Made by a program: the position numbers and the translations under genes. From positions 17,676,934-17,740,933 of the forward strand of contig NC_063151.1 of the NCBI RefSeq assembly GCF_020921035.1: 64,000 nucleotides of DNA. Direction: 5' to 3'. Numbering within the stretch: position 1 is the first letter of the stretch; each line of letters opens with the position of its first letter. The stretch comes from Rhodamnia argentea (Eukaryota > Streptophyta > Magnoliopsida > Myrtales > Myrtaceae). Below the pieces are notes generated by a model. The model searched no databases. It saw only the letters and a list, made by a program, of their open reading frames with translations, and was not told where the DNA came from. This document shows, piece after piece, positions 1 through 64,000 of the stretch.

Positions 1-109
1 TTCAGAATCTTGGAAAAAATGGGTTCTCGTCATTCTTCGATTCAATCCGTTCGATCTTGCGCTGAGCAAGTCGAGACAATTTAGCTGACTACCGTTGCGA
101 GAAATCGTG

Positions 110-117
110 TATATAAA
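110..117 (+). promoter_or_regulatory. TATA box of phytocyanin-like gene 1
   Basis: TATATAAA lies 116 bp upstream of the ATG at 233. The same motif, followed by a similar leader, sits at an equivalent place in front of the three paralogous genes, which supports it as the core promoter. Confidence 0.75.
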
Positions 118-232
118 CCTCCCATCGACATAGTACTCGGAACGCACAGATTGAATTGCCAAACCAATTTGATCCGATCATTGTCTTTGAGTGCACTAGA
201 GGGAGAGAACTTGAGAATAGTATTAACAAAAA

Positions 233-847
233 ATGGCGGGATGGAAGTGTGCAGGACTTGTGTTGCTAATGATGGCCACAACCATGGCGATCGCCGAGGC
301 CAGGACTATCATTGTGGGTGGATCGGAGAACTGGCGTTACGGCTATAACTACACGGATTGGGCTCTTAAGAACAGTCCCTTCTTCTTCAATGATAAGCTT
401 GGTGAGTATGTGTAACCAACCGACTTCTAATTCAGACATAGTAAGGCATGTTTTTCTAGACATTTCCATTGGCTTGCGAGAGACGCTTGTTAATTTTTTC
501 TTCACAAGATATATGATCGGTCTATTTGTTTTTGGACTAGTTAGAGTTAGTATTGGTTATGATTCGATCGAGTTGAGTTACTTGCACTAAAGTTCCGATT
601 TACTCTTTTGCTAGTGTTCAAGTATGGTCCGCCCCACAACGTGTACTTGCTGCCCAACCTCTACAGTTACCTCAAGTGCGACTTCAGGGGTGCGACGTTG
701 CTCGCTGGCCCATCGAACGGGGCCGGAAATGGGTTTGAAGTCGTGCTGAACCAGTACAGGCTCTACTACTTTGCTTCTTCGAGCAACAAGGACTGCTCCA
801 ACGGCTTGATGAAGTTCTTCGCCTTCCCACTGCCGCGTTGGCAGTGA
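233..847 (+). CDS. Phytocyanin-like (cupredoxin-fold) secreted protein, copy 1
   Basis: Two exons, 233..401 and 615..847, joined across a 213-bp GT-AG intron, give 133 residues. Residues 1-23 form a signal peptide ending AIAEA. The mature part is one phytocyanin domain starting TIIVGGSENW, with an N-glycosylation sequon (NYT) and the two disulfide cysteines (LKCD and KDC). Phytocyanins are apoplastic blue copper proteins; copper is held by His, Cys, His and Met or Gln. Here the first His (PHNVY) is kept, but the Cys is Ser (YFAS) and the second His is Asp (KDC), so copper binding is unlikely. There is no proline-rich tail or GPI signal, so it resembles plantacyanin in size rather than the early-nodulin-like proteins. 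The intron position between NDKL and VFKY is the same in all copies. Exact role unknown; an extracellular non-redox function is inferred. Confidence 0.9.
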
Positions 848-920
848 TCGACCAGGATGATCATGGAATAAGAACTTGGGTGATAGAAACCGATCGTGGT
901 TGTACTTTTATTAGGGTTTG

Positions 921-926
921 AATAAA
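921..926 (+). terminator. Polyadenylation signal, gene 1
   Basis: AATAAA lies 74 bp after the stop codon, in a context (gtttgaataaag) conserved behind the other copies. Confidence 0.6.
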
Positions 927-2241
927 GAGAGGAAACTTATAGCTGGACTAAATAAAAAGGTTCCTCCAAAATGAAGTTCTTTTGTTGTTGGACGCTAGTT
1001 GTATTGTGAATTTGAAGAGAGTTCTCTTCACTTTTTACTTATTTTATGTAATAATGTCTTCACGACCGAAGAACATATACATCTGATATGATTTCAGGGG
1101 TTAATAGCAGTCAATGTAATGTTTGAGCTCTATCTTCCAATGCGCTTAACTATATGTAATATTATGGGCATAGTGATTTAGTGGTCTCTTATATTATACA
1201 AATTCACGATACTTGCAATTAATAGGACATGATTTGAAGATATGACCCGGTGATGTTTGACATAATCGAATATCAATTAATTAATTACCTCGTTTGATTG
1301 ATTTAACGGAAACAGAAGATGACTACTTACAGAATTCATTAGGGGATTAAATATGATCCGCTCACAATGCTGCTGACACGATATGCTTGCAGATTTGTCG
1401 GAATGTAGGCGAAATGGCAATGTGGTTATTGCCTTAGTTTTTTTTCCCAAATAGAGATCATCTTATTTCGATTATCATCGGAGGCAACACGTTTGAAACC
1501 TGTCGTGAATATGGCTCGAGTTTTTTTTTCCCAAGTCCCTCGTAAACCTATTAGCATTAGATTTTTTTCAACGTGTGTTGACTTATACAATAAGTTGAGA
1601 TAGTTAAACCGGTTCATGAGGCTTATTGGGTGCTTCGTGACCTTTAGGTTGCCAAGCCTCCGCACTCGTATCCTTGGATTATGAAAAGGAAATGCTGAGT
1701 GTGTTGTTAGGCCATCAAGAGTAGTTCACAATATTGATTCTCTAAATGGTGTGGTGAAGCCAAAGGAGTGCTTTACATTTTTAGCACTCCTAGCACTATT
1801 CTTATGCTAAAATGTTTAGAAAGGTGAAGTAAGGGCTCCTTTCATGTGAAAAAGGGGAAGAGAAAGAGCAGGGAAACAATCTGTTGTTAATAGAAAAGTA
1901 CAATAAGACCCGGATTGCATTACTACATTGAGAGGGCTGTACAAGTGCAGCTTGCGATGGGCTGCTGTGGAGATCTTGGATATTGAATCCAAGAAAGGAG
2001 ATTCAACCTTTCTTTCACCCAATAAGAGGATGATGATGATGATGATGATGATGAGACTGCTCCATCATGCTCCAAAGGCAGTGCACAGAGTCGCCTCCGG
2101 TGATGTCGCAGCACACCGATCATCTTTTTCTACCATGTGGCCCCATGAAGTTCAGGGACTCTCTTACTACATGGAAATGTCTGTGATGAAAAATCGAGGA
2201 CCCACTACCAAGCTGCAATTCCCCAGTCTATGTTTGTGTCA
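927..2241. other. Intergenic DNA downstream of gene 1
   Basis: No supported gene. The stretch is AT-rich, with a GAT trinucleotide run near 2030-2053. A 134-codon frame at 1928-2332 runs through that trinucleotide run, has no recognisable domain and is not called. Confidence 0.5.
2030..2053. repeat. GAT trinucleotide microsatellite
   Basis: About eight tandem copies of gat. Read as codons on the plus strand it gives a run of Met, which inflates an open reading frame there. Confidence 0.85.
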
Positions 2242-2345
2242 TTCCTCAATGCCTTTACGCGTTTCACATTCATTGTGCTCCATTCTCGTTGCCGGGGAAC
2301 AGTCAAGCACAAGAATGCTTACTATTGCGTAACCTTGACTGAGTG
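2242..2345. repeat. Segment duplicated downstream of gene 4
   Basis: This stretch, with the shared core caatgccttta and tgtgctccattctc, recurs in the same orientation near 32562-32680. Both copies lie about 1.3-1.4 kb behind a phytocyanin-like gene, so it is probably part of the ancestral duplicated unit. Its coding status is unclear. Confidence 0.55.
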
Positions 2346-2541
2346 GGGGAAGAAGATTCGGGTTAGCGAGACGAGAAGAAATCCCAAGTACTCCTTTCGC
2401 TTTTGCAAGGAATGCTGCTATATTGCTCACGGTTACTTGCGGTACTTCTGAGGTATGAACTCATGAATAAACCATTTTCGTCCACAATTGACCAGCACGT
2501 AATTCTTCATGCCATCGCTGCAAATTTTGCATAAGCCCAGT

Positions 2542-2790
2542 TATTTTTTTTTTTTTTATAACCGAGGTGTTCATGTGGCCGGCGAGCTTGTGCTCAAACC
2601 AGTGGTGAAGCACGACTAGTCTTCAGGGGCAACTGCAGGACCCCACCACCATATTGCCCAGGTAAGACACTGGTACCATGAAGTTTTGAACCCAGAACCT
2701 CTCGTGAAAGGAACTGAGCGCAAACTAGCACAACCACCAACCGGTGGGTAGCATAAACCCAATTGTTCATCCCTGCTTCAGTCAAGATAG
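2542..2790 (-). mobile_element. Probable tRNA-derived SINE
   Basis: Read on the minus strand, the segment begins near a GGTTGGTGGTTGTGCTAG stretch, has a B-box-like GGTTCTGGGTTCAAA element, and ends in an oligo(A) tail (the T run at 2546-2559 on the plus strand). That order fits a tRNA-derived SINE. I see no clear target duplication and cannot confirm family membership. Confidence 0.4.
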
Positions 2791-3631
2791 TAGTACTCTC
2801 TCTTTAGTTAGATGACGTCGCATGAATAAAAGCTTCACGATGCTCCTATATGTTTCTTCCAAAGCACGAGAGAAAAGGCAACTCGTCAATCTGAATATGG
2901 CGTAAGCCCCTGGAAGACGAGGTAAAGCTGCCAAATTTTTTTCTTTCATCTGCAAATGTACACTAAAAAAAATGTGAGACAACACGATATTCAGTCTGTA
3001 CCATTTTATGAACTTGCATATTGTCCATGAATAATTCTGGGTGAGACATTTGATAGATGCAGACAAACTCATAGACAGTTTGGTTTTTTATGTTTGCTTC
3101 ACGATGAGTATTGCCTTCACTGGTTAAGGACTATCCGTCGGACGACTGGCTTGGGGAAATTAAGGCAGTGATCTCATCCCTCTGGTCATTGAAAGGAGTA
3201 CTATCAAGAGTGCAAGAACTTGAGGATGAGCGCAAGGGCAGACAACTATCAAGACCAGAGCTGAGCAGAGTTATCGACTTTGTCATTCTAGACTCCAAAT
3301 TTTAAAAGACAACTAATGAGCGCTCATTTACTGCTCCTGAACTCATAGAATGGGCTCTTGAAATTATGTGGTTTTCTCACAAAGATGTAAGTATACCAAA
3401 GAAGAATTGTCATCCTTATCTGTGATTGTGGATTTAGAATGAGTACCATCAAATTTATTATTTTCTGTTTGGAAAGACTTTGACTTTAATTTTTTACTCT
3501 CACCATTCGGCTTTTATTCAACACAAAATGCCCGAAATATTTGAATATGCAAGCAAACTTCATTTCAGGTTAGGCCAACACGCAATCAAACTTGAATAGC
3601 CCAGACTGGCCCGAATTACAAAGTAGAATTA
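2791..3631. other. Intergenic DNA with weak coding-like stretch
   Basis: A 64-codon frame at 3111-3305, followed in another frame by a stretch reading TAPELIEWALEIMWFSHKDV, looks like a decayed gene fragment. I do not recognise it. The segment 3000-3110 resembles 20085-20175 behind gene 2, so it belongs to the duplicated landscape. Confidence 0.3.
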
Positions 3632-4521
3632 GGGCCTACATGGTAACCATTCTCATTCTCTGATTCTCATCCCGGAATAGTAAAAAATGAGAATGCTGTT
3701 TGGTAACGTAAATAATTTTGATTCTGATTCCATTCCCGGAATCGGTTTTGGAGAATCGGAATCGGTTTTAGAGTAAAATCTAGAAGTAAAAAAAAGTTGT
3801 TTCTAAAAAAAGAATGACTTTTGAAAATAGCAAACAGAATGAAGTCTCATGTCTCTCACTTTTTCTTTATAATTTTCTCGTCAATTTTCCCCTCTACCTA
3901 ATAAAAATAAAATAAAATAAAAATAAAAAATAATTTTTTAAAAAAAATAACAAAAAATTTAGAAAATCCTAAAAAAATAGAAAAAGCTTAGATTATGCTA
4001 GTTTGACCTTATTTTCATAAAGTTGGGCCTAAATTTCATAAATTTCATAGATTTCACTCTCCTGCAAAGAATATTGCAGAGGATGAGGGCATCCAACATG
4101 CAAACCGGTAGCCGTGCGTTACAAGATGTTTATATGTATTTAGAAAACACAATATTTAAAGAACTTTAAACATCATGTATTAAAATTTGTATTTCATTCA
4201 TGACATGCTAAAAAATAATATATTTTAAATTATTTGAGTGTGCATTGAAAATTAGTCTTTAATTTAGGATGAAATTTTATAAATTAACCGCATAGTTATT
4301 TGACTTAAATGAAAAAAAAAAAGGGAAAAAATCATTTTTTTTAAACATAAATTTTGTGCAGTTATCAAACACGTTCTGATTCTCTAAAACTCATTTAGTA
4401 ACAGAATCAAAAAATTCATTTGAACCAGAATCGGTTTTTCCGGATCGGAATGAGAATCAGAGCCCTTACCAAAAAAAAAAAAATGAGAATCGGAGAATGA
4501 AAATGGTTACCATGCAGGCCC
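3632..4521. mobile_element. PIF/Harbinger-type MITE 1 (Tourist-like)
   Basis: Inverted ends GGGCCTACATGGTAACC and, read from the other side, GGGCCTGCATGGTAACC extend for over 35 bp. They are flanked by TTA on both sides (3629-3631 and 4522-4524). A TTA target duplication and GG-starting inverted ends are the signature of PIF/Harbinger. It is 890 bp, AT-rich, with no transposase frame. Confidence 0.8.
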
Positions 4522-4639
4522 TTAGGCCCCAAAACCTGGCCTAAGCTATTCGAGCTGGGGATTTCCGGTCTGTCGGTTTTGTGAACTTTTGTTTTGCCCC
4601 GAGTTCGCAATAACCAAATCCAAAAGTCCGATACGTATG

Positions 4640-5257
4640 GCGATCACCAAAGGCTTGTATAGAAAAGTTCTTCACTAATAAGTGCAGAAAACCAGAAACT
4701 CTCAAGTTACCTTAACAAGGGGCATCATCCGATCGTCAGCGGCCTGTTGAAATAGTCTCTGTCGAGAACGTAATAAAAATCCGATCGTCACTTCTCTTTA
4801 GAGGAGGATTCAAACAAGCCAAGGAAGACTTGAATTTCTCGACAAAAATAAAAATGAGAGTATCCAAGGTTGACCATATGAAGCTCCATCTGTAGACGGA
4901 CTCAAAAAAGGTCCTCACCAACCCACATCCCCTCGGTTGAGATGGACTTCAATGGCTTCACAATCATTACCTTCCCCTCCTTTTCTTCTTTAAGTGGGTA
5001 AGTGCCAAACGAAGAAGACCAATGGACTCAGTCAGACAACCAAATTCAAATGCTCCCCCATTTTCCTCAGCATCAGTTTTATTCTTCAATGACAGCGGAC
5101 TGAGAAGTGGGACGGCCTGACGTAAGTGGCAAATGAGAAAAGAATTTCAAGGAGCCACACCCCATAACCTGGAAGCATGTTTTATGAATTAACTCATTCA
5201 TAATCTTGGACCAAACTTCTTCTCTTCGTTCTTGAATTTAATCTTTTTGTTTTCTTT
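4640..5257 (+). promoter_or_regulatory. Upstream half of the phytocyanin gene 2 promoter, separated from its gene
   Basis: This block aligns with the DNA directly upstream of genes 3 (22460-22900) and 4 (29370-29795 and 30214-30400), including the ctgagatgggactcagtcag-type and cttgaattnaatctt stretches. Here no gene follows, because a MULE starts at 5258. The missing lower half (TATA box and gene) resumes at 18740. Confidence 0.8.
5249..5257 (+). repeat. 9-bp target site duplication, left copy
   Basis: GTTTTCTTT immediately precedes the left inverted repeat and recurs exactly at 18731-18739. Nine base pairs is the Mutator-superfamily length. Confidence 0.92.
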
Positions 5258-5360
5258 GGGCTTTTTTTCAAATTGCATAAAAAAAATATTTACCAAATTA
5301 AAGGAAAAAAAACATATTTACCGTTTTGGAGTCCGCCCAGCGGTCATGCCGCCGAGCGGG
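5258..5360 (+). repeat. Left terminal inverted repeat of the MULE
   Basis: It matches the reverse complement of 18628-18730, with shared blocks ttaccaaatta, aacatatttaccgttttgg and accgccgag/gccgccgag. Small differences show the two ends have diverged. Confidence 0.88.
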
Positions 5361-6720
5361 TACCCGCTCGGCACCCACAATGCTGAGCAAGTCGGCGAGC
5401 AGAGAGCAAAACTGCTCTCCCCTCGCTGGCCGTGCGCTGGGCCCCTACTTGCTCGGCATTTAAACCGCCGAGCGAGTAGGGACCCCTACCATGCCGGCGC
5501 CTTTAATCGGGCATTGGCGGACGACGTGAAAGGTGCTGCGGGCACCTTTCACGAGCACTACTGAGCCTTTGGCTCTGTTTAAAGCAAAGCTGAAAGCTCT
5601 TTGCTCGGAAAGCATGCATTTGGCCGACGATTTCTCCTCTCCACAAAAGCTCATCCCTCCTCTGCAGAAGCCTCCTCCACAGAACCTCTTGTTCTTTTCG
5701 CCCCTCCTCGGTAGAAGCTCTTCCTTTGTTCGCATTGCGCTTCCCTCCTCTATAGAAGCTCTTCTCTTTTTGCACTCTTAGAGCCCTCAAACGGTTCCAT
5801 AAGCGATGACGTTTGTAAGCCCCAGAATTGGAAGTGCCGTGCCTCCTACCGGTGGCCTTTAATTCTGATTTTAAGTGATTGGGATATTAAGTGAACAGAG
5901 TGTGGAGTCCGCTAGGAGCCCTCCCCTCGCTTTGATTAACTTCGGCGAGATTTGTTCTTAATATCCCGACCAAGTTTTAATCAGACTCTCTAACACCTCA
6001 TTTCTTGTTTTCTTCTACATACTTTCAGCATTCTCCTCTTCAATTTTTGGTTTCTATTTTATGCAACGGTTTATCGATCACACCCCCTCTCCTCTTGTAT
6101 TCTCCCTCACATAGCTCACGAAGATTTTCTCATATCCCCCTCTACTCGGGTGCCTTTATTGATGTTAGTGTTTTTATTTTATTGCAAATATGTTCGTCAT
6201 GTTTAAATTAAATTAGGACTTTTTTATTTTTGCAGAAGTTGAGACAAAAGCAAAGCCGACCTTCTTACTCGGTGATTTCTCTTGATAGTTTGAGCTCTAC
6301 ATTCGGTGCGTGATTACCTTCAATAGTTTGAGGTAAACCTCGTTATAGTTATTTTTTGCAGTTTCGTAAATATTGTTTTATTTATTTGATTATTATTTAT
6401 ACACTGAATAGTTATAATGTTTACAAATTGCGGTAAATAAAAAAAATTACCATAATCTCGTAAAAACAAATTTTTAGGACTCGTTTTTGCAACTATGTCC
6501 ACATTTATTTTGATGATTTTCAAAATTTAAAAAAGAAATTTAGGAGTGTAAAATGATTTTTTGGGAAAATAAAAAAAAAAGTTGATCAGATAGCCCGAGA
6601 AGCAGGGGCGGGGTTTGACCCGGTCCGGAAAATATGTTTTTAATAATTTGAAAATTAGAATAATAGAAAATTAGAAAATACAAAATTGATTAAAAATAAA
6701 GAAAAATGATAGAGACTTTC
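5361..6720 (+). promoter_or_regulatory. MULE 5' leader region
   Basis: It starts GC-rich and becomes AT-rich, with no convincing protein. The stretch around 6285-6345 (gtttgagctc, attcggtgcg, then gtttgag followed by gtaaac) is conserved in the second MULE relic at 26470-26550. It ends in a plausible splice donor, so it is a likely 5' untranslated exon whose acceptor is the tttag just before the ATG at 7782. Confidence 0.45.
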
Positions 6721-7645
6721 AAAAAAATGAAGGAAAAATATTAAGAAACTCAAAAAAATAGGAAAATAGCCACAATGAACTGGCCATAGACTATTTTGGC
6801 TGGTGACTTAAAAAAATGACGATTTTGCCCTTACGGAAAAATATATCCCAAAAAAATTGTAAGAAATCTTCAAAATTAGGAAATGACCACAATGAACTGG
6901 CCATTGACGATTTAGGGTATTTTGGCCGACAACTTTTAAAAAATGACGACTTTGCCCTTTTGGCAAATGATCTCCCAAATTTTTTTTTAAAAATCTCAAA
7001 AATTAGGAAATAGTCACAATCAACTGGCCATGACCTATTCGGGGTATTTTGATCGACGAATTTAAAAAAATGACGATTTTGCCCTTCTGGCAAATTGTCT
7101 TCCAAAAAAATTATAAAAAATTTCAAAAATTAGGAAATAGCCACAATCAACTGGCCATGGATGATTCGGGGTATTTTGGCCGACGACTTGTAAAAAATGA
7201 CGATTTTTCCCTTCTGGCAAATAGACTCCCAAATTTTTTTTAAAAAATCCCAAAAATTAGGAAATAGCCACAATCAGCTGGCCATGGCCGATTCGGGGTA
7301 TTTTGGTCGATAAATTTTAAAAAATGACGATTTTACCCTTCCGGGAAATTGTCTTCCAAAAAAATTGTAAAAAATTCCAAAAATTAGTAAATGACCACAA
7401 TCAACTGGCCATGGACGATTCAAGGTATTTTGGCTCACGACTTTTAAAAAATGACGATTTTGCCCTTTTGGGAAATTGTCTCCCAAATTTTTTTTTAAAA
7501 AATCTCAAAAATTAGGAAATGGCCACAATCAAGCGGCCATGGGCGATTCAGGATATTTTGGCCGACGAATTTTAAAAAATGACTATTTTTCCCTTCTGGC
7601 AAATTGTCTTCCAAAAAAATTGTAAAAAATCCCAAAATGTCGTCT
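6721..7645 (+). repeat. Left subterminal array: about seven 127-bp monomers in a dimeric pattern
   Basis: The landmark ctggcc recurs at 6780, 6897, 7024, 7151, 7278, 7405 and 7533, a spacing of 127 bp after the first. Monomers alternate between a type with ctcccaaattttttttt and a type with cttccaaaaaaattgt, so the real unit is a 254-bp dimer. The array lies in the probable leader intron of the transposase gene. The same monomer, inverted, forms the right array at 15690-18590. Confidence 0.9.
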
Positions 7646-7781
7646 AAGCTCTTATGGCTATACTAGGATATTTAATTCATTTGATATATTGATAGTCGTA
7701 ATGTTAATTTGATAACATATATGGGACAATATTTACGAAATTGTAGTTTAGAAATAATTTCTAATTTATTTATTTAGCGGA

Positions 7782-10777
7782 ATGTCATCTACATCTTTTG
7801 CGATTGTGCCTCGGGGAGGTACAATAGTACGAACCGAATATGGAATTGATTACGAAGGAGGGCAATCTACCATGTTTGGGATTGCAAACATATCGACATT
7901 TAATGAGTTACGTGTGTCGATTGAGAGTGCATTGAATATCACAGGAAACCAGTATATTCAAACAGTGGTGTATAGATATCCGGTTGTAACACGCAATTGT
8001 GTTACATATGACATTACGAAGGTGCATGATGATGCTACGATTACGATGATCCAGCAATTTGTACTTCAGGATGGTGCTACGGGGTTTTTACGGTTTATGC
8101 AAGCGTAGCGAGAACACCAAATGAGAGATGATTTCACATAGGAAGGTTCGAATGTTGGTGAAGATGATGGTGGTCCGCATAATCGATGCGTGCAATCCGA
8201 TGATAATGATGATAATGCTGATAATGATTCTGCTGCTGATGTTGATGATGATGATGGTGATGAAGAAGATGATTCTTGGATGGACTCCGATGACAATGAT
8301 GATGAAGATGTCGGATGTGACAATATGGAAGCTTACTATAATACGTAGTGCAGCAATCCCATTTTTTCGTTGGTACATCAACATCCTTATTCGGAGATCG
8401 ACTTTGACATGATGCAAGACGATACAAGAGCCAAGCCGGGCCGTATGTTATTTGATCCATCAAAAGAATTTGATGTTGGCATATTGTTTACATCACGAGA
8501 CGTGGTGCGGTTGGCTGTAAAAGAGTACTCCCTTAGGAGAAATCATAATTTTTGCAGTTATTTGACAAAGAAAGTTGAATATGTGATAAGATGTGGCAAT
8601 CCAAATGGACCGTGTGGTTGGAGGCTCCGCGCGATTGCTAAATCGGGTTGCATGTTTTGGAAAATAAGTAAGTATAATGGGCCACATACATGCAGTTTTC
8701 TACAAATGTCATGAGATCATCGGCACCTTGACCAAAAGTACCTCTGCAGCCAGATAGAAGCAATGGTTGCCGTCCAACCAAATATCAAAATCAAGTCACT
8801 GATGGCGGAGATTCAAGATAAGCTGCACTTCGAACCTACTTACCGTAAAACTTGAAAGGCCAAATAAATGGCAATTGCCGGACAATTTGGAGATTGGGAT
8901 GAGTCATACGGTAGGTTGAGGACGTAGATGATCGAAATGGAGAGCCGGAATCCAAGTTCGCATTTTGTGATCGATGATCCTATCAACCTAGATCGGGGCT
9001 GCACGGTTTTCAACCGGATGTTTTGGACTTTCAAGCGGACGATTGAAGGCTTCGTAAGTTGTCCTCCCGTGATATTTGTTGATGGTACATTTTTGTACGG
9101 AAAATATCAAGGAACCCTCCTTTGTGCGGCCTCACTTGATGGAAATAATCATATTTTTCCGCTGGCATTTACTATAGTCCATCGGGAAAATGTTGACAAT
9201 TGGACTTGGTCTATGAATATGTTACGGAGACATGTCACTAAGAGAGATGATATTTGTGTAATATCGGACGGACATATCGGGATTCAACGAGCAATGGAAA
9301 CAGCACGGTGGCGTCCTCCACATGGCCACCATAGATATTGCATTCGGCACGTTGCCAGCAACTACAATAAACATTTCAAAAATGCCGAAGGCAAAAGACT
9401 AGTTCAGATGGCAGGTAAATTCTCGAATTTGTAAATTTCAAGAAAATACATATGCAAAAATTTGAGTACGAAGTACTAATTAATGTTGTAATATACAGCT
9501 TACGCGAACCAAGGGAAGAAGTTCAACCAATTCATGAGCCAAATAAGGGAGTTTGATCTAGCCACGGGTGCATGGTGCGATCGGATTCCAAGAGAAAAAT
9601 GGATAAAGGCTTATGATGAAGGGAGGAGATATGGATCGATGACGATAAAATTAGTCGAATCGATCAACGGGATGCTGAAGGGTTTTCGTGATCTGCCAAT
9701 AGCAGCTGTGGTCGACAAGATATTCTATCGGTTGATGCACTATTTTGATACGAGAAGAACGATGTATAGGGTGCGAAAAGACAATCGGTGGAAATATACG
9801 CAATTTGGGGGTGCCACGCTCTAGCACAACAGTCAAAAAGCAAATAGGCATGCCGTCACATGTTTCGACTATGATAGAGGGGTTTTCGAAGTGACAACTG
9901 GACGTGACAGATCCAGAGGTTCGGGGGGCCACAAACACATAGTGCGCCTAGACTTGCGAACATGCACATGTGGGAAATTTCAAGGGCTGAAAATCTCATG
10001 TTCACACGTAATTGCAGCATGTCAAGCGTGTGGCATTGATTACGAACCGTACATAGATGAATGGTATACTTTAGATAAAGGCTTATGATTATGACAAATT
10101 TAGTCGAATCGATCAACGGGATCTTGAAGGGTTTTCGTGGTCTGCCAATAGCAGCTATGGTCGACAAGATATTCTATCGGTTGATACACTATTTTGATAC
10201 AAGAAGAACGATGTATAGGGTGCAGAAAGACAATTAGTGGAAATATACGCAATTTGCGGGTGCCACGCTCGAGCACAACAGTCAAAAAGCAAATAGGAAT
10301 GCCGTCACATGTTTCGACTCTAATAGAGGGGTTTTCGAAGTGATAACTGGACGTGACGGATCCAGAGGTTCGGGAGGCCACAAACACATAGTGCGCCTAG
10401 ACTTGCGAACATGCACATGTGGGAAATTTCAAGGGCTGAAAATCTCATGTTCACACGTAATTGCATCATGTCAAGCGTATGGCATTGATTACGAACCGTA
10501 CGTAGATTAATGGTATACTTTAGATAAAACCCTTCGGTGCTATCGGTATATGTTTAATTCGTTGGGACATCTTGATTACGAGCTTGAACCCGACGAGCTG
10601 CCATTAGTGCCGGACCGGAGTCGTATTCGGAAGAAAGGAAGGCCCCGTGCATCACGGATTCGGAATGAGATGGATTGGAGAAGCCCGAACAGTAGCACTT
10701 CGCGAAATCATTGCACGGATCGTGGAAAATCAGAACACAATAGGAAAACTTGTGCACACAGATCGGCTAGAGAGTAG
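7782..10777 (+). pseudogene. MuDR-type MULE transposase pseudogene
   Basis: The frame from ATG 7782 runs to a splice donor at 9415; an 84-bp intron (9415-9498) leads into the next exon. The parts are, in order: an N-terminal MuDR-like region (7782-8105); an acidic Asp-rich linker; a MuDR DNA-binding-like zinc region (GPCGWRLRA, HTCSF); the DDE core with VDGTFLYGKYQG, ISDGHIGIQRA and CIRHVASNYNKHF; a likely third acidic residue in LVESINGML; and a SWIM zinc finger CTCGKFQGLKISCSHVIAAC. A C-terminal zinc-knuckle-like CX4GX4HX4C follows. In-frame stops lie at 8106, 8139, 8346, 8712, 8853, 8865, 8925 and 9822, so it cannot be made. The DNA encoding the third acidic residue and the SWIM finger is tandemly duplicated. 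Confidence 0.9.
9602..10522 (+). repeat. About 470-bp internal tandem duplication in the transposase
   Basis: Copy A runs about 9602-10073 and copy B about 10074-10522. Both begin gataaa, which suggests unequal recombination at that short match. Copy B lacks some 20 bp after its start, carries a stop after YEPYVD, and has Tyr for a Cys in CQAYGID. Copy B keeps Glu where copy A has the stop at 9822. Confidence 0.85.
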
Positions 10778-11014
10778 ATCATACTTGCGTTAATTCCGTA
10801 AATTAGCTTCATGAATTTTTTGTAATGTTATAATATTATTATTGGATTGATATTTATGAAGTTCATTTTTCCCGGATTTTTACATTACATATTTGAATTT
10901 TTTTTATAATGTTATAATATCACAATTGCACGATATTTATTCGGTTTATCTGTTCCATGTTATCCATACATATGGAAATTTGTTGTAATGTTATAGTATC
11001 ATAATTGTGTAGAT
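10778..11014. other. Spacer between the two MULE genes
   Basis: AT-rich spacer of about 240 bp. It contains three related stretches with tgtaatgttataatat, a small imperfect repeat. Confidence 0.5.
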
Positions 11015-14000
11015 ATGGCACAGAGTACTTACATTCAGCCGGGCCCAGAGGATGTTCACTACTTACTAGGCAAGCCAAACATAGATCTCGGGCTATATGG
11101 GACGCTAAGGTAATTGAAGAATTTTCAGTTGATCTGTCTTTTGTAACAACATTATCAAAATTGCCACTAATTGTTCATGTTACATTTCACAGATACTTCC
11201 GACAGAAGCTCTTAGATGTCAGCGAGTGATGCTACACATAGGTGATCTTGATCCGCGGATAGTCTCGTATCTGCAAGTTTCGGGATTTTAAGGCGTTTAT
11301 TTGATGGGATTCGTGCAACTGGATTGGCATTTAATTACTGCATTGGTCGAGCGGTGGAGGCCCGAGACCCACACCTTCCATATGTCGGAAGGTGAATGCA
11401 CTATCACGCTGCGAGATATTGCAAAGGTGACATGGCTTCCTATAGATGGACGTCCGATTCATCGGCCCCGTATTATCAATTGGGCCACCGTCTGTAATGA
11501 TCTACTCGGTGTTCACCCGGCCCGGTTGCGTGGCACACGGATCGGTTTGAGCTGGTTGTTGACACCTAAATTTTGATTTTTCTTATCATGCATTAAAAAA
11601 GGAATCATGGTCTGGGCGTGGGGAAATCAAGTAGAATATATTCATATATCAGTTGAAGAAGCAAAAAGAAATAAAAATCAAGAAGATATGCGTGAATATT
11701 TACAAAAAGGAAAGACCATCTCTCAAGATGCACATTTTTTCTAATATAAAAGGGGAGACCACCAAACTATTTGTGGGGGGCGGCAATTTTCTGCTCACAA
11801 AAAGAAAAGGGATATACGTGAGCATAAGAGAAAAAAAAGAGAGAAGTTTTTTTTAACGTGGATTGGTTGTGTTTGGTGCTTCTCCTCCTGGCTAGGTGCC
11901 TTTTTTTTTGCTACTGATTCGACCTCGAATCTTGCTGCTGAGTACCCAATCTTCCTGCTGTTCAATACCGATTTTGCCACTGTCCGGGGCCGTTCTTCTG
12001 TGCTGATTGGTACCCGGATCCACTGCTCTCCAGCCCTATTTTCACTGCTGTTCGAGGTTTATTTTGCTGCAAATTAGTGCGTAATTCGGCCACTGTTTAG
12101 TCCAGTTTTCCACAGCTATTAAGGGAGTAATCTAGCTGCTGTTTAGTGGCTTTTCACTGCTGAATCGAATACAAAACAGCTTTGTTTTTTTGGGTATCTT
12201 TGATACTAATCGGTGCAGATTTGTATCATTGTTAAAAGACGATTAGCTTGGCGTTTTAGAGTGATTTTCCTTGCAAATTGGCGTGGAGTGAGGTTCAAAT
12301 TAGCTGCTGCGAGTTCATCTTGCCAAGGTTTCCTTAGGCGTGCAAATCTCAGCCGATCGGTCTAAGCAAAGTCGCTTGGCATTCAAGTTTGCTTCAAGAT
12401 CAAATTAGGTAACTTTTCTAATCTATTGATATCTTTTGGAATATTGAAGGTTATCTTGTGTCTAAATTGGAATCCTTAAAAAATCCTTATCATATCTTTT
12501 AAACTTGGAAAATTATCTAATATACTTTGAAGATCTCAAGAGATAACTTTTCCTAAATTTAAAAAATATCGATATCCTTTGCGGATAGGGCCATATGCCC
12601 TTTAAAATTTTGGTAATCCCCTATGGGTTTTCGAAATTCATGCGGCCTTGATTGATTTTTACTTTTATATTTAGCATGTTTATATTCTGCATATTGTTTG
12701 CAATTTATTGTCATAAAGTTTGAACTTTAGTAAGCAATATTGCCCATAATACATACTCCCTATTTGTGCCTTGTCCCTCGGAAAACGTACATTAAAGGCA
12801 ACATATGACTTCGATCTCAAAGTACGATCGTGCCCGTACGTGTGAATTAGATATCAAATCCTCGATCTCGAGGAGCGGATCGCTAATTCCTAAATAGAAT
12901 TTCAAGGTTTGCCCTATGTATATAGGGACGACGGTAATTCTATAATATATTCACTTGCTAACCCTAATCTTGGGGATGTTGTGAATAAAAATCAGAATTT
13001 CGGATTTAAAGGTGTTTTATGGGCAATATTGTTTATTTTTGTTCAAATTTCACTGTTTTCATGGTTTAAATAATTTCCTAAAAAATCCCAAAAAAGATGT
13101 CACGTTTTCTTAAGCTTAATCACATTTCTCTTCACTTCTTGCATGAAAATAATGTCTAATAAAATTAGGACTTTGAGAAATCAATTTCTTAAGTTAAATT
13201 AGATGTTACTTCACGTTAGGGTAGTTTTTACCTTTATTTTTTCATGAATCCGAAAATACACAAAAATATACCAAAAAATACCATCCACGTTGCATAGCAT
13301 TATAGTTTAGTTCGCATTATTATATTTTCTTTGTCATGCATATTTGCCACGTCATTATGCCATGTCACGTATTTTTGCTATGTCATTACATCTCACATGT
13401 CATATAGGTAAATTGCATTAGCATTGCATTTAATAAAAGAAAACCCCAAAAAAAAATTAATTCAAATCATCAAACTAAGGATTTTTCATGAAAATCGGGT
13501 ATCGAAAGGGCATTAATTGAAAAGTTAATGTAACCAAGTCCCCGAATCTATTTAATCTCTGGTATTTTCTCCCGAATACTTTATTTAGGTTTCTAATCTA
13601 CCTACCATAAAAGATGAGTGGCGGCTCCAATTTAAAATCTTGGCATGCAATTGAACCTAAGTTGCGATTCGGTAGGACTTGGGAGAGTCCGAATTAGGTT
13701 AATTAATCTAATTAACCTAATAATATGTTAACTTGAAAAAACCAATTTTTAGGTCGCGACACTGGTCGAGACAGCGCTTTGAAGAACTTCCAGCAGAGGC
13801 CGATGACGTCATCATAGTGCGGGATGCACGAGCTTTCATTCTCCGTTTACTAGGAGGATCTATTTTCGCGGACAAATCAGGTGCTCGAGTTAGTTTGCTA
13901 TTTCTTCCATTATTGGCGAACCTCAACGTCCTTACGCAGTATAGTTGGGGTTCAGCAGCACTTGCATGGTTGTACAAAGAGTTATGTCGTGCAACCAACC

Positions 14001-15479
14001 CGCAGGCGAAGCAAATGGGTGGTGCCTTACATATACTATAGATTTGGGCGTGGGAGCGCTTGAGATGCGTCTCCCTATCCCCGACGGTTGATGTTCCTTT
14101 AGTACATGCACCTTTCGATAGTCGGTATGTGATCTATTGCAATTTCATTTCGTGCATCATTAATTCCTTCCAGTGCGTATTATATATGAAAATTGAATGT
14201 TTTTTGTTTATGCGGTTGGAGTCAAGGTCGAAGCACAACAGAGATCCCCATGCATACATTGGTATATCTGCGCTACCAACTTGATAGATTGGCATCCGAA
14301 GATGTAAGTAATGATAGCAACGAATGAATTTAATATAATGTTAGCTTTTAAATTAATTCTTCATTTAATTTGATATGTTTTATTACGATAACATATTACT
14401 TGGGAGCCCTACGGTGGTGACATTCTGGAGAATGTATCGTATCATCGCCTGCGGGAACAAGATATTTGGAGGGTTCGTGTTCCACTCATCCGTTTCTGGA
14501 TAGTTGAGTGGCATTATCCAGACCGGGTACTTCGCCGGTTTGGTATGCGGCAGCCAATACCTACTCTTCCTAGCGATCACAAAGCCTTGCATGATATTGA
14601 CAATAGGCCACCCGGGAAGGATTGAGCGGCTAAGCACGAACGATGGATCGCTATGTGGGACAGACGTACCGAATATATAGTCCATGCTGATCCCGCAACG
14701 GAGGAACTCCACTTTCATTCGGAATATATGGAGTGGTTCCGTAAACATACACGGAAGTGGATTTCTATTACGGGAGCTGCAATAGGTTCAATGGTTCATG
14801 CAAATACTTTCAATTTAATTCATTAATTATATTTTAGTAACATAAGTTATTGTAATTTTATAACATTTGTTACTTGTGATATCATTACCAGGATGATGAC
14901 GTGGAACAAATCTTATGTATAACAAATTCACGTCCATCTCGTCGGGTTTGGGCGGATGTAGGGAGGATAGCCGGGGCAATGCTATACGCCCAGCATGAGG
15001 AGAGGCGGCCAATGATAATGCCACCACCCCAACCAACAATTACAACGGCACCCGTTGGCCCTTACGATGACGATCCACCCGAGCCTGTTCAGGCGACCCG
15101 GAGGACTCCTCGAGCTCATGCGGTTGGCGATGCCGTCCCTTACACCTTCGAGTATCATACGACGGATTTCGCTCCGGGTTTCACTTCAGGATTAGACCAA
15201 ACAGGTTTCGATGCGGGAATCGCCCATTTTGCCGTCCCATTTCTCGAGGGATCTACTTTTACATTTCCCGACCTGCAGACTCCAGCTCCTTCTCTTTCTT
15301 CGTATGGATCCGATTTCTCTCTTTTTTATTCCGGCTTCTCTACAGAAGGATATGTACCGCCTGGGCGGGGCATATTTTCACAAGATATACCTTCATCATC
15401 TACACATCCTCCTCGGTCGGATCCTCCTCCTCATCCGTACAATACTAGACCTGTCGAGTATCGAAGAGAACCTCGTTGA
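11015..15479 (+). pseudogene. Plant mobile domain (PMD) protein pseudogene carried by the MULE
   Basis: Translated pieces match the plant mobile domain, also called aminotransferase-like PMD and found in MAIN/MAIL1: PGPED, QAKHRSRAIWDA, GDLDPRIVSYLQ, FVQLDWHLITALVERWRPET, TITLRDIAKVTWLPIDGRP, then beyond the inserted LTR RFEELPAEADDV, LLGGSIFADKSG, TQYSWGSAALAWLYKELCRA, IWAWERL, HITWEPYGG and FWIVEWHYPDRVLRRFG. A Pro/Ser-rich C-terminal exon (14892-15479) follows. Probable introns begin after CTAAG near 11111 and in the 14100s, 14300s and 14800s. It has a frameshift near 11055 and stops at 11289, 14039 and 14623, besides the LTR at 11557-13761. MAIN and MAIL1 act in plant genome silencing; PMD genes are also known inside transposons. 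A host silencing-related role for this copy is inference only. Confidence 0.88.
11557..13761. mobile_element. Solo LTR nested in the PMD pseudogene
   Basis: The 2,205-bp insert starts TGTTGACACC and ends GGTCGCGACA, so it has TG...CA ends, and CTGGT is duplicated on both sides (11552-11556 and 13762-13766). Deleting the insert and one CTGGT restores the PMD frame. It has no gag or pol frame, which fits a solo LTR. Its ends are inverted repeats over about 26 bp, longer than most LTRs. The stretch near 11740 (aatataaaagggg) could be its own TATA region. Confidence 0.85.
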
Positions 15480-15689
15480 TGAACGGAAGGTCATGTAGAA
15501 AGACGACATCGTTAGTACATGTAATTGCGACAGTCCGATTGTTATCTATTATGAAAATAACATGTTTTTCAAATGTCTCAGCACTTTTATTTTATGAATA
15601 TTCTTAATTAATTACACTAATAAAATACGCTTCAAAAGAAACAATTTATAAATAAAATAATAATTATTAAAAACGTAACAAAAATAACA

Positions 15690-18590
15690 ATTTTAAAAAA
15701 AAAATTCGACCAAAACAAAATACCATGAATCGTCTATGGCCAGTTGATTGTGGCCATTTACTAATTTTTGAGATTTTTTACAATTTTTTTGGAAGACAAT
15801 TTGCTAGAAGGGCAAAATCGTCATTTTTAAAAGTCGTCTGTCAAAATGCCCTGAATCGTCCATGGCCAGTTGATTGTGGCCATTTATTAATTTTTAGGAT
15901 TTTTTACAATTTTTTTGGGACACAATTTTGCCGGAAGGGTAAAATCGTCATTTTTTAAAAGTCGTCGGCAAAAATACTCCCGATCATCCATGGCCAGTTC
16001 ATTGTGGTCATTTATTATTTTTGAGATTTTTTACAATTTTTTCGACAAACAATTTGCCATGAGGGCAAAACCATCATGTTCTAAAAGTCGTCGGCCAAAA
16101 TACCCCGAATCATTCATGGCCAGTTGATTATGGTCATTTACTAATTTTTGAGATTTTTTACAATTTTTGTGGAAGATAATTTTCCGGAAGGGCGAAATCG
16201 TGATTTTTAAAAGTCGTAGGCCAAAATACCCTGAATCGTCCATGGCCAATTGATTGTGGCCATTTACTAATTTTTGGGATTTTTTACAATTTTTTTTGGA
16301 GACAATTTGCCAGAAGGGAAAAATCATCATTTTTAAAAGCCGATGGCAAAAATACCCCGGATCGTCCATGGCCGATTGATTGTGGCCATTTACTAATTTT
16401 TACAATTTTTTTGGCGGACAATTTACCGGAAGGGCAAAACCGTCATTTTCAAAAATTCATCCATCAAAATACCCCGAATCGTCCATGGCCAGTTGATTAT
16501 AGCCATTTACTAATTTTTGAGATTTTTTACAATTTTTTTGGAAGACAATTTGCCGGAAGGGCAAAATCGTCATTTTTAAAAGTTGTTGGCTAAAATACCC
16601 TAAATCGTCCATGGCGAGTTGATTGTGGCCATTTACTAATTTTTGGGATTTTTTATAATTTTTTTGATAGACAATTTGCCATAAGGGTAAAATCGTCATT
16701 TTTTAAAAGTCATTGATAAAAATACCCTCGATCATCCATGGCCAGTTCATTGTGGCCATTTATTAATTTTTAGGATTTTTTACAATTTTTTTCACATACA
16801 ATTTGTCATAAGGGCAAGACCGTCATTTTCTAAAAGTCATCGGCCAAAATGTCCCGAATCGTCCATGGCCGATTGATTATGGTCATTTACTAATTTTTGA
16901 GATTTTTTACAACTTTTTTAGAAGATAATTTGCCAAAAGGGCGAAATCGTCATTTTTAAAAGTCGTAGGCCAAAATACCCCGAATCGTGCATGGCCAGTT
17001 GATTGTAGTCATTTACTAATTTTTGTGATTTTTTACAATTTTTTTGGGAGACAATTTGCCGGAAGGGCAAAATTGTCATTTTTTAAAAGTTATCGGCAAA
17101 AATACCCCGGATCGTCCATGGCCAGTTGATTGTGGCCATTAACGAATTTTTAAAATTTTTTACAATTTTTTTTGCGGACAATTTGCTAGAAGGGCAAAAC
17201 CGTCATTTTCTAAAAGTCATTGGCCAAAATACCTTGAATCGTCCATGGCCGGTTGATTATGGCTATTTACTAATTTTTGAGATTTTTTACAATTTTTTTG
17301 GAAGACAATTTGCCGGAAGGGCAAAATCATCATTTTTAAAAGTCATCGGCCAAAATACCCTTAACCGTCCATGGCCAATTGATTGTAGCTATTTACTAAT
17401 TTTTAGGATTTTTTACAATTTTTTTGGGAGACAATTTGTAGATGGGTAAAATCGTCATTTTTTAAAAGTCGTCGGCAAAAATACCCCGGATCGTCCATGG
17501 CCGGTTCATTGTGGCTATTTATTAATTTTTGGGATTTTTTACAATTTTTTTCGCAGATAATTTGTCATAAGGGCAAAATCGCCATTTTCTAAAAGTCATC
17601 GACCAAAATTCCCCGAATCGTCCATGGCCAATTGATTATGGTCATTTACTAATTTTTGAGATTTTTTACAATTTTTTTAGAAGATAATTTGCCAGAAGGG
17701 CGAAATCGTCATTTTCAAAAATCGTCGACCAAAATACCCTTAATCGTCCATGGCCAATTGATTGTGACCATTTACTAATTTTTGAGATTTTTTACAATTT
17801 TTTTGGGAGACAATTTGCTAGAAGGGCAAAATCGTCATTTTTTAAAAGACATCGGCAAAAATACCCCGGATCGTCCATGACTAGTTGATTGTGGTCATTT
17901 ACTAATTTTTGGGATTGTTTTATAATTTTTTTGGCATACAATTTGCCGGAAGGACAAAACCGTCATTTTCTAAAAGTCGTCGGCCAAAATACCCTGAATC
18001 GTCCATGGCCAGTTGATTAAAGCCTTTTTGAAATTTTTTATAATTTTTTTGGAAGACAATTGGCCAGAAGGGCAAAATCGTCATTTTTAAAAGTCGTCGG
18101 CCAAAATACCCCGAATCGTCTATGGTCAGTTGATTGTGGCCATTTACTAATTTTTAGGATTTTTTACGCTTTTTTTGGGAGACAATTTACCGGAGGGTAA
18201 AATCGTCATTTTTTAAAGGTCGTTGGCAAAAATACTCCGGATTGTCCATGGCCAATTCATTGTGGCCATTTATTAATTTTTGGGATTTTTTGCAATTTTT
18301 TTGGCAAACAATTTGCCATAAGGGCAAAACCGTCATTTTCTAAAAGTCGTCGGCAAAAATACCCCGAATCGTCCATGACCAGTTGATTATGGTCATTTAC
18401 TAATTTTTGAGATGTTTTACAATTTTTTTGGAAGATAATTTGCCGGAAGGGCAAAATCGTCATTTTTAAAAGTCGTCCGCCAAAATACCTCGAATCGTCC
18501 ATGGCCAATTGATTGTAGCCATTTACTAATTTTTGAGATTTTTTATAATTTTTTTAGGAGAGAATTTGTCGGAAGGACAATCTTCAGGGC
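15690..18590 (-). repeat. Right subterminal array: about 23 monomers of 127 bp in a trimeric pattern
   Basis: The landmark ggcca recurs at 15738, 15864, 15992 and 16118 and so on every 126-128 bp. Monomers cycle A-B-C: A has gaagacaattt and catttttaaaag; B has gggagacaattt, cattttttaaaag and ggcaaaaatac; C has a variable acaattt start and cattttctaaaag. The cycle repeats more than seven times, a 381-bp higher-order unit. Orientation is opposite to the left array, so the arrays act as long, imperfect subterminal inverted repeats. Confidence 0.9.
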
Positions 18591-18627
18591 GGGGTTGGGG
18601 GTGTTTGTGGGCGGTGGAGAAGCCCAC

Positions 18628-18730
18628 CTACTCGGCGGTCTTATCGCAGAGCGGACCCCAAAACGGTAAATATGTTTTTTTTTCCCTAATTTGGTAAAAA
18701 AAAAAAATTATGCAATTTGGAAAAAAGCCC
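18628..18730 (-). repeat. Right terminal inverted repeat of the MULE
   Basis: Its reverse complement matches 5258-5360, and it ends in gggc-complement directly at the duplicated 9-mer. Confidence 0.88.
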
Positions 18731-18739
18731 GTTTTCTTT
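18731..18739 (+). repeat. 9-bp target site duplication, right copy
   Basis: GTTTTCTTT, identical to 5249-5257. It lies 57 bp upstream of the TATA box of gene 2. Confidence 0.92.
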
Positions 18740-18795
18740 CTCCAGCTGAGTTGAGAAATATTTTAGCTCCTTACTAATTCTTGCCAGAATTTGGG

Positions 18796-18803
18796 TATAT
18801 AAA
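18796..18803 (+). promoter_or_regulatory. TATA box of phytocyanin-like gene 2
   Basis: TATATAAA followed by the leader shared with genes 3 and 4. Only some 57 bp of native promoter remain upstream before the MULE end. Confidence 0.75.
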
Positions 18804-18904
18804 CCCACATTGATGAACCTCAAAACTCACATCAACTGCCAAAACAATTTAACTTCTTTGTTTTCCAGCTAACCAGAGAGATCTTTCGAGAATATTTTAG
18901 CGAA

Positions 18905-19766
18905 ATGGCAGGACTGAGGTATGCAGGAATGGTGGTGCTGGTGATAGCGGCGACCATGGCAATGACCGAGGCCAAGACTATAGTTGTTGGTGGATCTGAG
19001 AACTGGCGTTTCGGCTAAAACTACACGGACTGGGCACTTAAGAACAGTCCCTTCTACATCAACGACAAACTTGGTAAGTGCAACCACCTAAGTTTTAGTT
19101 TCCGGCTTTCAGCCAAGGAAAATTTTCTTCCTCTTATGCTGCTGAAGTTTGCATAATTGGGAAAGTTTTACCGAAAAATTGGCCATCATTCAGGAAAAGA
19201 CGTGACAAATAAGATATTTGAATTTCACTTTGCATAGAATATGATGAATATACATGTAAACCTATCGTCCACAACGTGATTGTGAGGGTAACCCTCAAGG
19301 TTTCTTTGAGTGAGAGATAATGTAACGGACATAGGATCTAGGAGGGAAGGTGACATTTGTTCTTTAATGTGAACTGATTGTTGAAATCTTAAACACTGGC
19401 TAGGGATGTGGATTGCGGACCATATCAAGAACCCCTTACAAGTTTCCTTTACTCAAGAAACGATGGCAATATCATTATGAACCATCAAAATGAATTACTT
19501 ACGCTTAACTATTTTTACTTTCTTGGCTAGTGTTCAAGTTTGATGCTCCCCACAACGTGTACTTGCTGCCCAACCTGTATAGCTACATCAAGTGCGACTT
19601 TAGGGGTGCGAAGCTTCTCGTCGATGCATCGAAAGGCACCGGAGAAGGGTTCGAGGTCGTGCTGAACCAATGGAGGAGGCTCTACTACTTTGCTTCCTCT
19701 AATGACAAGGACTGCTCCGACGGCTTGATGAAATTCTTCGCCATGCCGCTTCTGCGTTGGCAGTGA
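18905..19766 (+). pseudogene. Phytocyanin-like copy 2, nonsense-mutated
   Basis: Exons 18905..19073 and 19531..19766 with an intact GT-AG intron of 457 bp. Codon 38 is TAA (19016-19018) where the paralogs read Tyr (GFG-Y-NYTD context), a single C-to-A change. Everything else stays in frame to the end, with one extra Arg from a 3-bp duplication (NQWRRLYY). The start at 18905 gives the same AGLRYAGM signal peptide as copies 3 and 4. A product would stop shortly after the signal peptide. The MULE in its promoter gives a second reason for loss of function; the order of the two events cannot be told. Confidence 0.85.
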
Positions 19767-19820
19767 ATCGGACTAAGAGTCTGGGGAAATTTGATTATTT
19801 TTATGCAATTATAGAATTTG

Positions 19821-19826
19821 AATAAA
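19821..19826 (+). terminator. Polyadenylation signal of gene copy 2
   Basis: AATAAA about 55 bp after the stop, in the same gaatttgaataaag context as in copies 1 and 3. Confidence 0.55.
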
Positions 19827-20899
19827 GTGCGGTTGATCCTAGAGAGGTCGTGGTTGAAATAAACATATGTTGTGAGGGTATTTTGCTGTTTCTTCTATTA
19901 CTAATGTATTACCTGCAGTTCGCGCGGAATGAAATTATATAGTGGATAAATTTTGTTGTTCTTTCATATAATCTGACACAGAAAATAATTGTATAGTATT
20001 AGTATATTTGTTCTATTTTTAATAAGCACACAGTCTAGATATAAAATAAAATTTTATTTTGAGAAATTTCTGAATTGCATGCTAGCCATTTTATGAATTT
20101 GGATGAGACATGATTAATATAGGCAAACCTATAGACAGTTTGATTTTTGCGTTTGCTTACCAATAGGTACTGTCTATAATAATTTGTAATCTTTAAATAA
20201 TTATGAGCTGAGATAGCTGGATATCGAAAGAATTGATTATTGACATAAAGAGAAGTGATGGTTGATCATGAAAAGTGGTGACGGTTTCGTTAAGTACCTA
20301 TTACCAAGAGATGTTATTGACATGAAAACAAGTGATGGTTGCTCATGAAAAGTAGTGATGGTTCCGACAAGGTACTTATTGACAATAAATTTATTGTTTT
20401 GTTGTCTGTAAATCGAACCAAATCACACATTTTTGGTTCATAACAACTTTCTCTTCTTCACAATATTCTCTCTTCTTTTTCTTTTCGCATAAGTTTGGCA
20501 ACACATTTTCTAAGAGAGATATTGAGTAATTATTGAACTCATTTATCTGTTACTTTTATGTATGTCATGGAGGTATATTTGCGTTGAACTTGACAACAAC
20601 AATAGTGGAAGTAAATAATACTTACAGTGATCGTTATGATGCATCAAAGAACTATAAACTACTACTCATATCTTTATCATCAATCAAATTTTCTCAGCAA
20701 TATTAAGGTATTAGTTTCATGAAGATGGAGACAATGACTGCATCAAGTGCTCACAATATTGATAAATAAGTATCATGGAAACTTTTTTTTTTATTTATAT
20801 GCTTGAGTAACCTTCCTTGTGACATAATAGATTACCTAAAGTTGGCTATAGTACTTTGAAATTTATGAATAAAAGTAGTATGATATCATGTGATGAATC
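19827..20899. other. 3' flank of copy 2 and start of retroelement debris
   Basis: 19840-20040 matches the 3' flanks of copies 3 and 4 (cacagaaaataatt core). From about 20160 the DNA holds two imperfect copies of a stretch with gtgatggttgatcatgaaaagtggtga, then an AT-rich run that could be the LTR or leader of the Copia element behind it. No gene seen. Confidence 0.4.
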
Positions 20900-22455
20900 T
20901 AGATAAGAAGGATTGTGAAATATGTTTACAAGCAAATATGACTAAGAAATCGTTCTCAAAGGTAGAAAGATCTACTAAAGTACTTGAATTGGTGCAATCT
21001 CGTGTTGGTTAATTAAATGGTATAGAAACAAGAGATAGAAATCATTATTGTATTATATATTGATGATTACTCTAGATATATCCATATTTACCTTATGAAA
21101 TAAAAAGATCAAGCTTTTGATGTGTTCAAGTATGGCATCGTTGAAAATAAAAAGATACAAAAATAAAAGTTTTGAGAAGTGATCGAGGAGGAGAATACTT
21201 CTCATTAGTTTTTTCAACATTTTGTGAAAAAAATAATACTGGGCATCAAGCAAGTACAGCTTCTGCACTACATCCTAATGGATTGGCATAACGAAAGAAT
21301 CGAATTTTGGTAGATATGGTAAATCCCATGATCTTACAAGAAAAATTGCCAATCAATTTGTGGGGAGAAGAATTGCTTATTGCATGTCATGTTAACAACA
21401 AATTTCCTTCACAGAAATTTAAGATATCTCCATATAAATTATAAAAAGAAAGGGTATGAATATCTAATACTTTAAAATATGGGGACGCCTTGCGTATTAT
21501 AGAATTTATAATCTCAAGTGAACCAAATCAGGACCAAGAGCGTCAAAAACTGTGGTTGTTGGGTACGCCGAAAATTTGACAGTTTACCGATTATTAGATG
21601 TTGAACCTAATGTTTTTTCGACCAAAAAAAAACCTAATTTTATTGTGGGATCAAGATGTTGAATTTCTTGAAACACAAATTTCTTAAATATTCAAGTGAT
21701 ACCTCAACATGGCCACAAACATCAATGGACGCAAGCAGTCCTTCTTCAAGCTAATGTGAACTGTTTGATTTGCCAAGTGAGCCGAGGAGGAATCAAAGAG
21801 TGAAGAAAAAGCAAAATTTGGGTTCTGGTTTTGTAACCCTTTTTATAGAAGGAGATAGAGAACAGGTTGTGAATAAATTACTCATGTTATTTCATTTGGA
21901 TGAAAATCTGGAAAAAAAAAAAAAACGGTCAAGTGTGGCAATGGTATCTAGCTATGCATCATATTGAAAATAAACATTAATAATGAAATGGATTCAATTA
22001 TTGCTTACAATACATGGAAATTAGTCGAGTTGCCTCATGGATCAAAACCAATCACTCATAAATGGATATTTTGAAGAAAATATAACCTTGAGGGTACGTT
22101 ACAAACCTTAAAGTAAGGTTGATGGCAAAGGGTTATAACCAGAATGAGGAAATTGACTATTTTGATTCATCTGCATTGGTTGTCCAAATAACACCCATTA
22201 GAGTTCTTTAAGCTTTGACATCAATTATACATTACATATGCATCAAATGGAGGTTAAACATCTTTTCTATATGGTAAATTTTAAAGATGAGGTGTAATGC
22301 CTGAAGACTTTATTCTATTTGGAAATGAGAATAAGATATGCAAATTAAACAAATTATTATATGGTTTGAAGTAAGCATCGAAATAATGGCATAGCAAAGT
22401 CTGATTTGGTGGTATTATCATATGGGTTTAAGCATAACAATTCTGATAAGTGCAT
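20900..22455 (+). mobile_element. Decayed Ty1/Copia retrotransposon fragment
   Basis: In several frames with many stops the DNA encodes Copia pol pieces in order. These are a GAG-pre-integrase-like stretch around 20910 (CEICLQANMTKKSF); integrase around 21055 (DDYSRYIHIYLM), with GHQAST and then a ynGLA-like stretch; and the reverse transcriptase start at 21985-22455 (MDSIIAYNTWKLVELPHGSKP, then ENKICKLNKLLYGLK). Protease, the rest of RT and RNase H are missing, and no LTR pair is visible. The right edge at about 22455 abuts the duplicated promoter block of gene 3. Confidence 0.85.
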
Positions 22456-22986
22456 TTTTATCCTATTTAGAAGAAGATTCAAACTAGCCAAGGAAGACTT
22501 GAATTTCTTGACTAAGAAAAATAGAGCTGCGAAGGTTGACCATAAAGAGCCCCATCTGTAGAGGGACTCAAAAAACGTCCACACCAACCCACATTCCCTC
22601 TGTTGAGATGGACTTCAATCGCTTCACAATCATTACCTTCCCCTCCTTTTCTTCTTTAAGTGGATTAGTGCCAAAACGAAGAAGACCAATGGACTCAGTC
22701 AGACCACCAAATTCAAATGCTACCCCATTTTCCTTAGCATCAGTTCATTCTTCAATGACTGCAAAATGAGGAGTCGGATGGGTCTGACGTAAGTGGCCAA
22801 TGAGAGGAGAATTTCAGGAACTGAAAGCCATAATCTACAAGCTTGTTGTATGAATTGACTCGTTCAAAATCCTGGGCAAAACGTCTTCTGTTCATTCTTG
22901 AATTCAATCTTCTTCTTCTTCTTTTCCTTTTCTTTTGCCAACCAGATTGAGAATCTTAACTCCAGCCATTCTTAAAAGAAAATGAG
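22456..22986 (+). promoter_or_regulatory. Upstream promoter block of gene 3
   Basis: It is homologous to 4790-5257 plus 18740-18795 and to the gene 4 block. This copy has neither the 13.5-kb MULE nor the 418-bp MITE, so it serves as the empty-site comparison for both. Confidence 0.75.
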
Positions 22987-22994
22987 TATATAAA
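22987..22994 (+). promoter_or_regulatory. TATA box of phytocyanin-like gene 3
   Basis: TATATAAA, 108 bp before the ATG, in the conserved gagTATATAAAccc context. Confidence 0.75.
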
Positions 22995-23094
22995 CCCTCA
23001 TTGATGGACCTCGAAACTCACTTCAACTGCCAAAACAATTTATCTTCATTGTTTTTCAGCTAACCAGAGAGGTCTTTCGAGAGTGCATAGCAAA

Positions 23095-23942
23095 ATGGCA
23101 GGACTGAGGTATGCCGGAATGGCGTTGCTGGTGATAGCGGCGACCATGGCGATGACTGAGGCCAACACTATTGTTGTTGGTGGATCTGAGAACTGGCGTT
23201 TTGGCTACAACTACACGGACTGGGCTCTTAAGAACAGTCCCTTCTACATCAACGACACACTTGGTGAGTGCAACCACCTAACTTTTAGTTTTAGTCAAGG
23301 AAAATTTACTTCCTCTGATGCTGCAGAAGTTTGCATAATTGAGAAAGTTTTACCTAAACATTGGCCATTATTCAGGAAAAGACGTGACAAGTAGGATAGT
23401 TGAATTTTCAATTTGCCTAGAATATGATGAATATAAATGTAACCATCTCGTCCACAACGTGATTATGAGGCTAAGCCTTAAGTTTACTTCTAATGAGAGA
23501 TAATGTAACGGACATAGGATCTAGGAGGGAAGGTGAAATTTGTTCTTTCATGTGGATTTGGTTGTTGAAAGCTCAAATACCGTCTCTGATGTGGATTGCG
23601 CACCAAATCAAGAACCCGTTTATAAGCTTTCTTCTATAATTGATGTCGATGTCATTATGGACCATCAAAATGAATTACCTATGCTCAACTGTTCTTTTTT
23701 CTTGGCTAGTGTTCAAGTTTGATGCTCCCCACAACGTGTACTTGCTGCCCAACCTGTATAGCTACATCAAGTGCGATTTCAGGGGTGCGAAGCTTCTTGC
23801 CAGTGCGCCGACAGGTGCCGGAGAAGGGTTTGAGGTCGTGCTGAACCAATGGAGGCTCTACTACTTTGCTTCCTCTAACGACAAGGATTGCTCCGACGGC
23901 TTGATGAAGTTCTTCGCCATGCCACTTCCGCATTGGCAGTGA
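23095..23942 (+). CDS. Phytocyanin-like secreted protein, copy 3
   Basis: Exons 23095..23263 and 23710..23942, intron 446 bp, product 133 residues. It has the signal peptide MAGLRYAGMALLVIAATMAMTEA, a domain start NTIVVGGSENWRFGYNYTDW, the conserved His in APHNVYLL and the disulfide cysteines. As in copy 1, the copper Cys is Ser (YFASS) and the second copper His is Asp (KDC). C-terminus PLPHWQ, no anchor. It has its full promoter block and a polyadenylation signal, and all frames are open, so it is probably functional. It is closer to copies 2 and 4 than to copy 1. Confidence 0.92.
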
Positions 23943-23995
23943 ATCGGACTAGAGCCTAGGGAAATTTGATAATTTTTATGCCATTATAGAATTTG

Positions 23996-24001
23996 AATAA
24001 A
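23996..24001 (+). terminator. Polyadenylation signal, gene 3
   Basis: AATAAA 54 bp behind the stop, in the family-conserved context. Confidence 0.55.
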
Positions 24002-24186
24002 GAATGGCCGATCCTGGAGAGGTCGTGGCTGAAATAAACATATGTCGTGAGGGTATTTTATTGTTTCTTCTATTACTCATGTATTACCTGCTGGTTACTG
24101 TGAAGTGAAATTATGCTGTGACAAAATTTTCGTTGTTCTTCAATATAATCTAACACAGAAAATAATTGCATGATCATATTTGATCT

Positions 24187-25417
24187 CCAAAACATCCGGT
24201 TGAAAACGGTGTAGCTTCGATCTAGGTTCATGTGACCATCGATCACAAAATGAGAACCTGGATTGCTTACCATCATTTCGTTCATGAACTTTCTCAACAT
24301 ACCGTACGACTCATCTCATCCTTCAAAAGATTGGGCAATTGCCATTTGTTTAGCTGCCCAGGTTTTACGATAAGTAGGTTCGAAGTGCAGATTGTCTTGA
24401 ATCTCCGTCATCGGTGCCTTAATTCTGATATATGGTTGGACGATGACCATTCCTTTTATCTGGCTACATATGTATCTCTAATCAAATTACCGATGATCCC
24501 GTGACATTTGAGGATGACTACATGTGTGTGGCCCATTGTACTTAACTATTTTCCAAAATAAGGTACCCGCTTTATTAGACACGCGGAATCTCCAATCACA
24601 CAGTCCATTCCAATTACCACATCTTATCACATATTGTGACTTATTGTGACATCGCTGCGAAAGTAATGATTTCTTATCAGAGAGTACTCTTTCGCAGCAT
24701 CAAAGAGTACTCTTTCGCAGCCAACTATAACTCGCCCCGTGATGGAAATAACATGCCAACATCAAATTCTTTTGATGGATCAAATAACATACGCCTCGGC
24801 TTGGCTCTTGTATCGACTTGCATCATATCAAAGTCGATCTCCGAATATGGCGGCGGATGTACCAACGGCAAGATGGGATTGCTATAATAGGTGTTGTAGT
24901 AAGCTTCCATATTGTCACCTCCGACATCTTCCTCATCATTGTCATCGGTGTCCATCCAATCATCATCTTCTTCATCTCGATCATCTCCATCATTATGATA
25001 GGGGTCCACGTATTGATTATGCACACCAACACCATCTTCACCAATATTACAACCTTCCTCAGCTGAATCATTTATTACTTGGTATTCAGCTACGGTTGCA
25101 TAAAACTATAAAAATCTCGTAGCACTAGTCTCAAGTGCAAATTGCTTAATCATTCTAATGGTACCATCATCATGCACCTCCGTGATGTCATATATGACAC
25201 AATTTGATGTTAAAATCGGGAATCTATATATCAACTTATGAATATACTGGTTGGGTGTTATATTCAACGCGCTCTCTATCGTAGCACGTAACTCATCAAA
25301 TGTCGATATGTTTGCAAACTCGAACATGGTAGATTGTCGGCTTTTGTAATCATGTTCATATTCTTTTTGCACTATTCTACCTTCCCAGTATACAATCGCA
25401 AATAATGTAGATGACAT
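24187..25417 (-). pseudogene. Truncated MuDR-type transposase pseudogene
   Basis: Start codon at 25415-25417. The first 103 codons (MSSTLFAIV...) are related to the N-terminus of the first transposase (MSSTSFAIV...) and stop at 25106. The acidic linker (25024-24725) and a stretch with NPGSHFVIDGHMNLDRSYTVFNRMFW (24290-24187) follow. All of the catalytic triad region and the SWIM finger are missing. Confidence 0.8.
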
Positions 25418-26029
25418 TCTGCTAAATAAAGAAATTATAAATTATTTCGTACATACAATTTAGAAAACATTGTCTCGAACACATTAACAAATTAACATTA
25501 TACCAATTAATATATCAAATGAAATAAATGTATGGTATAGCCTAATGGCTTTGATAATGTGTGATCAAAGTGCATGGGCAAATAGGGAAAATTTGGGAGC
25601 CAATTTGTCAAAAAGGGAAAAATCATCATTTTCAAAAGCATGGAAAGTCAAATTACCGAAATTAGGATTTGGCTAGTTGATTGTGATCATTTACTATTTT
25701 TCGGGATTTTCCGAAATTCTATTAATTTTTTTGGGAGAGATTTTGCGGGAAAGGAAAATTTGTTTTTTTTTTTTAAATCGGGGGCCAAATATCCACAATA
25801 ATCCATGGCTAGCTAATTGTGGCCATTACAGCAATGAATTTTTTGAAATTTTCAATGAATTTTTTCGATTTTTTTCTTTTCTATGATTTTAATCAATTTT
25901 TTATTTTTTTTTTATTTTTTTATTATTGGAATTTTGAAATTATTTTAAAAACTATTTTTCGGACCGGGTCAAATTCGGCCTGCGATTCTCGAGCCATCCG
26001 ATCACCTAGAAATGAATATATGAGTCCAA

Positions 26030-26250
26030 AAAAAATTTAACAAGATTAGGGCGAATTTTTTTATTTCTACTGTCTCCAAGTACGCTATTATGTTCTCCTT
26101 CATGGCTTTCTATAGCGGCTCTAGCTGTTAACTTTTTTTTTAAAATAGAGCCGCTAGAGAAAGCCTTGAAGGAGAATATGATAGCATACTTGGAAATAGG
26201 GCAAATAAAAAAAATTCGCCCTAATCTCGTTAAATTTTTTTAATCAAGTC
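26030..26250. repeat. Foldback (near-palindromic) insertion in the second MULE relic
   Basis: The left arm (attagggcgaattttttta ... tagcggctcta) is mirrored by the right arm (tagagccgcta ... aaattcgccctaat), giving about 95-bp arms around a short loop near 26130. The arms extend outward through a ttaac-rich stretch. A roughly 45-bp sequence with gtcaaatncggcc is repeated directly on both sides (25968 and 26246 regions). Confidence 0.7.
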
Positions 26251-27207
26251 AAATCCGGCCCGCGCTTCTCGTATTGTCTTCTTTGATAATCTTTTTTTGT
26301 TATTTTCCTAAAAATTCATTTTAAACTCCAAAAATAGTAAATATTTTTAAATAATATTTGCATTCGCAAAAATTTAAAACAAATTACTAACAACCTATAT
26401 GTAACATAGATGATTCAGACACAAATAATAATCACATAAATAAATCTATAGTTACGAAACCGCAAAAAATAATGAAAACGAAATTTACCTCAAATTGTCG
26501 AGAGAGCGCACGCACCGAATAAGGAGCTCAAACTGTCAAAAAAGAGTACCAAATTAATTTAAATATTAACATAAAAACGTAGTACTAACAACATATAAAT
26601 CATATAAACAAAAATTCATACTTAACTATAAAGAAAAGTGTCTAAGGGAGAGCGTTTGAAGGACAGCAAGAGCATCTAAGGGAGAGGGAGAGCGTCTAAA
26701 AGACAGAACAAGTGATAGAACATTCTGAGATGGAGGAAGAACGTCTGAAGGAGAGGGAGAGCAAGAAAACGCTCGGAAAGAGAGAAAATTTTTGGAATGA
26801 GAGAATGAGAGGAAAATGAAATTTTAAAGAAGGGAAGAGGGGAACAGGCGCAGAGGTCGTAGCGTTTGCACGCCTACAGCACCCGACGCCGTAGTGCGCA
26901 AAATGCGGAGGGGCGAGGAGTCCCCACTCTCACTCAACAATTCAATTGCCGAGCGTAGGGGGCCCCCCTCCCCCCCCATAGCAAGCGAAGGTGGCAAGGG
27001 GAGGCCCCCCTGCCCCCCATAAACATGGAGAGGGACGAGCCCCCCCGCGCTCTGCAATTTAATTGCCAAGCAAAGAAGGGGGGTGGACCCCCTACCTCCC
27101 GCTAGGCAGCTGGGCTGCCAAGCGAGACCCAAATTAGAAAATATTTTTAAAATAATATATTTTTTAAAATAATTTTTTTAAAAAAATTAAATTAGAAAAA
27201 AAACCGG

Positions 27208-28134
27208 TAGTTCTAGCCGCACATCAAGTATAATTTTATCCACTCATTGTTCGCCACATGCCCCTTGGGCCTACGTTTCGATTTTTGCGGAAAACCTTTC
27301 TCGGTCCCTTGCTCTTTTTCATAAACACCTCATCTTCGTCTTCGTCTTCGTCCCTCGACAATACCCATGTACCCAAAAAGGAGATCATCTTGAGGGCGAC
27401 AGAGCAAAGAAGTCAAGAGGGATCGAGGTTGATACCATCATACTAGACAAATATTTGTGTTCACGTTCGGTAAAAATGGGTGACAAGTTACCTTGCTTAG
27501 TCCCAGACAAGTCTCTTCTCATTTTCAGACCTCGGTGGATATTCATCGTCGTGTATCAATGCGTACACCGTCCGATAATCACTTTCACTATAAGACCTTT
27601 GATATATAAAGGAACCAACTTGAGTTGATGCCTGCATATTTGTATCTGGATTTTTAATTTGTTCAATATGGCTTTTGAGCTATTCCTACAATTCAATGTA
27701 GTCTTTTTTTATTGTCATAAATGATAGAAAGTCATCACATCCCTCAACTATTACGAAATGTGCAACATAAATCCTAAGAATGTCTAGAAATGTGTAATCT
27801 AATCCATAACCTTTCAATTCATCCAATCTAATCCCTCAACTTTTCATAACAAAGTCAAATGAGTGGTTCGGTATTGTTCACAAATACTCCAGGTAACATT
27901 TTTGCCCAAAGTTTACAGTATTTTTTTCATTCACTACAAACACTTGGACGATGAATAGAAGCATTGAAATGAACAGCATACAGATTTAACAACACATGAG
28001 GAATTATAAACTTACTCTAAAACTGAAGATAAAATGGAAAGATACCGCTGAACAGAAAATGCTTCATAAGAAAATTTGGCAGGGTTTTGGCATAGCTTGG
28101 GCATGTCTTTCTACCGCTTTATTCGGTTTATTTA
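27208..28134. other. Intergenic DNA between the MULE relic and a MITE
   Basis: No gene recognised. It holds a short TCT/CGT-rich triplet stretch near 27330-27350 and otherwise AT-rich sequence. Confidence 0.4.
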
Positions 28135-28729
28135 GGGTGCACATGAAAACACTTCAGAAATTGTATTTCTCTACCATAAGCCCATTTGCTAGAGAAATGT
28201 GTTTGATAAAAACCTGATTGAAATAGAAATCCGTTTGGTAAAAAAATTGACTTCTGGTATGATTTTTCACTTCTGGTAAGATTTTTCACTTCTGATTGGA
28301 TTTTTGGCCAATTTTGAGAAGTAAAAAATTTTAACTTCTCAACTCCAGAATTACTTCTTGGACCATACCCGCCCTCGCCGACAATCGTTGATGTGACCGC
28401 CGGCCGCCGACCACCGTCAACCACCGTTGTTGTGACCGCCAACCGCCGACCACCGCCATTGCGTCAACGGCCGACCACCGCCGGTAGCCGCCGCCGCTGT
28501 CGACCACCGTTGCCATGGCCACCGACCACCGCCACTGTCGACCATCGCTGCTGAAGATTTGTTTAATAATTTTTCAAAAGTAGAAATTTTCAACCGTTAT
28601 CAAACGAATTTTTTTTATTAGAAGTCAATCTGGAGCAGAAGTAGAAAAAACTACTTTTGAGGATAAGTAGAGAAATCAACTTCTGATCGGTAATTGATTT
28701 CTCGTGGAGAAGTGTTTTCATGCGCGCCC
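28135..28729. mobile_element. PIF/Harbinger-type MITE 2
   Basis: Ends GGGTGCACATGAAAACACTTC and, inverted, GGGCGCGCATGAAAACACTTC, flanked by TTA at 28132-28134 and 28730-28732. Length 595 bp. The centre (28370-28550) is an unusual C-rich run of ccaccg-type triplets. Confidence 0.75.
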
Positions 28730-29369
28730 TTAGAATCTTAGAATCATCCACAAATTGGAATTGGCGTGCAACCCCCTTTCTAATTGTTCTAGGTTTCCAT
28801 GATTTCTTCCACTTTTTTGAATTAGTGGCTTCCACGCCCATCGTGCCTCTTGCATTAACCGTCCTACCAAATTTGAGCCATTTTTGCACCATCCACTCTT
28901 TGCTTATTTGGAACAGGTCTTCTCTAATTGTTCTCACACGTGTGCTGGATTTAGGAGCTTGGAAGATTTGAACTCGGGGCCTCATGCTCTAATACCGCGT
29001 AGATTTTCGTGAGAACACTACCAACTGTTTTAAAAGCTTAAACAACTATTCTTAAAAATTAAATTGTTAGATAAAAGGATGATTTAATAATTATATTCTA
29101 ACAAAATTCGGGTCATTCTACTAAGTAGAATATAAGTCGATTTTATATAAAAATAGTGAAACTCATACGAAACATCACTATAAAACTCAAGCTCTGCAGT
29201 AATTTGCTTGTCACCGTGGTCGGTTGAATCGATCATACCGTCTATGAAATAGCCTAAATCGGGTAGCTAGTGTCTGTATTCGTGACACGGTGGTTAGAAC
29301 AAACACCCATAATGCAGGGACTTCAATTAGAATTTGTACTAATGAGACGCAGTTGGGCAGAAATTCTCA
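28730..29369. other. Intergenic DNA
   Basis: No gene supported. A plus-strand 83-codon frame at 28720-28971 has no recognisable domain. Confidence 0.35.
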
Positions 29370-30449
29370 AGAACGCTTGTACAGAAAAGTTCTTCATTTG
29401 ATGCAGAAAGGAGAAATTCTCGGGTCACCTCAACAAGTGGCATCATCCGATCATCAGCAGCTTGTTGAACTAACTCTTCGGGAATGTAATAGAAATCCAA
29501 GCATGGAAGACGTCTCTCCTATTTAGAAGAGGATTCAAACTAGCCAAGAAAGACTTGAATTTCTTGACTACCGAAGGTTGACCGCAAAGAGCTCCATCAG
29601 AAGGGCTCAGGAAACGTCCTCACCATCCAACCCCCATTGACTACTTTGAGTTGAACCGCAATGGCTTCACAATCATAGCCTTTCCCTCCTTTTGTTCTCC
29701 AAGTGGATAATTGCCAAACCGATGAAGACGAATGGACTCAGTCGTACCACTGACTTCAAATGCTACCCATATTCCTTAGCTGTTCATTCTTTCTAAGGAT
29801 TAATACCATGAAATATTCCAAATTGTTATACCGGTGGCAAATTTATCCAAAACTACCAAATTGGTGTACCTACGATAATTTTACCCCAAACTAATTTTAA
29901 TCACAAAAACCTGAACTGGTACCCCCGTGACAAACTTACCCTCCATTAGTTTTCGTTATGCTTGATTAAACACTATGAAAAAGCCCAAATTAGTGCACCC
30001 GTAACAAACAGATGGTAAAAATCCCAAAACGATATGCCCGTCAACTTCCACGTGTCATTCAACTTATTAATTTGATAGTGAAATTTAACAACAATCGGCA
30101 TAGGATAAATTTGTCACAAATATACAAATTTAGGATTTTTGGAGGTCAAAAAATTAATTTGAGGTAAATATGTCATAGATGTACCAATTTAGTATTTTTC
30201 ATGATATTAACCCTTCTTTCAACGAACTTCAAAATGAGAACTCGGATGGGTCTAACATAAGTGGCAAATGAGAAGAGAATTTCAGGAACCGAAAGCCGTA
30301 ATCTAGAAGCATGTTGTATTAATTGACTCGTTCAAAATCCTGGGCAAAACGTCTTCTGTTCATTCTTGAATTCAATCTTCTTTTTCTCCTTTTCTTTTGC
30401 CAACCAAGTTGAGAAGATTTAGCTCCGGCCATTCTTGAAAGAAAATGAG
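29370..30449 (+). promoter_or_regulatory. Upstream promoter block of gene 4, with a MITE inside
   Basis: It is homologous to the blocks of genes 2 and 3. The match stops at 29795 and resumes at 30214, where a 418-bp MITE has been inserted. Confidence 0.75.
29796..30213. mobile_element. MULE-type MITE in the promoter of gene 4
   Basis: Inverted ends AGGATTAATACCATGAAAT and GGGTTAATATCATGAAAAA (reverse complement). The flanking 9-mers TTCTTTCTA (29787) and TTCTTTCAA (30214) differ by one base, fitting a Mutator target duplication. Its body repeats the aaatttaccccaaact motif found in two other elements of the window. Confidence 0.75.
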
Positions 30450-30457
30450 TATATAAA
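30450..30457 (+). promoter_or_regulatory. TATA box of phytocyanin-like gene 4
   Basis: TATATAAA, 109 bp before the ATG, in the conserved context. Confidence 0.75.
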
Positions 30458-30558
30458 CCCCCGTTGATAAACCTCGAAACTCACTTCAACTGCAAAAACA
30501 ATTTAACCTCATTGTTTTTCAGTACATCAGAGAGATCTTTTGAGAATATTTTAGCGAA

Positions 30559-31261
30559 ATGGCAGGACTGAGGTATGCCGGAATGGTGTTGCTGGTGATA
30601 GCTGCGACCATGGCGATGACCGAGGCCAAGACTACTGTTGTTGGTGGATCTGAGAACTGGCGTTTCGGCTACAACTACACTGACTGGGCTCTTAAGAACA
30701 GTCCCTTCTACATCAACGACAAACTAGGTGAGTGCAACCAACTAACTTTTAGTTTTAGCCTAGGATGCTTCACTTCCCTGATGCTGTCGAACTCAAGGTT
30801 ACTTTGAGTGAGAGATGACGTAAGGCATAGGATCTAGTAGGGAAGGTGACATTTGTTCTTTAATGTGGACTTGATTGTTGAAAGCTCAAACGCTGTCTAG
30901 GGATGCGGATTGCCAACCAAATCATGAACCCCTTATAATTTTCCTTTATTCAGGAATCGACGACGATGTCTTTATGAACCGTCAAAATGAATTACCTATG
31001 CTTAACTATTTTTTATTTTCTTGGCTAGTGTTCAAGTTCGATGCTCCCCACAACGTGTACTTGCTGCCCAACCTTTATAGCTACATCAAGTGCGACTTCA
31101 GGGGTGCGAAACTTCTCTCCGATGCGCCAAACGGCGCTGGAGAAGGGTTCGAGGTCGTGCTGAACCAATGGAGGCTGTACTACTTTGCTTCCTCTAATGA
31201 CAAGGACTGCTCCGATGGCTTGATGAAGTTCTTCGCCATGCCGCTACCTCATTGGGATTGA
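30559..31261 (+). CDS. Phytocyanin-like secreted protein, copy 4
   Basis: Exons 30559..30727 and 31029..31261, intron 301 bp, product 133 residues. The signal peptide matches copy 3 closely; the mature protein starts KTTVVGGSENWRFGYNYTDW. His of APHNVYLL and both disulfide cysteines are present, while the copper Cys and second His positions are Ser and Asp as in the other copies. The C-terminus ends PLPHWD instead of PLPHWQ. All splice sites and the frame are intact. The intron is shorter than in copies 2 and 3 because part of the middle is missing. Confidence 0.92.
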
Positions 31262-31332
31262 TTGGGATGAAGAGCCGGACCAGCTCCGTTTGCTAGCGAT
31301 ATTTGATTGTGTTTATGCAATTATAGAATTTA

Positions 31333-31338
31333 AATAAA
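31333..31338 (+). terminator. Polyadenylation signal, gene 4
   Basis: AATAAA 72 bp behind the stop. Confidence 0.5.
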
Positions 31339-32965
31339 GAGTGACTGATCCTGGGGGAGTCGTGGTTGAAATAAACATACGTGGTAAGGGAATTTTGTTG
31401 TTTCTTCTATTATTAATTATTACCAGCAGTTCGCCGTGGAATTGAATTTTACTATCACTAAGTATTGCGGTTCTTTTGTACAATCTTACACAGAAAATAA
31501 TTATAAAATAATCTAGTTTTAATAACTACAACGTCTAGATATTTTATAATGATTTCGATAGAAAAATCATTGACCGCCGACACCAGCCACAGGCGAGGAA
31601 CGCGCTAGCCCAAGGCCGGCAAGGTCGAGCTCACAAGTGGCCAGCGAGGAGGGAAAAAGAAAAAGGGGAGGGAGGAAAGAAAATAAAAATAAAAAAGAAT
31701 GTGAAGAATTGTAGGGAGAAGAGATGAAGGAAAATAAAGAGGGAATCATTTTCCCCACTTTTGAAGATATTTTTTCTATAAGTGGAAAATGTTTTCCTTC
31801 ACTGGTTATTTTTGAGAACCAAATGCTGGAAAATCCGTAAAAAAATTTCCTGAGAGTAGTTTTCTGCGAAACAAATCGTACGCTTTTGTTTGCCTAGTTC
31901 CTGGATTCGTTTATGCAGTCTATATTCACTGGTGTGCACTCCCAGGTTTACCCTTCTAAAACCGTCTGTTCCGATAACATTCACCATCGGCAACTCACCT
32001 TTAAACAAGGAGTGTCCCGCTGGTCTGAAGACTGATTAAGGTCTCTCCCGCAGCTTCTGCCTGAATTGGCAGAACCCCATGAACACTGCTTATCTCTGCC
32101 ATGGTTGCGATTACGTGGCCAACGTCAATTGTGCCCTCGCTCAGCTACGGAGCTGATTGAATTACTCATGAAAAGATTAATCCTTGAAACACTCATTTCT
32201 CATGGAGTTGACACCTGTCCTAGGAACAACAGTAAGTGCTTGATGAACGATAATGCAACAGTTTCTAAGAAATGTCGAGGACAATAGCATCCTCTGCTTA
32301 TACTGATGTTCAGTCTTACCTCTACCTAACCTCTGGTAAATATGATAGCCGCAATCGTAGTCGCGTAATATTGCCAGTCTCTTAACTATCTATAGTTGCC
32401 GGCTGGCGCTACCTTCACTATTTGACGAGTACGAGAACGATCAAGAGGGAAGAGGTGCCTCCATGGACTTAGGGAAGGAAGACGTGCTATCCAAGTTTTG
32501 AGGCATTACACTTAAAAGACTAGGTCTGTTAATGATGAACCAACATTGGACTCCGTCGTTTCTCTCTCAATGCCTTTATGTGTTTCACATCCACTGTGCT
32601 CCATTCTCTTTTCCTGAAACAGTTAAGTGCAAGAATCGCTACCATCGCCTTAACCATGTCAGTGGATGATCTTCTCACAAGATCGGGGCACAAAGGGATT
32701 AATAACACCATAAAGCCGTCGCAACCTCTCTTCTTCTTCTTTTTTCCCTCTCTATTCGCTACTTTGCGCTTCTTTTTCTGCTCTTGACAACTACTACCTC
32801 TACATCACTAATATAAGAGTTATAGCTTTTAACCTAGAAGCAAAAACGGAGAAAAGACCACAAAAAAAAAAAGCCCTTAACAAAATATTTGGCTTTACCG
32901 CCAACAGAAACAACGTGTAAACATAACATAATAATTTCATTAACAATTTAAGTGAATCAAAATAG
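31339..32965. other. Intergenic DNA behind gene 4
   Basis: It includes a purine-rich stretch at 31640-31740, a ttttcc/ggaaaa-rich stretch at 31730-31850 that may be the remains of a hAT-type MITE, and the duplicated segment near 32562-32680. Frames at 32066-32287 and 31799-32008 have no recognisable domain. Confidence 0.4.
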
Positions 32966-33260
32966 CAGGGTTCAAGGTCGTGCTAGACCAGTGGAGGCTC
33001 TACTACATTGCTTCCTCTAACGACAAGGACTACTCCGACGACTTGATGAAGTTCGTCGCGATGTCGTTTCTGCGTTGGCAGTGACTAGGATGAAGAATCG
33101 GGCCAGTTCCGTTCGCTGGTGATATTTGATTAGGTTTGTGCAATTATAGAACTTGAATAAAGAGTGACTGATCCAGGAGAGGTCGTGGTTGAAAAAAGTT
33201 GTATGTGCTGGGGGTATTTTGTTGTCATTAATTTCAATTTTTGATGGAAACAACGTCTAT
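32966..33260 (+). pseudogene. Phytocyanin-like 3'-end fragment (copy 5)
   Basis: 32968-33084 encodes GFKVVLDQWRLYYIASSNDKDYSDDLMKFVAMSFLRWQ-type sequence in pieces: the last 38 codons of the family with a stop at 33082-33084. The second disulfide Cys is Tyr (KDY). The following 150 bp matches the 3' untranslated region of gene 4, including a tgaataaag polyadenylation context. There is no exon 1, intron or promoter. Confidence 0.85.
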
Positions 33261-35240
33261 ACATAACATAATAATTTCATTAAAAATTTAATTCATTTCA
33301 ATCAAAATAATTAAGTTGAAGTGTGTAACTTGTATGATGTATAAACCACCTTGATTCCTTGTTTTTAATGGAGCAAATACAATTCAACACAATATGATTC
33401 CAGGGTTGCTTGTCAATCTTCCAATTGTCTTTTCAACTGCCGAGACCGATGGAAGAATTTGGAGGGTCATGTCAAATTACAATGCGTCTAATCTTAATTA
33501 AATGTATTTACTTTTAATTACTTTAGTTAAATGCATCTAGTTTTAATTATTTTAGTTAAATGCATCTAGTTCTAACTATTAAGCATCTTAATTCTTAGTT
33601 TTACGAGTCTTTATTATGATGTCAGTTTCAAGAGTTCAATTATGTTAATACTCCAGAAATTATTTTGGTTTCTAGGATTCCAAGAGTCATTTTCTTTTGT
33701 TTAGCAGAATCTCTCTATATATAGAATTGTAATCTCATTTGTGTGACAAACAAGACTTGAAGTTGATGAATACATAGGAACTCCTCAAATGAGCTAATTT
33801 CTATCTCGGTTCTTTATCTAGGTTCCTTTGTGGTGAACCAAGAAATATTTTATCCGTTTTTTTTTTTTTTTTTTGGGGTTGAAAGGAAATCTTTTATCCT
33901 TGGCTGGTGGGTTTCTAGGTTCCTTGGTGGTGAACCAAGAAATCTTTTATCCTTGGCTGGTGAGTTTCCTTTAGTCATTAGTGGTAAACTTCTCCTATTC
34001 TCAAATCATTTATCCTCAATTGATGGCCGGCCTTTATGTATTGGTGGTATCTATCCGAAGTCCATTATCCTTTACCGATTTTGTTCCTTTAGGCCTTGAT
34101 GGTGAATTTTATCTATCTCGATCTTTATCGTTGGATGGTGGCGTATCTTGTATGCCTTGGTGGTGATTATTATTTATCAACAATCCTATTATCACTCAAA
34201 ATATGTTCCCATCACGCACACGCATCAAAGGGGTACCCTAGTTTTTATAGGTTGTTTAGCGTGCATCTTGCAGCTATAGCATCTCAATAATTACCGAAGA
34301 TTTCAATAAAAATATCCAACCATTCGGCCGCAGTTAAACCAAATACACTCTCAGTACTGTTTCTTCTACCCATAATTGCGCTTGAGGTAATGCAAGTTAT
34401 CTAGACTTTTGAATCTTTATAAGGGACAACGTATTTGAATCCACTTGTGCGTTGGTGGAGCGACAAAGACTATTCTTAAAGAACTACCTCTCAAACTGAA
34501 CACTCTTAACCCCCTATTAGAAACAATTGATTGGTGTGTTGAGGGCTTTTTTCAGCTGAGTAACTAGATGTCACCCGTTCGAATGCCACATCTATGTGCA
34601 AACTGCTCTCTATTAGGATCACATACACAAATCAAAAGCCTCACATTAATTGGTTCATTGAGCTTGTAATGTGTTTGAGGGGTCTCCAATTTGCTAGGGC
34701 GCTGTAATCCTGTACCTTTCAATTTTTTCAATATATTTCTAAAATTTGAGAAAAATTTCAATATAATCCTCAACTAAAATTGTTGAATTGCCTATCATGT
34801 CGGCGGCGGCCTTGCTACGCCTCACGATTGATGATACAAGGTGGACAAGTTTGACAAAATAACGTCGTTTTACTTAATTGTCTAATTTTCTTGTCGTCGG
34901 ACCGCCTCTTGAAGAGATAAATACTCGTCCTCCATGTTAGGGTGTGATTCATACTCCCCTACAACAGGAAAACACGTAGGTCGGGCGAGGGTCCGGAGGA
35001 GTTGCCCCGGCTGCCCCCTGGACACTAAAGGGCTTTTACGATTTAAGCCCATAATTTTTCATTAGTAATTTGGACTTGGGCTCTGCCCCCTAGACACTAG
35101 AAGAATTTTACGATTTTAGCCCATAATTTTTCATTAATAGTTTGAACTTTGGCTTGTGAATAGCTACTGCTATATATAATCGTTTTCGCTTGTAATTAAG
35201 CGATGTAACGAGAGGTGCGAGGTGCTTATTATAGTGGAAT
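33261..35240. other. Decayed repeat DNA
   Basis: No gene. Around 33500-34200 the sequence has LTR-like features: a ctatatatagaat TATA stretch near 33715 and repeated ccttggtggtgaa and ttatccttggctggtg units between 33820 and 34160. At 35011-35158 a 72-bp unit starting ctgccccct is tandemly repeated twice. Likely retroelement debris; family unknown. Confidence 0.35.
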
Positions 35241-38452
<3,212 letters not shown>

Positions 38453-39434
38453 CGAAATCATTTCTTTGGACGTAGCCCTAATTTAAGGGTGAATCAGAAT
38501 AAAATATCATATCTCGATTTCTCCTTTTTGCTTTACGTTTTGCTTCGATTTGATTACGCACTGAATCCTAATGCTCCATGCTCGTGAAGCTTGTGGCTGT
38601 CGAAATCTCAGCGAGCTTGGCAACCATGGGCCGAGCCTCCGGATCTCGACGCGCTTGGCCACTCCTCCTCCATGGCCATTGAGCAAGAGCAAGCCGACCC
38701 GGTCGGCCCAAATCTGACTCATCGGAGCCAAAAACTAGAGTGTACCACAAGCACATTCAGTTCAGCTTTCGAGAGGAAGAGAAGACCCACTCCCAGAACC
38801 CCATCAGACGAAGTAGATTCAGTTCATAATGCAGATTGTAATTGCAGGTCCACTCCTCGAACCCCACCAGCCGAAGCAACTCACAAGAGCACGTTCAGTT
38901 CAGCTTTAGAGCAAGAGAAGAAAAGCCAAAGGAAAATCATTTGTTGGGAGACGGAATTCATTCCATTTTAGAGAAAATGAGTTGTTTGGTTTGATTTGAG
39001 CTGGAGCTCACTGCCACGGATGATGATATCCGGAAGAAAATGAAAAATAACAAAGAGAAAATAAATCTGAAAAATTTAAAATTAAAACGAAACCACTTCA
39101 TTTTGTCTAAAATTATCTACTCAGATTGTTGATTGAACATGGTACGGAAATCGGCCAGCGTTAACTAGACAATCTCGTTAGCAATTTCAATTGGAAATTG
39201 ATTCATAACATTACCTTGAAATTTATCGCAAAAATTTAGAACAGCATCGAAACGATCAAAAAATTTAGGATTAAGCTTAAATTCGTTTAAGAATGAATCC
39301 AGGATTTTTCTCGAAAATTTAACATTTGCCATCAAATTACTGCACTGGACGTTATTAACATAGAATATTAATTAATCAACCAAAATTTTCTTAAGCACGG
39401 AAAAAGCCCCTACAAATATCTTCTCCTCCCCCCA
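38453..39434. other. Intergenic DNA downstream of the MYB gene
   Basis: No gene supported. A 126-codon plus-strand frame at 38591-38971 contains two copies of a short stretch (RRPTPRTPSDE and CRSTPRTPPAE) next to FSSA, an internal duplication, but no known domain. Confidence 0.4.
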
Positions 39435-40142
39435 TCATCTCCAACTCGTCTCAGCCATCGCGGAGTTCACATAATCTCTAACCTCCCTCGCGATTACCCC
39501 TCTCATCACCTCCCAGAACCCCTCGTCCGGCAACCCTTTATCCTCCCTCCGCTTCTCCGCCGTCGCCGCCGCCCCCGGCGGAGCAAGAGTCAATGCAGTC
39601 AATGGTCCGTCCTCCCCCTCCTCCTCCTCGATGTCCATACGACAACCACTCACTGACATTTGCTCGTTATAACAATCGCTCCCGTGATTTGCGCCGCTGT
39701 CCTTGTGCTGTGCGGAGGCCCTTCTCTTGAGGGTGGAATTCCAGTGGTTCTTGACGGCGTTGTCGGTCCGGCCGGGGAGTAGCCGGGCTATGGTGGCCCA
39801 CCTGTTGCCGTACGCGGCGTGCGCGGCGAGGATGGCGTCGTCCTCTGCGGCGGAGAAGGGGCGGTGCTCGACGGCGGGGCTGAGCTGGTTGCACCACCGG
39901 AGCCTGCAGGACTTCCCGGACCGGCCCGCGATGTGGCGGCCGATGAGGGACCAGTTCCTGGGGCCGTACCGCTCGACGAGCGCGGTGAGGACGCGGTCCT
40001 CCTCGGCGCTCCAGGGGCCCTTGACCCGGTCAGTCCCGCGGGCGGAGGAGGCCGGGTTCCTGCGGGAGGACGAGTCGGATGAGGACGAGCCGGAGGAGGA
40101 AGAAGAACACGCAGGAGACGACCGCCGGCACGTCATATCCAT
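39435..40142 (-). CDS. R2R3-MYB transcription factor, MYB44-like (subgroup 22)
   Basis: Single exon, 235 residues. A Ser-rich N-terminus (1-38) precedes two MYB repeats. R2 (about 39-90) carries Trp at [15 protein letters not shown] and LRWCNQL. R3 (about 91-143) has Phe in place of the first Trp (HRPFSAAED), then NRWATI and [11 protein letters not shown]2R3-MYBs bind DNA through these repeats in the nucleus. Family marks outside the repeats are a TALTLAPPG stretch, like the TSLSLSLPG-type motif of subgroup 22, and a C-terminal [14 protein letters not shown], like the VMQEMIRAEVRNYM-type motif. Lack of introns also fits that subgroup, whose members act in stress, ABA and auxin responses. The bHLH-interaction signature is not seen in R3. 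The coding region is GC-rich compared with its surroundings. A TATA box lies 73 bp upstream. Confidence 0.92.
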
Positions 40143-40214
40143 CCAGGAGAAAATTTTCTCCCACTTCTTGGACGAAGAGTGAAGAGTGAAGAGGCAAAGG
40201 AGTGAGGGTTGTGC

Positions 40215-40222
40215 TTTATATA
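40215..40222 (-). promoter_or_regulatory. TATA box of the MYB gene
   Basis: TATATAAA on the minus strand, about 73 bp upstream of the start codon and followed by a pyrimidine-rich leader. Confidence 0.65.
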
Positions 40223-40455
40223 TGCGAGAAAGAATGGAAAAAAAACAGACGGCGGCCGAGGGAGGGAGGGAAGGAGTGATGTTTCCAGGAAACTGGGTCG
40301 TGTAAAGCTGGTGAGGGGAGAGTAGCTAGGAAGGAGATTCGATTAGGGTTGTGATTTACCTTCTGGGAGACAGCTTGGCAACGCAGCTCTCGATGCGCTG
40401 CTGTTGCGAATGGCCAATGAGGTTTTTCCTTATCAAGAAGATATGGGATTGGCCG

Positions 40456-40900
40456 GAAAAAAAATAACATAAAATGGTATCTGAATATCGATTCGATTCG
40501 ATGTGCAATATGATCACTGAATTTTTATTTTAATTTTTTTCAATGTGGTCCTTGAAATTTAGGTCAATGTACAATGTCATTCATGAACTTTAAATTTGTT
40601 CATTGTAGCCTCCGAATAATTTTGTACATGTTCAATTTAGTCCACGGACTATGTGAAAATGTTCAATGTTGTCCTTTCATCAATTTAAGTTCAAAGACCA
40701 TATTGAACATATTCATGTAGTTCAAGGGCTAGATTGAATATAAACCAAAAGTTTAAAGATCACATTAAATAAATTAAAAGTTCATGGACGATATTACACA
40801 TTGAAATAAAGTTTATGGACTACATCGAACAAATTAAAAGTTCAAGGACCGCATCGAACATTGGCCTAAAATTCAAGGAACGTTTGTGTTATTTTTTCAT
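40456..40900. repeat. Foldback MITE upstream of the MYB gene
   Basis: Left arm gtccttgaaatttaggtcaatg and its mirrored right arm cattggcctaaaattcaagg are part of longer inverted halves, each itself built of degenerate ttcaaggaccacattgaac-type units of about 40 bp. It begins roughly 235 bp upstream of the TATA box. No protein. Confidence 0.65.
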
Positions 40901-41052
40901 ATTTGTACACAGCAAACGAACAAAAAGACTCCTACATGAGTATTTGTTAAACATTCCAGTACATAAAGTTTGTCATTTTGCATGCATTGTATTTCTGTAT
41001 TAAGTGAGTAATCTGGGCATCCGATACAAAAATATTTGCTTTATATGGGTTA

Positions 41053-42128
41053 GTTTATTTCACGAAAAATGAATGATTGTCTAAAAAATGATCAATTGTA
41101 TTTAGGGGTGATCGATTCCCATTGGGATTGGGAACCGGACCACCCTATCCGATGTGGTTCCCAACGGTTCAATGATTGGACCGGTCGCATTTCTATCTTT
41201 GGGAGAAAATTGCTAAAAATCATAAACTATATACACTATGACACATTTACCGCAAAAATTTTTTGTGACCAAAAAATCCCAAACTTGCACCCGTGTGGCA
41301 CATTTACTCCAATTTTTTTTGTAACACCAAAAATCTCAAACTTTTACCTATATGACAAATTTATCCTAAATTATTCTTTTAAGGCACCAAAAATCTCAAA
41401 CTTGTATGCATGTAACATATTTACCACAAATTTTGAGGTAAATATGCCACACATATATAAGTTTAGGATTTTTGGTATCACGAGAAAAAATTTCGAGTAA
41501 ATGTGTCACATCGATACAAGTTTGAGGTAAATAAGTCACGTGGGTGCAAGTTCGTGGTTTTTTGCTCCACCAAAAAAAAAATATATTAGGGTAAATATGT
41601 TACAATGAGCATAGTTTAGGAATTTTGGTAATCTTTTTCATTTTTATGATTTATCGTGTAGCTTTTTTCGTGAATAACATGCTCACCAAACCACCTTTCT
41701 ATAATTGCATTGTGTTGTCGCTAAACCTAAAAGTCATACTAAGCATCTTAATTTTAGGTTTAGGTAACACACACTATTCGATCTAGTCGGTCAGGTTCCT
41801 CCTAGAACCGAGAACCAAACCAACCGTAATCGGTTTCAATTTCATGGAATTGGGAATCGAACCCGAGCCTGTAAGAACCGAGCCAAACTAGCCAATTCGG
41901 TTCGTACTAGGCGGTTCTTGATTCGGTCGATCCATTATGCTCGGCCGTACTTATATTGCTTACAAAATTTGAATGAACCAAAAACATTTTCATCGTCCAT
42001 GAAAATGTGTACATTATAGATGTAAATTATTTTACAATAATAAAAATATATTTGATTGACTAATTTTGTAAGCGATACAATTGATTATTTTTTAAAAAAT
42101 ATATTCTTCAAATAATTCATTTTTCACA
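41053..42128. mobile_element. Three-level nest of short DNA transposons
   Basis: The outer MITE has ends tttatttcacgaaaaatgaa and its mirror at 42111-42128. Inside it a hAT-like element begins TAGGGGTGATCGATTCC at 41103 and ends near 41940 with gaaccg-rich subterminal DNA. Inside that lies a MULE-type MITE (about 41201-41641) with ends like those of the elements at 29796 and 56262 and the same acatttac repeats. The target duplications are imperfect. Confidence 0.55.
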
Positions 42129-42753
42129 ACAGTAATGGAGCCTAAGTATGATTATCAAGTGCCCTACATGTACTCATAAGCAATATCCAATATATAAGAC
42201 TTGATTATACCAAATTGACAAATTTTAGGATTTGATTGTACTTTTTGAAATTTTTAGGACTCGACTACACTAGAATTGTAATGCACTTACCTCGTTTTTA
42301 TTATCCAAAGTTGACATTTTAAAAATGTAAGCGGAAAAGTACATAGAGAGCCATGTTTTCATTCATTAATGGGTTGAAACTAAGCGATAGGGAAATCACT
42401 CTTTCCTACCAACGTTTAAATTGTGAAAAAAAGTCTGACAAAAAAATTTATATGAAGAAAACAAATCAGACAAATATGCATGGTTAAAATTTCCTCCGTC
42501 ACCTCAAATCAACTATTTTATTGTTGCCACCGCAAACATGTATAATACACACGTTTATTTTCTTAATTAAGTTTGTATATATGTGATGTCCAAATTTTCA
42601 TTCCATGAATTGGAGAATTTGTGAATGAAAGAACTATATCAAGTGTTTTTTATTAGCACATTAAGTCGGGCTTATTTTGGGGCAAATGCTTGACCTTGTT
42701 GTTTTTTAATCTTTCGGACCATGTAATTTACTTATAATTGTGTTCATGCCTCT

Positions 42754-42986
42754 GTTTATTTCACGAAAAATGAATGATTTGGATAATATTTTCCTCAAGA
42801 TAAATGCTTATATCGCTTGAAATAATTAGTTGATGGAAAAAATCTTCTGATTATCGGCAACAAATGTTATTCAAACATTTTTGCGAACGACGAGGATATT
42901 CTTTTCATTCATTCGTCGTTATAAGCGACACAAGCGATCACTTTTGAAAAAATAATTTTAAAATTATTTATTTTTCGTGAAATAGT
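42754..42986. mobile_element. MITE related to the outer element at 41053
   Basis: Inverted ends tttatttcacgaaaaatgaa and tatttcacgaaaaataaata (reverse complement), about 25 bp, enclosing 180 bp with no frame. A relative lies at 61329-61557. Confidence 0.6.
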
Positions 42987-45900
42987 TGCTCTCTAAAAAA
43001 AAAACTACTAGCCTAATGATCTGACGGTATTTTTAGTTATTTCTGATCAAATGATTTTTCAATTAATGATTGAGATTATATTGTCACTGTCGATGGTGTA
43101 TTACTCAAAAAAAAAAATGGTTAACTCTTTACGGTAAAAAAGGAAAGTGATGTGATGCATAATCATTGTAGCTCTGGCACATGGTTATATGGAAAGTGTT
43201 TTAAATAAGACATGTTGGCAACAAAGATGGCAAAGCTGTCATGCACGAAAAACATAAGACAAAAAAGCCACGGAGCCAAAGAACGCGAATTCAAAAACGG
43301 CGAGGTGGGCCCCGCCGTCCCCCACTGTGCTCCTTTTTTCAGACTCGCTTTCCGCGATCTCAGTCCTACAGCTGGAGGCGGTCCAAAACCCAGACCGCCC
43401 CGCCCCGAGTCATACGATCTCCGAATCAACGGCTCAGACCAACCGTCCCCGAAAACGACCGGAGAAAAACCTCAGTTTCTTCTCTTCCCGTTCTTTTCCT
43501 TTTCCGATTTCAAAGCATTAGCTTGGTTTTGCCTGTTTCTTTTCTTTTTTTTTTTCTCTTTTCCGGCAGCGCGATGTGAATAGACCCGATCATCGGCCTG
43601 GCACGCAGGAGCCACATTGATCCGTAGGTCGCTTTTCGGATGACCCTGGACGATGCTTTTGCGTTATAAAGTCTGGCGTGCCCGAGTCAGTTAGGCTCGC
43701 GACAATCCAGCTCGACGATTTTGTACAATTTGTGCAAATAAATACAATGCTTCCAAAATACCTAAATGTTTACCCTCTCTATATAACCACTTCTTTGACA
43801 TGGACTTCTTCATTTTCAACCCAATTCCACGTAGGATGGGCTCCACTCCCAGCCTGGAAGAACATCCACGTGAATGTCAAATTCGGCTCGGTTTGGTTTT
43901 TCCTTTTTCCTTTTTTCTTTTTTGTAAATAGCAGTCGGAAAAAATGTAAGTTTGTGGCACTCTCGCTCCTAAGTTCCTTCCTCCCTCTATTTACAGGATG
44001 ACCCCGTGTCGATAGTTAGTTACGTTGGCTAGCTGGAAACCAAGTCATCAAAGTTATTCAAACTCACATCGATGATCACAAGGTTGAACAGCTTGAACTA
44101 CTTCGGCATCTTCTCGAGTGAAGCTCGTAACTCGAGCTTGTGCCTACTCCAGCTTGAACGGTTCGCGAGACGTAATCGAACCACGATTATCTTTTCACCA
44201 GCATCTAACTGTCGCAAGAAGCGGACGTATATTAAGCCCTTGAGTCACACATGACTCGCATGCATATAAAGTAGAGGGAAAATCGTTTTAAGGCCATCGA
44301 GCTCGAGCTCATTTTACGACTTGATTGCAGTCGAGACGAGTTCGAATGCCTCGGGTTTCTCTTTCCGAGTCAAGCTGGGGTACGAGGGGCATATGACCTT
44401 GAGCAATCTTGCTAGAAGACAACCTTATCATCTTGGCATACTATTCTTGAAGTGACCAAAAACTGCCAATGCCAGCTAATGTGACTCCCCTCCTTGTCCT
44501 AAACTAGTTAGTTTTATTTACTTTAGTATTTTCTTTTTTTAACCCTCAATCTTTTATTTTTATTTTTATATTTCTAAATACATAAATATTTTTATATTTT
44601 AGCCCTTGGAGCTTTGGAATTTGATAGTTAATGAATTAGCAAAGGAAGATCGGTCATTACTCATTAGATACGGACCCAATCGAGTGCCACCACAGCTGGT
44701 CAGACCAGAGTGCATGAAAGTCTTCATTAGTTGCCCTAGTCCAATAGTCAACGGCGGCGCCAGCTCATCGTTACATCGTGGCCGTCCGTTTGGGTTTCAT
44801 CGCCAGCTCATCACGTGAAGCTTCTTTCATGTGTATCGCTCAAAGTTTTCAGTCATCGTCTACGATATCTCTTAAGTCTTGTAAACTTGGATCTTGGAGG
44901 GAAATTTTCAAAAATTGAGCATGTGACCGTGGAGGGTCCATGCTTTGCCCGTGTTCCGACAACGAAATCGTTTCATATAAATTTCCTCCTCCTCCTCTTC
45001 CTCAGATACTTTTAAATTACTGTTCTTCGAAATACGTTGATGGATTTTTTTAAAACAAATGAATTTATCGAACTATAGGGAGCGACTAATACGGTTTTTC
45101 CTTCCGATCCGTTGGCTGGTTTAGATTCAGCGGTGCTGTAGGATCCCATGCCCCGAGAGCGAACAAATCTTGGATGCACCGTGAGACGAGGTGGATCTCG
45201 CATGTGATGCGACGATGGATATGAATGGTCCAGGTCTACCTGATGCATTGTGTCCGAAATGGTGTGGGACGGAGGAGGAAATATAAGGTTTGGCTCTCTT
45301 TCTTTGTGCCTACGTGGGTCAAAGTCAAACTTAACAAGTTGGGTTTATCTGGTTTGGCTGTCTCATGTTTGTCTCTTCTCGTCCAAACCCAACAAACATA
45401 TGAAACCGTGAGCAGGAAACAGTGCATTCGTGCGCACAGAGCCACAAAAAAATAAAAAAATATCCATGTCTTCCAAATATTATTAGTTTAATAAGTAAAT
45501 GCTCTTATTTTAATGTCCAATTGGGATTAGTTTACTACAACTGACAACCCAGTTACAACCCAAAATAACACACACACACACACACATATGTACACACAGA
45601 GAGAGTAACTTAGCTTATGCTTTTAATTCATTGTTACATATACGATCCCATCAAAAAAATTCGAAAGCGGTTTACTCAAGTTTGAATAATAGGACAACTA
45701 AAACTTTCAAATTCTATAGGTTTCGGGTTTTTTTTTTTTTTTTCAAGACAATGGTCCTTTCAATAGTGAAATCAAATGGCCATTGCCAACTTAAACTTTA
45801 CAACGAAACACACATTGGAAGGGATAGGAAGTCCGAATCGGAGATTGTGAATTGTGAATTGTGAATTGTTCTCCATTTTTTAACCGTGCTTTCATTGTAG

Positions 45901-46098
45901 CATCGGGTGTGCCAAGAGTGAAAGTAGAACTATCTTTTCCGGAGATATAAAAGTCGGATCGATAGGATTTACCTATACAGAACATCCTCACTAAATTAAC
46001 AAAATAAAAAATCCAAGACATGAAAAAAAAAATCGATAGGACTTGCCTATACGGAACGTTCTCACTAAATTAACAGAATAAAACACCTAAGACGTGAT
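42987..46098. other. Intergenic DNA without a recognised gene
   Basis: Several frames overlap around 43160-43580 in GC-richer DNA, but none carries a recognisable domain and they overlap on both strands. There is a CA repeat at 45569-45588. I see no gene here. Confidence 0.4.
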
Positions 46099-46111
46099 TA
46101 AAAAAAAAAAG
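46099..46111 (-). terminator. Pol III terminator of tRNA-Phe
   Basis: On the minus strand a run of 11-12 T residues about 25 nt beyond the tRNA 3' end, the usual RNA polymerase III stop. Confidence 0.7.
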
Positions 46112-46135
46112 AGGGGCGGGGGAAAAGGAGGAAAA

Positions 46136-46160
46136 TGCGGTGAGCGTGGATCGAACACGC

Positions 46161-46203
<43 letters not shown>

Positions 46204-46208
46204 CCCGC
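46136..46208 (-). tRNA. tRNA-Phe (GAA)
   Basis: 73 nt on the minus strand fold as a complete cloverleaf: acceptor GCGGGGA, D-arm GCTC...GAGC, anticodon arm TCAGA-CTGAAGA-TCTGA with anticodon GAA, T-arm GCGTG-TTCGATC-CACGC, discriminator A. No intron and no encoded CCA. The fifth acceptor pair is G-A; to my recollection the same mismatch exists in plant cytosolic tRNA-Phe, so it is not a sign of decay. It reads codons UUC/UUU in cytosolic translation. Confidence 0.97.
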
Positions 46209-48437
46209 AAGTTGCTAAAGCTTAGCCAAATAAATTTATTTTGTTTAAATTTCATCTAAGAAGAGTCCGATTTTCGAACCCCGCTGAAAAGCTGAATGGG
46301 TCGGTTTTAGGTTTTTAGCTGCATACGTCTTGCTTCGACTGGCAAGTTGCAATTACAATGTTTGGAACATCCTTTTATTTATTTTTTATTTTTTTTGGGT
46401 TTTGTCTTTAAAAAATATAAATGCCCGGAACCACTAGTCGGACTCATCATTACTAACAAGCGAACAATCACAACCTGAATCGCTTGATGGTGCTATTGCA
46501 CACGCAGAAATCCTTGTTTGTTCCATTTTGCTCAGCTCGTTTCTCCATTGAGGATGCTCTTGATGTGTTTCAGTGGCTTAGAAGACTTGCCGGCGTTCAG
46601 CGCCTGAATCCTTACGAGATCGAGCTGTTCACGACAACCCACTCTGGGCAAACTTCCCGTTAAGTATCTCGGGGTTGCCTTTAGTTTCAAGACGCTTTCA
46701 CATAAACATTGAAAATGGCTCTTTGATTGAATTACTGCGCTCCAGTATCTTGTCGTACTTCCAAACGTCAAGTTCACAAGTAGACTCAGTTGCATGATTT
46801 CAGCGTGACTAAAGAATAGCTCTTCCATAGAAGCGTCAGGGGAGATGAAATCAGTTGGACGAGGAAGGCTAGGTTTTCGAAGATTGCATTTATGAAGTAT
46901 GCTTATACTCTTATACATCTCCGGCTCATTACATTACAATCCTACTCGATTCGGGTAGCCCAGCTCGATTGCCATCCACTACGAAGCTCCTGCGATTTGG
47001 CTGCTAAGCCTACTCAGATTAGCACATACACAAGGAGAGATTAGTTCGATCCCTGAACCTTTTGTCGAACTCGTTATTGCCCTAGGCAATGGCTGTGAAA
47101 CTCCACTACATGGGAGTTCCACCTGTGATTTATCTGCTCCTCTCGAAGCACCAAAGTCTCTGCCTTCCATCCTAACTCCACCATGGATGATCAGCAAAAT
47201 TAGGGCTATGAGGATAATGAAGATTGTCGCAAATGTGAGTTCTGCTTGTGCTATGCGTACAAAGCGGTCGGTAATTGGAAAGGTAAGATGTCAGTGGGCT
47301 ACGTGGACGATGAAGGGTAGAGATTTCTCGAAAACCTTTTTGAAGCTTTGCAAGGAGCGGTACTAATGTACCACATCCTCAGATCTCGCCTTGCCTTTAT
47401 TGGTAATAATGTAATCCGCCTGCCGTGGATGTTGTTGAGAGCATCTAGTTTGTAGTTAAAAACCAGGCTTGAGATTGGTAAAGCTTGAGGAGTCAGTCAC
47501 TCACAGGAGTCTCTGTCGGGTGGTCTATAATAATCGAACCCATGTACTTGTCCCATTCATTCTTACTTCGAAAGAGAAAATGAAATAGTTAATGAATCAG
47601 GCGCAACCACATTAAAATATCCTTATAGCTCGATCGCCCCTAGGATAAGGTGGCTTTTCCCCCCTCTTTTTCTGATGAAGATGTGTCCAGCATTGACGAG
47701 ATTGTAGATTGCAGATTTGCCCGGGCACCACGCTCAGTCGGAAAGCCCGTCGCCCCTGCCTCCACCATGATGCACGTGGGAAGCCCAGCAATACAACAAA
47801 AAGCAGGCGGCAGGCCCGTCCTCCGGAGACTAGCCAAGATGCCAATTGGGGTTACTATCGATTGCTGGTAACCATCTACTAACTGTGAACTGTCATTTTC
47901 CTCTCAAGATACCTCTGCAACTTAATCTTACAAATTGCTATAACATGGCCAGAAAGGAAACTTTTGTTTCTTGTGTGAGTTTTTACTTGGGAATATGAGG
48001 AACTTTCAGGGTAATATTAGATGGCTCGCTACCAAAAAAAGAAGTTGAATTAATGAATTAACAGTGAGTACAAAAAGTTGGATTTACAGCTAGAGATGAG
48101 CTTCAATAGAAAGTATCGAACCTATCAGTGCTTTTAAGATCTCATTCTAACCTGGAAATTCCCGCCACCAAACAAAATAGTCGATTTAGCCAAGAGCTCC
48201 CCAGGTATGACACCATCAGTGCTTTTGCGTTCTTAACATCATTGTTGTTGATTTGGAACTGCATAGCACAGAAGCCACATCCTCCCAATGAGCCAAAGCC
48301 GCATTCCAATTACTGCAGCTTCTTTTTCAGATCCTGAAAGAAAGTCCGCAATTGAAAGATCCCCCCAGTTTCTTTAGGTTATGAAAATGGTAAAAGCAAT
48401 TGATCCCAACAGTAAACCACCTGAAAATCGAGGCCAC
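46209..48437. other. Intergenic DNA between tRNA-Phe and UROS
   Basis: Minus-strand frames at 46532-46918 (128 codons) and 46979-47260 are open but unrecognised. The second contains a hydrophobic helix (FATIFIILIALILLIIHGG) without an ATG in front of it. 47650-47871 is open on both strands with no domain. The part nearest 48437 probably contains the 3' untranslated region of UROS. Confidence 0.35.
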
Positions 48438-51400
48438 CTACAACTGATCATTCTCCCTCAAGGCTTCACGGATGCTAGCCACCCACCTACCAAAGAGTAT
48501 AGATGTAAATTCAAGAAAAGAAATCCAGCCATTAAGATCTCCAATTGCTTTGGATGACAAACAACTGATGCCAAGGACTACAAATAGATCAAGAATATTG
48601 CTATGTTGTTCGTTTAATGCAAGAGAAAACGGCGATAGAGAATATAAAAGTGCCTACAATTCTCTGCACATATTTTTCAACCGTGTCCAATAATAACTTC
48701 AAGGAGTTGAATGCATCAATATACACTAAATCTAAATTGTAAATTTGGGGAGTCAACCTTGATGTCAAACCACCAGAAGCTAGTAAGGCTATTGATCAGT
48801 ATCTAGTATCACATCGCATGCCCAGCATGGGATGTGTGACTTTCTAAAGTGAGTTGTCATTGCTTGACCTTGTGCAATGCAATTAATATATCGCAAACCA
48901 TGTGCTCTCTAGACCTTTAGCTAGTTTTTGTTGATGACACTAAAGGGATATGAAATGAATGGAATTGTGATATGGACAGAATATAATGAAATAGGATAAA
49001 GTATTTTTAGTGCTGCTTATATAAACAGATACAATACTATAGATACAATTTACCTAAGAAGACCTTAACTCTACGGTATAGCTGAATCTCAGGTACCAAC
49101 AGGAAAAGGATTTTTACTAGTTCCCAGGACAATGTAAGAAAAGGTTCACACAAGCACCATTGAATTGAATGGATGCCATCCGTGAGAAAGCAGTTCGTTA
49201 ACTAACTTCAAGCACACATGTCGCCCATTTAATGGTAAACCACCATCTGTGGGCTTAATAGATTACTGTTTGAAAGTACCATATAATGGTGCCTGGCAAC
49301 CAATTTACATCTAACTTACATGTTTTCCAGTCTCATCATGGATACAAATAGAAGCAAACAACCAATGAAAGAAAAGCAACTGCTATAGAAACATCCTAGC
49401 ATAGTACATTCCTTAAGCACTAAGCTTGCCCTGACAAGAAGAAACAGTATTACCAGTAGGAGAAAAAAATTCAAATGCTGACAGGAATAATCCATTACTC
49501 ACCCTTCCAGGCCAGGATGTTTAGGGTAGAAGACCCTCTTCAGGCCCAACCTTTTGGCAGCCGAAGCAGTAGTCTCGCCAATACATGCAACTGAATTAGT
49601 CCATGACTCTGGCTCTCGAATAAGATTGAGCCACGCACTGCAGCAACAATTGTTAATAATCAGTCAATAGAAGAAAACCAACTAATAGTCAGTTCAAATT
49701 CTTTTTTGATGCTGGGATGAGGTTGTAACAATGACAAGTATGTGATCAAGCTGTTCAACATATTATAAACAAAATCTAGAGTGCAAAAACACCAGAGTTG
49801 ATCCCATAACTCCAGTTGTAATAGAACCATAGCAAAGTTAAACCAATAATCCAGCTGCCAAAGGACCTCGCATAGCAATTCCCAGTTATCATGATAAACA
49901 TGTCCAGCAGCTTAACCAAATTATTTGTGATTACTCAAGAAAGCAGAGGCAAACTGACCGCACTGCAGAAGGGGAAGCCACCGCAACAACAGGTGCAGAA
50001 AGTGCCTCCTTCAAAATTATCTCGTCGACATGACTGACAGGTATCTGGAGGGAATTACAAGATGTCAGTAGGTAACTCAAGGAATTGCGATACTTTCATA
50101 TTTGCTTGGAAATAGTATTCATGAATAAACAGTCATTGATCACCAAATCTAATCGTTCACAACCGCTACCATACTAACGTCCGCACAGAACAAAAGGTGA
50201 GAAAAATCAGGATCAGACAACCAAATGATATTTATCAGGGATTAATTTTCTAGCAGGGCACTATTATTCTTTAGACAACTCACTGAGACAATATGCCTTC
50301 CATGCACCCTCCATGGAAGCTTATTGTACGATTACTAGCTATACATGGTAATACCATGTATTACCATGTAAGATCCCCAGTGCCAGTATAATAGTTGCAT
50401 ATAAGACCGCACATATTCTGCAGGCTTCACTGGGAATATGGTATGGGACCCCATGGCACAAAGTTAGTCGGAGAGGATACGACCAGTATAAACAATAAAT
50501 TCTGTAACTACTGGATAGAAATGTTGACAAGCTGGCACTTGAGGAACCAAGCAATCCAATACAGAATAAAGAAAAGCTTGTAAGCAGAGTGAACTCAAAG
50601 GAACACATATATACCTTACCGTGGAATATGTGTTTAACCTTGTAACCTCAAATCCACGATTTGACAAGCCTTCTTCTGAAACAAATATGCAGATAAAACG
50701 GTACAATGCGTTAACAAAAACTCGTAAGATATATGAAAGCCCAGATAGGAAGGGAAGGACTGTTGTAAAAGAAGACACACAATCATTCTGCATAAGTACA
50801 GTTCATTTAGTTGGAAGCTGTGACAGAATACTTATTCACATCAGAATGAAGCCACACAAGACCTGAGGACGATGGAGAACTTAAAGGCCGTTGATTAGTA
50901 CTCGTAATTCCATGAAGTTTCCTATTACCGAAGAGCAGCATCCTATGGAGTTTCTGACTTCTTACTTAGCCATCAATTTTTAGAACATCATCTGCTAGGT
51001 TAGCAAGCTAATAAATCTTTGTCATAAATCTACACCTTTTACAAGTAATCATAAGATAAATATGCTGAACATGATTTCAGCCTTTCAGCTCAAGAAACAG
51101 AGAGAGCACTTAGCAATGTCATTCAACACAAAGTGATGCTACGGATGTTCTTTAACAAAGAAGCCAAGAAAAGGAAATGTCACATACCGATTTCAGTGCT
51201 AGCTTTTGCAGAAGCAGGATACAAGACTCTGCATTTTTCATTGCCAATTCTTGGAAGCTCTGAAGCCAAGACTTTGCCAGTTGCTGCAGTGTAAAGCTCC
51301 CAAATAAGAAATTACGGGGAAAAAGACAGGCTAATGAGTAGGAAAATTTACAAAGTACACCAACGAAGAAGCAGGTAATTATCTGAAACTATTAATCCTA

Positions 51401-54400
51401 CCTTTTACAAAGATGCAGAAAAGAAAAGTAAGAGCGCAATATAACTATGCAAGCCTTCATACAGAAAAATACAGACTTATAAGCAAACATATCGGCTATG
51501 CACAATTAGCATTCGTTTGTACTAATGTAAACTGCTTGTGCCTGAATACCTTTTGATGGTGTAAAAGCAACATTTAGTGTTCCATCGCCCTGCATTACTT
51601 TATCAAAGATGCTAGCTGTACCAGTTCCAACCACACCTACTTTTACGTTGGGGTTTCCAGCAGCCCTAGCATGAGGTTTCATCTAAATCAGTACACATAA
51701 GCAGCACTACACACTAGATAAGCTCAAACTGGAAAATCTTCTCACAAGTTCTACTTGGACCATCTTAAAACAAACATGCACAATCGTTGACCTACACCCC
51801 TTAGACAGACGAGCAATGCACATTGAAAAAGAAAAACGTGATTTTCAATTCTTCTAATTTAACCTATCACACTAACTTTGAAAAGATTGATAAGCCTATT
51901 ATAGAGGAAAGGATGCCACAAAACATTGACACATAAAGATTATAAATCAGAACGGGAGAAAAATATATCATGAAGAACAGGAGTGATTCAAATCACGTAC
52001 GAAATAAATGCTCCATCTACAGTTACCCTAGTGTTTTCTTCACGAAAGGTAGCAATAGGAGAAACGATGTTAAACATCTAATCCACTCTAGTGAAAGAAA
52101 TTTCTTTACAGTCAACCTGAATAACAAATAATGAGCCTTACTTCCATGCTTCCAGGAAGACTGAACCAGCTTCAGGGGAAGTAATCACAATCCAATCAAA
52201 GGCATCATCTACTGCCATCAAGGAACAAGGAAGATGGGAATCAGTAAAGATAGTTTGCAAATTAAAACTCAATAAAAAGTATGCACAAACAGACACCCAT
52301 AGTTGGAAATCTACTAAAAAAGAAAGAGAAATCTCCATATAAAGCAGTCATTTTTTCATTTAGAGAGGATCTAGTAACCAGAAATCAACACATGGCTTCT
52401 GCTGTTTATAATGAAGGCAAGTTCACTCAGGATTCAATGTCTAGATAGGTCGTAACTGTTCTCTTTAGCACGAAAATAGCAATGGTAGGCTAATAGCACC
52501 TAAGAGGCACAAAACATAGGTAACATAATTGTCTTGGCAAAAAGAAATTTCACTTAAAGACAAGCCCCATGTTCATGAGCGTCACAAAGCACGCGGGGAG
52601 AGAAAGAGTCAGATAATAACAGAAAAGCACTTGGCAGAACTCCTCACATACAAGGCCAAAAAGCAAGCTTCCAAGGAACAGGCATAAGGTCAGGCCGAAG
52701 TCTGCTGTAAGAACTTTTCTTCTAAGACCCAAAAAAAAACAAAAAAAGGACAAAAAAAGGAACTGTTCTTCGGTGGTATCACATAAAAAAAAAGTTTCAT
52801 AACATCATAAAGCCAATAGGAATCTGATACTAACCAGCCAAAATTGAAGGAAGCCTATCCATATCAGGCCCCTTTGTATGCTCGATAAGAGGAAGCTCCA
52901 GACAGCTGATGCCATGCTTGTGCTGTTTGACACGTTGAAAATACCATATAAATGTTGGAAATGGTGAAACACAACAAATATATCTATCCTATCACCCTAT
53001 CCCCAGGCCTTCCTCCTCACAGGGCACCACAAAAAATATATGCAGAAAGTAAACAAAAAGACAGAGTAAGATGCACTCGAGCGAAAATGGAAGCGTGGGT
53101 AAGAACACAAATTGAAAAATTACGGTAACCGATTGGAGTCATCTATTCCAAAATAGCAGCATGTAGATTAAACATCCTTGCGAAGAGATTTTCACATGAG
53201 AATAAATTGGATAGAGAGTGAAAAACAGAATCTTGCCAGAGTGGTAACTATATCATTCTTATATATTGTAAAGGTTACAAAACTACCCTACGCATAAATT
53301 GATCAGAAGTATCCTTGCTCAACTGATTGAGGCAGCAATCCAATAGCAGGACTGGACATGCCAATGGAAGATTACAAATAGCTATTGGCGGAATCGAGTG
53401 AGCGAAAACAAGAGTAGGGATTTAGAATAGTTTGGATGAAACATCAGATGAAATAACTATATGAACTAAAGTTACAGTGATGTGCATCATTCCAGACAAC
53501 TCTGTCAGCCCAATCAACTTTATTCTTTTTTTTGGAACCAAAAACAACCCATCCCATGTAGCAAGTTATTTACAAGGGTTTATTTCTTCTCAAAATGTAC
53601 AAAATGCCACCCAACTATGAGCCCTATCCTTAGCAAAGATCTAGCCCCGCCTCAAAAACTCCCCCCCTCCCCCCAACCCAAACCCCTTTTTTTTCCAAAA
53701 CTACCAATCCCTTCGACATGCCAACAACTTTCCATGTCCATGTGATCAGTCGCTTTAGTTGTGTAATCATTAAAGCAAACTCAGTTTAAAAACTACTGGG
53801 ATACCACCCATGACTACTACTACTTTCGGAAAAAAAAAAAAATCAGCAACGCACAAGTTGAACATAAAAGAATGTGTTGTTTTACAGGTACACAAAGAAC
53901 GTAAAATATCGCAAAAACACGCATCCGGCCCATGATATTTCACACACTTCGTTGAATTCACCACCCACCTAGCAGACAAAACCTTCGAGAATGCAAAAGA
54001 TTCCGACGGTAAAAAAGAAGTCGATGTCACTACCACAGGCGCAAAAGCAAAGAAAACCGTTGAACCACGAACCGCCATTCACATCATCATTTCATCCAGC
54101 ACCTAAATCGCAACATCCGCACTCGATTCAAAATCAACACCGAGAGCGACACTCCGGGACACTCCGCACATACCTGAACAACTAAGAAGCTCATCCAAAA
54201 TCGGAAGCGCTAACGATACAAAGCAAAAAACCAGGAGCGAACATATCAATGTGCAGAACCGAAGCGCAGTAACCGCAATGCAGAGCGAAAGCGACGAAAA
54301 AAAAAAAAGGGACAGAGCCAGAAAGAGAAGGGGGGAATGAGGACCAGAGCGTTGACGAGCTTCGAGTTCTTGCCGCGTTCTCTGGTGACGACGACCTTGG

Positions 54401-54548
54401 GCTTCGAATCGGAAGAGGAGGACGGAGAGTCGGCGGAGGCCGCGATTCCGAGTGAGAGTCGTCGGCGGAGAAGCGGACACGGCGGAGGAGTTGGGAAGGG
54501 GAGGAGAGAGAGTGAGAGGGAGAAGGAGGAGGAGGTGAGGTGGGGCAT
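48438..54548 (-). CDS. UROS: Uroporphyrinogen-III synthase, chloroplast
   Basis: Nine exons on the minus strand: 54345..54548, 52835..52922, 52142..52211, 51550..51665, 51188..51283, 50620..50675, 49959..50044, 49503..49637, 48438..48486. They sum to 900 nt and read without a break to 299 residues. The enzyme turns hydroxymethylbilane into uroporphyrinogen III, inverting ring D, in the chloroplast branch of heme and chlorophyll synthesis. The first 45 or so residues are Ser/Leu/Pro-rich, as in a transit peptide. HemD-family landmarks are [77 protein letters not shown] and [15 protein letters not shown]. All introns are GT-AG; the first donor (CTG/gtcctc) is weak in context. Length is near that of known plant UROS. 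Gene structure rests on reading, not on transcripts. Confidence 0.95.
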
Positions 54549-56252
54549 CCTTGGGTGGTGGGAGACGTGTTGCGCATAGTTCCTCCCTCAAAGGGGCCAG
54601 CTGTTACCGAACTAAGCACCCAGCCACTGTACCCAATCTCGCTGCGATTAAACTACTCGAGGAAAACCCCAGATATTTTCTCAGGAGCAATGGTACCATG
54701 CACTCAAGTCCATGATAAGTTTCGTGAGCTCTTTTTTTTTTTTTGTTTCGTGCTCATTTTTGTTGTTTGTTATTTTGGGAAAATTCTAAAAAAATACCCA
54801 AGTGCCTTATTTTCTCAAATAAAAACATAAAGTAAACTTTATTTCAAATAAAAGTCTGAAGTGCCATCATTTTCTCAAAGAAGAGCCTAAAGCGACTATG
54901 GTTGTTTTAAATAAGGGCCTAATCTAGCCGGTCGGCCAACCGGCCAAATTTTTCTGCCGTTCAAGGGCGTTTTTGTAAAAATATAAATTTAATATAATTT
55001 TTTGTTAAATTAAATTAAAAAAACAAAAAAAAATTGAAAAAAAAATAGAACACAGGCGAGAGGACCAAAATCTCTTAAAAAATAAAAAAAGGAAAAAAAT
55101 AAAATACAAATAACCAAAAATGCCCCTAACTAAAGTGACATGGGCCTTTTTTTTAGAGTAATATAGTTACTCCATGCCCTTATTTGAAATAATGTGCACT
55201 TCGGACCCTTCTTTAACATGGTGAAGACACTTCACGCCCTTATTTAAAACAATATCCACTTCATGCCTTTATTTGAGAAAATGTTGGCACGTGAGGCCCT
55301 TTTTTTTAAAATTTTTCTTGTTTTTTATGATTTAGAGATAAATATTTCTAAGGAATTTATTGGTCGATGTCCCGAAAACAATTGTTAAACGACCAGTTTA
55401 GGAAACTATCGAGCTCTCATTGCACTAAATGTAGCGTTGTCATGTACCACAATTTTACTTCGACTTATCAAAATGGGCCATAGACTCATTTCTTAATCCA
55501 TATTTGATAGATTGATTTGTTATATGAGTTAGTTATATTAACTAAACGGATCACAAATGGGTTTACAATGGTAAAATTCAAAGTAAAATGAGTGCTAAAT
55601 GGATTCATAACTTACATAAACCTAACCCACCTCTATAACTCTTTTTTTACTTTTTCTTGCTTTCACTAGATCTCGCGCTTGCTTACTTCTCTCTCTCATC
55701 TCAATTTGGATATGAGATTCTTAGATTGGATTAAATATGAAAGTGCTTTAGCAAAATGAATCAGGTATGGATTAAATTGAATTGAATAAAATATGGAAGT
55801 GTTTTAGCAAAATGAATCAAATATTGATTAAGTTGAATATAAATCGTTAAGTCGGATATAAGTCTTGTAATCCTCGACTTCGGATCCTCATGAGTCCGAT
55901 GCAAGGTCTATGGCATCCTTGTTGTGGCCTTAATCCCTACAGCTAGGACGTGGCCCTGGACTCGAGTCTCGACGGCACATACCTCGAACCCTAGCACTTA
56001 GATTAGGTCCTCACGATCCAAACTCGAGGCCTTGATGCTTGGGCTAGGTCCTCGCAACCTTTGAAAAAAAAAAAAAAGGAGGAGCCATAACGAACCGATC
56101 AAGAGGCGTCTTATAATGACCAAAATTGAAAATCACACGTATGGTCCATTTTTATGTTTGGTTATTTTTATTTTTATTTTTCTGTCATGCTTCGTTTTAT
56201 CATTCCAAAATTGGGTACAAAGCGTTAACGAATCGCGAGTGTGTTCTATTCT
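54549..56252. other. Upstream region of UROS and AT-rich intergenic DNA
   Basis: The DNA just upstream of the UROS ATG should contain its promoter and leader, but I see no clear TATA box. Around 54790-55310 degenerate pairs such as gtgccttattttctcaaataaa and tttgagaaaatgttggcac suggest an inverted-repeat MITE of about 500 bp. Two near-identical aagtgttttagcaaaatgaat stretches lie at 55741-55815. Confidence 0.4.
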
Positions 56253-56261
56253 TTATTTTCA
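56253..56261 (+). repeat. 9-bp target duplication of the Pack-MULE, left
   Basis: TTATTTTCA, matching TTATTTTTA at 60356-60364 with one difference. Confidence 0.65.
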
Positions 56262-56589
56262 GGATAAATATCACCAAAAACCCGAAATTATGCTTATTGT
56301 GATACATTTACTATGAATTTTTTTCGTGACGTCAAAAATTCAAAACTATACAGATGGTGACACATGTACCCTAAACTTTTCATTGTGACACTAAAAATTC
56401 CCGAACTTGTACAATTATGACACATTTACCTTTAGTTAAAAGTAGTAGTTAAATATATAATGTGAATCCAAGGTGGCGCTGATATGCTGCCATGCAAATG
56501 CCACATCGGAAAAACATTAAAAAGAAGAAAAGGAAAATCTAAAGTCAATATTCATCATCTTCAATCTTCGAGTTCCTCATGCACTCGTC

Positions 56590-59528
56590 TATCCACGGCC
56601 GGTTCGGTGGAACCGCCGGTTCCGATTCAAGAACCGTCGATTCCGGTTCCACAAAAAGGTGGAACCGGAACCGGCCGTGTATACTTCCGGTTCCGCTTCG
56701 GAACCGGCGGTTCATTCCGATTCCTTTTTTAATATTAATTTTTAAAATAATAAATAATAAAATAAACATAATAAATTATAAATTATAAATTATAAAATAC
56801 AATTAAATTGTACATTGTAATAAAATATGAGAAAAAAAAAAAGAGGAGGAATGGACTTGAACTTAATGAATTATCATTAAGCGCCTACATATCTTAATCA
56901 AAGCCCATGTAGTTCTTTTACCTTTGAGAACCCCAACTTATCTCATCGTCAATCGTCGCTACCCGTTGTGGTACCCGTGGCGGTGGTATCTCCAACATCA
57001 TCGCTAAAAAATTCGTGTTCACGATATAACTCTTGGTGTAGATATTTCGCCCTCGTCCAATCGCCGACACAAGCTTGAGCTTCCACAGAGTCCGGGCTTA
57101 ATCTTGAACGGCAAGAGTCCAAAATTAATCCTCCAGCACTAAATGCTTGTTCAACCGCAACCGTTGAAGAATGGTTGCTAATATTTGACGAGTGATGAGG
57201 GCGAAAACTGGATAATCAATTTGGTGACTCTTCCACCACTTCAGGATTTCGAAATCTATACTATGTTCTGCATCACGAAACTCAAATTGAGTGGTTAAAT
57301 ATTTTTCTAATTCAGAAATACTACCTGTTGCCCCTTTTTGTTTTTTGTTTTTTTTTTGCTTACTCTTAAGTATATTATACCCTCTACTAAGTGAACTACC
57401 ACCTTCGCTACGTGAAGCGATAGATTGTAAAGATCCGTAATCACTTAAACCATATCTACTACAAAATTCTCCATATAATGCTACTATAGATTCTTTAACA
57501 TCTCCTAGTATATTTGAAATATCTATTAAATCTTCTAAATGTAAACAATCATGATAATACACATTCAAATAATCTTGTAAACCGTCTAATTTAATACGTG
57601 GATAAAAAACAATACCAACTAAATAGACAAGAGGAATTTCCAAATAATAATGCAATCATTTTTCTCGCATTACTAAAATAGTTCGACCTAATTCGGTATC
57701 ATTTTCATATTCACTAAAAACACTACCAATATTAACACACTCTATTAAAAATAAATGCGTAGTAGGATAATAAATACCAGATAAAGTCTTAGTAGCATCA
57801 TTAAAAATTTTCAAAATATCTAAAATTTTCTTGCAAACGTCCCAATGTTGAGGAAGTAAAGTAATTTCGGGAATATTTTATGAAATAAACATACATAATA
57901 AATCTTTATATTCAAAAGTTTGCCGAAGCAACTCGTACGTAGAATTCCAACTAGTCGGAATATCTTTTGGAAATCTTCTTGCCCTTCTCCCATTTTGTTT
58001 ACAAAATTTTCCCCATGATTTCATACAATGGGGATGACTCCATAAAAATTTAATTGCACTCTTTATTGGGGCGAGAGAAGTGTCAAGAGTTCGTAAACCA
58101 TCTTGTACACATAAATTTAAAACATGACAAGCACATCTAATGTTAAAAAATTGTCCGCCAAAAGTGGGGTTTGCAAATATTTTTTAATTCGGGAATAGAA
58201 GCGGTATTTGCGGCGGCATTATCAAAACCAATTGAAAATACTTTATTTATTAAATTATATTCTTTTAAAACTTGCCTAATTATTCTATAAATATTATGAG
58301 CCGAATGTCTTTCATCAAAAACTCGGAATGCAATAAGTCTTTTTTGAATCGTCCAATCGTCACCTATCTAATGACACATGACACCCATATAAGAATGAAT
58401 TTGCCAAGGATCACTCCAAATATCGCTTCCTATATGCACACGTCCATTGAATTTCGCAAAAAATTTTGCTAAAGATTTTTTTTCTTTTTTATAAAGATGA
58501 AAAACTTCGCGTTTAAGAGTATTTTTTGGAATAGTTGGCGCTTGCGGAACCAACACAGTATTTATCAAATATTTTATATTAAAAATTTCACCAGTATTAA
58601 ACGGAGCATGATCAAGGGCAACATATTCACCTAATGTTTATTTATAAAGTGCTTCAGTGAAACGAAATATAAGATGAGGATTAGAAGTGGCGTATCTGGA
58701 AATTTGTTGTTGCGTATTGTCGATCTCCGCTTGCGTTGGATGTTTTTTCGTCAAATGCCGACGGAATGTTCCGTAGCCGTCTCCTTTCGTAAATTTATAT
58801 GTTTGCGAACAATATTTACATTTTATATTATACTTACCTTCGCCTTCATCACGTACCTTGTCGAAGTGTAGCCACAAGTCGGATGTATTATCTCGGCCCT
58901 TCCGTTCCGGCTCATTTGCCGTTGACGTTTCTTCGACACCAGTGGGAGGATGAAGACTTTCTTGTGTTAGGATGTGCTCGACGTTCGGAATCGGGACATA
59001 GTTGATATTATCGTCGTCGTCTTCCCAACTTGCGTACTCACGAGGATCATATTCGGGAATGGGATACTCGGAATCTCCCATAGTCATCTTGCCCTTGTCG
59101 GCATTTCTGCTTCCACTTGCCATTTTTTAGAGAATTGATCGGAAATCCGATTGAGAGAATTGAGTCGGAATTGAGAGAATTGGGAGAATTTGAGTGATTT
59201 GAGAGGATTTCGGAGAGAATTTGAGAGATTGTTCGGAGAATTTGTGACAAAAATGAAAGGGGAAGCATATGTATTTATAAGCAAGAATCATTTTTAATTT
59301 TTTTTTTTTTAAATTTTCCCAATCGCCAAATTGGCCGTTGCACGTTAGCAACGGCTCTTTGGGCTGTTGCCAACGGCCCAAAGGGGGGGAGGGGGGGCAG
59401 GGCTCTGCGCCCCCGGGCCCCGACTTTTTTTTTTTTTTTTTTCACGGTTCCGGGTTGGAACCGTGGGCCCGGTCAACGGCCCGGTTCCGGGCCGATTCCG
59501 GGCCCACAAGCCCAAATGGCACTCTCTA
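56590..59528 (-). mobile_element. Decayed hAT transposon nested in the Pack-MULE
   Basis: The right end, read inward, is TAGAGAGTGCCATTTGGGC, a typical plant hAT terminus; the left end is degenerate (TATCCACGGCC). CACTCGTC is duplicated on both sides (56582-56589 and 59529-59536) within a 13-bp shared stretch. Subterminal DNA on both ends is packed with ggttccgg/ccggaacc motifs. It encodes a BED-hAT transposase pseudogene. Confidence 0.75.
56940..59123 (-). pseudogene. BED-zinc-finger hAT transposase pseudogene (RICESLEEPER-like)
   Basis: The start at 59123 opens 161 codons. An acidic N-terminus precedes a BED finger, SDLWLHFDKV...CKYCSQTYKF...FRRHLTKKH, with the expected C2H2 spacing. After stops at 58638 and 58368 come hAT core pieces (HIGSDIWSDPWQIHSYMGVMCH, then RLIAFRVFDERHSAHNIY, VFSIGFDNAAANTA). 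57655-57125 reads HYYLEIPLVYLVG ... KWWKSHQIDYPVFALITRQILA. A frameshift near 57180 separates this from the C-terminal dimerisation motif (VAVEQAFSAGGLILDSCRSRLSP...VEAQACVGDW). Many stops; it cannot be active. Confidence 0.88.
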
Positions 59529-59634
59529 CACTCGTCTATCCGCTACCCATTTCATCGCGGGAGTGAGATGCAATCGATGCTATGATTCCCGGCATTTTAC
59601 AAAATCATTTGCAATTGTTAATTTGGTGTTTTAG

Positions 59635-59851
59635 GTGCTTGTGAACGACGAGCTAGTTTGGGACAACGGGAGTCCCGTTACGGGACCGCATTCCTTGAGA
59701 CCCGCATTGATCGCATCGCCGATATTGTTGGAAAGGTTGTGGTTTGTTTGTTCTATGGGTTGATTATTGATGAAGGAATGTGTGGCTTAGCTCAATAGTA
59801 AATTGGGATTTACAATGTGGCTTGGCTTTGTGGAGGTTTGAGTTTCTCCTA
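59635..59851 (+). pseudogene. Captured NDUFB8 (mitochondrial complex I) gene fragment
   Basis: After a splice-acceptor-like tttggtgttttag the DNA reads VLVNDELVWDNGSP, then in a shifted frame RIDRIADIVGK up to a GAAAG/gttgtg donor-like site (59735). After about 80 bp it reads WLCGGLSF. These three pieces match, in order, the plant NADH dehydrogenase 1 beta subcomplex subunit 8 core (NDELxWDNG...IDRIADTVGKYEALxWLCGGL), as I remember it. Intron remnants show genomic capture. Not functional. Confidence 0.7.
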
Positions 59852-59860
59852 CAATTCGGC

Positions 59861-59981
59861 TCCGTCAAGGGCCAGCTCGGCCTCCTTCAATTCGGACGCT
59901 CAAGGGGGATTTTAAATTCTCGAGACCACGTTCAAGAATGAGACGATTGGGTTGTTCACAAGAGAGCAATACGTTGAAAAG
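59861..59981 (+). pseudogene. Captured XCT (XAP5 CIRCADIAN TIMEKEEPER) exon
   Basis: The DNA reads GQLGLLQFG in one frame and ETTFKNETIGLFTREQYVEK in another, ending in a GAAAAG/gtgagt donor. This fits the plant XAP5 protein stretch around GLLQFG...FKxETxGLVTREEYVEK, as I remember it. XCT is a nuclear regulator of clock and small-RNA processes. This is a single broken exon lying directly behind the NDUFB8 piece. Confidence 0.65.
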
Positions 59982-60355
59982 GTGAGTAGCCCTGTTATTA
60001 TCTCATCTAAACGGAAATGGGTAGCGGATGGACGAGTGCTTGAAGAACTCGGAGATTGAAGACGATGAACGGTGACTTTAGATTTTCTTTTTCTTTTTTT
60101 AATATTTTTCCAATGTGACGCTTGCGTGGTGCCATATCGGTGCCATCTTGAATTCACATTATATTTTTAACCGCTATTTTTAACTAGAAGTAAATATGTC
60201 ATTATGGTACAAACCTAGGATTTTCAGTATCACAATGAAAAGTTTAGGATAAATATGTCCTAATAGGTATAGTTTGGATTTTTTGACGTCACAAAAAAAG
60301 TTTAGGATAAATGTGTCACGGTGGGCATATTTAGAGTTTTTGGTGGTATTTTCTC

Positions 60356-60364
60356 TTATTTTTA
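60356..60364 (+). repeat. 9-bp target duplication of the Pack-MULE, right
   Basis: TTATTTTTA, one base different from 56253-56261. Confidence 0.65.
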
Positions 60365-60479
60365 ATCAATATTGATAAGTTCGTTGATGAAAGGGCAAAA
60401 GTGACATTTCCACATCATGCGTGCGTTTCGACCAAAAAAGAAAAAGAAAAAAAAAAAGCAAGCGTACGATTCAGCGGCC

Positions 60480-60605
60480 AACTTATCAAAACAAACTTAG
60501 CCTCGCGGCTACTTATCGGATAGGCTTCGCCGGGGCAGTTTCCACGATTATCTAATCCCCGCTCGACCAATCAGATGGTTCCACGTGGCAGATAAGGAGT
60601 GGGTG
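60480..60605. promoter_or_regulatory. Cluster of light-responsive promoter motifs
   Basis: Within about 30 bp lie CCAAT (gaccaatcag), a G-box core (CCACGTGGC) and an I-box (GATAAGG). Upstream are further GATA-type sites (tatcggatagg, attatctaatc). This order is known from photosynthesis gene promoters. No gene is visible on either side within a few hundred bases, so it may be a relic. Confidence 0.35.
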
Positions 60606-63480
60606 GGAGTAACCAAAACGAGAAAAAAGGACGGCAGATTCCAGGTATGCCGACAGTTGCTTTATGCAATCTAAGTTCCTGAAACTATTTTATATGCAAA
60701 TCACTTAGATAAATTTCCACGGCAGCACATAAGATAAAAGAATAAAGAAAATGAAAAAAAAAAGTTGCAAATCGGACCATGATGAATTTATCGAGAGAAT
60801 TACCAAAAACAATTCTAAATATATTATAATTGTTCCCACTCAGTCCTAATTTTTTTCTTCTAATTGAGTTATAAATTTTTTGTAATTGTGTCAATTCACT
60901 CCATTTGACTAACCGTTGCTGACGTGATAAAATTTTAATAATATGTTAATTTTTTTAAATTTTTTATATTTTAATGATTTTTTTTCCATTTTTTTTTTTG
61001 TTGGTTTGGGCAATTGTAACAATATAACGGCCCTTTTGCATGGTCAGCACTTTTTGGTAATTTTTTCCGAATTTATCTCAAGGTGCACAAAGGGGCGAAG
61101 TGCATGTGCGGACCTCAAGGGCTCGTGTTGTTGGTGAGACCTCCGCTAGATTAGCATAGGTGTCACAGATTTGAGCGGGGACGCCTGATCGCCGCCCATA
61201 TCTATTGGTGAGGTCATGGCCCTCACCTCTCAATAGCAAGGTCGACGAGAGTCGCCTCGCTAATGATGACCACCACCCAATGGCCAGTCCGACGAGGCCG
61301 CGAAATTAGAATTGACGTGATGGAGGTTCCGTTTATTTAGCAGAAAATAAATTATTTGAATAAAATTTTCGCAAAAATGATCATTTATATCTCTTGCAAA
61401 TATGAATGAATCATAAATATTTGAACATAAATAATTGACGATAATGAAAATATTTTCTCGATGATAAAAATATTTTTTATTGGTTAATTATTTTAAACGA
61501 TACAAGTGATTATTTTTAATATATATTATAAATTATTTATTTTTCAGGAAACAAATGGGTCTCTAATTTAAACTTTCGCGGGTTCATGTAATGTGATTTA
61601 CTGGGAAAGCATCTAATTTCAGGGCGGCGCATTGTCACTTTTCAGCATTTTGTGCTCTACAATATTCAATGGGTGATATAACAAGTTTTGGAAACCGCAA
61701 TATGGATTGTGACACCCAACTCCCCCATGAATTAACAGAGGGGGTTATCAGCAATATGCATCATTCAATAGAACTTACTAAATCTGCAAAAACAAACGCG
61801 ATTTGAGTATCTATTTATTTTTAGAGTGGTTGGTAGTGGTTATACTAAGGATTACTGATTCCAAAAGTTTGGAATTGGTAAACGGACGGTACGATCTAGG
61901 GTGTGGAGATTTCGCTGTCCGATGATATATCCAAATTTTTAATAAATAAAAAAAGATAATATATCTAAAGTCCCGCACCAGGTACATTATATGCAAGGTA
62001 CCAACAAAATATGTTAGGGAAAACATTGGTGGCAAAGCTTTTAAAACGATCCTGGCGCGCCACAATTTTTACAAGCCGATCACTTAAGTAGCACTCCAGT
62101 GACTTAATTTAATGGAAAATCTGATATTATACTAGTCATTCTAATATTTAAGAACTTGTCGAAGTCCAATTTTTTACGTCAACTAAAGGGCAAATGGAGA
62201 TTTCGTTCAAAAATGATATTAAAATATAGTTTTACCATCCCAAAGTTGGGGCGCATTGCGCATGCTAATGGAAAAAAATAACGGAGAATTTAAGACCGCC
62301 GCAAGTAACAATCTATAGAATGTATTGTAACAATTGACAAATCTGTGACAAAAGCATATTATCTCCAAAATTCTTTGGGTTTTGCGTAATTATAGTTATA
62401 AAAATAAAAATAAAAAATTAAAAAAAAAAAAGGGAAAAGAGGGAGTCAGGGGCGGAAAGAAGGTTCACTGGATGTTGCCATTGCCGTTGCCGTTGCTTGC
62501 TTCTCCAACCAAGGAGTGTCCTTACTTTTGGGGACGATGACGTTGGTGGTCATAATTAATTGCACAGCGACGTTCCTTCGTGACGTAATCAGTGACGTTT
62601 AGTTAATTGATTAACTAAACACCCCCAGCTTCTTAGTTAAAATATGTGGAAAATCCTACCATACACTTGCTCAGCTACTTTATTTTATGTTGGTTTGTAT
62701 AGTTTTTTTTTAGGGCGGGTGACCTAATTTATCGGTGGGGAGCCTTGGTAAAATGACTGAGTCCGAGAGGCCTACGCGAGTAGGTTCATGTCCAAGAAGA
62801 GAATTGCTTGTTACGCCTGTCCAAATCGTGCTTCTAACCTTATCGGCGATGCTAGAAAATTGAGTTATGTAAGTATTAACTGATGGGGTCATGTCGTGCG
62901 GCATCTAATGTTTACCGGACTGCGATGGCTAATTTGAACCGGTTATAGCATGATTAAGGATATGAAGATGTTCCTTTTCAATAAGGCTCTTATGCTGAAT
63001 TTGAATTCTTAAAGATGTAAAGTCATTTATTTTTCACTTTCATTTATTCTATTCCCTCTCTTTATCTCTTATTAACATATCCATTTTCCTTAGTTTTTTT
63101 TTATAGGTAATCCATACTAAAGAATAACATGAACATCAAAATCTAGGGTTTCGCTTCTTCTTCTTTTTTTCTGGTCGAACAGGTTTCACTTTAGAAACGG
63201 GTAAATATGGATTTTTAGTAAGGTTTTGAGGGCAAAATATGTAACTAAATTAATTAAACCTTTATTATTTCAAAAATGCTGAAAGCCAATATTGATCTTT
63301 CGGCCTTCCAAGACCGACATTTGGCCAAATGCCCATTGAAAAGGCTTGTCAAATACCCCCGCATTTCTTCATGGCACTTTAAAGGCGCAAAGCACCTCGC
63401 TAAATCTGAACCAAATGCACGCTTAATGTTTGATTTTTTTTCTTTCTTTTTCTAACATGCTTCATTTCATCGTTCCAAAA
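60606..63480. other. Intergenic DNA with MITE remnants
   Basis: A MITE related to 42754-42986 lies at 61329-61557 (ends gtttatttagcagaaaataa and gtttcctgaaaaataaataa, reverse complement). The GC-rich patch at 61080-61310 is probably the centre of another MITE. No gene recognised. Confidence 0.4.
61329..61557. mobile_element. MITE of the 42754 family
   Basis: About 25-bp imperfect inverted ends and an AT-rich centre with taaacgatacaagtgattattttt, similar to the element at 42754-42986. Confidence 0.5.
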
Positions 63481-64000
63481 TTGGGTACAAAGCCGGTGTA
63501 GCTACGATCAACCTATGAAACCTCCTTCAGCCGTTAGGTTTTCTCTCCTCCCCAATAAAGCGCAGCTAACCTCCCTCTTTTCGTAGGGTTTTTTTCGAGG
63601 GGGAGAGAGGAACCTCTCTTTCCCCCCCCTCCTCCTCGCCTCTCTTCTCTCGCTCTCTTCAAATTTCTATATCCTCATTTTTTTTTATATTTTCTTTGTT
63701 AATTTCGCGGAGTTTTGCCCGGTAGGCTTAGAAGTTCGAAATGTGAGGGCCTCGAAAGAATGTGCTATTCTGAATTTGCTTGCTCGCTCCGATTCCGGTG
63801 CTTGCTCCATATAATCGAGGGTTGCTTTTCTACTGTTTCAGCAGTTGGCTTGTCTGAAAGTTATTTTGTGATCAATGATATCTATTTTGCTAGTCTTCTC
63901 CCTCGATCTAGAGTTAGATTGAGATTTGAGTGTTCTTCTATTTCAATTTAGAAATAGATTTGAAATTTGCAAGGCATTATCTGTGCTTTTTCAACTTGTT
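63481..64000 (+). promoter_or_regulatory. Possible promoter and 5' leader of a gene beyond the window
   Basis: Telo-box-like ttagggtt/gtagggttttt stretches are followed by a strongly CT-rich leader (63600-63665), then by T-rich DNA of intron-like composition. This is the usual build of housekeeping gene leaders in plants. No start codon with a recognisable protein is seen before the window ends. Confidence 0.35.

Follow-up and report, generated by a model that had tools for sequence, protein, structure and literature searches.

A MULE family of Rhodamnia argentea with mirrored tandem arrays of a 127-bp monomer

The element and its genes

The window, a stretch of 64,000 nucleotides from Rhodamnia argentea, contains a MULE of 13,473 bp (5258-18730), of which the interval first described (6721-18590) is the middle part, bounded by terminal inverted repeats (TIRs) of about 100 bp and a perfect 9-bp target-site duplication (TSD), GTTTTCTTT. 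Remnants of two genes, both on the same strand in this copy, lie between two tandem arrays of one monomer. The features of the element and of a related remnant are as follows.

5249-5257, no strand: left TSD, GTTTTCTTT; the same 9 bases adjoin the right TIR, and a paralogous empty site lies near 30391
5258-5357, plus strand: left TIR (GGGCTTTTTTTCAAATTGCAT...), 81% identical over 100 bp to 18631-18730 reversed
6734-7640, plus strand: left array of six full and two partial 127-bp monomers in A-B (254-bp) order, from TRF, an HMM scan and a monomer tree
7758-10777, plus strand: MuDR-type transposase gene remnant with Pfam domains, broken by stops and by a 449-bp tandem duplication at 9638-10528
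11292-11576, plus strand: N-terminal part of a plant mobile domain (PMD; PF10536), profile positions 6-99 of 347
11577-15479, plus strand: probable remainder of the PMD gene remnant, from alignment to relatives
15704-18580, minus strand: right array of 23 monomers of about 126 bp, a trimer (381 bp) nested in a hexamer (762 bp), from TRF, an HMM scan, permutations and a monomer tree
18631-18730, minus strand: right TIR, separated from the right array by about 50 bp
18731-18739, no strand: right TSD, GTTTTCTTT, a perfect 9-bp match to the left copy
24186-27210, minus strand: remnant of a diverged relative of the window MULE, its right part missing and its outer limit near 27210 judged by eye

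The insertion is documented by an empty site in tandem gene copies of the window, where two segments next to each other near 30391 correspond to 5101-5257 and 18732-19101. We take this neighbouring gene family to be blue-copper-like (plantacyanin); the three frames scanned gave no Pfam match. The same ends recur in relatives of the element. Among 10 elements with both ends located (one end was not located in two of the 12 read), the TSD is perfect in eight, matches at 8/9 bases in element e8 and is absent in e1.

The transposase remnant carries a MULE-type DDE domain (PF10551, 8928-9434, E 2.1e-17) and a SWIM domain (PF04434, 9825-10088, E 1.1e-7). A match to DBD_Tnp_Mut in 8349-8714 is weak and below the cut-off, and the first frame (7758-8108) gave no Pfam match. 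Later frames of the window copy, where scanned (14880-15479), likewise gave none. In the relative L011, two frames cover positions 1-193 and 237-347 of the 347 in the PF10536 profile, almost end to end. The VANC domains DUF1985 and DUF287 were not found by Pfam in the 10 + 5 frames scanned.

Amino-acid changes in the transposase and PMD frames fall below expectation, with omega-like values of 0.53-0.73, a rough measure for which we chose the mutation weights and skipped insertions relative to L011. This shortfall suggests that the PMD gene has probably been maintained together with the element. No intact copy was seen among the ten compared, because each has, in the reading used, an in-frame stop in at least one of four coding blocks.

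The arrays had been described as subterminal and as lying inside a transposon. The second point is borne out by the TIRs, the 9-bp TSD and the transposase domains. The first applies to the right array, about 50 bp inside its TIR, but not to the left array, which begins about 1.4 kb inside its own. For the same reason the arrays are not extended inverted ends in the strict sense, as had been suggested, and a foldback element was rejected; the tandem repeats of the window copy are not themselves the inverted ends. On their gene-facing sides, about 140 bp separate the end of the left array from the ATG at 7782 in the first long frame downstream, and the right array begins about 225 bp past the last long frame (end 15479). 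The related remnant shows a similar layout, with three partial monomer matches (25592-25855) upstream of its transposase remnant. A derivation of the monomer from the TIR found no support: in the window copy, a monomer HMM at E 0.01 matched nothing beyond the arrays.

Monomer order in the window copy

Two arrays of one monomer in opposite orientation, as first described, were recovered by both TRF and the HMM scan, at nearly the coordinates given then, except that the left array begins at about 6734-6755 and not at 6721. On the left, TRF reported a 127-bp period at 6811-7638 with a score of 1029 and a 254-bp one at 6808-7637 with a score of 1241; the HMM scan found six full and two partial monomers on the plus strand (6755-7640). 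On the right, TRF reported a 126/253-bp array of 22.8 units (15716-18580, score 3678), and the HMM scan placed 23 monomers on the minus strand over the same interval.

The left array, put at about seven units in a dimeric pattern, contains A monomers with a AAAATTGTA-like tract and B monomers with a run of T, and its middle tract reads ABABAB. The dimer has an identity gain of +0.056, which 10% of permutations equal; six monomers allow no lower figure, so that the case for a dimer rests on the ABABAB tract and on the grouping of the three B monomers in the tree (support 100/97). The three A monomers form no group and are mixed with right monomers. The right array does hold about 23 units in a trimeric pattern: monomers 3k apart are more alike (+0.042 identity, reached by 0/5000 permutations of 22 full monomers). 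This trimer is itself nested in a 762-bp hexamer, which had not been described; within trimer phases, a period of six monomers was reached by 3/5000 permutations with the end monomer R1 left out.

A monomer tree had been proposed as the test of this order. Labels by position do cluster in it (7 changes versus 17.0 in shuffles, 0/200 as low), as expected of a higher-order repeat, in a tree that is partly resolved (16/26 branches open). The grouping is clean for the left B type and for one right phase (99/97), but partial or absent for the others; the other two right phases show 4 and 3 label changes versus 7.2 when shuffled.

Arrays across the family

We searched the 346.7-Mb assembly with a transposase query free of array sequence (window 8900-10090) and scored 40 loci among 195 candidates. 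Left monomers were present at all 40, in 34 by coordinates and in six by reading the sequence. In the 34 placed by coordinates they lie upstream of the transposase in the same orientation, a count into which about 65 of the best 100 of 655 monomer sites entered and which may include arrays of a neighbouring copy, as in a cluster at C5:17.10-17.13 Mb. The six loci read directly have 1 to 10 full left monomers each; overall, counts of full left monomers range from 1 (L033) to 17 (L037). Signs of a right array were found at at least 27/40 loci and of both sides at at least 25/40, and the inner-right junction lies within 9 kb of 27/40 among the matches listed. Both ends were read in an ascertained set of 12 elements, the window copy and 11 chosen by array matches; all have opposed arrays, with 5-14 left and 5-23 right monomers.

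Shorter copies bear on which parts can be lost. Two internally deleted copies, 5504 and 4449 bp long, retain an array on each side and are flanked by perfect TSDs. Three short TIR-bounded copies (1545, 1655 and 1750 bp), two of them with a perfect 9-bp TSD, carry an array in the right-side position only, so the left array is dispensable for the existence of a TIR-bounded copy. A need for the right array cannot be shown from these three, since they were found by monomer search. The copies L029 and L030 were rejected as two insertions, and look like one duplicated segment because they have a deletion and 13/14 bases beside one end in common. High-copy miniature elements made of an array only were sought with L042 and L039 as queries, and no other full-length match appeared among 40 candidates scored (of 628 and 827). 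Partial relatives of these two exist, for example at C7:7816538-7818970.

Other parts of the element accompanied the arrays at every locus checked. Judged from these comparisons, the arrays are a regular part of this MULE family in the genome, evidently older than its radiation, with a copy number that differs from element to element.

The higher-order pattern, by contrast with the arrays themselves, belongs to the window copy and one relative and not to the family. Among the 12 elements, clear A-B alternation of the left array was limited to the window copy and e1; the simple rule used gave no A or B label to many left monomers of the other elements, and e6 has a weaker dimer sign (42/1000 permutations). 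On the right, a period of three was found in the window copy (0/1000) and more weakly in e1 (24/1000), and the e1 trimer and e6 dimer are weak signals given 12 elements and several periods tried. The trimer was rejected as a family trait, as the other ten right arrays are without it (189 to 920 of 1000 permutations reach their values). The units of the e1 trimer do not match the window phases one to one, and the two trimers thus probably arose separately.

The two sides differ in their histories. In the right arrays of the nine other elements compared, monomers at the same position from the right end are 0.88-0.96 identical versus 0.75-0.92 at other positions, positions 1-4 being distinct and 5-7 hardly so; the left arrays of the same nine show little positional signal (0.84-0.89 on the diagonal versus 0.81-0.88 off it). 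These position comparisons, like those of period, used monomer matches of about 85 model positions or more. The left array of e10, unlike the others, is 96-99% homogeneous (lag means), which indicates a recent expansion. Because right monomers are position-specific and left arrays turn over, the sides have separate histories, as the preliminary description had supposed in proposing independent expansion. On this monomer evidence, the right array is the older in layout and the left the faster in turnover. Left and right consensus sequences differ at 6/125 columns, and within one element the left monomers, when inverted, match the right ones with a mean identity of 81%.

Conservation and decay

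Across nine elements, right monomers are 0.917-0.957 identical at positions 1-5 from the right end and 0.881-0.906 at positions 6-8. Coding blocks are 0.892-0.931 identical between elements and TIRs 0.844-0.852, so that positions 1-5 are conserved about as well as the coding blocks and better than the TIRs. This is not exceptional, because the adjoining non-coding strips are conserved as well or better (0.972 at 15480-15700; 0.965 at 7640-7783). Within the monomer, conservation is spread along its length, and no sharply conserved core resembling a protein site was found in it. Conservation follows base composition (0.92-0.94 in A/T columns versus 0.81-0.83 in G/C columns), and the lower values at G/C are expected from C-to-T decay. 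A special single-strand structure was also considered and rejected, as the four monomers folded no better than shuffles (z -0.78 to 0.58).

Substitutions in the arrays are mostly C-to-T and G-to-A in all cytosine contexts, as in the transposase exon. This excess suggests that the array DNA has probably been methylated in the past. For CHH sites the right array has a rate of 0.122, the left array one of 0.058 and the exon one of 0.038, whereas the excess of C-to-T over T-to-C is 2.95 and 3.5 in the arrays versus 3.85 in the exon.

Possible roles of the arrays

The mirrored layout, the retention of left monomers at 40/40 transposase loci, the conservation and the constrained genes together favour a cis-acting role of the arrays, protein binding being its simplest form. 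In the model that we tentatively prefer, though we hold it with less than even confidence, the mirrored arrays would be binding sites for a protein encoded by the element and would have grown by unequal exchange. The element is a MULE with two genes, a MuDR-type transposase and a PMD gene, and the 127-bp monomer fills its non-coding margins in mirrored arrays, the left one immediately before the transposase gene and the right one between the PMD gene and the right TIR. Each monomer would bind the transposase or the PMD protein, and many facing sites on both sides could increase recruitment to the ends or keep flanking regulatory DNA open, a part that VANC target repeats play in VANDAL MULEs. 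Array length would be loosely selected and would drift by unequal exchange or slippage. Duplications of several monomers do at times leave a dimer, trimer or hexamer pattern, of which the window copy is an example.

Several observations agree with binding sites. The retention was found with a query without array sequence, opposed arrays occur in 12/12 elements of the ascertained set, and both internally deleted copies with perfect TSDs keep the two arrays. Right positions 1-5 are conserved at about the level of the coding blocks and above the TIRs, the transposase and PMD frames are constrained, and PF10536 is nearly complete in L011. The mirrored orientation resembles that of end-binding arrays. 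There are also published parallels in VANC targets (PMC5735166; PMC10398659) and in speculation on PMD anti-silencing (PMC5418596). Against it stand the lack of a site-like core in the monomer, neighbouring non-coding strips that are as conserved or more so, the three short copies (1545-1750 bp) with a right-side array only, the stops in at least one of four blocks in 10/10 copies compared, and the absence of DUF1985 and DUF287 from the frames scanned. The range of 1 (L033) to 17 (L037) full left monomers would fit no function as well. The step from retention of the arrays to protein binding is one that we infer.

That the arrays are passive is a real possibility, which we hold with some doubt. 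A short segment duplicated near each end would have expanded and contracted by unequal exchange or replication slippage and been copied along without function, and the higher-order patterns would be accidents of multi-monomer duplication. The wide variation of copy number between elements, the homogeneous e10 left array beside others that are not, and the different units of the window and e1 trimers fit this well. So do the lack of a conserved core, margins that are equally conserved and the ordinary folding of the four single monomers. Passive arrays explain less readily why left monomers are present at 40/40 scored transposase loci, why position-specific right monomers are kept across nine elements and why the orientation is mirrored on both sides of the genes.

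A more specific form of the binding-site model is, in our estimate, unlikely. Here the PMD protein or a partner would bind the mirrored arrays and keep the element open, as an anti-silencing or end-recruitment system and an analogue of VANC of separate origin. The dimer, trimer and hexamer patterns and the expansion would then record selection for more or altered sites, copy by copy.

It seems to us rather improbable that the opposed arrays give rise to small RNA or are targeted by it, with read-through hairpins and RNA-directed DNA methylation (RdDM) silencing the family. In its favour are the 81% average identity of inverted left and right monomers, the predominance of C-to-T and G-to-A changes in every cytosine context, the CHH rate of the right array being high (0.122), and the attraction of RdDM by tandem repeats in VANDALs (PMC10398659). 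However, 8 kb and two sense-strand genes separate the arrays of the window copy, the exon has a C-to-T excess at least as high as that of the arrays, and silencing does not explain why the element keeps its arrays.

The preliminary description had raised the arrays as a birthplace of satellite DNA and called for a genome-wide search for the monomer outside MULEs. A conserved 29-mer, allowing up to three mismatches, has 655 sites in the genome (0 for a reversed-pattern control). The 12 elements read hold 123 of them; at that density the 655 amount to the sites of about 64 elements, which agrees with the 69 sites of the right-junction pattern (47 with at most one mismatch). The best 100 of the 655 sites form 48 array loci. 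For 39 of these a listed transposase locus or right junction is no more than 20 kb away, and each of the remaining nine was read and contains sequence of the element. No free-standing satellite array was seen among these 48, nor was the monomer seen outside MULEs; every locus in this best-100 set is near or with MULE parts. Satellite DNA in birth, spreading beyond the transposon, is favoured by the higher-order structure, by the precedent of Tetris in Drosophila virilis (PMC4079207) and by the 555 sites outside the listed set, but is very improbable given the agreement of site numbers with element numbers, the element sequence or neighbours at all listed loci and the absence of any array longer than the window's 2.9 kb among those read or listed.

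Relation to known systems and significance

MULEs with facing tandem repeats are already known (Muta1, Tm1, Tetris, plant tandem TIRs and VANDAL target repeats), as are PMD genes in MULEs. The closest likeness is to VANDAL elements of Arabidopsis, MULEs with an extra gene in which the VANC targets form rapidly evolving tandem repeats; these occupy non-coding parts, among them the region upstream of the transposase gene (PMC5735166; PMC10398659). Variable non-coding tandem repeats at that place are found here too; an anti-silencing gene with DUF1985 or DUF287 was not found in the frames scanned. Unlike VANDALs, the element described here has clear TIRs, mirrored 127-bp arrays and a PMD gene, with at most a putative anti-silencing function. 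PMD and/or DUF genes are reported in half of the members of the VANDAL group (PMC6446971), and an anti-silencing use of PMDs captured by MULEs has been suggested as speculation (PMC5418596).

Further parallels come from animals. Tetris, a foldback element of D. virilis with an 8-10 bp TSD that its authors place in the Mutator superfamily, has tandem repeats of about 220 bp in variable copy number inside both inverted ends (PMC4079207). It is without a known transposase copy and seeded long satellite-like arrays, whereas the family here has copies with coding blocks and no free arrays among the sites checked. Two MULEs, Muta1 of Aedes aegypti and Tm1 of root-knot nematodes, have facing tandem repeats of variable copy number at both ends, but of 9-15 bp and inside the TIR (PMC5225508; PMC3169594), whereas the 127-bp arrays here lie in non-coding DNA. 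The THAP-site repeats of Galileo have been proposed to raise recruitment to the ends or keep DNA open. Galileo likewise has long ends with tandem repeats and multiple transposase binding sites; its transposase is of the P superfamily and its repeats are within the TIR, unlike in the MULE here (PMC3688188; PMC4079207). Plant MULEs with tandem TIRs have duplicated end sequences on both sides, but the repeated unit is the TIR itself in two or three copies, and the monomer here is not the TIR.

In the accessible part of the open-access literature, no plant MULE family was found for which mirrored arrays with a monomer longer than 100 bp and a higher-order arrangement are reported. The family described here has long tandem arrays on both sides as its regular plan, and its copies offer a naturally occurring range of array lengths and higher-order patterns. 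Should a protein of the element bind the arrays, the use of captured plant mobile domains by MULEs against silencing would become directly testable. Should none bind them, the family would be a clean case of higher-order repeats arising within a transposon, without centromeres, very long arrays or free satellite.

Neighbourhood of the window copy

The window also holds the following features:

102-850, 18876-19770, 23092-23946, 30443-31262 and 32964-33225, genes and fragments of a tandem gene family
9638-10528, 449-bp tandem duplication (94% identical) in the window copy, within its transposase remnant
24186-27210, minus strand, second MULE of the same kind as the window copy, diverged, right part missing
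37432-37532, perfect TC microsatellite of 50.5 units

The SWIM region of the window-copy transposase remnant falls inside the tandem duplication. Three partial matches to the 127-bp monomer were found in the second MULE, at the left-array position, and this element adjoins another member of the tandem gene family. The family, which we take to be blue-copper/plantacyanin-like, gave no Pfam match in the three frames scanned. One of its genes, with its ATG at 18905, about 175 bp downstream of the window-copy MULE, contains an in-frame TAA at a codon that specifies tyrosine in its paralogue near 23092.

Short copies elsewhere in the genome

Two short copies of the same MULE family, L029 and L030, lie 12.7 Mb apart on one chromosome in opposite orientation. 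Because they have an internal deletion in common and 13 of the 14 bases next to one end also match, they suggest a duplicated segment.
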